Assembly (NCBI RefSeq): GCF_002865645.1
Contig: NW_020194588.1
Span: 1,036,092 to 1,100,091 of the forward strand
DNA: 64,000 nt
Source of the DNA: Hyaloscypha bicolor E
Taxonomy: Eukaryota > Ascomycota > Leotiomycetes > Helotiales > Hyaloscyphaceae
Direction: 5' to 3'
Positions 1-64,000 of this stretch are shown here, piece after piece. Positions within the stretch are counted from its first letter, which is position 1. Every line of letters begins with the position of its first letter. The notes beneath the pieces were generated by a model. The model was given only the letters and a program-made list of their open reading frames with translations, was not told the origin of the DNA and searched no databases. The translations under genes were made by a program, and so were the position numbers.

Positions 1-348
1 GTTTCTCTTCCTCGCTCACGGAGGGATCAAACATGTGAGATGGGAAGGCAATATTTCGGTGACACAGAAGGCAAGTGGCAGAAGGCATGATGAGTACTTC
101 ATGATGCGCAAACGTTTTTGAAAAATGTTGCACAGGAGATAAAGCTGAAGATAACCACAGTCTCCAGGACAGGAAGCGTGGGGTATATAAATGAGAAGGA
201 TATCTGTCTTAGTCACACTAAAGCATGGAATTGGTAATAGTGACGATGTCATTTTCCAAGCCCCTTAAATCAGCCCCTTAGTTGTCGGCATCCCGCCTGT
301 GTTAAAGGAAAGTTTAGGTGGGCCTGTTATTTGGTGTGTTTAGAGTTC
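1..348. other. Base-balanced flank, no supported gene
   Basis: This is ordinary-composition sequence left of the hAT insertion. A 78-codon open frame exists on the minus strand (16-252), but it has no recognisable domain and no second exon, so I do not call it a gene. The stretch is continuous with the sequence right of position 19900 once the transposon and one copy of the 8-bp target duplication are removed. Confidence 0.5.
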
Positions 349-356
349 GGCCGGTG
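349..356. repeat. 8-bp target site duplication, left copy
   Basis: GGCCGGTG lies directly outside the left terminal inverted repeat. The identical octamer lies directly outside the right one at 19893-19900. An 8-bp duplication is the hallmark of hAT-superfamily integration. Its GC-rich sequence makes a chance match in this AT-rich block unlikely. Confidence 0.9.
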
Positions 357-374
357 CAGTGTGGGCTCCGATAA
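357..374 (+). repeat. hAT left terminal inverted repeat
   Basis: CAGTGTGGGCTCCGATAA is perfectly matched in inverted orientation at the right end. It is GC-richer than the adjoining interior and shows no RIP-type change between the two copies. Confidence 0.9.
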
Positions 375-858
375 ATTATCGATCATAATTATTAATTAGT
401 AATTATTATTAGCTAAGCAATTAATAGTCAATAGATATCGATAATTATTATTAATAAAAGTGGGCCCAGCTATTAAGCGAGTTCCATTACATGAATATCT
501 CGCTTTCTAGTTCAATTATAAACCGATTAGTATATATATTTTAATATAAAAGTAGACTATTATTATTAGTATATTAAATAATTAGATTTGATTTAATTAG
601 ACCCCCCTACTCAAATCAAATTAAGTTAAAATCAAGCTAATTAAATTATACTTAATTATAATTAAAGATAATTAAAGATAATTAATTAGATTTATTACGT
701 GATTATGCATATAACTCTAGAGCTTCGGAAGCCGAGATAAGGCTAAAATAAGATCTGGGCTAGCTATATTCAGTATTACTAAAGGCACTCTTTACTAAAC
801 CAGGCCTAGCGCTAATTAGTAAGCAAAGCTAAAGGCACTAGAACCTCTTTAATTTCCA

Positions 859-973
859 GTATTATAGTAGTAGTAAAGAGCTTGAATTAAGCTAAAGGCT
901 ATCTGCTAGGCTAAGGAAATACTGGCCACATACTAAGTCACGTGCTATAGTATTACGTAGCTGGTATCATATA
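859..973 (-). repeat. Partial TRIM LTR relic
   Basis: This segment is the reverse complement of most of the 131-bp LTR found at 30939-31069. Shared blocks include the run GAGCTTGAATTAAGCTAAAG and an AAGTCACGTG site at 935-944. The outer end on the left is missing or diverged, and no flanking duplication is visible, so it is a fragment. Confidence 0.65.
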
Positions 974-1537
974 ACAAAAACTAGTTTATTATTTTAGATT
1001 TAGACTAATTTTATACTCTTATATATACTTTATAGATTTTATTTATATTTTATTAATATAGCTATTAGTTATTTAATAATCTTTAGAAATGCCTAAGAAA
1101 GTATACTTTTATATTATTATATAATAATTATAATAAAAATTAAGCTAATTAAATTATACTTAATTATAGTTAATTATAATTAATTCTAATTAATTAGCCT
1201 TAACTATTTTTTAATATACTAATTATTATTATATTATTATACTTTTTAACTTTCTATTTAATAATCTATTATATAATATAAACTAGCTAGTATTTAATAT
1301 ATAATACTAAGATTTATATTACTATTTCTTTTAAAAGAATTAAAATTTTCATACTTTCTTTTATTCTCTCTTTAATATATAATAGTACTTTATTTTCTAT
1401 TATTTAAATATAGCTTCTAAATCTGTTTTATTAATCTATTAAGCCTTTACTAATATAAACTTAACTTAATTCAAATCTAATTTCAAATAGAAAGAACTTA
1501 TAAGAACTATTTAAGCTTATATTTATTTCGGATATTA

Positions 1538-1838
1538 TGGGAGGGAAACTGTAATAAGACAAAAACCCATATAAAGTATACCAGAGCGCAAAACGTGACT
1601 TGATAGTAAAATAATAAATCAAAAGCATAAATAGTAAAGCATAAATAGTATATAGTATATAAAAGCTTAATTAATTAAATACTTATAAAGGATTATTCTC
1701 TAAGTCTATAGAAAAACCAGCTTTCTTATATAATTTCCGCAAGTCACGTGCCAAAGGCCACGGCCTTTATTATATGACCTAAACCTCAAAACCGCCAAAA
1801 TAATATGATTTTTAATAAGTATAGCCTGCCATATTATA
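1538..1838 (-). repeat. Gypsy-1 3' LTR
   Basis: This 301-bp repeat aligns without visible gaps to 14378-14678. It starts TGGGAGGG (the other copy starts TGAGAGGG) and ends in TATA, a RIP product of an expected CA end. The differences are nearly all C/T and G/A. It contains the 36-bp palindrome at 1743-1778. Confidence 0.88.
1743..1778. repeat. 36-bp palindrome (in Gypsy-1 3' LTR)
   Basis: The arms are GTCACGTG (left) and TATATGAC (right, RIP-changed CACGTGAC), around the core AAAGGCCACGGCCTTT. It is one of six sites of exactly 36 bp in this window that share this arm-core-arm plan. Confidence 0.8.
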
Positions 1839-1884
1839 TCTAATCCCCCATTTATTTATACTTATCCCCTAAGTACCAAAAATA

Positions 1885-4596
1885 ATAGAAAAATCCTACT
1901 CAGAGTCCGAAATAACGAAATATTCAGGATCCTCCTCTATTAGTTAATCTAATTTCTTTTCCATATACCTAAAATAAGACTTATTACCCTTAAATAGTCT
2001 TATTTCGTACTCCCGAACTTGCTTAAAGGCAATCCGAACCCGCTTAGCCGCATTCTCACGCCAAATCCGATATAGTTCTCTATATTTATTAGCGTTCGCC
2101 TTTAACTATTACTTAATTTCCGCCTTTACTACAGGGTAATAAGGAGGCTTATTATAGCAAATCATATCGTAAATCGCACTAATATACTCTAAACAAATGG
2201 CTCCTTCAAATTTTATATTATCTATAGTATCCTTGAATTAACCTTTAATAGGAGGGGAAAGCTCTAGATAAGAGGCTTTAATAACCTTATAGGAGACTCC
2301 ATTTTCGTATATTCCATTCTTAATAGTAACTAGACTTATTAGAATTATAGTAAAAGGCCTATTAAGTAGCAAATTATTATTAAGCTATCCTTTAACTTAT
2401 ATATTATCCGAGAATTAATACTTTCCCATAATTCCAGACTTATAGATTACCTAGCCAAAGGCATTTATTTATCTAGTTAAATAGACTATACTCGGAGTCT
2501 TTCCTCTTATTACTTTTAGTAAATACTTGCCTAATTCCTTAGCTACTTCCGGCTCAAATTTATTAGAAATAGAGGAGTAATTAATATCTTTAAAGAACTT
2601 CTTACTAAAGGTAGCGGCCTTCTTGCAGTCCGTAAGAAAAATATAGCTAATATTCCGATACTCTTTACTAAGGTAGAATTCGCTACTTAAAGCTTTAGTA
2701 GTAGCCAGATCTTTAGTATTGCCTTCGTACCAATTATAATTAATGTTTCCAGGAGCAAAGTATCGGGCTAGCTAAGGATAAGTAACTAGGTAGACAGGAT
2801 ACTTATTTAATACCTCGTGGAATCCGAGCCATATTAATGGATCTGCTATTAAAAGTTAAGAGGCTAAGATAAAGTAGCTATTACCAAGATCTCTATACTT
2901 TAATATATTATCTTTCCGGAGATAGAACTATAGTATCTCTATTTTTTCTATTAAGAGTTCTCGAATACTAAGCTTCTTAATCCATTTTAGGTAATTCTTC
3001 TTATAAATATGGCTATTTATACCTAGATTAGTAGTACTAGACTCAGGAACAGGAACTATAGTATTGAATTAGAGCTATAAATTTGGGCGGAATTAATTAG
3101 AAATATAGCGCTTGCGTCTATACTTCTTAATTTCCTAGGTCTTAAAGAAGAAATCCCATGTCTCCTTATCTATTCAAGTAACGGAAATATGCTTCTTGCC
3201 TTTAGTGACTTTATAGATCTTAGTAACTAGCTTTAGAGCGTCCTTAATTTCTCGCATATTAATAGAGAGAGCATTAGTAAGTTACTAAATATGTCTTATA
3301 TAGGAAGCTTTAAGGAATTCATTATTAATTCCATAGTATTCCCGCTCATAAATAAGTCTCAAAACACTACTATATACTTCCTTAAAAGTATACTTATTTC
3401 ACCGAGCAAGTATTAGCTTCTATTTAGCTAGTATCTTACAGGTGTACTAAATACCTTTATTAAGTTCTCCGGACTTAATATCCTTAGTCTTTCGCTTCTT
3501 GGTTCTAGATATAGTTATGAGAGTCTTTCTAGATAATATCTTTCCCTTTAGAATAAAGGGTTCCTTATTACTTTCCTCTATTTCACTAACCTTATGCTTG
3601 GTCTAGCACTCAGATCTCTGCTATCTATTAGGAGTCTTAGGCTTAGCTTACTCTCCTTCCTTGCCAGGCTTTTCTTATCTAGTTATACCAGTTCCGCTAG
3701 TCTTACTAATAGTTTTCTTACTAGTAGTTTTCTTACTAGGCTATATCGAATTAGCTCTATTTTTATTAGCTAAATCCAATTAAGTTAAAGCTAAAATTAT
3801 AATAGGGGCCTATTCTTTAGGCTTATCTCGGAAAGCAGGAAAAGGCTCATTACTATAAACTCCCTTAATTAGGATTCCGGAAGTATTAAAGGTATACTAT
3901 CTAGCTTTAAGGTTATTAGCTAATAGTGGCTTAAACTCTAATTCTCCAGGTTCTAATATAGCTTTAGTATGCTTAAGTACCTTGGTAATATCTAATTTAG
4001 TAAATATACTAGTATTTTAATGCTTCTTGTCCTTAATATACTCTAAAATAGCTTTATTAATTAACTAAATAGCTTCGCGTACTAAAGCTTTTGTCTTAAA
4101 GAAAGAATATAACTTCTTATAGATATTCTTGCCAAAGTTATTATAGACATTATTAATATATTAGCTAAAAGCTTTATTATATAGTATAATTCTATTTTAT
4201 TCCTTAGTATTAAGACCATTTACTATAGTCTTAATCTTATTAAGCTTCTCTTATCTGCCTTTGGAAATGCCTTTAATAATATTCTCGAATTCCCTATTAT
4301 TGGCTTAGTAGTTCTTTAGCTTCTCCTTAGTTAATCCTAGTCTAGTTCCGTCTCTAATAAAGGTTTTCTACTTTAAGAGCTCATTATACATGCCGCTTAG
4401 CTTATCTAGGACATTTGTATTAAATTCGGTAATTATAGCTATCTTTTCTAGTATTAGTAGGCCTTCTATAATTACCCAAGCTCCTTTAATACTCTGAACT
4501 TTAATACTATTAATCTATAGGCTTTTAATAATATTGCGGCTTATAAGAACTAGCTACTATGCTTTACTAGCTTAAGAAATCTGTACTTTGGCCATT
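1885..4596 (-). pseudogene. Extra Gypsy-1 ORF in env position, unknown family
   Basis: On the minus strand one reading frame runs from an ATG at 4596 (MAKVQIS) down to about 1885, roughly 900 codons. It is broken mainly by TAG/TAA where Q or W codons are expected. It lies downstream of pol and upstream of the 3' LTR. The N-terminal 350 or so residues are Lys/Glu-rich and look coiled-coil-like. A Ser/Thr/Pro/Lys-rich linker follows. The C-terminal half is globular-looking and has long stretches free of stops, for example a segment ending YFVISDSE near 1920. I see no signal peptide or membrane anchor, so env homology is not supported. I do not recognise the family. It may be a captured host gene or an element-specific protein. 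Confidence 0.6.
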
Positions 4597-6430
4597 TTAT
4601 TATTCTTAATAAGTTATAAAGGTATTATTAGTATAATAGTTATAGGTTATAGAGTTAAAGGTTCTTGAGATTACGAGGATTTCTTTTAAGTATATTCCAA
4701 AATAAAAAGTAAATTAGAATAGTCTTGGATTACGTAAAGGCGTCACGTGTATTCAAGTTTTTCTTTCTTCCTAGTAAGAAAACAAAGCTGAAATAATAGT
4801 ATATGTAATAGGGAAAGTAGGTATAATAATTAGGTATATTTAAGGTAATATAGTTATGAATTAGGAATAATTATAAAAGGTAAAATGTAGAGTTAGGCTT
4901 CTATTACGGAAAAGAATACGAATATATATGCCTAAGGGAATATAATCTAGGAAATAATTAAGGCAGGTTAAACTAAATAGTAATAATAGGGAAATAAGAA
5001 GATAATATAATAGAAATATAAGTATAGTAATAGTATTTAAAGTATTGGAATATAAAAGGAAATAATAAAAATTTCATGATATAGGTATGTCCCGACTTCC
5101 TATTTATTTAGAAATGTCCCTATTAACTCAAAGAATAATATAAAAGAAGAGAAATAATATAGGAAATATATAAAAGATAAGGTATATAAGTATACTAAAG
5201 ATATTAGGAAAACATAAAGTAAGTATTAATAGAAAAGAAGTCAGAATAATAGGATTAAGAAATAACTCAGAATAAGGTATTACTTCTTCCGAAACTAATC
5301 CGTATTTATTTAGTACTTATTAAAGTCGACTTTATATAGTATAAAACTATTTAGTTAGTTAGGACTTTAAAATAATATCCATATTTACAAAGGTAATACT
5401 AAAGGTATCGGGATATATAAAAAGAAAAACTATAAGATAATATAAATGAGGTTTATAATATTATTATTAAGTTTGGAATAGTTAATATTAAAGTTAATAT
5501 AGAATATGGAAAGATTAGATATCCTGAATTAGTATTAAGGATATAATATTAAAGGTGTCTTCTTAATTACTCAGATAATATTTAATAGCAGGGAATAGAT
5601 TAATAGCAAGAAATAGCGAATTATACTAGCTTTTTAAAGAAATAATTAGTTCCTAGTAATGAAATAGTATTATAGTCAGAGAATGAGTTCTATATAAGAG
5701 AAGTTTTCTTATATAGAGATAGGAATACACGATATACTAATCAAGCCTCGGTATTAGTTTTAAGTATAGCCACGGTTATATTAAAGAGAAAATAGGTTTT
5801 CTAGTATAAGATAGGCTTTAAATAGGCAGATCCAGTTTATCTAATATCTAATAAATTCCCAGAATCACATATTATTAAATACTTTCGGAAATAACTATTA
5901 GGTTTAATAAGGTTTTCCCTTTTCTCTTATAGGGCTTCTAGTTTGGCTATTTCGTTTATATATAACTCCTAATTAAGAAGTTTATTTAGATATTATAAGG
6001 AAACTTATAATAGTAGTTCAAGTTAAAGTCAAGATCTATAGATATTATAGTCAAACTTTAGACTAGTATAAGCCGCGAGAATAGCTAGTTAAAAAGGCAA
6101 GTAGAGCTTCTAAAAAGTTTCTAGCTTAATAAAAAATATATAAAAAGGCCCTCTTTTTCCTTCTTTTCTCTTCCTATCTCTAAATATAATTACTATTCAT
6201 ATATTATAATTCGGAATCAAGAGTTTATAAGGTAACCTCTCGACCCCCTATTTATTTTCGTACTAAAAAAAATACTTTATATTTAATTCCCAAGATCTAG
6301 TAATAGAATCTCATATTAAGAATACTATCTAGTAATAGTAATTAGATAATAGTAAGAAATAAGTAATAGCAAAGTTCGTCCAATTTCCAGAATAATAGTC
6401 TAATAATAATATTCTCTAAAGATTATAAAT
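4597..6430. other. Gypsy-1 spacer between pol and extra ORF
   Basis: This 1.8-kb AT-rich stretch is dense in stops in every frame I tried and holds no domain I recognise. It could contain the promoter of the extra ORF or be an older insertion. One CACGTG site survives near 4744 (CGTCACGTGTATT). Confidence 0.4.
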
Positions 6431-6439
6431 AATAGTCGG

Positions 6440-9400
6440 AAAGAAAAATTAAAAGATATATAAAGAATTAAAGGTAATAAGCTTTATTCCAGGTCAAGAA
6501 AAGCTCCCATTATTAGATGCTTCCTCCTAGTTCTCTATAAAAGAGACATACTTTGCTCTCTCTAATTCCGGTAACTCTAGAATACGTATAATAATACCGG
6601 TAGCTTTCTTAATCTCTTAAGTACTATTTCGCTTATAGTACTCTATAACTACTTTCTTTTCTAGTTCTATATCTGTTTTAAAATATTTATTTACAGGTAT
6701 ATACTCGTTATTAACTTTGTCTTTAGGGAAATACCAGAATCCATCCCTTTTAATAAACTATTTGAGTCGATTTCCGGTATATGTCCTTTAAAATATAGTA
6801 CTATTAAGCTCTTCTAGCACGTAGTACCCTTTTAGTTAATCTATATACCTTACTCTATACGGGCCAAGCTAGTAGTATAGCAGCTTCGTATTTCTTGACT
6901 TGTCTTAATTCATTAATTTAATATTATATGCGAGAACCAGATCCTTTTTGGAAATAGGCTTTAAATAAATCTAGTAAGTAGTATTAAATTACTCTTTTCC
7001 CTCTCGGTATTATCTATCCTTCTTTATTCTAGCTTCTTTAATATCTTTATCTCTTATCTATATCTGCTTTATACGTATTTCCAGAAGCATTTCTCTATTA
7101 TAGACTTTATTTTATCCAAGTATTTTCCAGGTTAGAAAGCATATTTCTATAAGTAATATAGCTTCCCTACTATAGACCATATAAAAAAAAGTAAATCTAG
7201 TTAGTTTATATATAGTAACTTAATTAGTAAATAGAACATATAGTAGTAAATCTACCTAAGGCTTCTTTCTACCTATTATAAGTATAATAAGCACTTAAAT
7301 AATTAGTTAATATCCTCTTTTAATTATGCCATTTCCTTTAGAATTATAGGCCAAAATAATAATTCTATTAATTCCTAGCTTATTAAGTTCTTGAATTACT
7401 ACTTCTTTAAATTCCGATCCGCTATCTACCTTAAGCTATCTAAATAAACCATGCCTATAAATAATTTCTTCCTAAATAAACTTAGTAATCTTCTTACTAG
7501 TTAGGTTTTTCAAAGATCTAGCTTTAACTTATCCTGAGAAGTTATCTCTAGTAATAACTAATAAGTTATATCCTTTATAGTCTAGTAGTTTAACTATATT
7601 AATCCCAAGGTAATAAAAAAAAATATAGCTTTTATTAGATATAAAGCTTCTTCTTATCTTCTTTTACTCTTATACTAATAGACTTTATAGGCGTTTATAT
7701 ACTTCCGTATATAGTTATAGTAGCCTTCCTAGTAATAGTAGCTAGCCACTAAATAAAAAGTGCTTTCCCTTCCGGTATATCTAATCTTATTATATAGCTC
7801 CTTAATAATAATCTTCTTTTACTCTTAATTATTAATAATAAGTCAAGGTAAGTACGCTTTAAATATAACTCTCTATAGTAATTAATCTCTTATACTATAA
7901 TTTAAAGCTTCTCTACTTAACTTTCGAAACTCGGCTCTAGATATTTCTTCTAGTCTAGAGAGTATTATAAGGTATTATATAATATTCTAGTATTATTCGG
8001 AATAGCTATTATCTAAAAAGTCTAGTAAAATAGTTAGGTTATTAAGTAAAGTATGGGAATTAGTATTATTATTTACTATTTTACTAGAAGTTATATATAA
8101 AAGGCCGCAGCCTTTGCCATATAACTTCCGGATTTTATTATTTTTTAATATTGCCAATTTGCTTCTAGATATAGTAAGGCTTTAATTATTAATCTCTAGT
8201 AACTAAATACTACTATCCAAATATCTAGTAAAGGTCTTAGGAATCTAATTCCTTAAAATAATATCACGTGACTAAACCAGAACTACTTCCTTTATCCGAA
8301 TTTCTTACCTAATAGGCACTATTCTAATAGTATTAAGTTCTATTACTAATCATTTATTAATATCCTCGTTATCTTTAGTATTGCCTTCTTATTATAAGTG
8401 TCTTAATAATCTATTAGTAGTAGTATACTTAATTCCTTTAATATACTTGACTTTAAAGTCAAATAGTTGAATTTATACTAGCTAGCGAGTAACCAAAGCT
8501 CTAGGAAGATCCATAGCCGCTTTACTTAGCTATATAACAAGTATATTAGCGTTTAGTTTAAGGATAAAGTAAACTTCATATAGCCAGAATTATACTTTTT
8601 ATAGATACTTTACTAGCCCTCAGTATTCTCTCTTAGTAATATCATATTTCTGTTTAGTATTATTCCAGATTTCAGACTTATATTATATAACTTTCTTTTT
8701 TCCTTTATTATTATATTAACCCAGAGTTCTATCTTATCTATTCAGGCTAGTATTTACTACTAATATAATTATTCCCTAACCTTCTAATAAATTATAGTAT
8801 AACTTATAGAGTATTAGAGTAGTAATAAGCTTTTCTTAAAGAATTCGCATAGCTTGCTTTTATTTATTATTCTAGTTCCACATTATACCTTTCCTTATTA
8901 AGTAATAAATAGGTTTAGTAATAATTATAAAGCCTTTAATTTAAATATGGTAGTAAATAATAATTTCAATAAATGCCTTGCTTTTAGTTATACTATTATA
9001 ACGCTCCTATCTCAAGATCTTAGTAATTTCTGAGCTTAAAGGGCTTTTTCCAAGTACTTTATAAATAAAGCTAATAATAACTATACTATTATAATAGAAC
9101 TATGATTTTTCTCTAATACTAGCTCTGGCTTATTTAACTCTATTTAAGGTTATATCTAGGTTTTAAAGATATTCGAATATAAAACACTAAATTCCAGGTA
9201 AAATAAGCTGCCTATTATAGTCTATATAAGGCCTCTTGACTCTAATATTATTAATAAATAATATAGTAATTTTGGGAAATAAATTCTCTAGAATAGTTAT
9301 AATAACTTATATAAACTATATAACGGAATTAGTAGCTCTCTAAGATAGTATAGTTATTCTTAATAGCCCCAGAGGTATTATAAATACAGTCAAATCTCTA

Positions 9401-12400
9401 CTATAAGAATCTAGTATAAGTTAATTATATCTAGAAAAGAAATTAATTAGAGAAATATAAGTATATCTAGCAAATTCCTCCGAGATCTCATTAGTAGACG
9501 GGGATAGGTTAGTGTCTTATAGGATTACTAAATTTATCTTTATAGCGGCATTAATTAGTCTATAAGTCCTAGTAACCTTCTTTATAACTAAGAACTATGA
9601 ATTTCGGTAAGGTCTATTATATTTCTCAAGAACTCTATAATCTAAGCATTCTAATAGCATTTTCACTATTACTAGTACTAGAGCTTTGGGACATGGGAAA
9701 TTCTTCTCTTGCTAGGCCTTATACTTAATAGTCTTAATTAGAATAGGTAGGCTAATATCCTTATAAACTTTTCCTACTTCTTTCTAATTAAATATAATTA
9801 TACCTTCTTAATTAATTATTAATTCTTGGAATATAGCCAGTTTCTCTTCCCAGAGCCAGTTACTAATATCTAATTATTTAAGGCATTCCGGAATAAGTCA
9901 TAAATCTCTTAAAATAGCTAATATCCTTAGTAAAAAATAATTCTTATATTTCCCAGTATACTCCTATAGGTATTCTCTAGCTTTGGATCTCTCAAACTAG
10001 TCCGGACATCTACTAGGGCCTTTTCTAGTTCTATTATTAGTATCTACTAGTCAAATCTTCTTATTCTTTATTTTATATACTCCCGTAACTAGAAATGAAC
10101 TATAGTTATTATCTTTTTCTTTAAGAGCCATAGCCATTTTCTCTAGTATTCTTTTCGTCTAATCTCCGGAATTTATAACCTTCCTACTTAGCTCTTTCCT
10201 AGTTAGGTATAAAGAGCGCCTTTTTGTCCGGTATTTTAATATATCTTTCTTAAGCTCTCACATATTCTAGAATCCTTCCTAGTCTTGGGTTCTATATTTC
10301 TTAGCTTCGGAAATATATTCCTTTATTATTAGGAAATACTACTTTACTTCTTTTTCAGAAATATTTTTACTTAATACCCCTTTTACTTCTTTTTCTATTA
10401 AATCCGGAACTACTCTTAATAATACTCTAATTAGAGCTTTTTCTGCTTTAGTTTCTCCAAAAATATTATTAATTTCCTAAACTCCTAAACCTAAAATAAA
10501 AGAATCTATAGGAAATCCCGGTATCTTCCTATTTCCCCTAATATTACTACCGGTTATAATACCAGGCTCTATTTTCCCTCTTTACCTTCCGTTTCCTACT
10601 TCGTATTACTCAATTTCTTTACTCTAGGAGCTTAATACTCTTGAACTATTACTTTCTTCTATTTCCCGGTATTCTTTAAAAATAGAATAATTATAATAGT
10701 ACAGGTATTCTAATTATCTTTAGGGTTAGTAAACCTTCTATTTCACGATTTATTACTCCTATATATAATATTTATCTTTATTTTTACCAAGAATAATTAA
10801 CTAAGCAGGATCTTTAGAGCTTTTTTAACTAGGAAAAACGTATCTTTATATCCTATTCTATCTATAATCTTAGCTCTAAGCTTTACTATTCCTGTAAATC
10901 CAAATTCTGCCCTAGTAATAATAGATATTTAATAATCTATAGTATTATATACTACTTTACTAATATTTCTAGAGATCTTTTTAGGGAGAATATTAACTTT
11001 AGCTCTAGTATTAATTATTCCTTTATATTTAATACTTCCTTAAGGTCCTCGAAATACGAATTGGAGGCATAGAGATTACACGATATATTTATAAGCTAGT
11101 AATATCCGAATATTAATACTATTGCCTTTAAATTAAATAATTCTATTAGTATTAGGTACCTGAGCTAGTATTTCTAATCCCTTAAATATTTTATTTATTA
11201 TATGAGCCATAGCCGCTAGCTCCGCAGATCTTCTAGTATATCTAACTATACTTAATATAATAGTATTTCTCATTTATAAAATAGTAAGGTAGGGAGTATT
11301 ATCCTTAATTCATTAGTTCTAAAGTATAATAGCTAGATCCGGCGTTTTTAAGGCATTAATAAGTATTCTTATTCCTTTCTAAGTCTTTAGAAGTGGAATA
11401 GTTACTTTCTTTAGTAATCTTATTAGAATTTCGTTAATTTTAGAAGTCCTATACTTATTATAGTCAAGAATATACTAAGTTCCCAATTCGTCTTATTTAT
11501 TCCCAGAAGCATTAATATCCATATCCTTAGCTAGGCTATTTCCTTATCTATTACTTCTTAGAGTAGTATTTTTCTAGCCTCTTATATGGGATAGCTTCTC
11601 TTCTACTCTAGCTCGTCTTTAGAAAACCTCTTTAGCTATTTCTACCTCTTTTCCCTTTTTTCTTAATAAGAAACCTATTATAGTATTAATAGAAACGCTA
11701 TTTATAGCTAAATCTTAGTACTATTTATTAATTCCAGAACCTAAAGTATTAGTAATTCCAATGCAATTTCCTCTAAGGCAAAGTAGCTATTTAGATTTCC
11801 TAGATATAACTTACTTGCTTTTATATATAGATTCCGGTTAGCTAGTTCCCTTTTCTCTTTCTTGCCTAGTAAACTAGGTATTTCCTATTAATCTCTGGAT
11901 ATTTTTGGGTCAAGTATTTAAGTTATAGTTAAATTCTTTTCCTCGGACTTGGGAAATAATTTAGTTAAACTACTAGCGCTTACTAGTAAGGAAAAAAGAA
12001 ATGCTTTCTTATCTAGGCTTAAATAGCCTTTTATACTATCTTTTATTAAATTAGTAAGTATATCCATAATTTATAAGCTCTTCTATTAGTAGGTAATAGA
12101 ACTAAGAGATATAGACATATTCTGGGTTAATGTTATTATCCTTGTCCCTGCTATAGTACCTATAGCAAATTCGTTCTCTCGGTTCTGGGTTTATACTATA
12201 GGCCGCATTAACTTGAGTAGTATTTTCTAATTATGCTTAAGACTAACTTCCCCCAGAATATGGTTATTCAGATTCTCTACTTATTTTAGCTCGACTATTA
12301 TAGCTACTATAGCATTCTCTATAACCTCTACTATGACTTCTAGTATATCCTTCCCAAAGACCCGAATTATACTTACTAGGTTATTAATATTATTATACTT

Positions 12401-13580
12401 ATTATAGTTAACTAGATTATATAAACAAGCTACGGATATTCTCCCGAATTATAATAGTGGCTATATTAAGTTATCTCTATAGGTTCTCTTGAGTTACGAT
12501 AATAATAAATAGTTTTTCTAGACTCCTTACTAGCTAGTTAATATTATCTCCCTTGGGTTTACTACTTTTAGTGAGTTTCGCATAATTAGCTACAGGTTAG
12601 GTTCTCTTCTTACTTATACTTATAATAGTTTCAAGAAGCATAGTAAAAGGGACCGGTAAAAAGTAATTATCTTCTAGTTTAGGAACTATATTATAAACTA
12701 CTATATCTAAGTATTCTTATCTAAGTCTAGATATATCTGGGTTATTAGTAATATTAAAACGGCATTTCTTCTCTTTATACTAATAGAATATTACTACTTT
12801 CTCATATATCTTACTATATTTATAGGTAGAAACATTTATAGGCTCAAAGTTCGTATTCTTAAGAATATAATCCCTTACTAGAATAGATAATTCTCTCATG
12901 AATTCTCGATACTAAGTAATTTCATTTATCTTTTTCCTTTTTAGTAATTCCTTTAATATTCTATTAAATATATTAATATAAGACTTGGAAGAGATTTCTT
13001 TATTCTGGGCTTATATAATAATCTAATTAAGAAAGTCGCGGCTGATTTTGAGTGTTTCCCAGTTATACTCTCGGAATTCCTTTAGTAAGGCCTTAAAGAA
13101 CTTGGTTTCCTAGTAATCTCCTGGGTTATTAGTATAATACTCTAGTATAGCCTTAATCTAATCCTTGTAAATAGGAGAAATATAATGAATAATTCTCTCT
13201 CTTTTAATATTATTAGGAATATAATAGTCCTTATATATATCCGTATATTATTCCAAGAATATAGAGATATTACTTCCCTAAAACCATAGTACTTCAGGAG
13301 CTCCCGCAAGCGGCAGGTTTAAACCCGGCACTAGTACGTACTTATTCTTAGCCATAATAATCTCAATAATTTCTTTTATAATTAATTATAGAGTTTCCGT
13401 ACCTAAGACTTCTACTAATAAGGTTCCTAAAAGGCTAACTTCCCGTTTAAACATGTCTTTTGGTTTGGGAACCGGGATTAGAGAGAAACCGGTTAATAAT
13501 AACGGACATAATCTAGGTTTGAGTTTTGGTATTAGTAATAATATAGTAATAGTTTTTCTAGTCTTATTTCTATTACTCAT
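6440..13580 (-). pseudogene. Gypsy-1 gag-pol, RIP-degraded
   Basis: The minus-strand frame starts at 13580 (MSNRNKTRKT). A gag capsid core follows at about 13340-12900, with readable pieces such as GAPEVLWFQGSN and ALLKEFREYN. The second half of reverse transcriptase is readable at about 9280-9130 (FINNIRVK, then LPGI). The integrase zinc-finger region and core lie at about 7850-7300: a first Asp in ITRDNFSG near 7560, a second in VDSGSEF near 7410, and the region of the catalytic Glu at 7319-7321. A GPY/F module follows at 6880-6760 (LGPYRVRYI, TGNRLKQF). No chromodomain was seen. Stops are mostly TAG/TAA at Q/W positions. This is Ty3/Gypsy by domain order, and it is certainly non-functional. 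Confidence 0.82.
8090..8125. repeat. 36-bp palindrome inside Gypsy-1 pol
   Basis: The arms are RIP-changed (GTTATATA and CATATAAC) around the core AAAGGCCGCAGCCTTT. It lies between the RNase H region and the integrase zinc finger. The minus-strand pol frame passes straight through it, because 36 bp is 12 codons, reading KLYGKGCGLLYITS without a stop. Confidence 0.75.
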
Positions 13581-14377
13581 GCTTTCTTTTCTGCTTTATT
13601 AGCTTAATGCCTATAGTATTTTCTCTTAATTTCGCCAAACTAGGCATATTTTATAGTACTATTAATAAACATAATAAAAATAATAATAATAAAAACGATT
13701 TCTCTAATTCCGCTATTTTCTCTAATTTCTCTGAATTTTCCTTATTATTTCTACTTAGTAACCTCCTCTTTCTCTAGAGGCTTCTCTAATTTATCTATAT
13801 AATTTCTTATTTCCGATTTCCTTTTAATTCTTTCCGATTTCTGTTTACTATCTTACTTAAAATTAAGGGCATTCCCTATTTTGGGTATTCTCTTCGAACT
13901 TAGGAGCAAGCTTTACTACTAAGATTAAAGCTACTTTAATTCCGACCTTTATTATAACTAAAAATAATATATAAATTAATAGTATAATCTTATTTCCGTG
14001 TACTAAAGTCTATTTCTAACTAAGATCTAACTCATACTATCTTAGTATAATATTTCCTATTCTATTTCCTTTGCTTTTTTTCCTTTTATAATTAGCTTCT
14101 ATTTCCACTATCCCTGTATACTATACTAGTAACCACATCTTATAGCTAACTCGTATCCAAGTTACTAGGTACGTCGGAAATTAACGTGAAATACTGAGAT
14201 TAATGCTCATATATTCTTAATATTTCGGCCTTAGGCTTAAGGTATTATAATAGCCCTTTTTCTCCCCTAACTTGCTAAGCTAATAATTCGCCTTATAGAT
14301 ATCCCTCAGAACTTCATAAGAGTATTACCTTAACTACGAAGTTTCTATACTCCCTGTATTACTTATTATAAAATATG

Positions 14378-14678
14378 TGAGAGGGAAACTATAATAAGAC
14401 AAAAACCTATATAAAGTATACTAGAGTATAAAACGTGACTTAATAGTAAAATAACAAATCAAAAGCATAAATAGTAAAGCATAAATAGTATATAGTATGC
14501 AAAAGCTTAATTAATTAAATACTTATAAAGAATTATTCTCTAAATCTATAGAAAAACCAGCTTTCTTATGTGATTTCCGCAAGTCACGTACAAAAGGCCG
14601 CGGCCTTTGCCATATAACCTAAACCTCAAAACCGCCAAAATAATATAATTTTTAATGAGTACGGCCTGCCATACTATA
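14378..14678 (-). repeat. Gypsy-1 5' LTR
   Basis: Partner of 1538-1838 with identical length (301 bp). It keeps a less mutated palindrome at 14583-14618 than the other LTR. The gag start lies 0.8 kb inside on the minus strand. Confidence 0.88.
14583..14618. repeat. 36-bp palindrome (in Gypsy-1 5' LTR)
   Basis: The left arm is GTCACGTA, the core AAAGGCCGCGGCCTTT is perfect, and the right arm is CATATAAC. It occupies the same LTR position as 1743-1778. Confidence 0.85.
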
Positions 14679-15342
14679 ATATCCAAATATAAAAGAACTA
14701 TTTAAATACTATTATTATTTTCTTTATAAAAAGAAAAATCTAGTATTTATTTATTTGACTTTAGTCTTTACTAATTAATATAATTATCTCAAGTTAGTAT
14801 ATAATATTACTATTAGAAATAGATTAGAAATTAGCCTACTTTAATTAAAAGTAATTAATTAGTTATAATAGCTTTATTTAAAAATAAAGTTATCTGGCCA
14901 AATAACTGAAATTAATATATATATCTTTTAATAATACTTTAATCGGGCAGTAATTTATAAAGCTTTAATTTTATTAATTATTATCTATAATTTATCTTTT
15001 TAAATAGTTAAATAGCCCGAATTTCATATCTTTTATTAAATACTTAATCCAGAATCTCAGTTCTTTCTTTCTATAACTTACTTTTATATAAAAAAAAAGT
15101 TTAGAAAATATTAGATTAGCTTAAAGAATATTATATAACGAAAACTCTAATTTATAGTTTCAAGTATTTATCTTGCTTTTAATATCTGGACTTTTCTATA
15201 AAAAAAAATTTTTTTAGGTATTATTATATATTTTATTAAATAATAAAATAAGAATTATATAAAGGCCTTTCTAGCTCTTTATATAATACTAGATTATTTA
15301 GGAAAAAACTAATTTACGGTTTTATAACCTGTACTTTAAAAC
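14679..15342 (+). other. Outer hAT sequence right of the Gypsy insertion
   Basis: This is very AT-rich sequence that should hold the N-terminal part of the hAT transposase, since the recognisable core begins at 15343. Stops and apparent frame shifts are too frequent for me to trace a frame. Confidence 0.4.
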
Positions 15343-15720
15343 TATAGTATTACTAAATAACTTAAAGCTATTATTAGTAATAATATTAGTATAAATAGTA
15401 TATTATATTAAGCTATTTAGGCTTATTTATTAAAAGAAAAAAAATTAGAATAAGATATTTTATAATAATAGATTTATTATCTAGAATATATTATTAACCT
15501 TTTTATATAAGCCTTTTTATTTTATAATATCTTTATAAATAGAGAATTAGAAGTATTTAATAAATAAGAGAACTTAAGAGATTTAGAAGCTCTATTAAAT
15601 AATAAGAAAAAAAAATGCGACTTTTAGAACTATTAGGCTAGCTTTATAATATTATTATATATATTTATTATTTTTTTAGTTATATTACCAGATTTAAAGC
15701 TTTTACTAAAAGAATAATTT
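15343..15720 (+). pseudogene. hAT transposase core, RIP-degraded
   Basis: In the + frame starting at 15343 I read IISNNISINSI, matching the hAT block around the second catalytic Asp (DNASSND-like, with D changed to N as RIP would do). About 35 residues later comes YYLEYIINLFI followed by AFLF, matching the conserved RCLGHIINL..AFLFG block of fungal hAT transposases. After one frame change near 15620, LYNIIIYI and FKAFTKRI match the L-H-N-I-V..YI and R-x-x-A-F blocks. The N-terminal part should lie between the Gypsy insertion at 14678 and this point, and the C-terminal part between 15720 and about 17120, but I could not align either. The order and spacing of these blocks make the family call fairly safe, and it agrees with the TIRs and the 8-bp duplication. 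Confidence 0.7.
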
Positions 15721-16008
15721 CTTTTAATAATTAAATATAATAAAATAGCTAATATATAATACTTAATATTACTTTCTAGTAATATACTTATTTTAATATC
15801 TATTATAAGAAATATTTTATAGACCTGAAATTAGATTATTTTAGTCTAGAAAACTAGAAAAGGCTTTAGATAATTTCTATTTTTCTTAAATTATTTTATA
15901 GAGCTATTTTTGAAATTTAAAAAAATATTATAATTATTAATTAAGTATTTTTTATAATAGATATTTTAATTCAAGTATTTAATAGATTATTAGTAAATAA
16001 TAATTTTT

Positions 16009-16104
16009 ATACTAATCTTTATACTAATCTTTATACTAATCTTTATACTAATCTTTATACTAATCTTTATACTAATCTTTATACTAATCTTTATATTAAT
16101 TTTT
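16009..16104 (+). repeat. 12-bp minisatellite, 7 perfect units plus 1 degenerate
   Basis: The unit ATACTAATCTTT repeats seven times without a mismatch (16009-16092), followed by one degenerate unit (ATATTAATTTTT). The perfect identity contrasts with the mutated surroundings and suggests recent expansion. It lies within the outer hAT element. Confidence 0.95.
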
Positions 16105-16269
16105 ATTACTTAATTTAATAAAACTAATTATAGTATAATAGAATATATATATAAATAATAAAGACTTTTATATTCGAATTTAAAAAAAAAATAAGGGGTT
16201 TTTAATATATATTACTATAAGTTTAATAATATATCTTTTTATATTATTACTTTTATATTTCATTCGAAT

Positions 16270-17120
16270 TACTATATAAAATATATTAGAATTAATTAGA
16301 AGAAAAAATGAATTTAGCTTATTTTAACTAAAATTAAAAAGCTTTAGAAGAAATATTAAGATTAGATATCTATTTCTAATAGTTTAATATTAGTTAAAGA
16401 AATTAAATAGCTAATAGAAAGAGAACTAGACGATTTTAATAGAATTACTTAGATATTAGAAAAATATATATAGCTAGTAAGTTAAAATAAATACAAGAAT
16501 TATTATTAGAAAAAGTTATATAATATTAGGGACTTATTTATACTTTAATAATAATATTAAGATATATAAAAAAGATATTAGCTAAAGCTTTTATTTATAG
16601 AAATTAATATTCTCTTAATTCTAGTAATAAATATTAAAGTAAAATAAATCTTTTTAGATACTTATTATATAATATTATAAGATAGAACTTAAATAATAAT
16701 TAAGATTTTAGAAATAGTAAAATATTTGAAATATTAGAAAAAAAAATAGAATTTTAAATATTTTTATTAATATTAATAAAAAATAATAAAATTAGTATAA
16801 AAATTAGTATAATTATAATTGTTTTCTTTATAATTTATAATTACTAGTATCTTAAAGATATAATATCTAGCTAATTACTACTTTTATTAAAGAAGTTTCT
16901 CAAATATTATTAAATAGTTATAATATCTTCTATAACTTATAATTTAGAATTAGATAGAAAAATATATTAGTATAAGCTATTCTTTAGTTTCTTTCTAATA
17001 TATACTAATAGTATTATTACTTTATAGCCTTTTTAAGATTTAATAGAAAAGTAAAAACTAGTAGTATTTAATTTAGCCTCGAATTCTAGCTACTAAATAA
17101 TAGAACTAGGAAAGTTAATT
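16270..17120 (+). pseudogene. Coding-like stretch of the outer hAT element
   Basis: One + frame contains long runs broken mostly by TAA/TAG at likely Q codons. It includes a relatively clean segment near 17060-17120 (VVFNLASNSSY, ELGKL). It may be the C-terminal half of the transposase or a second gene. I could not find the hAT dimerisation motif in it. Confidence 0.3.
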
Positions 17121-17374
17121 TATTTATTATTTCCTTATATTTAATGAGTTAAGTTTCTTTAAATAGTCTTTTTACCTAATATAAAGAATTTAGTAAAATT
17201 AATAAATATAATATAGTTATTATATAATAATTAGTAATTAATATAAAAATAAATAAAATTTATATCTGCTATATAATAATCTAATTTTATAGAATAAGAA
17301 TTTCTTCTTTTTTTACTATATTTCCTACTATATTATAAACTTAATATATTTGTATTTCTATTTTAGTTAGTTTT

Positions 17375-17693
17375 ATACTAATCTTTATACTAACTCAAAA
17401 AGAGATTATATATTTTAGTTAAAGCTCTTTATATTCTATTAGCCTTTTCTTTTATTTTATTATCTGAAATTTATTTAATCTCTTTCTTTTAATTAAGCTT
17501 TTCCTTAGTTTTCTATATTTCCTTAAACTATATATTATTCTCGGAGTTATATTTAATATCTTTTTATATCGGGTTACTATTATTTCAAGCTATATATAAG
17601 CTACTATATTTACTATAGTTAAATAATTATTTATTTAATTTCTAATTCTTTTTTTATTCTTTTCTAAAGCCAGATTAGTATAAAGATTAATAT
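17375..17693. repeat. Inverted pair of the minisatellite motif
   Basis: A 21-bp stretch at 17375-17395, ATACTAATCTTT followed by ATACTAACT, recurs in inverted orientation at about 17672-17693 (AGATTAGTATAAAGATTAAT). They enclose about 280 bp of T-rich sequence. Another inverted copy lies at about 19714-19730. This could be a small palindromic insertion or relocated minisatellite units. Confidence 0.6.
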
Positions 17694-18060
17694 AGAAATA
17701 TTCTGAAAATATCTTTTTAATTTAATACTTATAGTAAAGTACTTTTATATATTATTAAGCTTATTATCTTATATTTTATTATTATAATTATATCTTAATC
17801 TATTACCTTTATTTTTTAATCTTAATATAAATAAAGTCTTTTATAAAAGCTTTATTATATTTATATACTTTTATAATATTTAGGTTTTAAAACAAATCTA
17901 TTAGTACTTTTATTTTATAAATAATAGTATAAATAGATCTAATAGAAGAGGCTAGTTAAGATATTATATTAATACCTAATATACTAATATTAGAGTTATT
18001 TTTGGCTTAAAATAGCTGAAATATAAAGAATATATTCTGGCTACTATTCTATAATATTAT

Positions 18061-18142
18061 AATTAATATAAAAAGTAGAACTATTTCTATAATTAACTTA
18101 TTATATAATATATACTCTTTAGCTCTATCTCTATTTATAATA
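18061..18142 (+). repeat. 82-bp direct repeat, copy 1
   Basis: It aligns with 18439-18520, with differences that are mainly C/T. It could be the left end of a very small LTR-like unit (about 460 bp overall) or a local duplication. No TG...CA ends or flanking duplications are clear. Confidence 0.7.
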
Positions 18143-18438
18143 TATTTCCCAGAGAACTAATATAATATTAAGCCTAGTTCTCTATCTAATTAATGCAATC
18201 TCGCTCTCTTTATTTTATTACCTAAACTAATTAAGCTCTGAAATAAGTCAGGCTACTCGCTTCTTAATAGCTCTAATATTATATTTCCAAGAATCTGTAT
18301 TTTTTAGTGAGTTTACTTAAGGCAAGCCTTTAACTAAGCTTTTACTTTTATATTAACTATTAATAATAGAGTACCGAAATTATATTAAATATAAGGTAAA
18401 ACTTGTAATCGTTATATTATAGTATAAACCGGGCTTAT

Positions 18439-18520
18439 AACTAATATAAAAAGTAGAACTACTTTTATAATTAACTTATTATATAATATATATTCTTTAG
18501 TTCTATTTCTATTTATAATA
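18439..18520 (+). repeat. 82-bp direct repeat, copy 2
   Basis: Second copy of the repeat at 18061-18142, including the shared block TAATTAACTTATTATATAAT. The 296 bp between the copies are less AT-rich and hold no frame I recognise. Confidence 0.7.
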
Positions 18521-18779
18521 ATAATTAATATATAAATTAATATAATATAAATATAAACTTATCTCAGGCTCTAGAAATAATTTATTAATAATTAATAATA
18601 TTTTATAATTACTAATATATTTGATATATTAATTATAGTCTATTATTATAGAATATATTATAAAAATAATTTATATAGAAATTAGTAAATTAATTAGTAT
18701 ATTAGAATACTAACTTATAGATTATAATATAGAATTATATAATAGTATAGTTAAGTAATTAAAAAGAGATTAAAAGGTA

Positions 18780-18804
18780 AATAAAATAAAATAAAATAAA
18801 ATAA
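18780..18804 (+). repeat. ATAAA microsatellite
   Basis: Five tandem copies of a 5-bp ATAAA unit in the AT-rich interior of the hAT element, about 200 bp upstream of the histone-like gene. Confidence 0.8.
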
Positions 18805-19003
18805 TTTACTTTTAAGATATATAAAAAAAATTTTAAACTATTATCTTATTTTTCTCTATTACTTTACTTTAGCTAATACTCTTCTTTTAACTATATTACT
18901 TTAATTCCTTAATTAATTCTTTCTATAATATATCTCTTGCTTTATATTAATTACTTTACTAATTAAGATATAGTAATTATAATCTCTAGTTAATTATTTA
19001 ATT

Positions 19004-19551
19004 ATAGTATAAACTAAGTAAACTAATAGCAAATATTTTATTTCTAGAAAAACTTCTATAAATAAGGCTCTAAAAAAACACTTAATAGAAAAGGCTATAT
19101 TACTACTATTATATAAATAAAAAGAAAATATAGGTTTAGATCTAGTAATTAGTTAATTAGTAGAAATATTAGTATATTTATTAACTGAATTTATAGCTAA
19201 GGCCTTTCAAGAAATTAAAAAATATTAGAAGAATACTAAGTTATTAATTCTAAAGATACTATTTTAATAATTAGTAAAGGAAATTCTGGCTCAAGAAAGT
19301 AAATAAGATAAATATATTTAAGCTTCGGCTTTATATGCTTTATAAGAGTTTATAAAGGCGCTTCTTATTATAAAGTTTGAATATAAGTTATTTTTCTTAA
19401 TTATATTAATCTAATTCTAATAATAAATCTTATAGCTATTTATATAAAGCAAGTTATTATCTAGAAAAAGAATATAAAGCTAGTCTAATAAATGAGATTA
19501 AGAATAATGGGCATTAGTAAGGTTAGCAAATACCTTGTAATAGTACTATAG
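19004..19551 (+). pseudogene. Histone H3-family gene carried in the hAT element, RIP-broken
   Basis: The frame begins at 19004 with ATA, a RIP product of ATG. It then reads (stops shown as *) V*TK*T, matching the H3 start ARTKQT with Lys4. After six extra residues come SRKTSINKALKKHL and IEKA, aligning with the H3 tail around Lys9, Lys14, Lys18 and Lys23. A linker about 13 residues longer than in H3 follows, then the fold: QEIKKY*KNTKLLI (H3 REIRRYQKSTELLI), F**LVKEI (FQRLVREI), ASALYAL*E, and LIAIYIKQVII*KKNIKLV (LCAIHAKRVTIMPKDIQLA). The last block is in another frame, after a 44-nt stretch from 19382. That stretch starts like a mutated GTAAGT donor and may be a short intron. The frame stays fairly open to a TAA at 19723, so a C-terminal extension is possible. 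It lies about 320 bp inside the right TIR and on the same strand as the transposase. H3 versus CenH3 cannot be settled. Confidence 0.8.
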
Positions 19552-19874
19552 GATAGTTAGTTTACTTGGGTTACTAGTAAAGTAACTAGGTCAGATATTA
19601 GGGAATTAACCTTTATATTTAAGGCAAAGCAGTTAGCTAGCCATTAGATTAATAAAGTAATAACTCAAATTATTACTTTTTTAATATATCTCAAATTAGT
19701 TATATTCTTTAAAGAACTAGTATAAAGATTAATTAATTAATTAATTGGAACAGAGAGCAGGAGGGGCAGATTCTGCCGGGCCCCTCATTGCCTAGACCGA
19801 TAATTATCGCTAATTATCGATAATTATCGATTATTGACAAATTAGCGCGATTATCTAATTGTCGCTTATCGAGC

Positions 19875-19892
19875 TTATCGGAGCCCACACTG
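19875..19892 (-). repeat. hAT right terminal inverted repeat
   Basis: Perfect inverted copy of 357-374. Inside it, 19797-19880 carries repeated CGATAATTATCG-type motifs, likely subterminal binding sites. Confidence 0.9.
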
Positions 19893-19900
19893 GGCCGGTG
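19893..19900. repeat. 8-bp target site duplication, right copy
   Basis: GGCCGGTG, identical to 349-356. Joining the flanks across the insertion restores continuous base-balanced sequence. Confidence 0.9.
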
Positions 19901-20702
19901 GAGTACTTTTGACCAGGTACTCGAGTACTTCCCACTTGAAGATCAACATCACGATAACGTAGATCAATCTGGGGCCCTGAGAAAATCTGTTCCCTGTTTT
20001 GGCATCAACTCTTGCTTCATTGGGTGTCTTTTTCTCGTGTACTGGCCAAACTTGGAACTTCGATGGAGCCAAAATGGAATCGTTGCGCGCCGTAGCCACT
20101 TACAGTAGTGCTGCGGGAAACCACCACTGTAGCTGCAATAGCTAGTAGGAAAAGGTTAAGGATATCAGATGAGTAGTAAGCTTCTTTAAAAGTCCTAAAA
20201 TAGGGGGCTGCAGCGTTCAAGCCTTGGCGGCCCCCTGGTGTAGATCATCCCCTTGTTTAGGTTTAATGTTCAGCGAGCAAATGCGGGAACAGGATGACAG
20301 TTGATCAAGCCTCGGTACCTTCGCAGAACTAACCTTTCTCAGTCTTGATACCGGAGTGGGACTCTTGAGGCACTTGACAAATCCGGATTTAGAGGTGGTC
20401 GTGATCGGGCTAGAAATCAAGGGAGGAGTCTCGCTTCATCGTAGATTTCAACCTACAACACTCGAAGGCCCTTCTTTCCTTAGGATCCCTGCTCTTGGAT
20501 GGGAGTCACATTGAATACAAGTCATTTACCTGAAATCATCTCTCTCGCTAAGACGAGATAAACATACCACAGAAGCACCATCAGCCTCAAGCGATTCTCT
20601 ACTGCAATGATTCAAGGCCTCTAAAGATTCTTTTTCCAGCCATATCCCAGGTCTCCCATAAATCCATCTTCGCTATCTGTTCTTGGGACAGAATCATATT
20701 TT
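19901..20702. other. Base-balanced sequence without supported gene
   Basis: Several minus-strand frames of 65-75 codons occur here, one with a hydrophobic run (LNLFLLAIAATVVVS near 20120-20165). I could not join them into a gene or match a family. They may be remains of a gene interrupted by the hAT insertion. Confidence 0.35.
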
Positions 20703-20918
20703 TTACGTTCTCGTCAAACCTGATGAGTCGTAGAATATAGTTGAACATCGCTCTAAAATCGTGCTTTGGAAGAACTGTCGAGCGACGTGGATGTTTGCTT
20801 TCGTGATATTGTACTGGACGGTGAATAGTGATATAAAATGCGAGTCATTACTAGTGACTTCGGGTTCCGGTGGTAAATCGTTCAAAATATTGGCTAGATC
20901 TCGGAACATTTGTCTCAA
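20703..20918 (-). pseudogene. Possible fungal transcription-factor (fungal_trans) fragment
   Basis: The minus-strand frame reads MFRDLANILNDLPPE, then FTVQYNITKANIHVARQFF. This resembles the C-terminal part of Zn2Cys6 transcription-factor regulatory domains, where a LPPEL-type motif is followed by a helix in which a Q-Y-x-x-x-K-A-N-type pattern recurs. No Zn2Cys6 cluster or clean upstream exon is visible, and the frame breaks on both sides. Most likely it is a relic of a larger gene, with the resemblance judged by eye only. Confidence 0.35.
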
Positions 20919-22239
20919 AGAATCGATATCAAGACATTCTTAAGACGGGCCGTGCGGAATATAGGGCCAATTAAGGCGGAGCTGGCGAAGAAAGTTGGTG
21001 GTCCAGGATGGCTTTGGGTGATCGAGGGAAGGGGTGTGGAGTTTGAAATCAACTGGCCTACGCAGAGGAAATCTTTGATCAATGCTATGAAACCAGAAAC
21101 GATTGGAATGCTGGTTCCTGTTGTAGTGTGCGTGATTTAGATGCCCCGTTCGAGGCCTCCGTCCCAGACATCGGAGTGTAGGAGAAATGCCCAGTCATAT
21201 AAAAACAGGATCTTACCCGGCTTATGCACGCAGTGAGATGTGGATTAGTAGATCATGACTGTTGTACTAATCAATAATTTGAAGATTAATAAATGAGATC
21301 CTTAGAACTTGTACTTGGACAACGTAGAGAGGCCAGAAGATCCTTATCGTGTCCAAAACCAGAGTTGAGATCTTGCCATTGATGAGATGGTTACTGCGCA
21401 AATTGATAAACACGAACACAAGAACGTAGGATCGTGCTCGCAATCCCGAATTGTTAAACTCTGTCGGAAAGCGGTGAGATGGATTAATCATAATCAATTG
21501 TTATTCTGGGCTTGACGGTGGATGACTATTCGCTGGCGCATCTTTGAAAGGTTCGAGTCCCTGGACTGCTTTCATATTCCTCGAGTACTTATTTTTCACT
21601 ACGTGACAGGAAAACAATACCAACTCCTGAGACCCCGCTTCTTGCGGTGCTCGTTGAAAGTGCAGGGCAATTGCAAGCTAAGCATTTCGCACAAGCTGTG
21701 GTTCCTGCTTCGAAGAGTCATAGCTTAGTACTCAATATAAGTTAGGAGGAGAGACTATCCTCTTCCGATCACGGCATAGGTCGCACTCTTTACGAGCCGC
21801 TGGCCGACCTGTTCTGATTGAAGGTTGTTTCGAGGCCCCAGCTGGCCCCTCCGGGGATAGGGGATGAAGGAGTTCATGAGCGCATTTTCAAAATCTGCTC
21901 TCAAGATCATGGGATGTTTTGGAATTTTGAACTGCTAAGGTCCTGAATTTTGACACGAACGTATATTGGAGAAAAGGTTATGCAGACGCGCTTGGCGCTG
22001 TAGAGAAGAGACTAGTTGTTGGTGGGGAATGGGTTCTCGATTCATTAGTGGGATTGATTGCAACCTGATCTAGGGATGCAAACATTTCCAAAATAATTGA
22101 AATTTGAGGCCACTGGACTGTAGATTATATTGCCAATTCTTTTATCGAGTTTAAAAATCTATAAAGTACCTTGCTGCTCGGTTAGAATTAGGGCTCTATA
22201 GTTGAAAAGTGAAACCCTTGTTAATTGTGAAGTCCAAGG
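20919..22239. other. Base-balanced stretch, no supported gene
   Basis: Only short frames (up to 76 codons) occur on either strand, without domains. Composition is normal, so RIP has not spread here from the hAT block. The stretch is probably decayed intergenic sequence. Confidence 0.4.
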
Positions 22240-22816
22240 TTGCTTAAACATCCTTGGGACTCGCGCCCTGCTTGCTACCAGAAGCTGATACGGTCCTCCA
22301 AAACGACCCATTTTCCCTCCGTCGCATCCCAGAATGCAATTGAATCCATCTTGACTACAGAGTGAATCTTGCCTGCTTTCCAAGCTCGACGAAGACCTTA
22401 TTAAAACCCGCCAACGTTTTGACTAGACGAACGACGTTGCTCTCTATTTGTGGAACAGTAAACATTTGGACAATCACCGCTCCTCTTACTTTTCCTAAAC
22501 TCCTGACTTCAATAACTAGTCTATCGAACTATCGATATCTAACGCAAATTCCGTTAATTTAATCTACCTCTTCGGGCTCAAAAGAGTCTACCAAAAAATT
22601 GCTAAAGCATTTAGTGCGCTCATTTTCCCGCAAGTACGTAATGGGTAGCTTTATAGATGAGGTTACCTCACCGAATGTGACGTCTAGCACTGCATTTCCG
22701 AATTCTTGTCCATCGTACCAAGTCTGCAGTAGTGCAGGGACTTTATCCAGCCAAGGAAGCTTGACCGCAACTCCCGTAGTATTAACCACCATTGTTCTCG
22801 AATTAATACCAACCAC
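22240..22816 (-). pseudogene. GH3 beta-glucosidase 3' fragment
   Basis: Minus-strand reading shows the C-terminal half of a glycoside hydrolase family 3 enzyme. From 22816: TMVVNTTGVAVKLPWLDKVP and LLQTWYDGQEFGNAVLDVTFG, the (alpha/beta)6 sandwich domain that carries conserved WYxGQE..A..DVLFG motifs. After a frame change comes GICVRYR*FD (family EGIYVGYRYFD). The fibronectin-III-like end follows: VIVQMFT, LAGFNKVFVELGK and, after another frame change, IAFWDATEGKWVV and YQLLVAS. The N-terminal catalytic barrel is absent, because the gene is cut at about 22842 where an LTR-like sequence begins. Frame changes and a stop show it is dead. It once hydrolysed beta-glucosides, probably outside the cell. 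Confidence 0.8.
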
Positions 22817-22842
22817 TTAGCTAGTTCTTAGACAGAAGTCAA

Positions 22843-23153
22843 TGAATTATCCTTCACCACACGCTACAGCATCCAATACCCACATGAGGTGCACTAGAGG
22901 GCAAAACGTGACTAAATAGGCAAACAACTAAACCAGGGGCATGCGCGATAAAGCAGGAATAGTATACGATTGCGAAGTAGTCAACTAATTATTAGGAAAC
23001 GAAGGTTACTTGACTCGAACTACGGAAAAGGCCAGTTCTCTTATTTGTAACTCCCAAGTCACATGACAGCGGACAAGCCTGTGATCATGTGACCACTACA
23101 CAAAAACTGCCAAAACAACATGATTTTTATGAAGTACGGCTTGCCGTACCACA
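22843..23153 (-). repeat. LTR-like sequence related to Gypsy-1 LTR
   Basis: From about 22875 to 23153 the sequence aligns with the Gypsy-1 LTR. Examples are GCAAAACGTGACT (22900s), AACTGCCAAAACAACATGATTTTTAT (in part) and the end GCCGTACCACA against GCCATACTATA. It is GC-richer and lacks RIP changes, so it represents a diverged, probably older or unmutated relative. The left boundary is approximate. No internal region or second LTR is nearby, so I call it a solo LTR. It truncates the GH3 gene. Confidence 0.65.
23058..23093. repeat. 36-bp palindrome homologue with diverged core
   Basis: It begins GTCACATGA and ends TCATGTGAC, exactly 36 bp, at the same place within the LTR as 1743-1778. The GGCCGCGGCC core is replaced by a different, only partly palindromic sequence. 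Confidence 0.65.
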
Positions 23154-23367
23154 CTATTAATCTAATAAAAGGTGGGAATAGGGAGTCAAGAAGACTCGTA
23201 TTTGACTGACTCGTGTTTCCCTAGAAAGCGGCTTAGGCAGCTGCTGCGCGGCCAACGAGAGCGACCGCGGGATTTCGCTGTTTCGGCGAAACACACCCTG
23301 CTGAGCGCCGCTCCGGGATGGATATCTCCGTGCTGCCATCCGCCATTGGAATGTGTAACGAGGCTGC

Positions 23368-23612
23368 CCTCAAAAGTCCGTGTTTTTAGGGGGGATCTCG
23401 CTAAGAAGCGAACGCCAAATCCAATCTTGTGCCTTTTATCTTATTCTCTTAATCGCTTTAAAAGAGGGCTACAACTGACTATAGCTCCTTTAATCGTGTG
23501 CGTATAAATTACAATAGGTACAATTAATAGTTATTACATATTTGTCAAGTGAAGTGAGAGACTTTGGTTTTGCAATGCCAAAATACATCGCCTAAAACAC
23601 GGACTTTTGAGG
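23368..23612. mobile_element. Short inverted-repeat element (MITE-like), 245 bp
   Basis: The ends are 22-23 bp inverted repeats: CCTCAAAAGTCCGTG followed by T-rich TTTTTAGG at 23368-23390, and its reverse complement at 23591-23612 with one T fewer. The interior is AT-richer than the flanks and has no ORF. I see no clear target duplication. The end sequence resembles those of fungal Tc1/mariner-type elements, but the superfamily is not established. Confidence 0.6.
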
Positions 23613-24381
23613 CCGGGCCGCGATGCAGGAACGCCAATAACTTATTTTAGGGGGCCAGTTACCAGTAGCATACCAGTAAGCTAGACTCCAGAAGGGTGTT
23701 CGGTCCAGTAAGAGGGCGCACTCATCGGAGTAAACCAACACACACTTCGGGCTCGGCAGGTTCGGCCGGGTGGATTCCCCCACATTGCTTTTGCGGGGGA
23801 ATCCATCTAATATTCCGGGCTTTTCCCAGGGAATTTCAATCTCCTGCCAGACGTGAGATTGGGCTCCCTAAAGGAGACAAGCTCCCCAATCCACCTCCTT
23901 TGACTTTCAGAGCTCTCCCTCGTACCTTTCGAGATTCTATCTAGTCACACACACAATGATACAATAACCCCTGTTCCAAGCCTTCTTATTACCATAACGA
24001 CGCCTCTGCCTCTGCCATCAAACACTACAGAGGCGATCTATCAACTTTTAGGGGTTACGCCTGAATCCGGGCCGAAAAAATGTATGCTGAGTGGCTGTGC
24101 TAGCTCCGTTGGTTCTGCAATGGACTTCAAACTTAGACCCCTGTCTTTGTTCAGGGATTCTCTCCCCTTATTTCACCCACATCACTCGATTGGCCTTGGC
24201 TCAGGAAGGAGGCGAGAGGCATATGGCGTAGTTCCTCTGACTCGTTGTGCATCGGCGAAGTCCGCTGGCGTCGACGCAGGGTTGACCTCATTAAATGAGC
24301 TCTTCCTCACGAAATGCATATACCGGCCTGCGGCTGCTGCAGAGTATCCATTCTCCTGGCAAACTTAAAATCGAAATTGAC
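23613..24381. other. Intergenic sequence upstream of rhodopsin-fold gene
   Basis: It holds an 82-codon and a 94-codon + frame without domains, plus a perfect hairpin (23771-23805). It presumably contains the promoter of the gene starting at 24382, but no TATA box or other defined site stands out. Confidence 0.4.
23771..23805. repeat. Perfect 11-bp stem hairpin
   Basis: TGGATTCCCCC (23771-23781) pairs perfectly with GGGGGAATCCA (23795-23805) across a 13-nt loop. It lies about 0.6 kb upstream of the rhodopsin-fold gene. It could be the core of a foldback element; no function is evident. Confidence 0.7.
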
Positions 24382-25706
24382 ATGATGACACATTCAAGCA
24401 ATTCCCGCCCTCTAAAGGTCGAGATCATCTCAATCGTATTCCTGGTCGTCTCCTGGATCGCTGTCCTCTTACGGTGTTATGTCCGGCGATGGATTTCGAG
24501 GGCTTTCCGGATTGATGACTGGCTCATGTTATTATCTGTGGTAGATTCCCTCGATTCCGTATGTGTATCAATACTAATCCCGCCATGTTACTTAGATACT
24601 GTACTCCGTCTATACTGCCTTAAATCTCGTCGCATTACACGCCGGTCTGGGACGGCATACTGAAGATGTACCACAGCAAGTCCAGATCCAGGGACATAAG
24701 GTAAGCTATCATCTAATCTCTGACCCCCGAGTCATTCATAGTAACACACCGATAGTGGTCGGGTTTTGGGGCCCTACTCTACATCATCCTGATGGCTATT
24801 ATCAAATGCAGTCTTGCGACTTTCCTTCTACGGATCGTCATTGAGAGGGCATATCGATTGACCATCTATGCCTCAATGGCGATAGTGGTAATATACTCAC
24901 TTGTAATCTTCTTCTATAACCTCTTCCTCTGCCATCCTATGGAGTTTTTATGGAACCGCACAATCGAAGGCGGTACCTGTGCTCCGGGCGCCCTTGTCTC
25001 TGGGTATGCCTTGTCAGCGTTGGCTATTGTGTCGGATTTATTTTTTGCACTGCTTCCAGTTCCATTGATCTGGACTATCAAGATGAACATAAGGACCAAG
25101 ATTTCTGTGTTTGGAGTTCTCTCCTTCGGCATCGTGTAAGTTGCGATTCTATTTGAGTCTTCTTAGCGTTTGTATCAATTCTAAAACTACGATAGTGCCA
25201 GCATCGCTACTATCGCACGGCTTGGAACCCTTATTAATATTAACAACAATAGTGATTATCTTTGTACGTTATGCTCGAATCCTCCTTCCCCCTTCTTGCA
25301 GGTTTTCTGCTAACATTTCTGCCAAGATTATATAACAGATACTCTGATTTGGACTACCCTTGAAATCTCCCTCGCGATAATCGGCGGTTCAATTGCAACG
25401 CTTCGTCCTTTGATGAAGGCCCTACGGATTAAGGGCTTCATGAGCAGTGGGGGGACTAATACGGGTGGCGCATACTTTGATACGCGGGATTGTCGGCCTT
25501 TGCCACTGGGTTCGCTCAGGGGACCTCCAGATCAATGTCTACGGAGCGACACCACAATGGATGTCGAAAATCAATGGCAAAACCGCGCGGTTATCCAGGC
25601 TGAAAGTTGCGATGCGATGTCAAGGACAGGGAGCGAAGAGATGATTCTCGAGGGGGATGGAATCAAGGTGACCACAGGCGTCACGGTTACAAATGTGAAA
25701 AATTAA
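24382..25706 (+). CDS. Seven-helix fungal rhodopsin-domain integral membrane protein
   Basis: This is a member of the Fung_rhodopsin (PTH11-like) membrane protein group; ligand and partners are unknown. I model five exons: 24382-24540, 24596-24700, 24756-25135, 25196-25263 and 25339-25706. All introns are GT-AG, 55-75 nt, and give 359 residues. The splice choices restore family motifs: DDWLMLLSV joins ILYSVYTALN, followed by GLGRHTEDV, and the last intron restores WTTLE and GGSIATLRPLMKAL. Seven hydrophobic segments are visible, starting with VEIISIVFLVVSWIAVLL. The cytoplasmic tail of about 100 residues is Ser/Thr-rich and polar. The start at 24382 (MMTHSSN) gives the usual short N-terminus; an in-frame ATG at 24295 would add 29 residues. 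It ends 158 bp from the convergent dbp6. It looks intact, with normal composition. Confidence 0.82.
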
Positions 25707-25864
25707 GCAATTGACACGCAGGAACTGCTCCCAGAAGCTTTTTCGTCCAATTACAAAAGTATAATATCCCCTTTGAGCGAACAGATTATGCTGGGTATCA
25801 TACGATGCGAGTTCTTCAACTAACACGCATCTCATTCACCAATGTTGGATATGTATCCTTGACT

Positions 25865-28393
25865 TCAAGCGACCACAACACCTGCTCGAAGATTTCGTGC
25901 CTCCCTCCCCAGTTCTACCAAAGCATCCTCATATGTGGCCCTCTGTTCTTGACCAAAAAACTCCGCCTTGATATTGACTCTCTCAATCTTTCCGCTGGAC
26001 CGCTCAACTCCTTTCGTTCTGCCAATTTCATTCCAGAACCATCTCCCTTCACTTGCCGTGAACAGTGTCCATGCATGTCCTCGTTTTCCAGCTCTCGCAG
26101 TTCTGCCAATACGATGCACATAGCTTGTAAGGCTGGTTGGGACATCGTAGTTGATGACATGTGCCAAGTTCGGAAGATCAAGACCACGGGATACGAGATC
26201 TGACGCAACAAGAATCGAGACCTTCGCTGCGGCGAAGGACTTGAGAGCGGATTTGCGAGCGGCGCGTGGTGTCGTGGATGTCAACGTCCCGATTTTATGA
26301 GAGGAAGATGGCGCGAGAAGAGCGATCAGGCGGCCGAGACGAAGCGCGGACTCATTTGACTTAGTGAAGATGAGGACTCCTCGAGGAGTGTCTGGTTCGC
26401 GTTTCGACGTCTTGTGGCTCATCGAGCGGGCCGAGCTCTGATATCCCTTCTCATCCGAGGAGGACTTGTCATCAGAAGGGTCCGAAGAGCTTTCAATCAG
26501 CAGATCTCCAGAAAGTACGTCTTCTCTTTTCAGAAGCTCCATCAAATACAATGGCTTGATGTTCTCATCTTCAACCTTAACACCAGACTCAAGAAGTAAG
26601 GGGGGAAGAACATGCGCTTGAGAAGTCTCAATATTGTCATGTCCGGCTGACGACGAGCCCTCCAGCAAGATCAACTTTGGTCGATAAAGTCTCAACGGGT
26701 TCAACAGCCCAACATCTCTTGTCATCGTCGCACTCAAAATGATCTTTCTGACTCGATCCAGTGGCCGTGTAGACCTACCCTCCACGTCCATTCTAGCCAT
26801 TGCAACTTCAAGCCACTGCTGGAAACTTTGATCGAGCAGCTTGTCGGCCTCGTCCACAACAAACCATTTGATGTGTTTCAAAGTAAAGCCGGGAGCGGAC
26901 TTGATATGTTCAACCAGTCGGCCCGGAGTGCAGATCAAGATATCGACGTTTGACGATGGTCTGAAAACATGGTCTGGCAGATCAGATACGACTTCCTCAT
27001 CGCAGAGAGCTCCCTCGTCGCTCCCATCTTCCGAGTTCTTCCACTTCTCATTGAGTTGTGATTGTTGCTTTTCATATGCAATTGGATCATAGAGCAGTTT
27101 TTGGGTGATCAACATCTCCTGTTCGACTTTCAAAGTTTCGTTGCCCACAGCTGTCCCGATCTTAACACGTTTTCTCCCCAACCTACCCGGAAAAGCTGAA
27201 GCGCAAATCTCGCAAACGTTCTTTGCTTGCGTGACAAGTTCCCTAGTTGGCATGACAATAAGACCTCGCAGTTTGGTGGTTTGACTGCGGCTGATGCTTT
27301 CAACCATGGGAAGAACGTATGCCAATGTTTTACCTGAACCCGTAGCCGCAGAAACAAGAATATCACCAAGCTGCTGTAGCTCCCCGGGAAGAAGGAGTGG
27401 TAGGACAGCCGCCTGGACAGCAAATGCTTCGCTAAGTCCCCTGTCTTGCAAGGCTCTGGCAACATCAACATCAATTCCAACTTCGGAGAAGGAAGCCGTG
27501 GCAGTTGGTAACACTCGGATAGGTGATGCAAGCCAAGGAGGCAGAGAGGTTGAGGCTGCAAGGACGGGCAGCTCGGGGACTGGGTCTGGCTGAGGAAGAG
27601 GGACCAGGTCGTGGACTTCAATGGGAACCTCTTCCTTCTCGGCCTGAATTTGCTCCCCAACAGGTTCCGACTTTGACTTTTGGACGAACCTCTCCGCTTT
27701 CTTCATGGATTTTTCCCGCTTCTCCATCAATTTCTTGTGTCTCAAGCCATTATCTTCCTCTTGGGTCACTGTCCCTCCACTATCCTGTTCAACGTTTGCG
27801 CCGACCCGCTTTGTCTTCCTCTTTATCCGTTTGTCCAACTCATCCACCTCGTTTTTTGCAAATTTGGACGTGGAACCAATGACTGGAGACCCAGCTGATA
27901 GCTTCGGTTCCCTCGGTAGTATGTTTTCCTTTGTCCTTGGTTCATTCTGCCCCTCATCTTGACCACTTGCTGCCAAACTCAGTGATTTCACCCCTCGGGA
28001 CCTTTTCAGTTCCGCGGCAGGTGAAACAAAAGCGCCCGCCGCTGATTCTCTTGACTTGTTCAATTCTTCTACGTCCTGGGGAGAATCGCGAGCCTTCCAG
28101 GGCTTCTTGTCCTTCTTCGTTCTCTTCGGAGCTGATTCCTCCTCCACATCCTCGCGGTTGCGCTTACGTATTGCCGTTGATTCAAAGTCCGGTACTATGG
28201 TGGCAGAAGGTCGTCCCGGGATCGTCTTCGAGGGTAGGACATATCTTGCATAGGTTGCTGAAGCATGGCGAGGTGGGGTCGCAGCAGCAACTTCTGTGCC
28301 AAGAGCCGTCGTAGAAGGTTTCGTGGAAGGTTGGTTCGGGGCAGAGGATTTCTTCGATGGAGGAATGTATCGAGAGTATATCTGGGAAGCCAT
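25865..28393 (-). CDS. dbp6: DEAD-box RNA helicase Dbp6 (DDX51 family), 842 aa
   Basis: The family acts in the nucleolus in early assembly of the 60S ribosomal subunit as an ATP-dependent RNA helicase. The intronless frame has an N-terminal region of about 280 residues, highly charged and Lys/Glu-rich, then the helicase core. Visible motifs: AATGSGKT (Walker A, about residue 350), PTRELV (Ia), TPGRL (Ib), VDEADKLLDQSFQQWLE (DEAD motif as DEAD-K, about 515), LSATMT (III, about 552), GVLIFTKSN (IV), ASDLVSRGLDLP (V) and HRIGRTARAG (VI, about 766). The DEADKLLD.SFQ.WLE stretch and the large insertions between motifs are typical of Dbp6/DDX51 rather than other DEAD-box proteins. The start at 28393 (MASQIYSRYIPP) is the first ATG. 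All motifs are intact. It shares a 252-bp divergent promoter with the PIG-A gene. Confidence 0.92.
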   Translation of the reverse strand: MASQIYSRYIPPSKKSSAPNQPSTKPSTTALGTEVAAATPPRHASATYARYVLPSKTIPGRPSATIVPDFESTAIRKRNREDVEEESAPKRTKKDKKPWKARDSPQDVEELNKSRESAAGAFVSPAAELKRSRGVKSLSLAASGQDEGQNEPRTKENILPREPKLSAGSPVIGSTSKFAKNEVDELDKRIKRKTKRVGANVEQDSGGTVTQEEDNGLRHKKLMEKREKSMKKAERFVQKSKSEPVGEQIQAEKEEVPIEVHDLVPLPQPDPVPELPVLAASTSLPPWLASPIRVLPTATASFSEVGIDVDVARALQDRGLSEAFAVQAAVLPLLLPGELQQLGDILVSAATGSGKTLAYVLPMVESISRSQTTKLRGLIVMPTRELVTQAKNVCEICASAFPGRLGRKRVKIGTAVGNETLKVEQEMLITQKLLYDPIAYEKQQSQLNEKWKNSEDGSDEGALCDEEVVSDLPDHVFRPSSNVDILICTPGRLVEHIKSAPGFTLKHIKWFVVDEADKLLDQSFQQWLEVAMARMDVEGRSTRPLDRVRKIILSATMTRDVGLLNPLRLYRPKLILLEGSSSAGHDNIETSQAHVLPPLLLESGVKVEDENIKPLYLMELLKREDVLSGDLLIESSSDPSDDKSSSDEKGYQSSARSMSHKTSKREPDTPRGVLIFTKSNESALRLGRLIALLAPSSSHKIGTLTSTTPRAARKSALKSFAAAKVSILVASDLVSRGLDLPNLAHVINYDVPTSLTSYVHRIGRTARAGKRGHAWTLFTASEGRWFWNEIGRTKGVERSSGKIERVNIKAEFFGQEQRATYEDALVELGREARNLRAGVVVA

Positions 28394-28645
28394 TGACCTG
28401 GCGGTGATTGTATCGCTGCTGTCAGGAGGTTGCTTTCGGGTTGATTGATGGGGGGCGAAGAAAATTTACGGTGGCCGACAAATCCGGTGATGCCAAAGAT
28501 TTCCAGCGCGTCTCCCGGCTCCAAGTTCCAAACTTCCCTTCACCACCAACCTGATCACGACTCCATCACAGCAATGACTCTGCCTCGCTAGCCCTGCTAC
28601 TGCGGCCAGATTCCCTCGGGCGCAGGGCAGTCCCTCGCCTGCACC
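28394..28645. promoter_or_regulatory. Shared divergent promoter, dbp6 / PIG-A
   Basis: The 252 bp between the two opposing start codons must hold both 5' UTRs and promoters. No TATA box is evident. CT-rich tracts on the + strand (28530-28620) are typical of housekeeping fungal promoters. Co-expression is an inference from the arrangement only. Confidence 0.5.
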
Positions 28646-30157
28646 ATGCCGTACAATATTGCGATGGTTAGCGACTACTTCTTTCCCCAACCAGGTGGCA
28701 TCGAAAGCCACATCTACCAACTCTCTACGAAACTCATCGACCGCGGACACAAGGTTATCGTCATCACGCACGCGTACGAAGGCAGAACCGGCGTTAGATA
28801 CCTCACGAATGGCCTCAAAGTCTACCACGTCCCGTTCCTCGTCATCTACCGCGCCACGACCTTCCCAACAGTGTTCTCATTCTTCCCAATTTTCCGGAAC
28901 ATTGTCATTCGAGAGCAGATTGAAATCGTGCATGGCCATGCAAGTTTAAGCAGCTTCTGCCATGAAGCCATCCTTCATGCGAGGACAATGGGACTGAGGA
29001 CGGTTTTCACGGATCATTCGTTATTTGGTTTTGCAGATGCTGCCAGCATCCTCACCAACAAGCTTCTCAAGTTCACTCTCAGTGATGTGGATCATGTAAT
29101 TTGCGTCAGTCATACATGGTAAGGCGCCTACCAACATGCCCCATTCACGTCTAAGTCCAGTAGCAAAGAAAACACCGTTCTTCGCGCCTCTCTCGACCCC
29201 TTGATGGTTTCCGTCATCCCAAATGCAGTCGTCGCAGAGAACTTTCGACCTCTTTCCCATCCAGCTTACCCCCCATCCGAATTTGGGAATCATATGGTTC
29301 CCGTACAACAACATCTCGGCCCACACGATACGATCACCATCGTTGTCGTTTCCAGACTGTTCTATAATAAAGGAACTGATCTCTTGGTGGCAGCAATCCC
29401 TCGAATACTTGCAAGCCACCCACATGTTCGATTCATAATTGCTGGGTCTGGTCCAAAAGCTATCGATCTAGAACAGATGCTGGAAAGGAATGTCCTCCAG
29501 GACAGAGTCGAGATGTTGGGCCCCGTGAGGCACGAGGAAGTCAGAGATGTCATGGTCAGAGGACACATCTATCTCCACCCAAGCTTGACAGAGGCATTTG
29601 GTACCGTGATTGTTGAGGCAGCAAGCTGTGGCCTTTACGTTGTATGTACCCAGGTTGGAGGCATTCCAGAGGTTCTGCCCAACCATATGACGGTATTCGC
29701 AAAGCCCGAGGAGGATGACCTGGTTGCTGCAACTGGGAAAGCTATCGCAGCGCTCAGATCGAACAAAGTTCGCACGGAGAACTTCCACGATCAGGTTAAG
29801 AAGATGTATTCATGGACAGATGTGGCTGAACGGACCGAGCGTGTATATGACGGGATTTCTGGTGTTCTCAGCGAGGCCGACTTCTACGGATACGATGCTG
29901 CAGATGCGGCAAGCTGGAGTGCAACGAGAGGGCGGGCGGGCGTGCAGAGCTTTGCATTGATTGACCGTTTGAAGCGGTACTACGGGTGTGGAATCTGGGC
30001 TGGGAAACTGTTCTGTCTATGCGTGGTTATTGACTATCTCCTGTTCATGTTCCTCGAGTTCTTCGCCCCAAGAGACGAAATTGATATTGCCAGGAATTGG
30101 CCAAAAAAAATCAGGGTAGAAAACTCCAGAAGGGACCAGCGCACTTTCAAACGGTGA
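28646..30157 (+). CDS. spt14: PIG-A / Spt14 GPI N-acetylglucosaminyltransferase subunit, 489 aa
   Basis: This is the catalytic subunit of the ER-membrane GPI-GlcNAc transferase, which moves GlcNAc from UDP-GlcNAc to phosphatidylinositol, the first step of GPI-anchor synthesis. There are two exons, 28646-29118 and 29161-30157. The 42-nt intron (GTAAGG...TCCAG) splits a Cys codon and restores [20 protein letters not shown]. The N-terminus [20 protein letters not shown] is the GT-B/GT4 family signature, followed by [13 protein letters not shown]. The C-terminal GT4 domain carries [12 protein letters not shown] and [18 protein letters not shown] (the EX7E motif, about residue 300), then GGIPEVLP. 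One membrane segment near residue 440 ([19 protein letters not shown]) anchors it, as in the family. Length matches yeast and human relatives. The start ATG is the first in frame and fits the conserved N-terminus. Confidence 0.94.
29119..29160 (+). other. Intron of the PIG-A gene, 42 nt
   Basis: It begins GTAAGG and ends CCAG. It is very short, near the lower size limit for fungal introns. Removing it is required to keep the frame and the conserved SKENTVLRA block. Confidence 0.9.
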
Positions 30158-30933
30158 CATCGAGGATGGGAGTTCCAAGACCACGCTCGCAAGCTACTGC
30201 CCTGAAACGGTGCAGGCAGTTTTCCGATCAGTCACGCATTGGTATTAAGACTGAAGTCGCCATGGGAGAAAGGCTCGCCAAGTATAGCAAGCAGTGCCAA
30301 GGTGTGTACCTGTAAAGTTCCGTGAAATCCTAGTTAATATAAAACAATTCGCCTCAATGTTACCATATTCGAATTCCTTTATTGCCTCGCCAGCCATTAA
30401 CTCATAAGCAAAATATTGGCCGATAAAGAGATAATAGCCGGTTCCCCTCCCACTGCGCTTCGCTTGTGGTCGGGATAAGCAAGTGTCTCGTTTAACCAAG
30501 GTCCCACCGAGATTTTAGCCGGTACTTGATTTTTGTTATGCATTGCACTCAAAATCAAGAATATTTGCAATGGAATTAAGGATGCTAGTTACAAAAAAAC
30601 AAAGCTATCTAGAACTATACAAAATCGGTATTCGCTTGTATACTATTAATTGAGCCCGTATTACTCTCTATATCTAACGAGTCTGAGTAATTAAAGAAGA
30701 GTAAACTTGAGTCTATATACTCTCTTATATTCTTCTTTTAATACTTCTATTTTATAGTATTAATTACTATATTATTATTTCTATTAATAAAGGTATTTAA
30801 TATCTCTAATTAATTAAAGGCTGGATTATTAAGAAATACCTTAAGCTAGTAAATTACAAGTTATAAATTCAGATAAAAGTTCTTTTAATAATAAACTCAT
30901 TTAATAATTATAGAGTTTTTATTAGATTTATAA
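30158..30933. other. PIG-A 3' flank and transition to AT-rich block
   Basis: Base-balanced up to about 30590, then abruptly AT-rich. An 84-codon minus-strand frame (30245-30499) has no recognisable domain. No gene is supported. Confidence 0.45.
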
Positions 30934-30938
30934 ATTAG

Positions 30939-31069
30939 TATTACGTGGCACCAGTTACATAGTGCCACTGCACGTGACTTAGCATATAGCCAGTACTTTT
31001 AGCCGGGCGCACAGCCTTTAGCTTAATTCAAGCTCTTTATTACTACTGCAATATTACCTTATTATAATA
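30939..31069 (+). repeat. TRIM-1 left LTR, 131 bp
   Basis: This is the GC-richest copy of this LTR in the window. It contains GTGGCAC and GTGCCAC as an inverted pair, and CACGTGACTT at 30971-30980. Confidence 0.85.
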
Positions 31070-31525
31070 TATAGTAGTAATATAATAATTACGATTGAGA
31101 TCGACCTTGCAATACGGTACGAATTACTATAGTAATAAAGCAATATTCCCCTCGCCCCTATAGAAAGAGCTTCCTGCCATATATACCCTTACTAGTAGAG
31201 TCGTCCGATTTCTCACCTCCCCAAGTCTTTATTTGGCTAGTATCCCTCTATATTAGGGCACAAGGCATATATAGTAGTTGTAATTGGGAGATTATTAAGA
31301 CTAGATATAACGCGAATAAGAAGTATAGTAGAGAAGGAGGTAATATATAAGTAGAGGGTATATTTTGGGATATACGTTATTATAGCCTGCTTATAGGGCC
31401 CTTAGAAGTGAGATATAAGCTTTTAAGAGAAAAGGATACTCTATACTAGTAGACTTCTTATAGATAGCTTAGAATAGCTATATTATAATAAGAACGTTAT
31501 TTTTTAAAGTCTAAAGAAAGAGACT

Positions 31526-31656
31526 TATTATGTGGTACTAGTTATATAGTGCCACTATATATAACTTAGTATATAGCTAGTGCTTTTAGCCGGGCATATA
31601 GCCTTTAGCTTAATTTAAGCTCTTTACTACTATTATAATATTACCTTATTATAATA
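31526..31656 (+). repeat. TRIM-1 right LTR, 131 bp
   Basis: It aligns end to end with 30939-31069. The differences are nearly all C to T and G to A. The CACGTGACTT site has become TATATAACTT. Confidence 0.85.
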
Positions 31657-31661
31657 ATTAG

Positions 31662-33295
31662 TATTATATTTTCTTTTAGAATTAACTCGTTTTTTAATTA
31701 ATATTTTATTATTCTAGCTAATTTAGTTTTTTTATTTTTATAAATTTAGATATTAATATTTTTAAAATAACTTTTAGCTTAATTAATAATAATAATAAGC
31801 TTTTTTTTAGTTTTATAAAAAGCTTTTCTATTATTCTTTTTTTTTCTTTTTAATTTAAATATAAAGCTTTATTATATTTATAAATAAGCTCTTTTTATAT
31901 AAGCTTTTATAAAACATTATTTTTTAATTTTATTTTTTATAAAGTTTTATTTCAAGAATCTAATATTTTATTAGAATAAATAAATAATAAAAAGAAAAAA
32001 TATAAGCTATTTTTTATTTTAATTTCTTTAATTAATCTTTTTCTTTTTTTATATAATTATATTATTTTTAATTCTAGTTTTATAATTAATAAATTATATA
32101 ATTAGTTATATAATTTTATATTATAAATATAATTTAATTAATAAACTAGTTTATATTAGATTTAGTAAATTTAGGAATTATATATTAATATTATAATATT
32201 ATAATATTTATTTCTAAATAATAATAATTTTATATATTATTAATAAACTAAAAATTAGAATTATTAAAAGTATTTTTAATTATATATTTTTATATTATTT
32301 ATATATAAATAAAAAAGAAATTATAAAAAAAAGAAATTTATATTATATAAATAGTTTTAATTATTATAATTAATTTATAATTTTTATAAATATAATTATA
32401 TATTTATTAATAAAATAACTAATATAAATTCCTAATTTATTTATATTTAAAACATTTTTTCTTTTTATAATATAAAATTTCTTTAAAATATTTTAATATT
32501 TCCGAAATTATATATATAATTAATTTTATTTTACTTATATAAAATATTTTATAATTTTATATTTAAAAACTAAACTAAACTAATTAATTAAAAAAATAGA
32601 TTTAAAAAAGATTTAATATAATTATATTAAATATATTATTAAATTTATATAATAAATATATATAATAATATATAAATAAATAAATATTAAATATTATAGA
32701 TCTAGTTTTCTGTTTTAGATAAAGCTTATAATTAAAATTATATTTCTTAATTAAATATTAAAAAATATATATAAAGAAATATTTCTAGTTTTAGAAAAAG
32801 ATATTAATTAGTTTTTTATTAGAATTAATTCTGGAAATTAGTTATATTTATAAATATTATTTTATAATTTATTTATTTTAATTATTTTATTATTAAATAT
32901 CTTATATTCTAATTAATTTAATTTCTAAAAAATAGTTTATTATAAAATAAATAAATTATTAACTAAAAAAATACTTATATTATTATTAAAATAATTTAAC
33001 TAAATAGTTAGAAAAGTATTTAATTAAATACTTTTTATATTATCTAATTAGAAAAAGAAAATAGAATTGAGATATTTCTAGAATTAGTTAATAATATAAT
33101 AATAATAATAAAGAAATTAGTAATAATATATTATTATATTATTAAATTAGAAATAGAAATATAATAAAAAAACTATTTAAAAAAACTAAAATAATATAAA
33201 AATAATAGAATTATTTAAGTTATAAATATAATAAAGATTATATATTATATTTTTTATTTTAAAAATATAATTAGAAATATCTAGAAATATAAAAA
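31662..33295. other. Extremely AT-rich stretch, unidentified
   Basis: Almost pure A/T with stops in all frames and homopolymer runs. It is probably a RIP-exhausted repeat between TRIM-1 and the Copia element. No LTR, TIR or domain could be recognised. Confidence 0.5.
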
Positions 33296-33300
33296 GTAAT
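33296..33300. repeat. Copia target duplication, left (GTAAT)
   Basis: The 5-bp GTAAT directly precedes the left LTR and recurs directly after the right LTR at 39626-39630. Confidence 0.85.
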
Positions 33301-33571
33301 TATCGGTTCACTAGGAACGCGTAGCACCGTCACGTAGTCGTGGAATGCTAATTGCGTAAGGTTAGTGAAGTTGTTATTATTTTGAAGTAGGGATTGCAGT
33401 ATCGTGGTGTTAATATGCGATCCCTAAATCTGCTAAGCCTAAAGGGGTCTAGTCTACTGGTCGAGCCACTAATGGGACGCGAGATCACATAACCATGTCC
33501 CGTATCCCATGTCCCATTGCCCATGTCCCGTTACTACGCACGTGACTTCCAAAGGAATAGCTGTACTAATA
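33301..33571 (-). repeat. Copia 3' LTR, 271 bp, little mutated
   Basis: It starts TATCGGTTCACTAGG and ends GTACTAATA. The partner copy starts TATTAGTTTACTAGA. Almost every difference between the two is C to T or G to A in the partner. It contains the repeated words CCCATGTCCC and CCCGTATCCC and a CACGTGACTT site at about 33539-33548. Confidence 0.9.
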
Positions 33572-33693
33572 CTGGAAACTCTCTAAAAACGCGAAAAACA
33601 GTGTCTCCCTCCGATCGCATGCAAATTCCCTAATCCGGCCTAGTGCCAGATTTCCCAAACGCTCTGTATATCCATATTGCTTCTGAGGTTTTG

Positions 33694-33729
33694 GTCACAT
33701 GCCAAAGGCCGCGGCCTTTTGCACGTGAC
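33694..33729. repeat. 36-bp palindrome (Copia 3' UTR), best preserved copy
   Basis: Left arm GTCACATG, core AAAGGCCGCGGCCTTT, right arm CACGTGAC. It is nearly perfect end to end. It lies between the RNase H stop and the 3' LTR. Confidence 0.92.
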
Positions 33730-33808
33730 TTCCCCTCCCATAATATCCTCCCATCCCATATATCCATATCCCGCTCTATTCGCGTTCGACCCATCCCTCC
33801 ACGTCCAA

Positions 33809-34303
33809 TTATATTGTGTTCGTATTAATGAGGCGCTTGAGGGCGTTCAATGGCTTTGATTTCGTTATAGAGTCGGCAGAATTCGATTCTCCCTTGATCC
33901 ACTTGACTTCCGCGATCTCTCGTCGTTCGTACGCCTGGCAGAGGCACATTACGTCAATCATTAGGCGTTTCTCTCGAGTGGTGCCCAATTTGACAAGGCA
34001 TTCGTATAACGACTTCGAATCCGTACAGACGACTAGTGGTAGTTCCATTTCCAGTGCTCTATTAATTATAGATTTGACTGAAGCGCCCATATCAAAACCG
34101 TAAGCCATACCGTAGAGTTCCGAAGCTAGAACGCTTCTGGTAACTCTCTTGTATTTGGTGGAGGACCAGTGAATAATATTAGCGCGTCCAGTTCTATCTA
34201 CTAGAACTAGAACGTATCCGATTTGGGAGGAGAGATCTCTATTATTTGCGAACGAAGCGTCCGTAAAAACGATCAAACGTAAGGACTCCTTCGCTAGCTT
34301 CAC
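33809..34303 (-). pseudogene. Copia RNase H domain (3' end of pol)
   Basis: This is an open 164-codon frame. Motifs: VFTDASFANNRDLSSQIGY (first catalytic Asp), SSTKYKRVTRSVLASELYG (catalytic Glu) and VCTDSKSLYE (third Asp), then EVKWIKGES and ADSITK. These fit Ty1/Copia RNase H in order and spacing. The domain itself is intact, but the upstream RT frame is interrupted, so the polyprotein cannot be made from this copy. Confidence 0.9.
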
Positions 34304-36420
34304 GAATCTCAGTCCTCTGGCGGCATTCTCAATTTGCCATTAAATATGCTTATTAAGTGCTTTTACGTTAGTTTCCGAGGGTTCGATAGCTTGAGCGGCG
34401 ATTAACAGGTCATATAAAGCTTCTGGTTAACAGACTAACGCAATATACGCTCCTCTAGCGCGTTGGGCGATATATTGGTCCTTAATAGAGAGATTTTGAC
34501 GAATAGTACCCCTACTGCTTGTAGTAGTAGTATTCTTCGTGGAAACGGTTCGGAGGTTTTTACACTGGCGTTCCTGCATAAGAGTAATTCCAGTAATATC
34601 CGCATAAATAATACCTTTATTAAACTTAAGATCATAGTCAAAAGTAAGGGATTCACGCTCCTTAGCCAAGAACTTAGCCTCATAGAGCTTCAGTTACTCT
34701 GCCTTCGCAAAATCGTTAGTTCCGACAAATAAGGTATTATTAGTTTAAAGGCCAACGATTCCGAAGGATTGCTTGCTATAGAGGAGGCAAGAATTATAAG
34801 TCGACTATTCCATGGAAAGTTCATTAATATAGTAGGAATAGTAAGTCTTGAACCAGTAGTTCCCAGCTTCCGGTACGCCATATAGTGGTTTTACAACCTT
34901 TAGAATAGAATCGTCCTTTAGATTTAGCTCTCTAGCAAGCTCGTAAGGTGGGTTAACGTAGAAATTGCAATTAAGCAAGGTTATTAATTAGACATAAGCT
35001 TGCGAGATATTACGTAAATATAATTCCGTAGTATCTGTCATTATGGCAGCGATACTAAGGATAATTCTCTGGCTAATATATTAAATAATAGGTAATTGCA
35101 TTAATATCATATGTTTCTCACCGTTATTATAGGCTTGAACGACTAGTCTCGACTTCTTAAGCTCTCTCTCCGTACCCTTATTCTTAATCTCGTTAATGAA
35201 CCGGGAATTAAAGATACGTACTTCCTTTAGTACCTGAGATCTGGGAGTGACCTCAAATACACCCTTTTCCAGAAGGCTAGCGACTTTAACTTGACGGGAA
35301 TCCTCGTATAGTTCGTCGTCCTACAGGAATACCGTAATATCCGGGGTCTTGCGAGGGCGTCCTCTGCCACGCTTTAGTAGAATAGCAGGAATAACAGGAG
35401 AAATCATGCCTGCATTGCCTTTAGCCTCGCCGTTGGGTTCGGGAACAGGTTCAGGTTCGGGGTCATTAGTAATAACCTCAATATCCCCTATATAAAAGGG
35501 CTTTACGGAGGTTGAACGGAAGGTAGTATTGCCACGTAGTAGAGCTAGCACGCAGTCCTCCCCATTGACAGCTACTAGCTTATATGGTCCATCCTAACTA
35601 CCAGGTTAACCGGTATTCCCTTCGCGCCAAACGAGAACGTCCGAATTCAGGGGTAGTTCGTGGATATCAGTAATACTAGAACCATTTCGGGTATTTAAAG
35701 CGTTCGTAATTTGACATCTAGCTCAAAGCTTCTGAATTTCCACTATTGCCTTCTTAAGTACCGCCGATCGCTGTAATACAGTGGGCAATAGGGCGTCATA
35801 TTCGGTTATTCGAGGTAAAGCGCCGTAAACCAAAAGGGTTGGGACAATGCCGTCAGGTCCTGCAGAGTCATTAATGGCCTTGAAAGCCATTTGAAGTGCG
35901 GTATCCTTATTGATTCCGTCAACTTCGGCCGTAATAATAAGGTAGGCGCGTCGGATCAGGCCATAGTAGCGTTCTACGATTCCGACGGAGTTGTGAGCTT
36001 CTATAGAGACAATCTTGACCTTGGTTCCTATAGTATTTGCAAGCTAAGCGAACTCCTTGCTAGTAAACTGCTTTCCGGCGTCCGCTATAATCTAATCGGG
36101 AGGGCCTAAATAGTTATCAATCCAGTACTACTTAAGTGCGTCCCAGATATATATTGCACTAATATTCTGGAGCCATTAGCCGGCTTAATATCGAGTGCCT
36201 TTATTAATAACGTAAAGTATAGGCTTACCGGAAATATAGAAAATATTAACAATAATAAAGTAGTTAAAGCTAACGTCGTCTCTCAAGTTAAACTTGAATT
36301 ATCCGGGTAATCGGCCGTATTTCTGGTATTACTTATAGTACTTCATAAGGTACTTAAGGGCTTCCATATTAATATCGTGGCCTGCTTATTCTAGTATATT
36401 TCGGAGCTTACTAATAGATA
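34304..36420 (-). pseudogene. Copia integrase and reverse transcriptase, RIP-degraded
   Basis: Reading from the right: integrase core at about 36110-35800 with PDQIIADAGKQFTSKEFA (second Asp) and EAHNSVGIVERYYGLIRRAY (catalytic Glu). Then VYGALPRITEYDALLP, and a Copia-typical linker ending RGRGRPRK (35350). RT follows with KPLYGVPEAGNYW (34900-34860) and LKFNKGIIYADITG (34620). Stops appear mainly where W or Q codons are expected. Mutations become denser toward the right. Confidence 0.85.
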
Positions 36421-39354
36421 GATAACCAAAATAACGGTATAGATATCGTAATTCAACTTCTATAAGAAAGCAGGGATTATAAGTAAAGAATTCGGAAATA
36501 AAGCCTTATAGTATAGTATTCTAAAGCAGGAAAGAGTATCCGAAACATTATACTACAGATATATATTCTCCGGTAGAAGTAATAAGATAATTAGTAAAAT
36601 TATTAAAATAGATCTCTAGCTTATCTATATTGGCTAAGCTAAGCAAAAATAAAGTCTTTAAAGGCATAATATAGAATTATACTTACCTAATTAGTATACT
36701 TACTATTACAGATCTAATAGAAGATATAGATCTAATACTAAACTAGACATTAACTTGACCCTTAGTAGTTTTATTAAGTTCGACGCTATTATTAGTTTGC
36801 TAGAGAGTTTAAAATTAGTTAGAACTAGCGGTTAAATATTTAAAGGCTCCGGTATTAATTATAACTCCATAAAAGCGGTAAGTATTATATCTTAATATAC
36901 CATTAATTATAAAAGTCTAGGCATCTTCTATTAAAGGTTTAATAGGCTCTAATATATAGTTTTCGCCTATTATCTAATATATAAGGAAAAGGAAAGTAAG
37001 GTTATCTATAAGAGTATTAGCTATAGTTATTAGTAGAGTAGAAGTAATAGAAGCGGCTAAAAAGCTTTTAACTAAAGTAAAATAGAAATCTGAGTAGTAT
37101 TTCTCTTCTTTATCCATTTCTGCTAATAAAGCCTTAAAAGCATTATTTACTAGTTTATTCTTACTACCCTCATTACCCTCTTTACCTTTAGCTTTAGTAA
37201 TATATTATATATAAGTACTATTAAAGCATTTATTAAAGTTGCAGGTATTTCGGGATCTAAACTAATAAATATTTCTACCCCTAAAACGAGCCTTCTTAGC
37301 TTCTTATTTTTCCGATATATACTTCTATAAGTAACATTTAGGCTTCTTATATATAAAATACAACTTCGGAATATAATTATTATAATTATAGGGCTTGAAG
37401 TAGTTATTATAGATTCCGAAGTTGCGGCTGAATTTATATTAATAATTTCCGGAAAAATAATAGCTTAAAGGATTCTAAAAGTAGTATTATTAATTAGTAA
37501 AGAAGATTTCGGGATTAGCTTATTATTTGCTCTTATATATAGTAATAAATAACTAGAACTTATTAATAAATTAGCCGAGATTTATAAGAGAATCTGAGAT
37601 TATATATTTATATATCCGGAAGCCTTAGTAAAAGGTAATAATTTTATTATAAAGGAATTTGGTATTTCGCAAGTTAGATATAAAACTATACTATAGTTAA
37701 TATAGTTTGTTAATTAGTAGTTAAATAGTCTTAAAGGTTGTCTTTTCCGGGAATTTAGCTATTATAGAAGCTAATATAGTAGTATTCTATATATCTAAAT
37801 TTCGATATTTGAATTTAGGGCCTTTAAAGAAGCTATAAATATTAATATAAGCCTCTTTATATATATATTAAAAAAGCTAGTTACTATAGAAGTGGTTTTA
37901 AGCTAGTTCCTTTAGTATAATAAGAAAAGCTCGTATTAGTACCTCTTATAGAAGCTCTATATATTAGTAGATATTAAAGAAAATAATAAGTTTATAATTA
38001 AAATTACTATTAGATTCATTATATTTTTACTCTTTAATATAGATCTTAGTAACTTCCCTAATAAGTCTTATAATTAAAGGTAATTAAAAGATATTCGAAT
38101 ATAGTTGCAGTAATAGTAGTAGGGCTAGTAAAAGTAGTAAAGCTAGTAAAAGTATACTATTTGCTTCTAAAGCTTTTATACTAGTATATAAATCTAGTAG
38201 AGATATAGGATATAGAGGTAGAAATAATAATAGTAGTATAGAAATATTAAAGATAATAGATTCTAGGCACTTATTTTTAGTAAAGGTAATAAAGCCTAAT
38301 AGAATTAGTCCCTTAATTAGATCTAATCTAGCTACTAATAGATCCTTATTTATCTAGATATACTATATATCTTTCTTAATAATAGAAAGTAGAATAGTTA
38401 TAATAGTAAAAATACTAGTATTTTATTATATATATATACTGCCGCATTAAAAGACCTTATATAGATATAGTATCTCCGGGAGTTTAAGCTTATTAAAGTC
38501 TCCTTAATAGATAAAGTCCTTAAAGTTATATCTAAATAGCTTCTAAAGATTATTATTAACTATTTTATAGAGAATATATTAAAATAGCTTAATATTTAAG
38601 AACTCAGATATCTTATATACTATAGTGGTATCTAGATTAATTTTATATCTCTATTTTATTACTATTTCCTTGAAATTATTAGTTCCTATAGAAATAAAGT
38701 AATTGGATTAAACAAATTTAATAAAGGAATTATCCGCTATAGTAGGTTCCGCTATTATATATTCTATAGGCTTATATCTAGTTCAAAATATAGTAATTTA
38801 TAAGAAGAATAGATTTATAAAAAGAAAGATAGTTTATAAAATAGATAAATAGAAGTTATTATATTTGAGGTAAAAATTTCATCTATAATAAGAAATTTAG
38901 GAAGTGAAATTTAAGGAGTAAAATATTGAGATTTCGGGAGAATTTAATGGTTCTAAAGCTTAAAAGCCCCAGATATTCAGGTAGTTATAAGAAGAATAAT
39001 TTTTTATAAAAAAGATAGTTTTATAAAATAGTTAGATAGTTAAATAACTAACTATTTAGTAGTTAGTAAGAATTAGTATCTTTCCTTCTTATAGAACCGA
39101 ATTATAGGTAAAGGCGACTATTATTTCCCTCTTTTAATATAGCTTAGTCGGGCCTTAATAAGATCAAATATCTTTCCCTTCCTATAAAACCGAATTATAG
39201 GTAAAGATAATTAATAGTTATTTCCTCTTTAATATAGAATAATAGCTTTACTCTTAAGGAACCGAATCTTAAGTAAGTATAGCTTAATTCTTCTTACTAT
39301 TTAATCTATATATATAAAACAGATCTTATTCTAATCTAAATATAAACTAATTAG
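36421..39354 (-). pseudogene. Copia gag and protease region, heavily RIP-degraded
   Basis: The minus-strand frame still shows a mutated CCHC zinc-knuckle-like stretch near 37300-37370 (YFIYKKPKCYL) and charged gag-like sequence to about 38.7 kb. The rest is too AT-shifted to translate with confidence. The 5' untranslated part lies next to the LTR at 39355. Confidence 0.6.
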
Positions 39355-39625
39355 TATTAGTTTACTAGAAATATATAGTATTATTATATAGTCGTGAAAT
39401 ACTAATTATATAAGATTAGTAAAGTTATTATTATTTTAAAGTAGGGATTATAGTATTATAGTATTAATATATAATCCCTAAATCTACTAAGCCTAAAGAA
39501 GTCTAGTCTACTAGTCGAGCTACTAATAGAATATAAGATTACATAACTATATTCCGTATCCCATATTCTATTACCTATATCCCGTTACTATATATATAAC
39601 TTCTAAAGAAATAGCTATACTAATA
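39355..39625 (-). repeat. Copia 5' LTR, 271 bp, heavily RIP-mutated
   Basis: Same length as 33301-33571 and alignable throughout. The CG- and CA-containing words of the partner are TA-shifted here, for example CACGTAGTCGTGG to TATATAGTCGTGA. Confidence 0.9.
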
Positions 39626-39630
39626 GTAAT
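39626..39630. repeat. Copia target duplication, right (GTAAT)
   Basis: Matches 33296-33300 exactly. Confidence 0.85.
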
Positions 39631-39855
39631 TAATAAGTATTAATATTATAAATTAGAAAACTTTTATTAAATTTATAAAGAATTTTATTTTAGATTTAAA
39701 AAAACTATTATAATAATATTTTTACTAAATTTAAGAATATTAAATAATAATTAGATTAAAATATTTAAAACTTTAGATTTTATTTAAATAGTTTATTAAA
39801 TAATTTAAAATTTATAAATTTATTATAAAAATAATATAATTTATTTAATAGCTTA

Positions 39856-39966
39856 TATTATAGTAAATACAGGTATATATAATATAATATTAATAATTCG
39901 AGCTAAAGACTCGAATATACTTAGTAAATTAAGTAAATACAGATTATATAATACTAATATATAATA
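39856..39966 (+). repeat. 111-bp LTR, left
   Basis: Aligns without gaps to 47675-47785. The differences are transitions, for example CAGG versus AAGT near the start and GACTCGAA versus GCCCGGA in the middle. Confidence 0.8.
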
Positions 39967-41089
39967 TATATACCCTTTAAAAAAGAAGCTACTATATAGT
40001 TCTTTATACTTTACTTTTATATATAGGCTAATTTTATAAAAAAACAGAAAATCAAATAAATTTTATTTAAAAAGCCTAAAAATAGTATAATTTCATTTAT
40101 TTCATCTAAAAGTACTAAAATAATACCCTATTTCACTTCTTCTTTCTAATTAAATAATTTTACCGGGTTACTTTTATACTAAAAATAGACTTATTTACTT
40201 TCTCTAGTAAGATATACCCTATTTCTTATAATACTAGCTATATATATCTTATTTAATTTAATTTGCTTTAGTATAGAAGTATATAGTTAATTAATATAAG
40301 AACTAGAGGGCTTTGGATTTAATAAGAAGGCAGAAGAAGGTTTTATTAATATTAATAAAGCTCTAGCTTTCTATTATATAACTAGCTTATAAATTATTAC
40401 TTATTTTTTATTTACCTTACTAATTAATTAAGCTTTTATTAAAGTAATTAATAAAGTATTAAAAGCTAGCTTAATCTATAGATTAAATATATTCTAGGCT
40501 ATTAAAATAATATAATATTCGGATATAAAATCGATATACCGGGCTAATTAAATACAGATTATTAGGTATTCTAAAATATATATACTATTATATATTTGCT
40601 AGTATATAAAATAGGTTCTATTAATCTAATTTAGAGTATTAGAAGCAAATATCTTAAATTAATTAATAAAAGCTTAGTAAATAGTATCTAGAGATACTTT
40701 CTTTATTAAAAAACGCCTCTATAAATCAAATAGTTCTATAGTTTACTAAATTAAGACTAAATTATAAAAATAGTATTTCTACTATTTATTTATATAAATA
40801 TCTTCTCTACTTAAGTATAAAGTATTAATAAAGCTAAAGATATTATAATAAATAGGGAATTTGCCCTTATAGCCTATAAAATCGGGTAAGTATATATAAA
40901 AAGAAGAATTAAATAGACTAATAGTTTCGAGTTTAGACTTAATTTAATATTTATAAAAAATATAAAAATATTTATAGGATTTATAGAATTTATAAAGTTT
41001 ATAGAATAGAAATAGAGGAGGCTATTAATATAATATAAGAGAGAGCTATTATTTATTAGTAAAAGTAAAGATAAGAGATATATTTTCTC

Positions 41090-41349
41090 TATTATAGTTA
41101 TTATAATATATAGTATTAGTAGAAGTTAGATTAGAGCTAGAGAGATATCTAGTATCTAAGCGAGATATTTATAATTACCTAATTATTATATATAACCCCG
41201 AGCTTAAACTAGTATATAGGCTCATATATAGCTTATAATTATTTAGATCCGAGGCTCTTTCGGAATTCTTTTTTCTTTTTAGCTTTAAATTATTGAAATA
41301 GAAATAGTTTAATTATATTTTCCAGGCCCTAAATCTTATATTTATAATA
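41090..41349 (+). repeat. Gypsy-2 5' LTR, 260 bp
   Basis: Aligns to 46959-47218 across its whole length, including the unmutated block GATCCGAGGCTCTTTCGGAA. Confidence 0.88.
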
Positions 41350-41449
41350 TAATTTAAAGCTTATTTATTTCTTAATTCTATAGAGGATTTAAATAATATT
41401 TATCTAATTAGTTTTTAATAAATATAGATATAATATACTATAGTTATTC

Positions 41450-44400
41450 CCGAACCGGTTAACTAATATTAGAATAAAAGAAAGCCCTAGAATAACTAGA
41501 TAAAAAAGCCCTAAACTAGCCAGATAAGCAAATAGGCTAGTAATTTTATTACTAAATAAAGATCTATAAGAAAGTAAGTTCCGAAATAACTAGGCAAGTT
41601 AGAAGAAGCTATAGTATAAGATGCTACTAGTATATTACTAGAAAATAAACTAGAGCTTTTTATTAAGTTTTCTAATAAGTTCGAGTATCTCGTTAATATT
41701 TATAGTAAAAGAAATACTTTCTTCTAGAAAGTAGAAAAAGAAAAAAAACTTGCCTTATTAAAAGTAAAGTTCTAAGAATTATTTTAAAACCTAAAGGCTT
41801 TATATAAAGAAATTATTAAGCTAATTCTAAAAACGCGCGATATTTTTACTTATAGTAAGAATTATTATAATTAGCTAAAAGAAATTAAGTAAGCCCTATA
41901 AAAGAATAAAGCTATTATTAAGAAGCTTATTATATAGCCTATTAAAATAACCGGTTTTTCTATTCTAGAAAGTAAATATTTAATTAAATTTTCTAACTTT
42001 TCTATTTTTAAAAATATAATTAAAAATAGTATTATTTTTAATAATTAGTTAGTTTAGATTAAGAATAAGCTTTATAGTAATTCTAATACCTATTAGATAA
42101 AGAATCTCAAGATTATTTATATATTCGGCTATATAAATAGCTATATTCTTATACTAATTTCTTTTTACCTGAACTAAAATAGTTAATATATATATAAAAC
42201 TATTAGAAAATTATATATTTATTTAGAGAAGCTATATAGTAACCTAAATAAGAAGTATAATATTTAGTAAGCGTTCAAGAAGCTATTTATAAAAAAGAGC
42301 CAGATTTTTTAGAAGTTCTATATTTTATTTCTAAGATATATAATAGATAGAAATATTAATTTATAGAACCTTAAGAATAACCTAAATAACAAGCTTATCT
42401 AGAAGCTCTAAAAGACTATAGCTATATATTATAATAATCCGGCTATTTATATTATAAAGTTTATATAATATTATATTATAAATAACTAGTAAATCCGAGC
42501 TTACTATAAAAAGAAAGAATAGATATTTAAAAAAGCTAATAAAGACATAAATAAGCCAAATCTAGAAAGCGCCTCTTATATAAAGCCTGCTTTTAAAACT
42601 CTAGTAATAAATAAATCTATTATTCTAAAGCCCGAATTCTTAGATTTTAAGTATTATAATTATAATAGATTTAGTTATATATCTAGAAACTATTTAGAGC
42701 CTAAAATAGAATATATAAAGTAAGTTTTAGTAGCTAAGCTAATAGTATTTACTATAAGTAAGCTATTTAAGAATATAGAATAAGGAAATAAGAATTCCTA
42801 AAAAAAAGTTTTCTTTTTAGAACTATATTATATAAATATAATAGAAGTTAATTTGAGCTAGTTATTAGAAAATAAAGTATTTATACTTTCTTATATAATT
42901 AGTAATAATAAATTAGATATTAAAACTTCTTTTTTTATTAATACTAGAATAAATAAATATACTTTTATTAATTCTAAGTTTATAAGAATAATTAAATAAT
43001 TTCTAGATATTAAGCCTATTTAATTAGTATTATTCTATAATATAAGGGAATTTAATAGTAAGTAGGCCGCGCTTATTACTTACTATATTAAGCTTATACT
43101 TTTAATTAATAGATAAAAGGTTCTAGTACTTATACTAGTTATAGGGCTAGATAAATATAATATAATTTTGGGATAATAGTAGTTTATAAATACTAGTATT
43201 CTAATTAATTATAAGAATAAAAAATTAATCTAGCTAGATAATTAGCCTAGAAAAAAGAATTAGAATAAGGTTCTAACTATTATATATAAGAACTTAAAAC
43301 CTGAGAAAAGTAACTAGTATTAAAAAGATATAAATATAAAGAAATAAAGTTATAGCTATAAATAAGTTTTAGAGACCTTAGCTTATAAAGAGAAAACTTC
43401 TTTATTCTTTTTCTAAGCCGGGCTTAAAAAGCTATATATAGTAAAAGAATTAAACTTAATACTATAGAGAAATATAAGTGGCTTTAGGAAATATAAAAGT
43501 TTCTTTTAAGCTAGAAATAAGAATATTAAAACTATACTATTTAAAGGAAAGCTATAAGATTTAGTTAAGGCCCTTAATTAATATTATAGGTATCTTACTA
43601 GCCGCTTTCTAGATAAACTTATAGAAAAAGAAGAATTTTTTCTTTATAATATTATTTTTTGAGATTAATAAAGAGCTAGAATTATAATAAAAGAACGAGT
43701 TTATTTCGGGCAAGTAATAGCTAGAAGAGACAAAGCTATAGTAGTTAGTAAAAGTCTTACTAGAAGAGTTTAAGGATTTTATAAATATTTTCTTAAAAAA
43801 AGTATTAAATATTTTATTTCTATATTAATTATATAACTATAAAATTCAGATTAATAATTCTAAAGGCCTAGAGAGCCTAGGGTATTTCCCGCTTTATTAA
43901 TAATTAACTTATAAGCTATAAAAGATCAAGTACTTTCTTAAAGAAAATCTCTAATAGGGCTTTATTAATTCAAGCTAGTTTCCTTTTATATCTTTAATTC
44001 TCTTTATAAAAAAGGCTAATAAAGCTCTTTAATTCTATATTAATTATTATAAGCTAAATAACTTAATATAAAAGAACTATTATTCTCTTTCTCTTATTTA
44101 CGAGATTCTTATATAGCTAGCTTAAGCTAAGGTTTATATAAAGCTAGATATTTAGTAAGTATTTTATTAGATTTAAATAAATTCAGAATTAGAAGAACTT
44201 ATAATATTTTATATAAGATATAGAGCTTATAAATATAAGGTTCTTTAGGAAAGCCTAACTAATAGCCCTATTATATATTAGAGATATATAAATAATATTC
44301 TTTTTAATTACCTTAATATTTTTTATATAGTTTATTTAAATAATATTCTAATTTATTTAAATAATTCCCTGAAATATAAAAACTATATATAAAAGATTCT

Positions 44401-46800
44401 TTAATAATTGCGGGATATTAGCTTCTAAGTAAATATTAAGAAATTAGAGTTTAAAATTATTTATATAAAGTATCTAGACTTTATTATCTTTACTAGAGGT
44501 ATTAAAGTAAATTCAGATAAGATAGAAGTTATTAAGAACTAGTAATTACTAAAAATAATTAAAGAAATATAAGGCTTTTTAGGTTTTTATAACTTTTATT
44601 AGTATTTTATTATAAAATATAGCCGTATAATAAAGCCTCTAATAGCTCTAATATATAAGAGAGTTTTATTTAAATAAATAAATTAGTATTAAAAAGGTTT
44701 TACTAAGCTAAAATAAGCTATACTTTTAGTACTAATTCTATATTACTATAACCCGAACTTCTTTATTATAATTAAGACAAATATATTAAATAAAGTTATA
44801 GTCGATATTTTCTTATAATAAGATTTCTAGATAGAACTCTAGTATCTAGTAGTATTCTTCTCTAAAACTATATAATTAATAGAGCTAAATTATAATATTT
44901 ATAATAAAGAGATATTTGCTATTATTTTTTCTTTAACTAAATAGTAAATAGAGCTAGAAGGCCTATAAGAGATACTCTTTATAATTTATTTAGACTATTA
45001 AGCCTTTAAGTATTTTATAACTATAAAGAAGCTTTTAGTAAAATAAGCTTACTAAATAAAGTATTTTTTCTATTATTATTTTAAATATATATATTAAATA
45101 AATAAGTTAAATAAATAAGCAAATACTTTAAATAGAAAATATAAGAATATAATTATCTAGAATAAGATAATAGTAGCTTATTAAACCCAAATTCTTTTCT
45201 TATAATAAAAGATTAATAATAATATTATATGGGATCTCTAGTTAGCTCTAATTAAGGCCTTTATAAGTCCGGCTTAAGAAGAAATCTAGTATAATAGTAT
45301 TTAGCTAATAAATAAGCTATTAAGTAAGAACCGAGAATTATTAAAGCTAGAAGAGCTATAGAATAAAGTAAGAAATAAGAAGGAAGATATTTGAATATTA
45401 TAAAATAGCCTCTTTTTATAATATAGTAAACTATTTATATTTAATAATATAATAATATCTGAGATATTTTTATATATTACTTTTATTTAGAAAATATATA
45501 TATAGTTTCTAATAGAATATCTAGAATAAACTAAGCTTTAATAGCTTCTTTAAGCCCGCTATTACTAGCTAGACTAAGATATAAATATTAATTAGTATAG
45601 AGATAATTATTATATTTACTAATAATTTTATATTTCTAGAAATAAGAAGCTAGAGCTCTTATATTTATTACTAGTTTCTAATTACCTCTAGTAATATATA
45701 TTAGTAAATTTTAAGAAGTATTTAGAGAATAGAAATAAATATAATATAATAGTAATCTTTATTAATTATCTAGGCAAGTGCCTTATTATAATTCCTATCT
45801 AAAATATAGTAATAGCTAAAAAGTTAGTATTTCTATTTCTTACTTATATAGTTTACTAAATTAGTATTCTAGAGACTATAATATCTAATTAAGGCCTCTA
45901 GTTTATATTAGATTTCTGGAGCGAGTTCTATAAATATATTAGTATAAAGTTTAAGTTATTAATTACTAACTATTCCTAAACTAATAGCTAGATAGAGATT
46001 ATTAACTAGTACTTTAACTAATAATTATATTTCTATATAAATTACTACTAGAATAATTGAGACAAATAAGTAGTAATAATTAATTACTAGTAAATAGCTC
46101 TAATTTATAAAACTATAGCCTAATTCCTGTTTCTTATAGAAAAGAATTATAAATTACAGATATTATTTAATTAGAAAACTTAAGTATAATTAGATATCTT
46201 AAAGAAAGAGCTAAATAAATAGAAGGTAAAGGCCCTAGTAATATAGCTTTATAAATTATAGTAAAAGATATAAAAAAATATAATATAAGTATAAAAATAT
46301 TATATTATTTAAGCTAATAAATATTATTAACTAGTAGATTTTAGAGTAAGAAATAAAATATAAATTACTATTAAATACTAGAAGAATAATTATTCGAGCT
46401 ATAAGCTAGCTTACTAAATAAAAGAATTATATAAAATCCTGAAATAAATAAGATATTTTTTTAGGCTTAAGTTTCCGGAATTAATAAAAATATATTTAGT
46501 ATTTTATATAAAGAAGCTATATAAAGATTCAGATAACTCCTTTCCCGAATAAGTAAATTCGGAGTCTTTACTATTAGAACTATAAGATAAGGAAATAAAA
46601 TATAAAGTTTAAGAGATATAAGTAATAAAACTACTTTATAGGAAGCTAAAGTATTAAGTCTAATAAAAAGAATAAGATCTAGATCCGGAATAGTATTTTG
46701 CTTTCTTATTAAGTAATAGTACTCTAGCTTTTTAGAGCTTCTATAATAAAAACCCCAAATAGCTAGAACTACCCTAGAATCTCTTTTATTAGTTAAACTA
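41450..46800 (+). pseudogene. Gypsy-2 gag-pol with chromodomain, RIP-degraded
   Basis: One + frame, broken mainly by TAG/TAA at Q/W sites. The gag has a coiled N-terminus and a mutated zinc knuckle at 42640-42700 (YYNYNRFSYISRNYLEP, where the Cys and His of CYNCGRFGHISRDC became Tyr). Protease lies near 42890-43200 (FFINTRINKY for the DTGA site). RT has LDI*QVFY at 44140 and YLNNILIYLNN at 44330 (YLDD to YLNN). RNase H is at about 44765 (IIKTNILNKVI). Integrase has SN*GLQFI at 45890 and IEIINQYF at 45990. A chromodomain-like end lies at 46640-46790 (DLDPEQYFAFLLSNS). This is the chromovirus lineage, whose chromodomain directs insertion to heterochromatin. Confidence 0.85.
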
Positions 46801-46854
46801 TACTAAGAATAATATATTACCGTAATTATATAATACAGATAGAAATTCTTTAAA

Positions 46855-46890
46855 GTTATATATAAAAGGCCCTAGCCTTTAATATATAAT
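46855..46890. repeat. 36-bp palindrome (Gypsy-2 3' UTR)
   Basis: RIP-changed arms GTTATATA and ATATATAAT-like, around the core AAAGGCCCTAGCCTTT. Exactly 36 bp. It lies about 70 bp upstream of the 3' LTR. Confidence 0.7.
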
Positions 46891-46958
46891 CTATAATTTG
46901 GAAATTTAATAGGGATTTCCGAAACTCGAAAATGAGCTTATTTTAAGGAAGAGAATAA

Positions 46959-47218
46959 TATTATAGTTATTATAATATATGGTACTAGTAGGAGTTAAAT
47001 TAGAGCTAGAGAAATATCTAGTATCTAAGTAAGGTATTTATAATTACCTAATTATTATATATAACTCCGAGCTTAAGCTAGTATATAGGCCTATATATAG
47101 CTTATAATTATTTAGATCCGAGGCTCTTTCGGAATTCTTTTTTCTTTTTAGCTTTAAATTATTGAAATAGAAATAGTTTAATTATACTTTCTAGGCTCTA
47201 GATTTTATATTTGTAATA
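46959..47218 (+). repeat. Gypsy-2 3' LTR, 260 bp
   Basis: Partner of 41090-41349. It keeps a few less-mutated positions (GGTACTAGTAGG versus AGTATTAGTAGA). Confidence 0.88.
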
Positions 47219-47497
47219 CCTTTATTAATTTAGAATATTCTCTAATACTAATTAGATTATTAGTATTAGATTAAGCTTAAAGGTTCTTATAATTAATGAA
47301 TTAATTATTAATTAGATAGTCTCTAGCTACTAGTAGCTAAATTTATTATCTATATATTATAGAGTCTGGATTTTAATTTCTATTAGTAATAGTTAGTATT
47401 TTATAGGGCCTGCTTTTTATAAAATAGAAGAAATTATTAGTTAGTATTTAAAGGCCTTTTCTTTAGATATAGTAAAAGCTTTTAAGGCTATAGTATT

Positions 47498-47531
47498 AAT
47501 AATTTTAATAATTTTAATAATTTTAATAATT
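47498..47531 (+). repeat. 9-bp AATAATTTT tandem repeat
   Basis: Nearly four tandem units of AATAATTTT in the interior of the 111-bp-LTR element. Confidence 0.7.
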
Positions 47532-47674
47532 CTAGTTTAATAAATATTAACTAGCTTACTTAAAAGATTAAATCAGACTATTAGATAGGCTATAATAGGC
47601 TTATAGAGTAAAGTAATAATAAATAAAACTATAACGGGTTTTAAATAACTTAAATTAAAGATATTACTACTACT

Positions 47675-47785
47675 TATTATAGTAAATATAAGTATATATA
47701 ATATAATATTAATAATTAGAGCTAAAGGCCCGGATATACTCGATAAATTAAATAAATATAGGTTATATAATACTAATATATAATA
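47675..47785 (+). repeat. 111-bp LTR, right
   Basis: Partner of 39856-39966, followed directly by ACTTA. Confidence 0.8.
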
Positions 47786-48124
47786 ACTTAATATAAAAGA
47801 TTTAAAATATAATTAATTATTAAAGAAATATTTTATAAAAAAAAAGAAAGCTTATTTTTATAATTATAAGAATTAAAAATAATTTAAATTTATTTATTTA
47901 ATAAAAATATAATAATAAGCTAATAAAATAATAAAAATATAATAATAAAATTAATAAATATCTAGAACTAAAAAAGCTAAGAAATAAATATATCTTATAA
48001 TAATTATATTTATTTATATTATAAAAAATAAAGTTTCTAAAATAAAAATAATAATTAAAATTACTATTAAAATAAAAAAAGATAAATATAGAATTAAAAT
48101 ATTAGTTAATTTAAATATAGAAAC

Positions 48125-48852
48125 TATTATAATAAGGTAATTATATAATAGTAATAAAGAGCTTAAATTAAGCTAAAGGCTATTTACTGGGCTAAAAGTA
48201 CTAGTTATATATTAAGTTATATATAGTAATATTATATAACTAGTACTATATAATAAGTTCCCTTTTTTAGACTTTAAAAAATAATATTCTTATTATAATA
48301 TAACTATTTTAGGTTACCTAAATAAGAAATTTACTAGTATAGAATATTCTTTTTCCCTAGAAGCTTATATCTTATTTCTAGAGCCTTATAAAACAAGTAA
48401 GTAAGCTATAATAATATATATTCCAAAATATATTTCTTATTTATATATTACTTCTTTCTCTATTATATTTCTTATTTATATTATATCTAGTCTTAATAAC
48501 CTTCTAATTATAATTACTATATATATCTTATATTCTAATATAAAGAAATATTAGCTAAGTAAAGACTTGGGAAAGTAAGAAATCGGATAACTTTACTAGT
48601 AAGAATATATATAATAGGAAGCTCTTTTTATAAAAACAAGAGAAATATTACTTTATTACTATAATAATTTATATTATATTATAAGATTAATCTCGATTAT
48701 AATTATTATATTACTACTATATATTATAATAAGGTAATTATATAATAGTAATAAAGAGCTTGAATTAAGCTAAAGGCTATTTACTAAACTAAAAGTACTA
48801 GCTATATACTAAGTTATATATAGTAGTACTATATAACTAGTATTATATAATA
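48125..48852 (-). mobile_element. TRIM-2, inverted copy of the 718-bp element
   Basis: The 131-bp repeats at 48125-48255 and 48722-48852 match the TRIM-1 LTR in reverse orientation. The interior also matches: the reverse complement of 48680-48720 gives the sequence after the TRIM-1 left LTR (TATAGTAGTAATATAATAAT). GAAAC lies outside both ends (48120-48124, 48853-48857). It is heavily RIP-mutated. Confidence 0.82.
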
Positions 48853-48859
48853 GAAACTA

Positions 48860-51800
48860 ATTATATAAAAAAGAAATTAGCTTTAAATATAAATATTTTA
48901 TTAATATTAAAAATAATTTCTTTAATTTTACTAGAAAAAAAAAGAATTTATTTATATAAAAATTATATTCTTAAAATTATTATTAAAAATATATTAGGAA
49001 ACTAAAAAGAAACTAATATATATTTTATATTATATAATTTTAATTTAAATTATATTAATATAATATTTGAATTCTTATAGTTTTATTAGATTAATATTAT
49101 AATTTTCTTTAGAGAAATAATATAGAAATACTAAATTTAATTATAGAAAATTAAAGTTCTAAATACTAGAAAGTTTACTAAAATAATAAAATATAAAATA
49201 TATATTTTTTTATTAATTATTTATTTTATAATAAATAGCTAAAGAATTATTATTATTATTATAAATAAAATAATTATATTTTCTAATAAAATATTAGAAT
49301 CTTTTTTAAATATTTTTTTATAGAAGCTATAAATATATTATCTAATTATTATCTAATTTTATATATATTTTATTAAAAAAAAACTTAAAGTTTTTTAGAA
49401 ATATTTTAATACTAATTTAAAAAAGAAATAAATCTATTATTTTATTAGTCTAGCTAGTATTCTAATTATATTTATTCTAAAGAAAAAAGGCAATTTATAT
49501 TTATATATTAATTACTAGAATCTAAATAAAATTATTATTAAAAACCGAATATTATTATTATTTATTAATAAAATAATAAATAAGTTTTATAAAATAAAAG
49601 TATATATAAAGCTAGATTTAAAAAATATTTATTATTAGTTATAAATATAAGAAAATAAAAAATAAAAAATAAAATTTTAAATATATTATAAATATATTAT
49701 AAATACTATATTATATTTTTTTTAGATTTTCTAATATTTTAATAATATTTCAAATATATATTAATTATATATTAATAGGCTTTATAAATATTATTTATAT
49801 AATCTATTTAGATAATATTTTAATTTATTTAAAAAATCTAGAATAATATATAATATTATAATAAAGTAATATTATAATAGTAATAAAAAGCTTAAATTAA
49901 ACTAAAAGCTATATACTAGGCTAAAGATACTAGCTATATACTAAGTTATATATAATAGTATTATATAACTAGTACTATATAATATATAATAATAATCTAA
50001 TATATATTTAAATAATTATAATAATATTAGCTTTTTATAAATTTAGTAAAATATAAATTTAATATAAAAAAAAAGTTCTTGAAATTTATAATTAGTCTAA
50101 ATAATATAGAAATAGAAGCTAGCCGGGTTATAGCTATTAAAAAATAGCTAGCTTTAGAAAATAATATCTAGAAAATCTAAATATTTCTAGATTTTACTAA
50201 TTTCTATTAGAGATTTATTTATAAATATTCTAAAATAGAAAAAGATTTAACTAATTTATTAAAAACTAATAGAAATCTATAATATTATTTTAGTAAAATA
50301 AATAAGGTAAATAAAGCTTTTAGAGAATTATAAATTATATTTATAATAATACTATTTTTTTATTATTTTAATTTAGTTTTAAAAATTTATATAAAAATAA
50401 ATATTTTAAAATTTATAATTATAAATATAAGTTTCTGGCTTTTTAATAAAAAAATAAAAGTTAAATAATATCTTATTACTTTTTATTTAAAAAAAATAAT
50501 TATAATTAAAAATAAATATAAAATATATAATTTTAAATTCTTGGCTATTATTCTAATATTTTATATTTAGTAATATTATTTAATATATATTTAATATATT
50601 ATTATTATTAAAATAAATTATTATAATTTAAAATATTTTATAACTAAAAGAAAACTAAATAATTAATAAATAAAATAAATAGGAAAACTAGTTATTTTTA
50701 ATTTTATTTTAGAATATTAGCTAAAATATAATAATTCTATTAATAGATTATTAAAAAGACCAGATTTTATAATAAATATAAAATAAAAAGTTTTATAAAT
50801 AATAATAATAAAATAATATAAGAAATATTATTAGTATAACTAATTATAAATAATATATATTATAGATTCTAGTTATATAAATAATTAGATCTAAAATAAT
50901 ATATAAGGAAAATAAAGAAATATTACTTAAACTATTATTATAATATTAATAATATAAATAATTCTTAAAAGAAACTTTTATTAAAATTATTAAAATTTGA
51001 AAATTTAATATATTTAAATTATTAAATTATTAGAATATTATTTATATATTAAATAAACCGGCTTTTAAAAAAGAATTATTATAAACTAATTATATTAATT
51101 CTATAAATAAATATTTTAATATTAGTAAAATACTAGAGATTTTTTTTAAAAAAAATTTATAATAAAATATATAAAAAAAATATAAAAAAATATATTAGAA
51201 CTTATTTTATATATTAATAAACTAAAATAAAAATATATTTATTATATAATATATTTAGTTTATTTCTTTTTCTTTCTAAATTATAATAAGAAATTATTAT
51301 AAATTTTATTATAAAAGTATTTCTTTTTAGGTTTTATAATAAAATATATAATTCTATATTTATTATTATTAATAAATATATTTTAATTCTTAAATTAATA
51401 AAACTATTTATATATTATATTATTAAAACCTTTAGTATATTTATAAATATAATTTCTAATAAAAGATTTATTTTTATAAATAAGTTTTATTTAAGTTTAT
51501 ATTTCTATTTAAAAATTTAATAATAACTAAATATAATATTTTATTTATAAACTAATAAATAAATAAAAAATCTAAATTAAATTCTAGAATAATATTTAAA
51601 ATATTATATTAGCTATTAATAAAATAACTAAATAATAAAGCTTATTTTTATAGAATTTATATATATTTAATAATAGAAATTTCTTTATTTTATATTTTAT
51701 ATAGATTTTATTCTAGTATAAAACTATATATTAAAAATAATATTTTAAAAAGAGAAATATTAATAATATAAAAAAAGAATTTAAAAAATTTAAATAAAAT

Positions 51801-52200
51801 AAGAAATACTAGAGAAATAATAATAAAAAATATATTAATAAAAAGTTTAAAATATATAATAAAATTATATTTTATATAAAGAATATTTAATAGTTATAAT
51901 TTAGTATAAAGCTAATAAATAAATATTTCGATTTTTTTAAAGTTTTAGAAATTATAAAATATATAAATAAATATATTATTTAAAATTATTATTATTATAT
52001 TAAATCTATAATATTTTTTATATTTCTTTTTTAGAACTATAATATTTATAAGCTAGTATTATAATAGAACTAGAACTAGTTAAAAATAAAAATAAAAGAA
52101 ATTCGAAATAAAATCTATTATAATTTATAAAAAAAATAAAAAAATAAAAAAATATTTTATTTATTAGAAAAGCTATTTATTAATAAATAATATATAGGAA
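48860..52200 (+). pseudogene. Gypsy-3 pol relic, strongly AT-shifted
   Basis: The + frame shows RT pieces: GNLYLYINY, LNKIIIKNRI, VYIKLDLKNIYYQL (49490-49640), INRLYKYYLYN and YLNNI-like sequence near 49810-49840. An integrase piece, SNKRFIFISKFYLSLYFYLK, lies at about 51455-51520 (family SDRGxxFxSxFW). A solo TRIM LTR interrupts the frame at 49854-49984. Boundaries and LTRs could not be found. It is a different Gypsy lineage from Gypsy-1 and Gypsy-2, judging by the DYRxLNKxTIKNRYPLP-type RT. Confidence 0.7.
49854..49984 (-). mobile_element. Solo LTR of the TRIM family
   Basis: One 131-bp copy in reverse orientation with TATAA on both sides (49849-49853 and 49985-49989). It lies just after the RT active-site region of Gypsy-3 and so dates after that insertion. 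Confidence 0.8.
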
Positions 52201-52559
52201 CTATTAAGTAATTTAGAGAATATAGTTTAAGAATTATAAAAATACTTAAAAAAAAAAAATATTATAATATTATTAGCTAAATAGAAATATAAAAAATAAA
52301 TACTTTTATTAGAAAACTATTAAAAAAACTATATATTTATTTTTAGAAAAATTATATAAAAATTATTAAAAATTCTAAAGACTTTAATTTCTATATTTTA
52401 TAAATATTTTACTTCTATAATTATTCTTTATTATCTTAGTACTATAATTTGCTTTTTCGGATTTAGTATTTACTATATTAGATAAGATATATATATAGGC
52501 CAGCTGCTGCTTTTAATATTTATAAAAGCTATATATTTTTTACTACTTAACTATTTTCC
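52201..52559. other. AT-rich junction sequence
   Basis: Spacer between Gypsy-3 and the next coding-like tract. Composition rises slightly after 52480 (GGCCAGCTGCTGC). No LTR partner was found. Confidence 0.35.
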
Positions 52560-55500
52560 TCTTTAATTCTTTTCTAATATATTCTTAGCTAGCCGCTTAC
52601 TCTTATATATATTACTAACCCCTATCTATATAGATCTATCCCGAATAATTCCTTTATTGCCTTTACTATAGCTAAGAATAATAGCTCTAGCCCGATTTAA
52701 AGCCAGAATCCCTAATTTCTTACTCTGAATTTAATACTTTCAAGTATTTATAATAAGTAATTCTTTCTCTCGAATTACTTGAATTAATTAGAATATAAGT
52801 ATAAATACTAGCTTAATTCCCTTATTACTATTATACTATTATAGCCTTTATAATAATGCCTTACTAGTAATAATAATAATACTAGCTTGCTTTAGGAATA
52901 TCTTTATATATTATAATCTAGCTAATTAAAGAAATGCCTTATAATAATATAGCTGGCTTTTATCTAGCTATACTATAATATTATATATTAGGGAAAGAGA
53001 TTTTAATAAGCTTTCTAATACTATAGAAATAATAGTATATATTATTTGCCTTAATCTGGGCTAATTTATAATAAGAAGAACTAATTTCTATTAAATATAG
53101 TTATAGTAAGTAACTATTTATATAATAATAATATTATTAAAGCTTTTACTAAATATCCTATAGACTAAATACGAAATACTAGTAATAGAAGAATAGGTTA
53201 TAAATAGGCAGGCTAATATAAAAGGTAATATAGAGGTAAGTTATATAACTTTAGAGAATTATATATATTACTAGAATAAATATAATATAATTTATATTAT
53301 AAAGTCTCGATTTTATAAAAAGAAAGCCGTTTGGCCTTAGCTATATAAAAGTAGCTATAAGCTTTATAGAATAGATATAGTAAATTGGATTTCGAGTAGA
53401 ATTAGACTAATTATAAACCAATTTTTTAATTTTTAGTAAAGCCGGGAAATACTAGAAATTATATAATAAACGAGCTTTAGTAGAAGCCTAAAAGAACTAA
53501 AATTTCATATATAGAACCAGATTAATTTCCGGATAATATATAGTAATTACAAGTAGTAAAGCTAGTTTATAAATAAGACTAGTCTAATTCTAATAAATAA
53601 TTACTTATAAATTACTACTTAAGCTACTTAATTCTCTCTTATTAAATATTTCAAATATATTTAAGCTAGTTTATTCTTTATTTTCTTTATTTTCTTTATT
53701 TTATAATAGCTATTCTCGAGAATATATAATTTATATAATTTGTATTTTCTTTTTTAAATCTGCTATTTTATAATAGAAATACTTTCTGGCCTTCTAAACC
53801 TAGCTATTTAATCCGTTTACTTAATACTAATAATAGCCAGAAAATATATAAATCTATAGCTATCTTTTTTTATTTAAGTTAAATTAAGGCAAATAGAAAT
53901 ATAATAGTAAGAGCTAAAGATATATAGAAAAGCTATACTAAAAGCAAATTATTCTAATTAGTTATTCTAGATTATAAATATACTTTTACTAATAATAATA
54001 ATAAATTAGATAATAATTTTCTATTTTTTAAGAAGCTCTTTTAGGCTATTTTATATCCGAGAATCTCGACTAAAGCTTTAAAGACCGGGTTTACTTTTTA
54101 GTATCTGAAATAGCTAGCTTTTTATAGAACTAGATTATAAATTAACTAAATATAATTAGAATTAGGTAAATATTAAAATAAAAGTTAAGATAGATATATT
54201 AGTTATTCTTTATATTCAGAAGTAATTTACTAATTATATATAGATTAACTAGTAATATTTAATAATAATAATTTAGATAAAGCTAAAGATATTTTAGATA
54301 ATATTAATATTAAATATATTAAACGGGATATAAGTTTATATAATATTTTTATAACTTTAGAACTCGCTTTAATACTAATAGAATTTACTAATATATCTAG
54401 TTCGTAATATAATATTAAAGAGAGCTATTATACTAAGGAATTAGCTTCGGGACTTGGGTTTTCTAAGTTATATAATATGCCTTTTACTTCTATATAAGCC
54501 TAATTCCAGACTCTTTTCTAATTATTTAAGCTACTATAAAATTAGACTAACTAGTAAGATATTAGTAATATTAGTCGAAATATATAAATAGAGTCTATAT
54601 TTTACTTCTTTTCTAAGTTTTCTAATAGTAGTAATAATAGATTAATAAATAAGAATATAGCTAAATTAGAAAAAGAACTAGAATTAGCTTTAGAAAAATA
54701 ATAAATAAAGTTATTATTAGCTAGTATATTTATTTTCCTAAGTTCTGACTTAGCTAAAATATTTTAGAACGAAATCTAGAATCGAGAATATAGTAAAACT
54801 ATAAGTAATTAACTAGAAGAGCTATAAGATATTTATTAATATAATACTCTAGCTCAGGGCCTTAAAAAGTAGAAATAGCGGGAAAATAAGATAGTATTTA
54901 TAATAAAAGAAGAAGATATAGTAATATAATAGTAGTAGAAGCTTATAGTATAGAAAAAAGAGCTCGGGTAGCCGGCTATAAATAAGAGTAATTAGTAGAA
55001 CTTAGTTAAGGTTATTAATATAAATAACTCTAAAAATAAGGAAATTACTAAGGCTTTACTAGTTATATAACCCGAGATCTTCTATAAGTACTATTTTTAA
55101 CTATATAAGATATATATCTAGTAATTTACTAGATACTAGATAGAAATAATCTAATACCGAATTATATAAGAGAAATATCTAAATAAATCGGATTCTTGAA
55201 TTAATAAAGATAATATATAAATATTAATAATATAGCCGCCTTATAAATAATTCTTTTAAAACTTAGTCTTACTAGTAAAAAGAAATATTATATAAGTTTA
55301 CTATATATAGTATAGTAGATATAGTAAAGGCAAGAAAATTTTCGAATATCTAATAAATAAATTCTACTAAATTACTAAAGATTAATTAAGAATCTTATTT
55401 AGTTCTATATTAGTTACTAAACTTAAAAGTAACTAGTTATCTTATAAATACCCCGTTTTAGAAATCTTAAGAAATAGATTACTAATAAAATATATCTTAA

Positions 55501-57900
55501 ATAGTATTTTCTTTCTATTTTAGGTAATTAGTAATTCTAATTAATAATAAATACTACTATATATTACTAGCCTCTTAAGGCTTTATTCTAGCTAATTTAA
55601 TATAAGAAAGCAAGCCTATAATATAAAAGTAAGAGTACTAAAATATATATATAAAAATTAGTAATAAAATCCACTATTTTATAAATATTAATAATAATTA
55701 TAATATATATAATACAAGTAATAAGAACCTATAATCTACTAAATAATAAAAGCTATATTTAGTATATACTATAACTTTACCTCTTTATCTCTAATAGCTT
55801 TCCTTTTTTAGGTTATTACTAATTATTAGACCTGAAATTAATAAGATATAGTTTTAGAATAATTATAGATATTTATTAACTTTTATTAATAAATAATATT
55901 ATATTTTATAGATTTCTTGAAATCTGCTTATAATATTAAAAGTAGTACTAGTTACTAAATATTAGAAATAGCTCTTCTAAGGCTTTCTTAAATATACTAA
56001 GATTAGAGATAATATAATATATAATCTTGAGTTTAAACTATTATTAATCTCGAAATACTTTTATTTATTAATTAATTCTATAGTATTAGATATTAATTAT
56101 AATACTATTATATATTTCAAGATATATTAAATATTATTAAAGCTAAAAAAGAGCTAGGTTCTATAAATAGAAAAAGAGAATATAAAGCTATTTTAGATAT
56201 AAAATAAAGGCTATTTATAGAAATATATCTTTATTACTTTCTCTAGCTAAAGTAAAGAAACTATTCGGGTATACTATTTAATAAAATTTAAAAAGTAACC
56301 TTATATAAGAGCTAGTTATTCTTAAACTAAAGAAGGAATTAATTACTTTATTAATATTAGAGCTTTTATATTAGAGAAAATTAAACTATTAAATAGTAGT
56401 AATAATAATAGTTCAAGTAATAAAGCTTCTAGTAAGGCTAAATAAGGCTATTTAAGCTCGAGTAAATATAGCTAGTAATTAGATCTAGACAAATAGTAAT
56501 TACTAGTATATAAAAAAGAGGGCAAGTTTTAGAACTAGATCTTTAGTAAATTCCCTAATAGAACTTTTATTAGAATATATATATACTAGATTATAACTTC
56601 TTCTTATTAGATAAATAAGTAATAGCTTAAGCTTAGTATATATATTTACTAGAACTAATATCTAATAAAGACCTTATCTTTCTATTAGCTAGTTCTAATA
56701 TAAGAATAAGTATAATTAAAAAAAGTAGGGTTTAAGATAAAAAGAATAAGGAATTAGATATATAAGTAAAATACTATAAGAGATAAAGAAATAAATATTA
56801 GAAGGAAATATAAAATATAATACTTTTATTAGTAATAATTAATATAATAAGTTATATATTTAGTATTTCTAATATTATTATATTATATAGTTTTCTCTAA
56901 TATTTAACTAGATTCCCGTTATTCTTAGTAAAATTATTCTTCTTTATAAAGCCGGACTATTATATTATTAGCAAAGTTTATAATATTTCTTTTTTATAAA
57001 TATTTCGTATTTATTTATTATTCTTATATAACTTTACTAGTAGAAAGTAAGAAATTAAACTAGATTAGTATTTAAATATAAGTATAATAAAATATAGACT
57101 TTATAATAGAAAATACTATATACTAATATATAATATATTAATTAATTAATAATAAAGCTTTTATAGAATTAGCTAAAATTATAAATATATTATTCTATAT
57201 TTCTAATATTAAATAATTTAATATATAATTAAGTCTTGAAATATTTCTAGTATTTATCTTATATATTAGATTATATTTTTATTAAGTTATAAAAAGATAT
57301 ATATAAATAAAAAGAACTAATATTTATTAAACTAATAGCCCAGAAAATCCTTTTATATTAAAGTTTAGTAAATTCTAACTAGAAAGCTTAGGCCTTTTAT
57401 ATTATATAATATAGAACCGAAATTAGTTATATATAAAGCTAAAATAAATCTATTATTCCTATATTAAAAGTTGGCTATAAAACCCTTAAGTTTTACCTAT
57501 TACTTCTATTATTCTTTCTATTATTTAAGAGAACTATTTAGATAAACTATTATATAATTATAGTAATAAAGTTATATATAACTATTTATTTAGGCTATAA
57601 ACTCTCTTTTTATATATTCGAGAAATACTTCTATATTACTACTAAATATTATATCTAATCCTATAAAAATATATAATTTAATATATAATATTAGAAAACG
57701 GAATATATTATTAATAAAGCTAAAGTATTAAAACTATTTACTAAGTAAATAAGAATTCTGATTCTCTAAATTATCTAGTATAACTAAAATAATAATAGGT
57801 CTATATTTCTGGAAATAAGTCGAGTTAATAGTATTAATCTAAATAAAGTTAATAAGAAATACTAAAGGCCAAATAGTATAAGATATAATAATAGTAATAA
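52560..57900 (+). pseudogene. Long degraded reading frames, unknown mobile-element protein(s)
   Basis: On the + strand one frame can be followed for more than 3.5 kb (about 52.6-56.2 kb), and another continues to about 57.9 kb. Interruptions are nearly all TAA/TAG. The first tract has an Asp/Asn-rich run near 53985-54010 (TNNNNKLDNNF, likely DDDD-ELDDD before mutation). A Glu/Leu-rich, coiled-coil-like stretch lies near 54660-54720 (LEKELELALEKQQ), followed by LEELQDIY and a basic patch. I recognise no RT, integrase, transposase or protease motif. The size and RIP state say it belongs to a repeated element; the family is unknown. Confidence 0.4.
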
Positions 57901-60900
57901 ATATAATAAATATAAGAATATTATAAAGGCTAATATTAAATACTTTATTTAAACTATTCTTTTTCCCGAATTTATAAAGTTATATTCTAATAAAATAAAA
58001 CTAAATAGATTTATATTACTATTAGTATAAATACTAGAATATAATATATAATTATACTAGAATATAAAGACGTCTTTATATAAAGAATATATATTTATTT
58101 ATAATAATATAGGCTCTAATAATCTAAGAATAGATCTATATATACTAATAGTAAAATATATAATTAATTAGAAGTATTTGAGATATTTCCTTCCGGAATT
58201 CCAGAAATAGTTAATTAATAATAATACTTATTATACTTTATATAAAGATTATTAAATAATTTATAAGCTTACTAGAAATATTAAGCTCTAATTATATTTT
58301 CTAAAAAAAAGTAAAGTTAAACTAGCTTTTATTAAAATTAACTTAATAAATAAAAAGTTACTAAATTCGGAAATATAAATTATAGTATAAATAGATATAA
58401 AATATATAATATATTTATATAGGAAGTAAATTAAATATATTTTAACTTAAAATAAAATATAAATAAATAAGTATAATATAGAAAATAGAAGAACTAATTA
58501 TTCTATAATTTGCAAATTTATATAATCTCTATTCTAACTACTTATATATTAAAGTATCTAGATAACTTAAGATAATATAGAAGTTTTCTAGAAATAACTT
58601 AATTTACTTTTTTTTAAGATTTAAGAAGTTTATAATTTAGTCTAGTTTTATTCTAATTTCTTTTCTATTTAGTAAAGCTTTCTAATAGGCTACTAGATAA
58701 AATTATATACTATAGTATTCTTATAATAGCCTATAATATTATAAATAGTAAATATTATAATTTCCTTATTAGTACTTTAGTTATAAGCTTAATATTTATA
58801 TATACTAGAATTAAGCTATATCCTATAATACTAATATAATTTCTAAGATATTATAGCTATTAGTAAATAGAATATTAGCTTATAGTTTAGTAATAGTAAT
58901 TAGAAATTAGAAACTTATTAATAATAAATAATATTTCAGAACTAGATTTAAACTTATAAATATAAAATAGAAAACTAGTAAAGCTTAAGTAAATAAAAGC
59001 AGAACTAAAAAGACTTAAGGAAACTTAAAGATTAGAATTCTGAATTTTAAATCTTTGAAATAAACTTTATTATCTTTATATTAGTTTTTATTTCTTTTAT
59101 AAAACTATAAGTAATTCCTTAATTAGTTTTCTAGTATTTTCTTTCTTATTAAATTCTATTATCTGAGCTATTTCGACTTTATAGTATTCCTTAATAAATT
59201 ATAATATAAGCCATTTATTTACTTGCCTATTAGATTAATTAGTTTTAAATATTTTTAAAAAATATTTAATATAAGCAAACTAATATCCCATATATATATT
59301 ATATAATATTCGGCTATAATTAGCCTAATAAAATATAGCTTATTATTATTCCGTATTATAGAAATATATATTAGGAAATTAGATTATTATATTTATAATA
59401 AAACTTTTATATTTATTTTTAAATTTTATATAATATTTCTAATATATATTAGAGTTATATAGTTATATAGATTTAATTAATAGTTCTTTCCTTTTCTATT
59501 AGAGTTAGTAAGATAATTTAAACTAGTAGAATTAATAGATTATCTTTTAGTATAAATATTAATAAATTAAATAAGTATTATATATTATTATATTCGGAAG
59601 TTAATATTAGTAACTTATATTATATTTACTATATCTAAAAGAAGCTATAGTAAAAATAGGGTTTTAATAGTATAAAAAAGGCTTAAGAAATTAATTAGAC
59701 TTTCTTTTTAGCCTTTTAAATAAGTCTACTTATAATACTATTTTTATAGCCAAACTTATTTCTATAATTAATTCTGTTTTATAGCTAATCTCTTATAATA
59801 ATATAGTAATACGAACTTGGTCTAATAAAGATCTATTAATAACTAATATAAAAAGTTATCTTTTCTAAAGAATTCTATATTAGAACTTATTTATTTCCAG
59901 ATAATCTCTATATATATTCCTATATATTATTATTATAATTTTCTTATTATTAATAGCTCTTTCTTACTAGCTTATATATTATTTATATAATTAAGGCTAT
60001 AATAAATATATATTTATTTATAGTAAAAGAATAAGCTCTATTTAGTATATTATCTAGTTTCTTTACTATTACTTTAGAAAATATTCTAGTAAGAAATATC
60101 CTTAAATAGTACCTTATAACTAGTATAATTCTATAGGCTATTTCCTTTTCTTTGGCTTTTTAAATACTCTCTATTTAATATTTTAAGATAAGGAAATATC
60201 TGGAATAATATTTTATAAGGAAATATAATTTAATTAATTTAATTAATTAGAGAAATAATAGCTTTCTAGCTTTTATAAAAGTCCGGATTTCCCTAGTTTA
60301 GAAACTTTAAAGTTAATATTAGGAAGTAATTTATTAATTACTAAATAGATTCTTTTAAAATAAATTAGTATTTATATATTATAAATATTCTTAATAAACT
60401 TATATATTGTCTATTTCTTTTTATTATCTAATACTATAAAGCTAAACTTATAAATTAGGTAATAATAGAAAGTAGTTTTAATTCTATTAATTATAGAATA
60501 ATAATTATAGATTCTTATTATTTAGTAGTTATATAAGACTAAAAAGGCAAGAATTTCCTAATAGAGCTCTTTTTTATACTTTACTAGCCTAAAGAGTTTT
60601 ATAATACTTCTTATAATAAGAGTTATACTATAAGTATTCTATTAGTTTATAATATTAAATACTATAATATTATATTTTGCTTTATAGATTAAGAATAGAA
60701 AGTATATAAAGTATATAGCTATAAAAAAGGAAGTATTTATAAGCTTGTCTATAAAAGATTTAATTCTTTTAAGCTAATTTTTTATAAATGCCTTTTACCT
60801 AAATATAATAGAATAATTGAATTATAAATAGGTTTTAGTAATAGAAATAGAATTATTCTAGCTTTTATTAATACTTTTAATTAGAATCTTAAGATATTTA

Positions 60901-63900
60901 GTATTATATATAACTAGAATTTCTATAAAAGAAACTATTAATAATAAAATATTATAGATAATTCTAGCTTTATTTTTATTCTATATTATTTTATAAGTTT
61001 CTTTAAATAAATTATTATAAAATAAGGAATTATTAGAAGATATTTACTCGGTTTCTAGAAAAGTTTAGTATAAGCTCTTACTCGAAACTATAATATCTAA
61101 TTCGGATTTGCCTATAAAGCTACCTTTAGTTATAAGTAAAGTTTTATAATATATATTTTAATATAAGGCACTTTTAATATCTCTTGGCTTCTAATTACTA
61201 GAGCTAGTAAAACTAACTTCTAATTATTTACTATAATTAGAGAATAATAATTTCTTTCTTATAAGAAAGTAATTTATATTACTTTCTAGCTTCTAATATT
61301 TCTTAAGCTAGCTATTCTTTTTCAAATTTCTTTTAGTCTAAATATCTTATTTAAAGTATTTTATAGGCTATTTTTTGTTTTAAATCTAATATATAATTGG
61401 ATTAATACTATTATTAGTAATACTATTTATTACTAGCTAGCTAAATATATTTTTAAAAGCCGAGTATATAATAAATATTTATAGTTACTTTTAATAGTAC
61501 TTGACTAGTATATAAACGAATAGTTCTTTAGATTCTTATATTTGTTTTCGTTTTTAATTCTTATCTTATAAAGAGGCTAATAGATTTTATAGAAACTTGA
61601 CTTAAATTAGATTTATAGTATAGTAAAATAAAAGTAATATATCTCTTTACTAGAAGTATTACTAGTTAAAGAAAAAAGTAAATATTTGGGTTTAGTATTT
61701 GAATTCTTAGATAGAATTCGTTTTTTATAGTATTATAAATATATGCTTTTATAAAAAGAAGATTATAGTTACTTTTTCTTAATATCTTATAGCTATATTT
61801 CTATTAATAATTAGTTAAAGTAAATAATAGTATAAATAGCTTCTTTATTTTTGTTTTTTTAATATAAAGTATTATTATCTAACTTTTTAAATATTTTAGT
61901 TTACTTAATATAGAGCTATATTAACTAGAAAAAAAAGAAATAATAAATAAACTTACATTATTACTAGAATTAATAAATAGAAATAGACGGAAGAATTAGA
62001 GAGTATAAGTAAAGAATAATAGGTAATAAATATACTAGAGTTTTAGGATATAATAATAATTATTACTATTTTTATTATTTTATAAACTAGTATTTCCTTT
62101 CCCGGAATTACTTATACCTAAAACTAGTTTATTAAGAATATAGGAATTAAGCTAAATTAGCTCAATATTAGTACTAGAAATACTAATTATAAATAGAAGA
62201 AAAAGTTGGAATTATAATAAAGACTAACTAGCTTTAAATATTATTTAGTAACTATTTTTAATAAAGATTAGTTAGAGAATTAGTAATATCTTTACTTGCT
62301 TTATTTCCTGAATTAAAACTTAAAGTAAGCTTGGGAAATCTTTTAGTACTATATTATATAAAGATTTATACTAATCTAAAAGTATTTTATTTATTAGTAT
62401 ATAGAATAGCCTATTTTATAGCCTAATTTATAAGGCTTAGTAAGGCTAGTAATAATTTGAGTTACTAATTTTAATATAGAATTATATCTATATTATATTT
62501 CTTTATCTAGTAAAATATAGTTTATATTAGTAGAGAAATCTAGCTTAATATAAAAAAGTAATAGATAACTAATAAGTTTTTAAGTAAAGATATAACTTTC
62601 TAGTTTAGGCCAGGCCTTCTTACTAGTATAAACTATATTTTACTAGATAAAGAAATAATATTTCCTAGTTCTAGCTCTTTATATATTAGCTACTTTTCTT
62701 TACTAAATTAAAGTAGCTATTATTATATTAATATAAATAGAAGTATTCTTATTACTTTTTAATAATAGAATATAAAATATAAAGATCTTTTATTACTTTT
62801 ATAAAGTAGTAATTTTAACTATAATCTAGCTTTTAGCTTTATTAGTAATAAAATCGAATTTTAAGCCTATCTATTTTCTAATAAGTTCTTAAATAATCTC
62901 AATTCTCTATTTACTAAACTAGTTCTAAATATAGCCTAATCTAATATTACTAAACTAAAGAATAAGAAGTATTATACTAATAAAGATTATATATATAATA
63001 ATAATATAAGTATATTTAAATATAAGAACTATAAAATACTAATAAAATAAATTTTACTTTAATTATTACTAGTATTAACTCTTTTATTACTATTTCTAAT
63101 TAAAAAACTAAAGTTTTAAAGAATATAGCTCGGAGTAAAAGTAATAGTAATACTAAATATCTAATATTTAATTAATTTCATTTAAATTAAGCCTTATTAT
63201 TTATATTTATTTTATAGAAAAGATAAATAAAGCTTTCTATTTTAATAATTAATTCTAAATAGTTTTATTACTTAAATAAGAGATTTATATATAGTTATAT
63301 TTCTATAAGGAAATATATTAAAGTTTTTCTTAGCTATAAATTACTATTATTAAAGAATATAACTATTAGAGTCTTCTAATATTATTTTAATTATAGTATA
63401 TAGTATCTAGCTATTTATAATTCATTATTTCAAATATTTAGTCTAAGAATTCGTTCTATAATTTCGGCTTAATAATAATATATTTAAACTAAAATATAGA
63501 AGTAATAATAGGCTTAATAATTATCCAGAATTATAAGTAATATATTATAAACTTCTAGTCTATAATTCCAGTTATAATATTACTATTCTTTAATATTATA
63601 ATATTAGTTAGCCCAAAATTAGTATAATATAAAATAAAGAAAGTATTAATATTAGAAGAAAATTTAGCTAATATATTTGTTTTATAGATTATAATATTCT
63701 CTAATAAAAATAAATTAAATATTCTGGGTAATTATATTAAATAGAATTATTATATATTTTCTATTAGTTATAGTTTAAAAATACTATATTTAATAATAGT
63801 TCCAAAGTAAAATAATATTTTTATAATAAATATAATATAGTATTATATAATATTTTCTATAATTTATATATATTAGCTTAAAAATAATTAAGGCTATATC

Positions 63901-64000
63901 TTTTCTAATATTTGTCTAGTTACTTGTTTTATTATAAGAAAGATTTAATTAAGGTCTTAATTAATCCAGAAATAAATAACTTCTAGTATAGATATATCTA
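57901..64000. other. AT-rich RIP-degraded repeat sequence, unidentified
   Basis: There are patches of coding-like + frame (about 62.9-64.0 kb) interrupted by TAG/TAA, and no LTR pair, TIR or known domain that I could see. A copy of the minisatellite word (AAGATTTATACTAATCTAAA) appears near 62360. The stretch continues past the window end, so elements may be truncated here. Confidence 0.4.

What the first reader, a model, noticed from the sequence alone, without database searches (positions are those of the whole stretch)
19004..19725. Histone H3-family gene carried inside a hAT DNA transposon
Seen: about 320 bp inside the right inverted repeat, on the transposase strand, is a frame aligning with nearly the whole of histone H3. 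It has the TKQT start, the ARKS/GGKAPRKQL/TKA tail blocks, REIRRYQKSTELLI, FQRLVREI, GALQEA and LCAIHAKRVTIMPKDIQLA, all recognisable after RIP-type changes. Inference: the element acquired an H3 gene as cargo. RIP acts on duplicated DNA, so the H3 copy was probably multiplied with the transposon. A transposon-encoded H3 could alter chromatin at its own loci or escape silencing. I know of no described hAT element carrying a core histone. Alternatively, an H3 gene or pseudogene was trapped by chance in one copy.
Basis: partly seen in the sequence, partly recalled or inferred. Interest (0 to 1): 0.88.

Follow-up and report, generated by a model that had tools for sequence, protein, structure and literature searches.

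The report
Histone-H3 gene inside fungal jumping gene
A fungal DNA transposon carries its own unusual histone-H3 gene, multiplied along with it and later ruined by repeat-targeted mutation; transposons of this kind were already known from other fungi, but this gene belongs to a distinct, apparently intron-bearing H3-like branch shared with other fungi of the same order.

Summary
Confirmed: an H3-like gene (three exons from 19004) lies inside a DNA transposon, on the transposase strand. The window copy is a whole hAT-type element, 357-19892, with an exact 8-bp target duplication, interrupted by a 13.1-kb LTR retrotransposon and two short inserts. At least 28 places in this fungal genome hold the H3 segment, each with the same transposase (26 at 2.4-3.0 kb, two about 10 kb away), and 257 of 259 two-state variable columns are transitions (RIP-type). 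So the gene was amplified with the element, not trapped once.

Seemingly new: a Helotiales-like host, and a gene that is neither canonical H3 nor CenH3. It groups with stop-free Hyaloscypha proteins sharing a C-terminal insert and IPK for IRK; its apparent introns differ from those of the host H3 gene, which disfavours recent host capture or an intronless retrocopy.

Function is unproven. Exons 2 and 3 cannot be joined in frame in 25 of 27 copies, so the amplified gene may already have been damaged. Kinship with the Pyrenophora gene could not be tested.

The parts
349..356 (.). left target-site duplication GGCCGGTG
   Evidence: read; identical to 19893-19900
357..374 (+). left TIR CAGTGTGGGCTCCGATAA, 5' end of the hAT element
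357..19892 (+). whole hAT-type element with nested insertions (L039 and L041 hold uninterrupted copies of about 5.5 kb, e.g. L041 1330-6863)
577..1214 (.). about 640-bp insertion in this copy, absent from L041
   Evidence: alignment gap
1409..1535 (+). start of transposase exon 1, interrupted by the retrotransposon
   Evidence: mapped by hand from L041 2017; coordinates approximate
1538..14677 (.). LTR retrotransposon nested in the transposase gene; LTRs 1538-1837 and 14378-14677
   Evidence: direct repeats of 300 nt, 91% identical; element coordinates 811-813 on both sides
14680..16010 (+). rest of transposase exon 1 (RIP-damaged)
   Evidence: close matches at 30 places, 28 of them with H3; translations; end approximate
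16110..16740 (+). transposase C-terminal part; weak Dimer_Tnp_hAT match in the better copy L039
   Evidence: E 8.7e-4, 19.5 bits, below the 21.4 cut-off; window coordinates mapped by hand, approximate
17345..17981 (-). candidate central ORF on the minus strand (tentative)
   Evidence: longest open frame in L039 (87 codons; an 86-codon plus-strand frame is nearly as long); stop control only weakly in favour; coordinates approximate
17999..18513 (.). about 510-bp insertion in this copy
19004..19147 (+). H3L exon 1 (N-terminal tail; TKQT, SRK, GKAPRK blocks in better copies)
19148..19196 (+). apparent intron 1, 49 nt (GTTAGT in some copies, CTAAC, TAG)
   Evidence: read from the alignment; no transcript evidence
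19197..19381 (+). H3L exon 2 (alphaN, alpha1, alpha2)
   Evidence: window 19199-19384, E 6.6e-7
19382..19418 (+). apparent intron 2; no in-frame GT-AG join to exon 3
19419..19560 (+). H3L exon 3 (alpha3 and lineage-specific C-terminus); end approximate
   Evidence: window 19420-19539, E 9.0e-4
19875..19892 (-). right TIR (TTATCGGAGCCCACACTG)
19893..19900 (.). right target-site duplication GGCCGGTG

Best explanation
A complete but dead hAT-type DNA transposon whose normal gene content includes a histone-H3-like gene (H3L). Shown: TIRs, 8-bp target duplications, transposase and H3L between the same ends, at least 28 such places, and RIP-type decay of the copies. Inferred: an ancestor of the element took up an H3-type gene with introns, not the present host H3 gene and not an mRNA copy; it diverged into a separate H3L type, also found in Hyaloscypha; transposase moved the whole unit; near-identical copies arose; RIP then mutated them. 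An undamaged H3L should still form a histone fold and keep residues aligned with K4, K9, K14 and K18 while losing the K27 context and R63; its likeliest role, if any, is as a nucleosome component altering chromatin on or near element DNA. That last step is a guess.
For: 28 H3 places (all 32 first-look candidates scored). Of 30 places with a close transposase match (84-90%), 28 are these same places on the same strand: 26 with a gap of 2.4-3.0 kb, C17 and C55 about 10 kb apart. TSDs: window exact. Of 20 further copies: 12 exact, 5 with 1-2 transitions, 2 not matching, 1 with its 5' end outside the fetched stretch. Of seven copies: L041, L043, L045 exact, L040 with two transitions, L039 a 7-bp match, L042 and L044 not readable. 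Best H3L relatives: Hyaloscypha P0155 and P0156 (255 matches, 120 listed). Over the fold L032, L030 and L026 are 72, 69 and 66% identical to P0156, against 56, 55 and 57% to host H3 and 57, 57 and 58% to host CenH3. Tree: 11 H3L-type sequences separate from 31 others with support 100. Host H3 introns follow K9 and L103; apparent H3L introns lie near G44 and E105. AlphaFold of P0155 gives four H3-like helices.
Against: No in-frame GT-AG join of exons 2 and 3 in 25 of 27 copies within the stretch searched; the two exceptions (L023, L035) carry other exon-2 indels. The stop-precursor test did not single out the H3 frame from control frames. Transversions between the most diverged copy L044 and the others show no third-position bias (codon positions 1/2/3: exon 1 5/7/3, exon 2 3/5/4, exon 3 2/0/0, transposase 15/15/10), so no selection on H3L within this genome is shown. 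Only 40 of 107 first-look candidates were scored, so H3-less relatives may have been missed. Whether the Hyaloscypha genes sit in a transposon is unknown. The hAT domain match is below its cut-off. RIP-shared changes inflate the grouping of the copies in the tree.
Confidence: 0.78

Rival explanations
1. Passive cargo: an H3-type gene was caught by the element, never did anything for it, was already broken at the last burst and only hitch-hiked.
For: Broken exon 2-exon 3 frame in 25 of 27 copies; no sign of selection within the genome; 22 short elements of 346-1261 bp with exact TIRs at both ends, none at a place matched by the H3 or transposase searches; the three read (L074-L076) hold neither gene.
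Against: H3L-type reading frames in Hyaloscypha are free of stops and share derived features with this element's gene. Of 30 close transposase places 28 have H3L; one of the others is 3'-truncated, the other a 312-bp match.
Confidence: 0.4
2. Recent independent capture of the host's own H3 gene or transcript, as proposed for Pseudocercospora and relatives.
For: That model is published for Mycosphaerellaceae (PMC6710886); the N-terminal blocks resemble canonical H3.
Against: Apparent introns at other places than in the host gene; L032 is 72% identical to a Hyaloscypha H3L but 56% to host H3; tree split with support 100.
Confidence: 0.06
3. One old H3L-bearing hAT lineage runs through Leotiomycetes and Dothideomycetes, including the Pyrenophora element, by descent or horizontal transfer.
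For: Size 5.53 against about 5.6 kb; transposase, a (here tentative) central ORF and H3L between TIRs; an insertion in the H3 tail; neither H3 nor CenH3; nearest named canonical H3s from yeasts here, from Candida there.
Confidence: 0.3

Closest known systems
H3L transduplication element of Pyrenophora tritici-repentis (Manning et al. 2013, PMC3538342; abstract passages and section 20 part 1 seen)
   Same: hAT transposase, central ORF and H3-like gene between TIRs, about 5.6 kb; H3L is neither H3 nor CenH3 and has insertions in its N-terminal tail
   Different: Copies there are nearly identical, with ESTs, and little RIP; a Dothideomycete; sequence kinship not tested here; strand of its central ORF not stated in what I read
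Histone-H3-carrying hAT of Pseudocercospora fijiensis and five relatives (Dhillon et al. 2019, PMC6710886; abstract, Results, Methods and part 1 of the Discussion read)
   Same: hAT with 8-bp TSD, H3-like gene, copies RIPed and in AT-rich blocks, intact host H3 elsewhere
   Different: About 9.5 kb in P. fijiensis with one or two H3 copies, read there as an intronless retrocopy of host H3; here 5.5 kb, one copy, two apparent introns, separate H3L type
Repeat R25 of Stagonospora (Phaeosphaeria) nodorum (Hane and Oliver 2010, PMC3017866; passages seen)
   Same: RIPed repeat with H3 similarity and weak DNA-transposon similarity
   Different: Reclassified there as probably an endogenous gene region; no hAT structure in the passages seen
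Histone H3.2-like protein of Hyaloscypha finlandica (P0155) and partial histone-fold protein of Hyaloscypha sp. PMI_1271 (P0156)
   Same: C-terminal KLVQRMRLGMMGIS, IPK in place of IRK, longer loop 1; tail insert with NGKR in P0155

Membership tests
hAT superfamily | 8-bp target-site duplication | tested here: met
   window exact; 17 of the 19 further copies with both ends readable, exact (12) or with 1-2 transitions (5)
hAT superfamily | short terminal inverted repeats | tested here: met
   CAGTGTGGGCTCCGATAA at both ends
hAT superfamily | transposase with hAT C-terminal dimerisation domain | tested here: inconclusive
   Dimer_Tnp_hAT E 8.7e-4, 19.5 bits, below the 21.4 cut-off, in L039 only; L041 and two distant relatives gave nothing; the N-terminal part gave only a sub-threshold PRP38 match
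hAT superfamily | catalytic DDE triad | not tested
   copies too RIP-damaged; not attempted
Histone H3 family | H3 histone fold | tested here: met
   Pfam Histone E 8.7e-25, 8 of 8 chosen copies; PDB Histone H3 chains E 3.7e-34
Canonical histone H3 | near-invariant tail and core | tested here: not met
   55-57% to host H3 over the fold in three copies, tail insertion, C-terminal insertion
CenH3 | groups with host CenH3 | tested here: not met
   57-58% identity in three copies; host CenH3 falls with the 31 other sequences
H3-bearing hAT (transduplication) elements | transposase and H3-like gene between the same TIRs, multiplied together | tested here: met
   28 of 28 H3 places have the transposase; 28 of 30 close transposase places have H3 (40 of 107 candidates scored)
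Pyrenophora H3L element lineage | H3L, transposase and central ORF homologous by tree | not testable with these tools
   its sequences were not among the listed results of the searches run

The most novel reading that the evidence does not exclude
H3L is not repeated accidental cargo but an old, retained gene of one hAT lineage spread over at least Leotiomycetes and Dothideomycetes: a transposon-owned H3 variant with altered tail (K4, K9, K14, K18 kept, K27 context lost), R63 lost and a C-terminal insert, which enters nucleosomes and blunts heterochromatin-based silencing of the element.
Probability: 0.15. Interest if true: 0.85.

Novelty: new member of a known kind. Interest (0 to 1): 0.42.

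Why it matters
It extends H3-bearing hAT elements from Dothideomycetes to a Helotiales-like host and indicates that here the captured gene is a distinct, apparently intron-bearing H3 type shared with Hyaloscypha. That questions whether each case is a separate recent retrocopy of the host's H3. If the lineage proves common, it would be a transposon that has kept its own core-histone variant, a directly testable case of a mobile element meddling with chromatin.

Tried and rejected
Rejected: H3 trapped by chance in one copy (28 places). Rejected: element limited to 14680-19892; its 5' part lies at 357-1535 beyond a nested retrotransposon. H3-less copies: of 30 close transposase places two lack H3; C46 (L053) is 3'-truncated at element position 3226 and C25 is a 312-bp match that was not examined; only 40 of 107 first-look candidates were scored. 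Short TIR-only elements: 3 of 22 read, neither gene.

Inconclusive: transversion codon-position test; stop-precursor test, whose control frames behave similarly; central ORF Pfam search, no match. Distant hAT relatives (64-76% DNA identity): 4 of 10 fetched, no H3 by tblastn at E up to 1. L046, a single-copy H3-like locus, shows no convincing transposase match (best E 3.9) and no TIR. The three protein searches did not list the Pyrenophora gene. One search ended in a script error after printing the values cited; the rest was redone. Paper searches: (15 of 26 listed); no listed title or abstract start reports such an element in Leotiomycetes; only the three cited papers were opened.

Full report
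WHAT IS THERE. The window is part of an 82-Mb fungal genome. Its DBP6-like helicase has as best relative with a named organism Stipitochalara longipes (68%; an unnamed ENA protein is 90%), Helotiales, so the host is probably a Leotiomycete; this rests on one gene plus the nearest H3L relatives. At 19004 begins a gene that reads as histone H3 in three exons. In the window copy exons 2 and 3 match a Hyaloscypha protein at E 6.6e-7 and 9.0e-4; the window copy is absent from the 21 Pfam hits because it is heavily damaged. Read from better copies, the gene gives Pfam Histone E 8.7e-25 (L030); 8 of 8 chosen copies, of 27 aligned, pass.

THE ELEMENT. L039 and L041 hold uninterrupted copies of about 5.5 kb with TIRs CAGTGTGGGCTCCGATAA and target duplications. 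The window copy runs from 357 to 19892 with GGCCGGTG on both sides. It is split by a 13.1-kb LTR retrotransposon (1538-14677, LTRs 300 nt, 91% identical) inside the transposase gene, and by inserts of about 640 and 510 bp. Of 20 further copies whose 5' side was fetched, 12 have exact 8-bp duplications, 5 differ by 1-2 transitions, 2 do not match (L058, L065) and in one (L062) the 5' end lay outside the stretch (one search shows an exact TIR just beyond it). Of seven copies, three are exact, L040 has two transitions, L039 only a 7-bp match, and L042 and L044 could not be read. The transposase C-terminus matches Dimer_Tnp_hAT only weakly (19.5 bits, cut-off 21.4; 18.9 bits, where L041 and two distant relatives gave nothing).

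COPIES. An 881-bp query gives 36 matches: 28 H3-bearing places (three C73 matches are one place) and six short terminal, partial or self-inverted matches. A 1271-bp transposase query (40 of 107 candidates scored) gives close matches (84-90%) at 30 places. 28 of these are the H3 places, same strand, 26 with a gap of 2.4-3.0 kb, C17 and C55 about 10 kb apart; C55 has identical duplications at both ends, C17 does not. The other two are C46 (3'-truncated) and a 312-bp match in C25. Among 26 copies (L035 left out), 257 of 259 two-state variable columns of the aligned 3' part are transitions, so the copies were close to identical when RIP-type mutation struck; C/T sites favour a following A (65 of 124), while G/A sites follow A (48) as often as T (43). 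Exact TIRs also mark 22 short inward-facing pairs of 346-1261 bp (counted; whole-pattern counts with up to 3 mismatches 76 and 86, control 15 and 16). Three were read: G+C 40-49%, exact 8-bp duplications, no transposase or H3L. So short derivatives moved too, and H3L is not needed within the moved DNA.

WHAT THE H3 IS. It is neither host H3 nor host CenH3. Over the fold, copies L032, L030 and L026 are 72, 69 and 66% identical to P0156 (Hyaloscypha sp. PMI_1271, partial), 61, 59 and 56% to P0155 (H. finlandica), 56, 55 and 57% to host H3 and 57, 57 and 58% to host CenH3; P0156 itself is 62% identical to host H3. Shared features: a tail insert holding NGKR (P0155 and the element; P0156 lacks its N-terminus), IPK in place of IRK, a loop 1 longer by 1 to 4 residues, and KLVQRMRLG(M/I)MGIS before the end; a four-residue gap after K18 is also seen in the otherwise canonical P0157. 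A tree of 42 sequences on 99 columns separates the 11 H3L-type sequences (8 of the 27 copies, P0155, P0156, L046) from 31 others with ultrafast bootstrap 100. It is unrooted, L046 has a very long branch and RIP-shared changes strengthen the grouping of the copies. The nearest named canonical H3s are from yeasts. P0155 is predicted to keep four H3-like helices (pLDDT 81-94 from alpha1 on, 72-74 in alphaN, mean 67.5 and pTM 0.43 for the whole protein).

INTRONS. By reading, intron 1 (49 nt; GTTAGT in some copies, CTAAC, TAG) restores RPG-T-KAL as in P0155; P0156, deposited as partial, starts exactly at KAL. The host H3 gene has introns after K9 and L103 instead. So the element gene is probably neither a fresh copy of the host locus nor an intronless retrocopy; no transcript was available. 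Intron 2 is a problem: no GT-AG pair in the stretch searched joins exons 2 and 3 in frame in 25 of 27 copies; the exceptions L023 and L035 have other indels in exon 2. The master copy of this burst may thus have had an H3L lacking helix 3.

TESTS THAT DID NOT DECIDE. Transversions between L044 and the others are not concentrated in third positions. In-frame stops are mostly of RIP type (13 positions with a stop in two or more copies, 10 with a precursor codon in another copy, 3 without; four further positions with a stop in one copy are not explained so), but control frames are often similar, so this does not prove a once-intact frame. The minus-strand central ORF is tentative.

KNOWN BEFORE. 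Manning et al. 2013 (PMC3538342) describe a 5.6-kb hAT in Pyrenophora tritici-repentis with transposase, a central ORF and an H3-like gene that is neither H3 nor CenH3 and has tail insertions. Dhillon et al. 2019 (PMC6710886) describe H3 in hAT elements of six Mycosphaerellaceae (about 9.5 kb in P. fijiensis), with 135 to 784 H3-like copies, RIPed, read as an intronless retrocopy. Hane and Oliver 2010 (PMC3017866) mention H3 in repeat R25. The present element is a member of this known kind in a new host class. Its likeness to the Pyrenophora element suggests one old lineage, which I could not test.

HOW IT MOST LIKELY WORKS. Shown: TIRs, target duplications, joint multiplication and RIP-type decay. 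Inferred: transposase acted on the TIRs and carried H3L as an internal gene. Speculative: H3L entered nucleosomes and affected silencing. The passive-cargo reading is at least as likely as that last step.

Noticed in passing
window 1538-14677: A 13.1-kb LTR retrotransposon with 300-nt LTRs (91% identical) sits inside the transposase gene of the hAT element. Described only.
   Followed up: partly
L074, L075, L076 and 19 further TIR pairs in G000: Short elements of 346-1261 bp with exact TIRs at both ends; the three read are not AT-rich (G+C 40-49%) and have exact 8-bp duplications: probably recent non-autonomous derivatives.
   Followed up: partly
L046 about 4425-4595 (C21:1287924-1288094): Single-copy H3L-like segment without stops over the matched exon, in normal-G+C DNA, with no convincing hAT match or TIR nearby; apparent frameshifts elsewhere. 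A relic or a domesticated H3L.
   Followed up: partly
G000, whole genome: 112 Dimer_Tnp_hAT matches, many without a stop inside the domain match, so other hAT families look better preserved than this one.
   Followed up: no
proteins P0015 and P0017-P0033: 18 similar divergent H3 proteins (148-265 aa in those read) on single ENA contigs, like a dispersed H3 family in some other organism; 10 of 18 were read. Possibly another mobile H3.
   Followed up: no
window 32001-33000 and 49001-52000: Extremely AT-rich blocks, G+C 6-10%.
   Followed up: no
window 33809-34303 (-): 164-aa open frame that looks like a Copia-type RNase H end (recalled, no search run).
   Followed up: no
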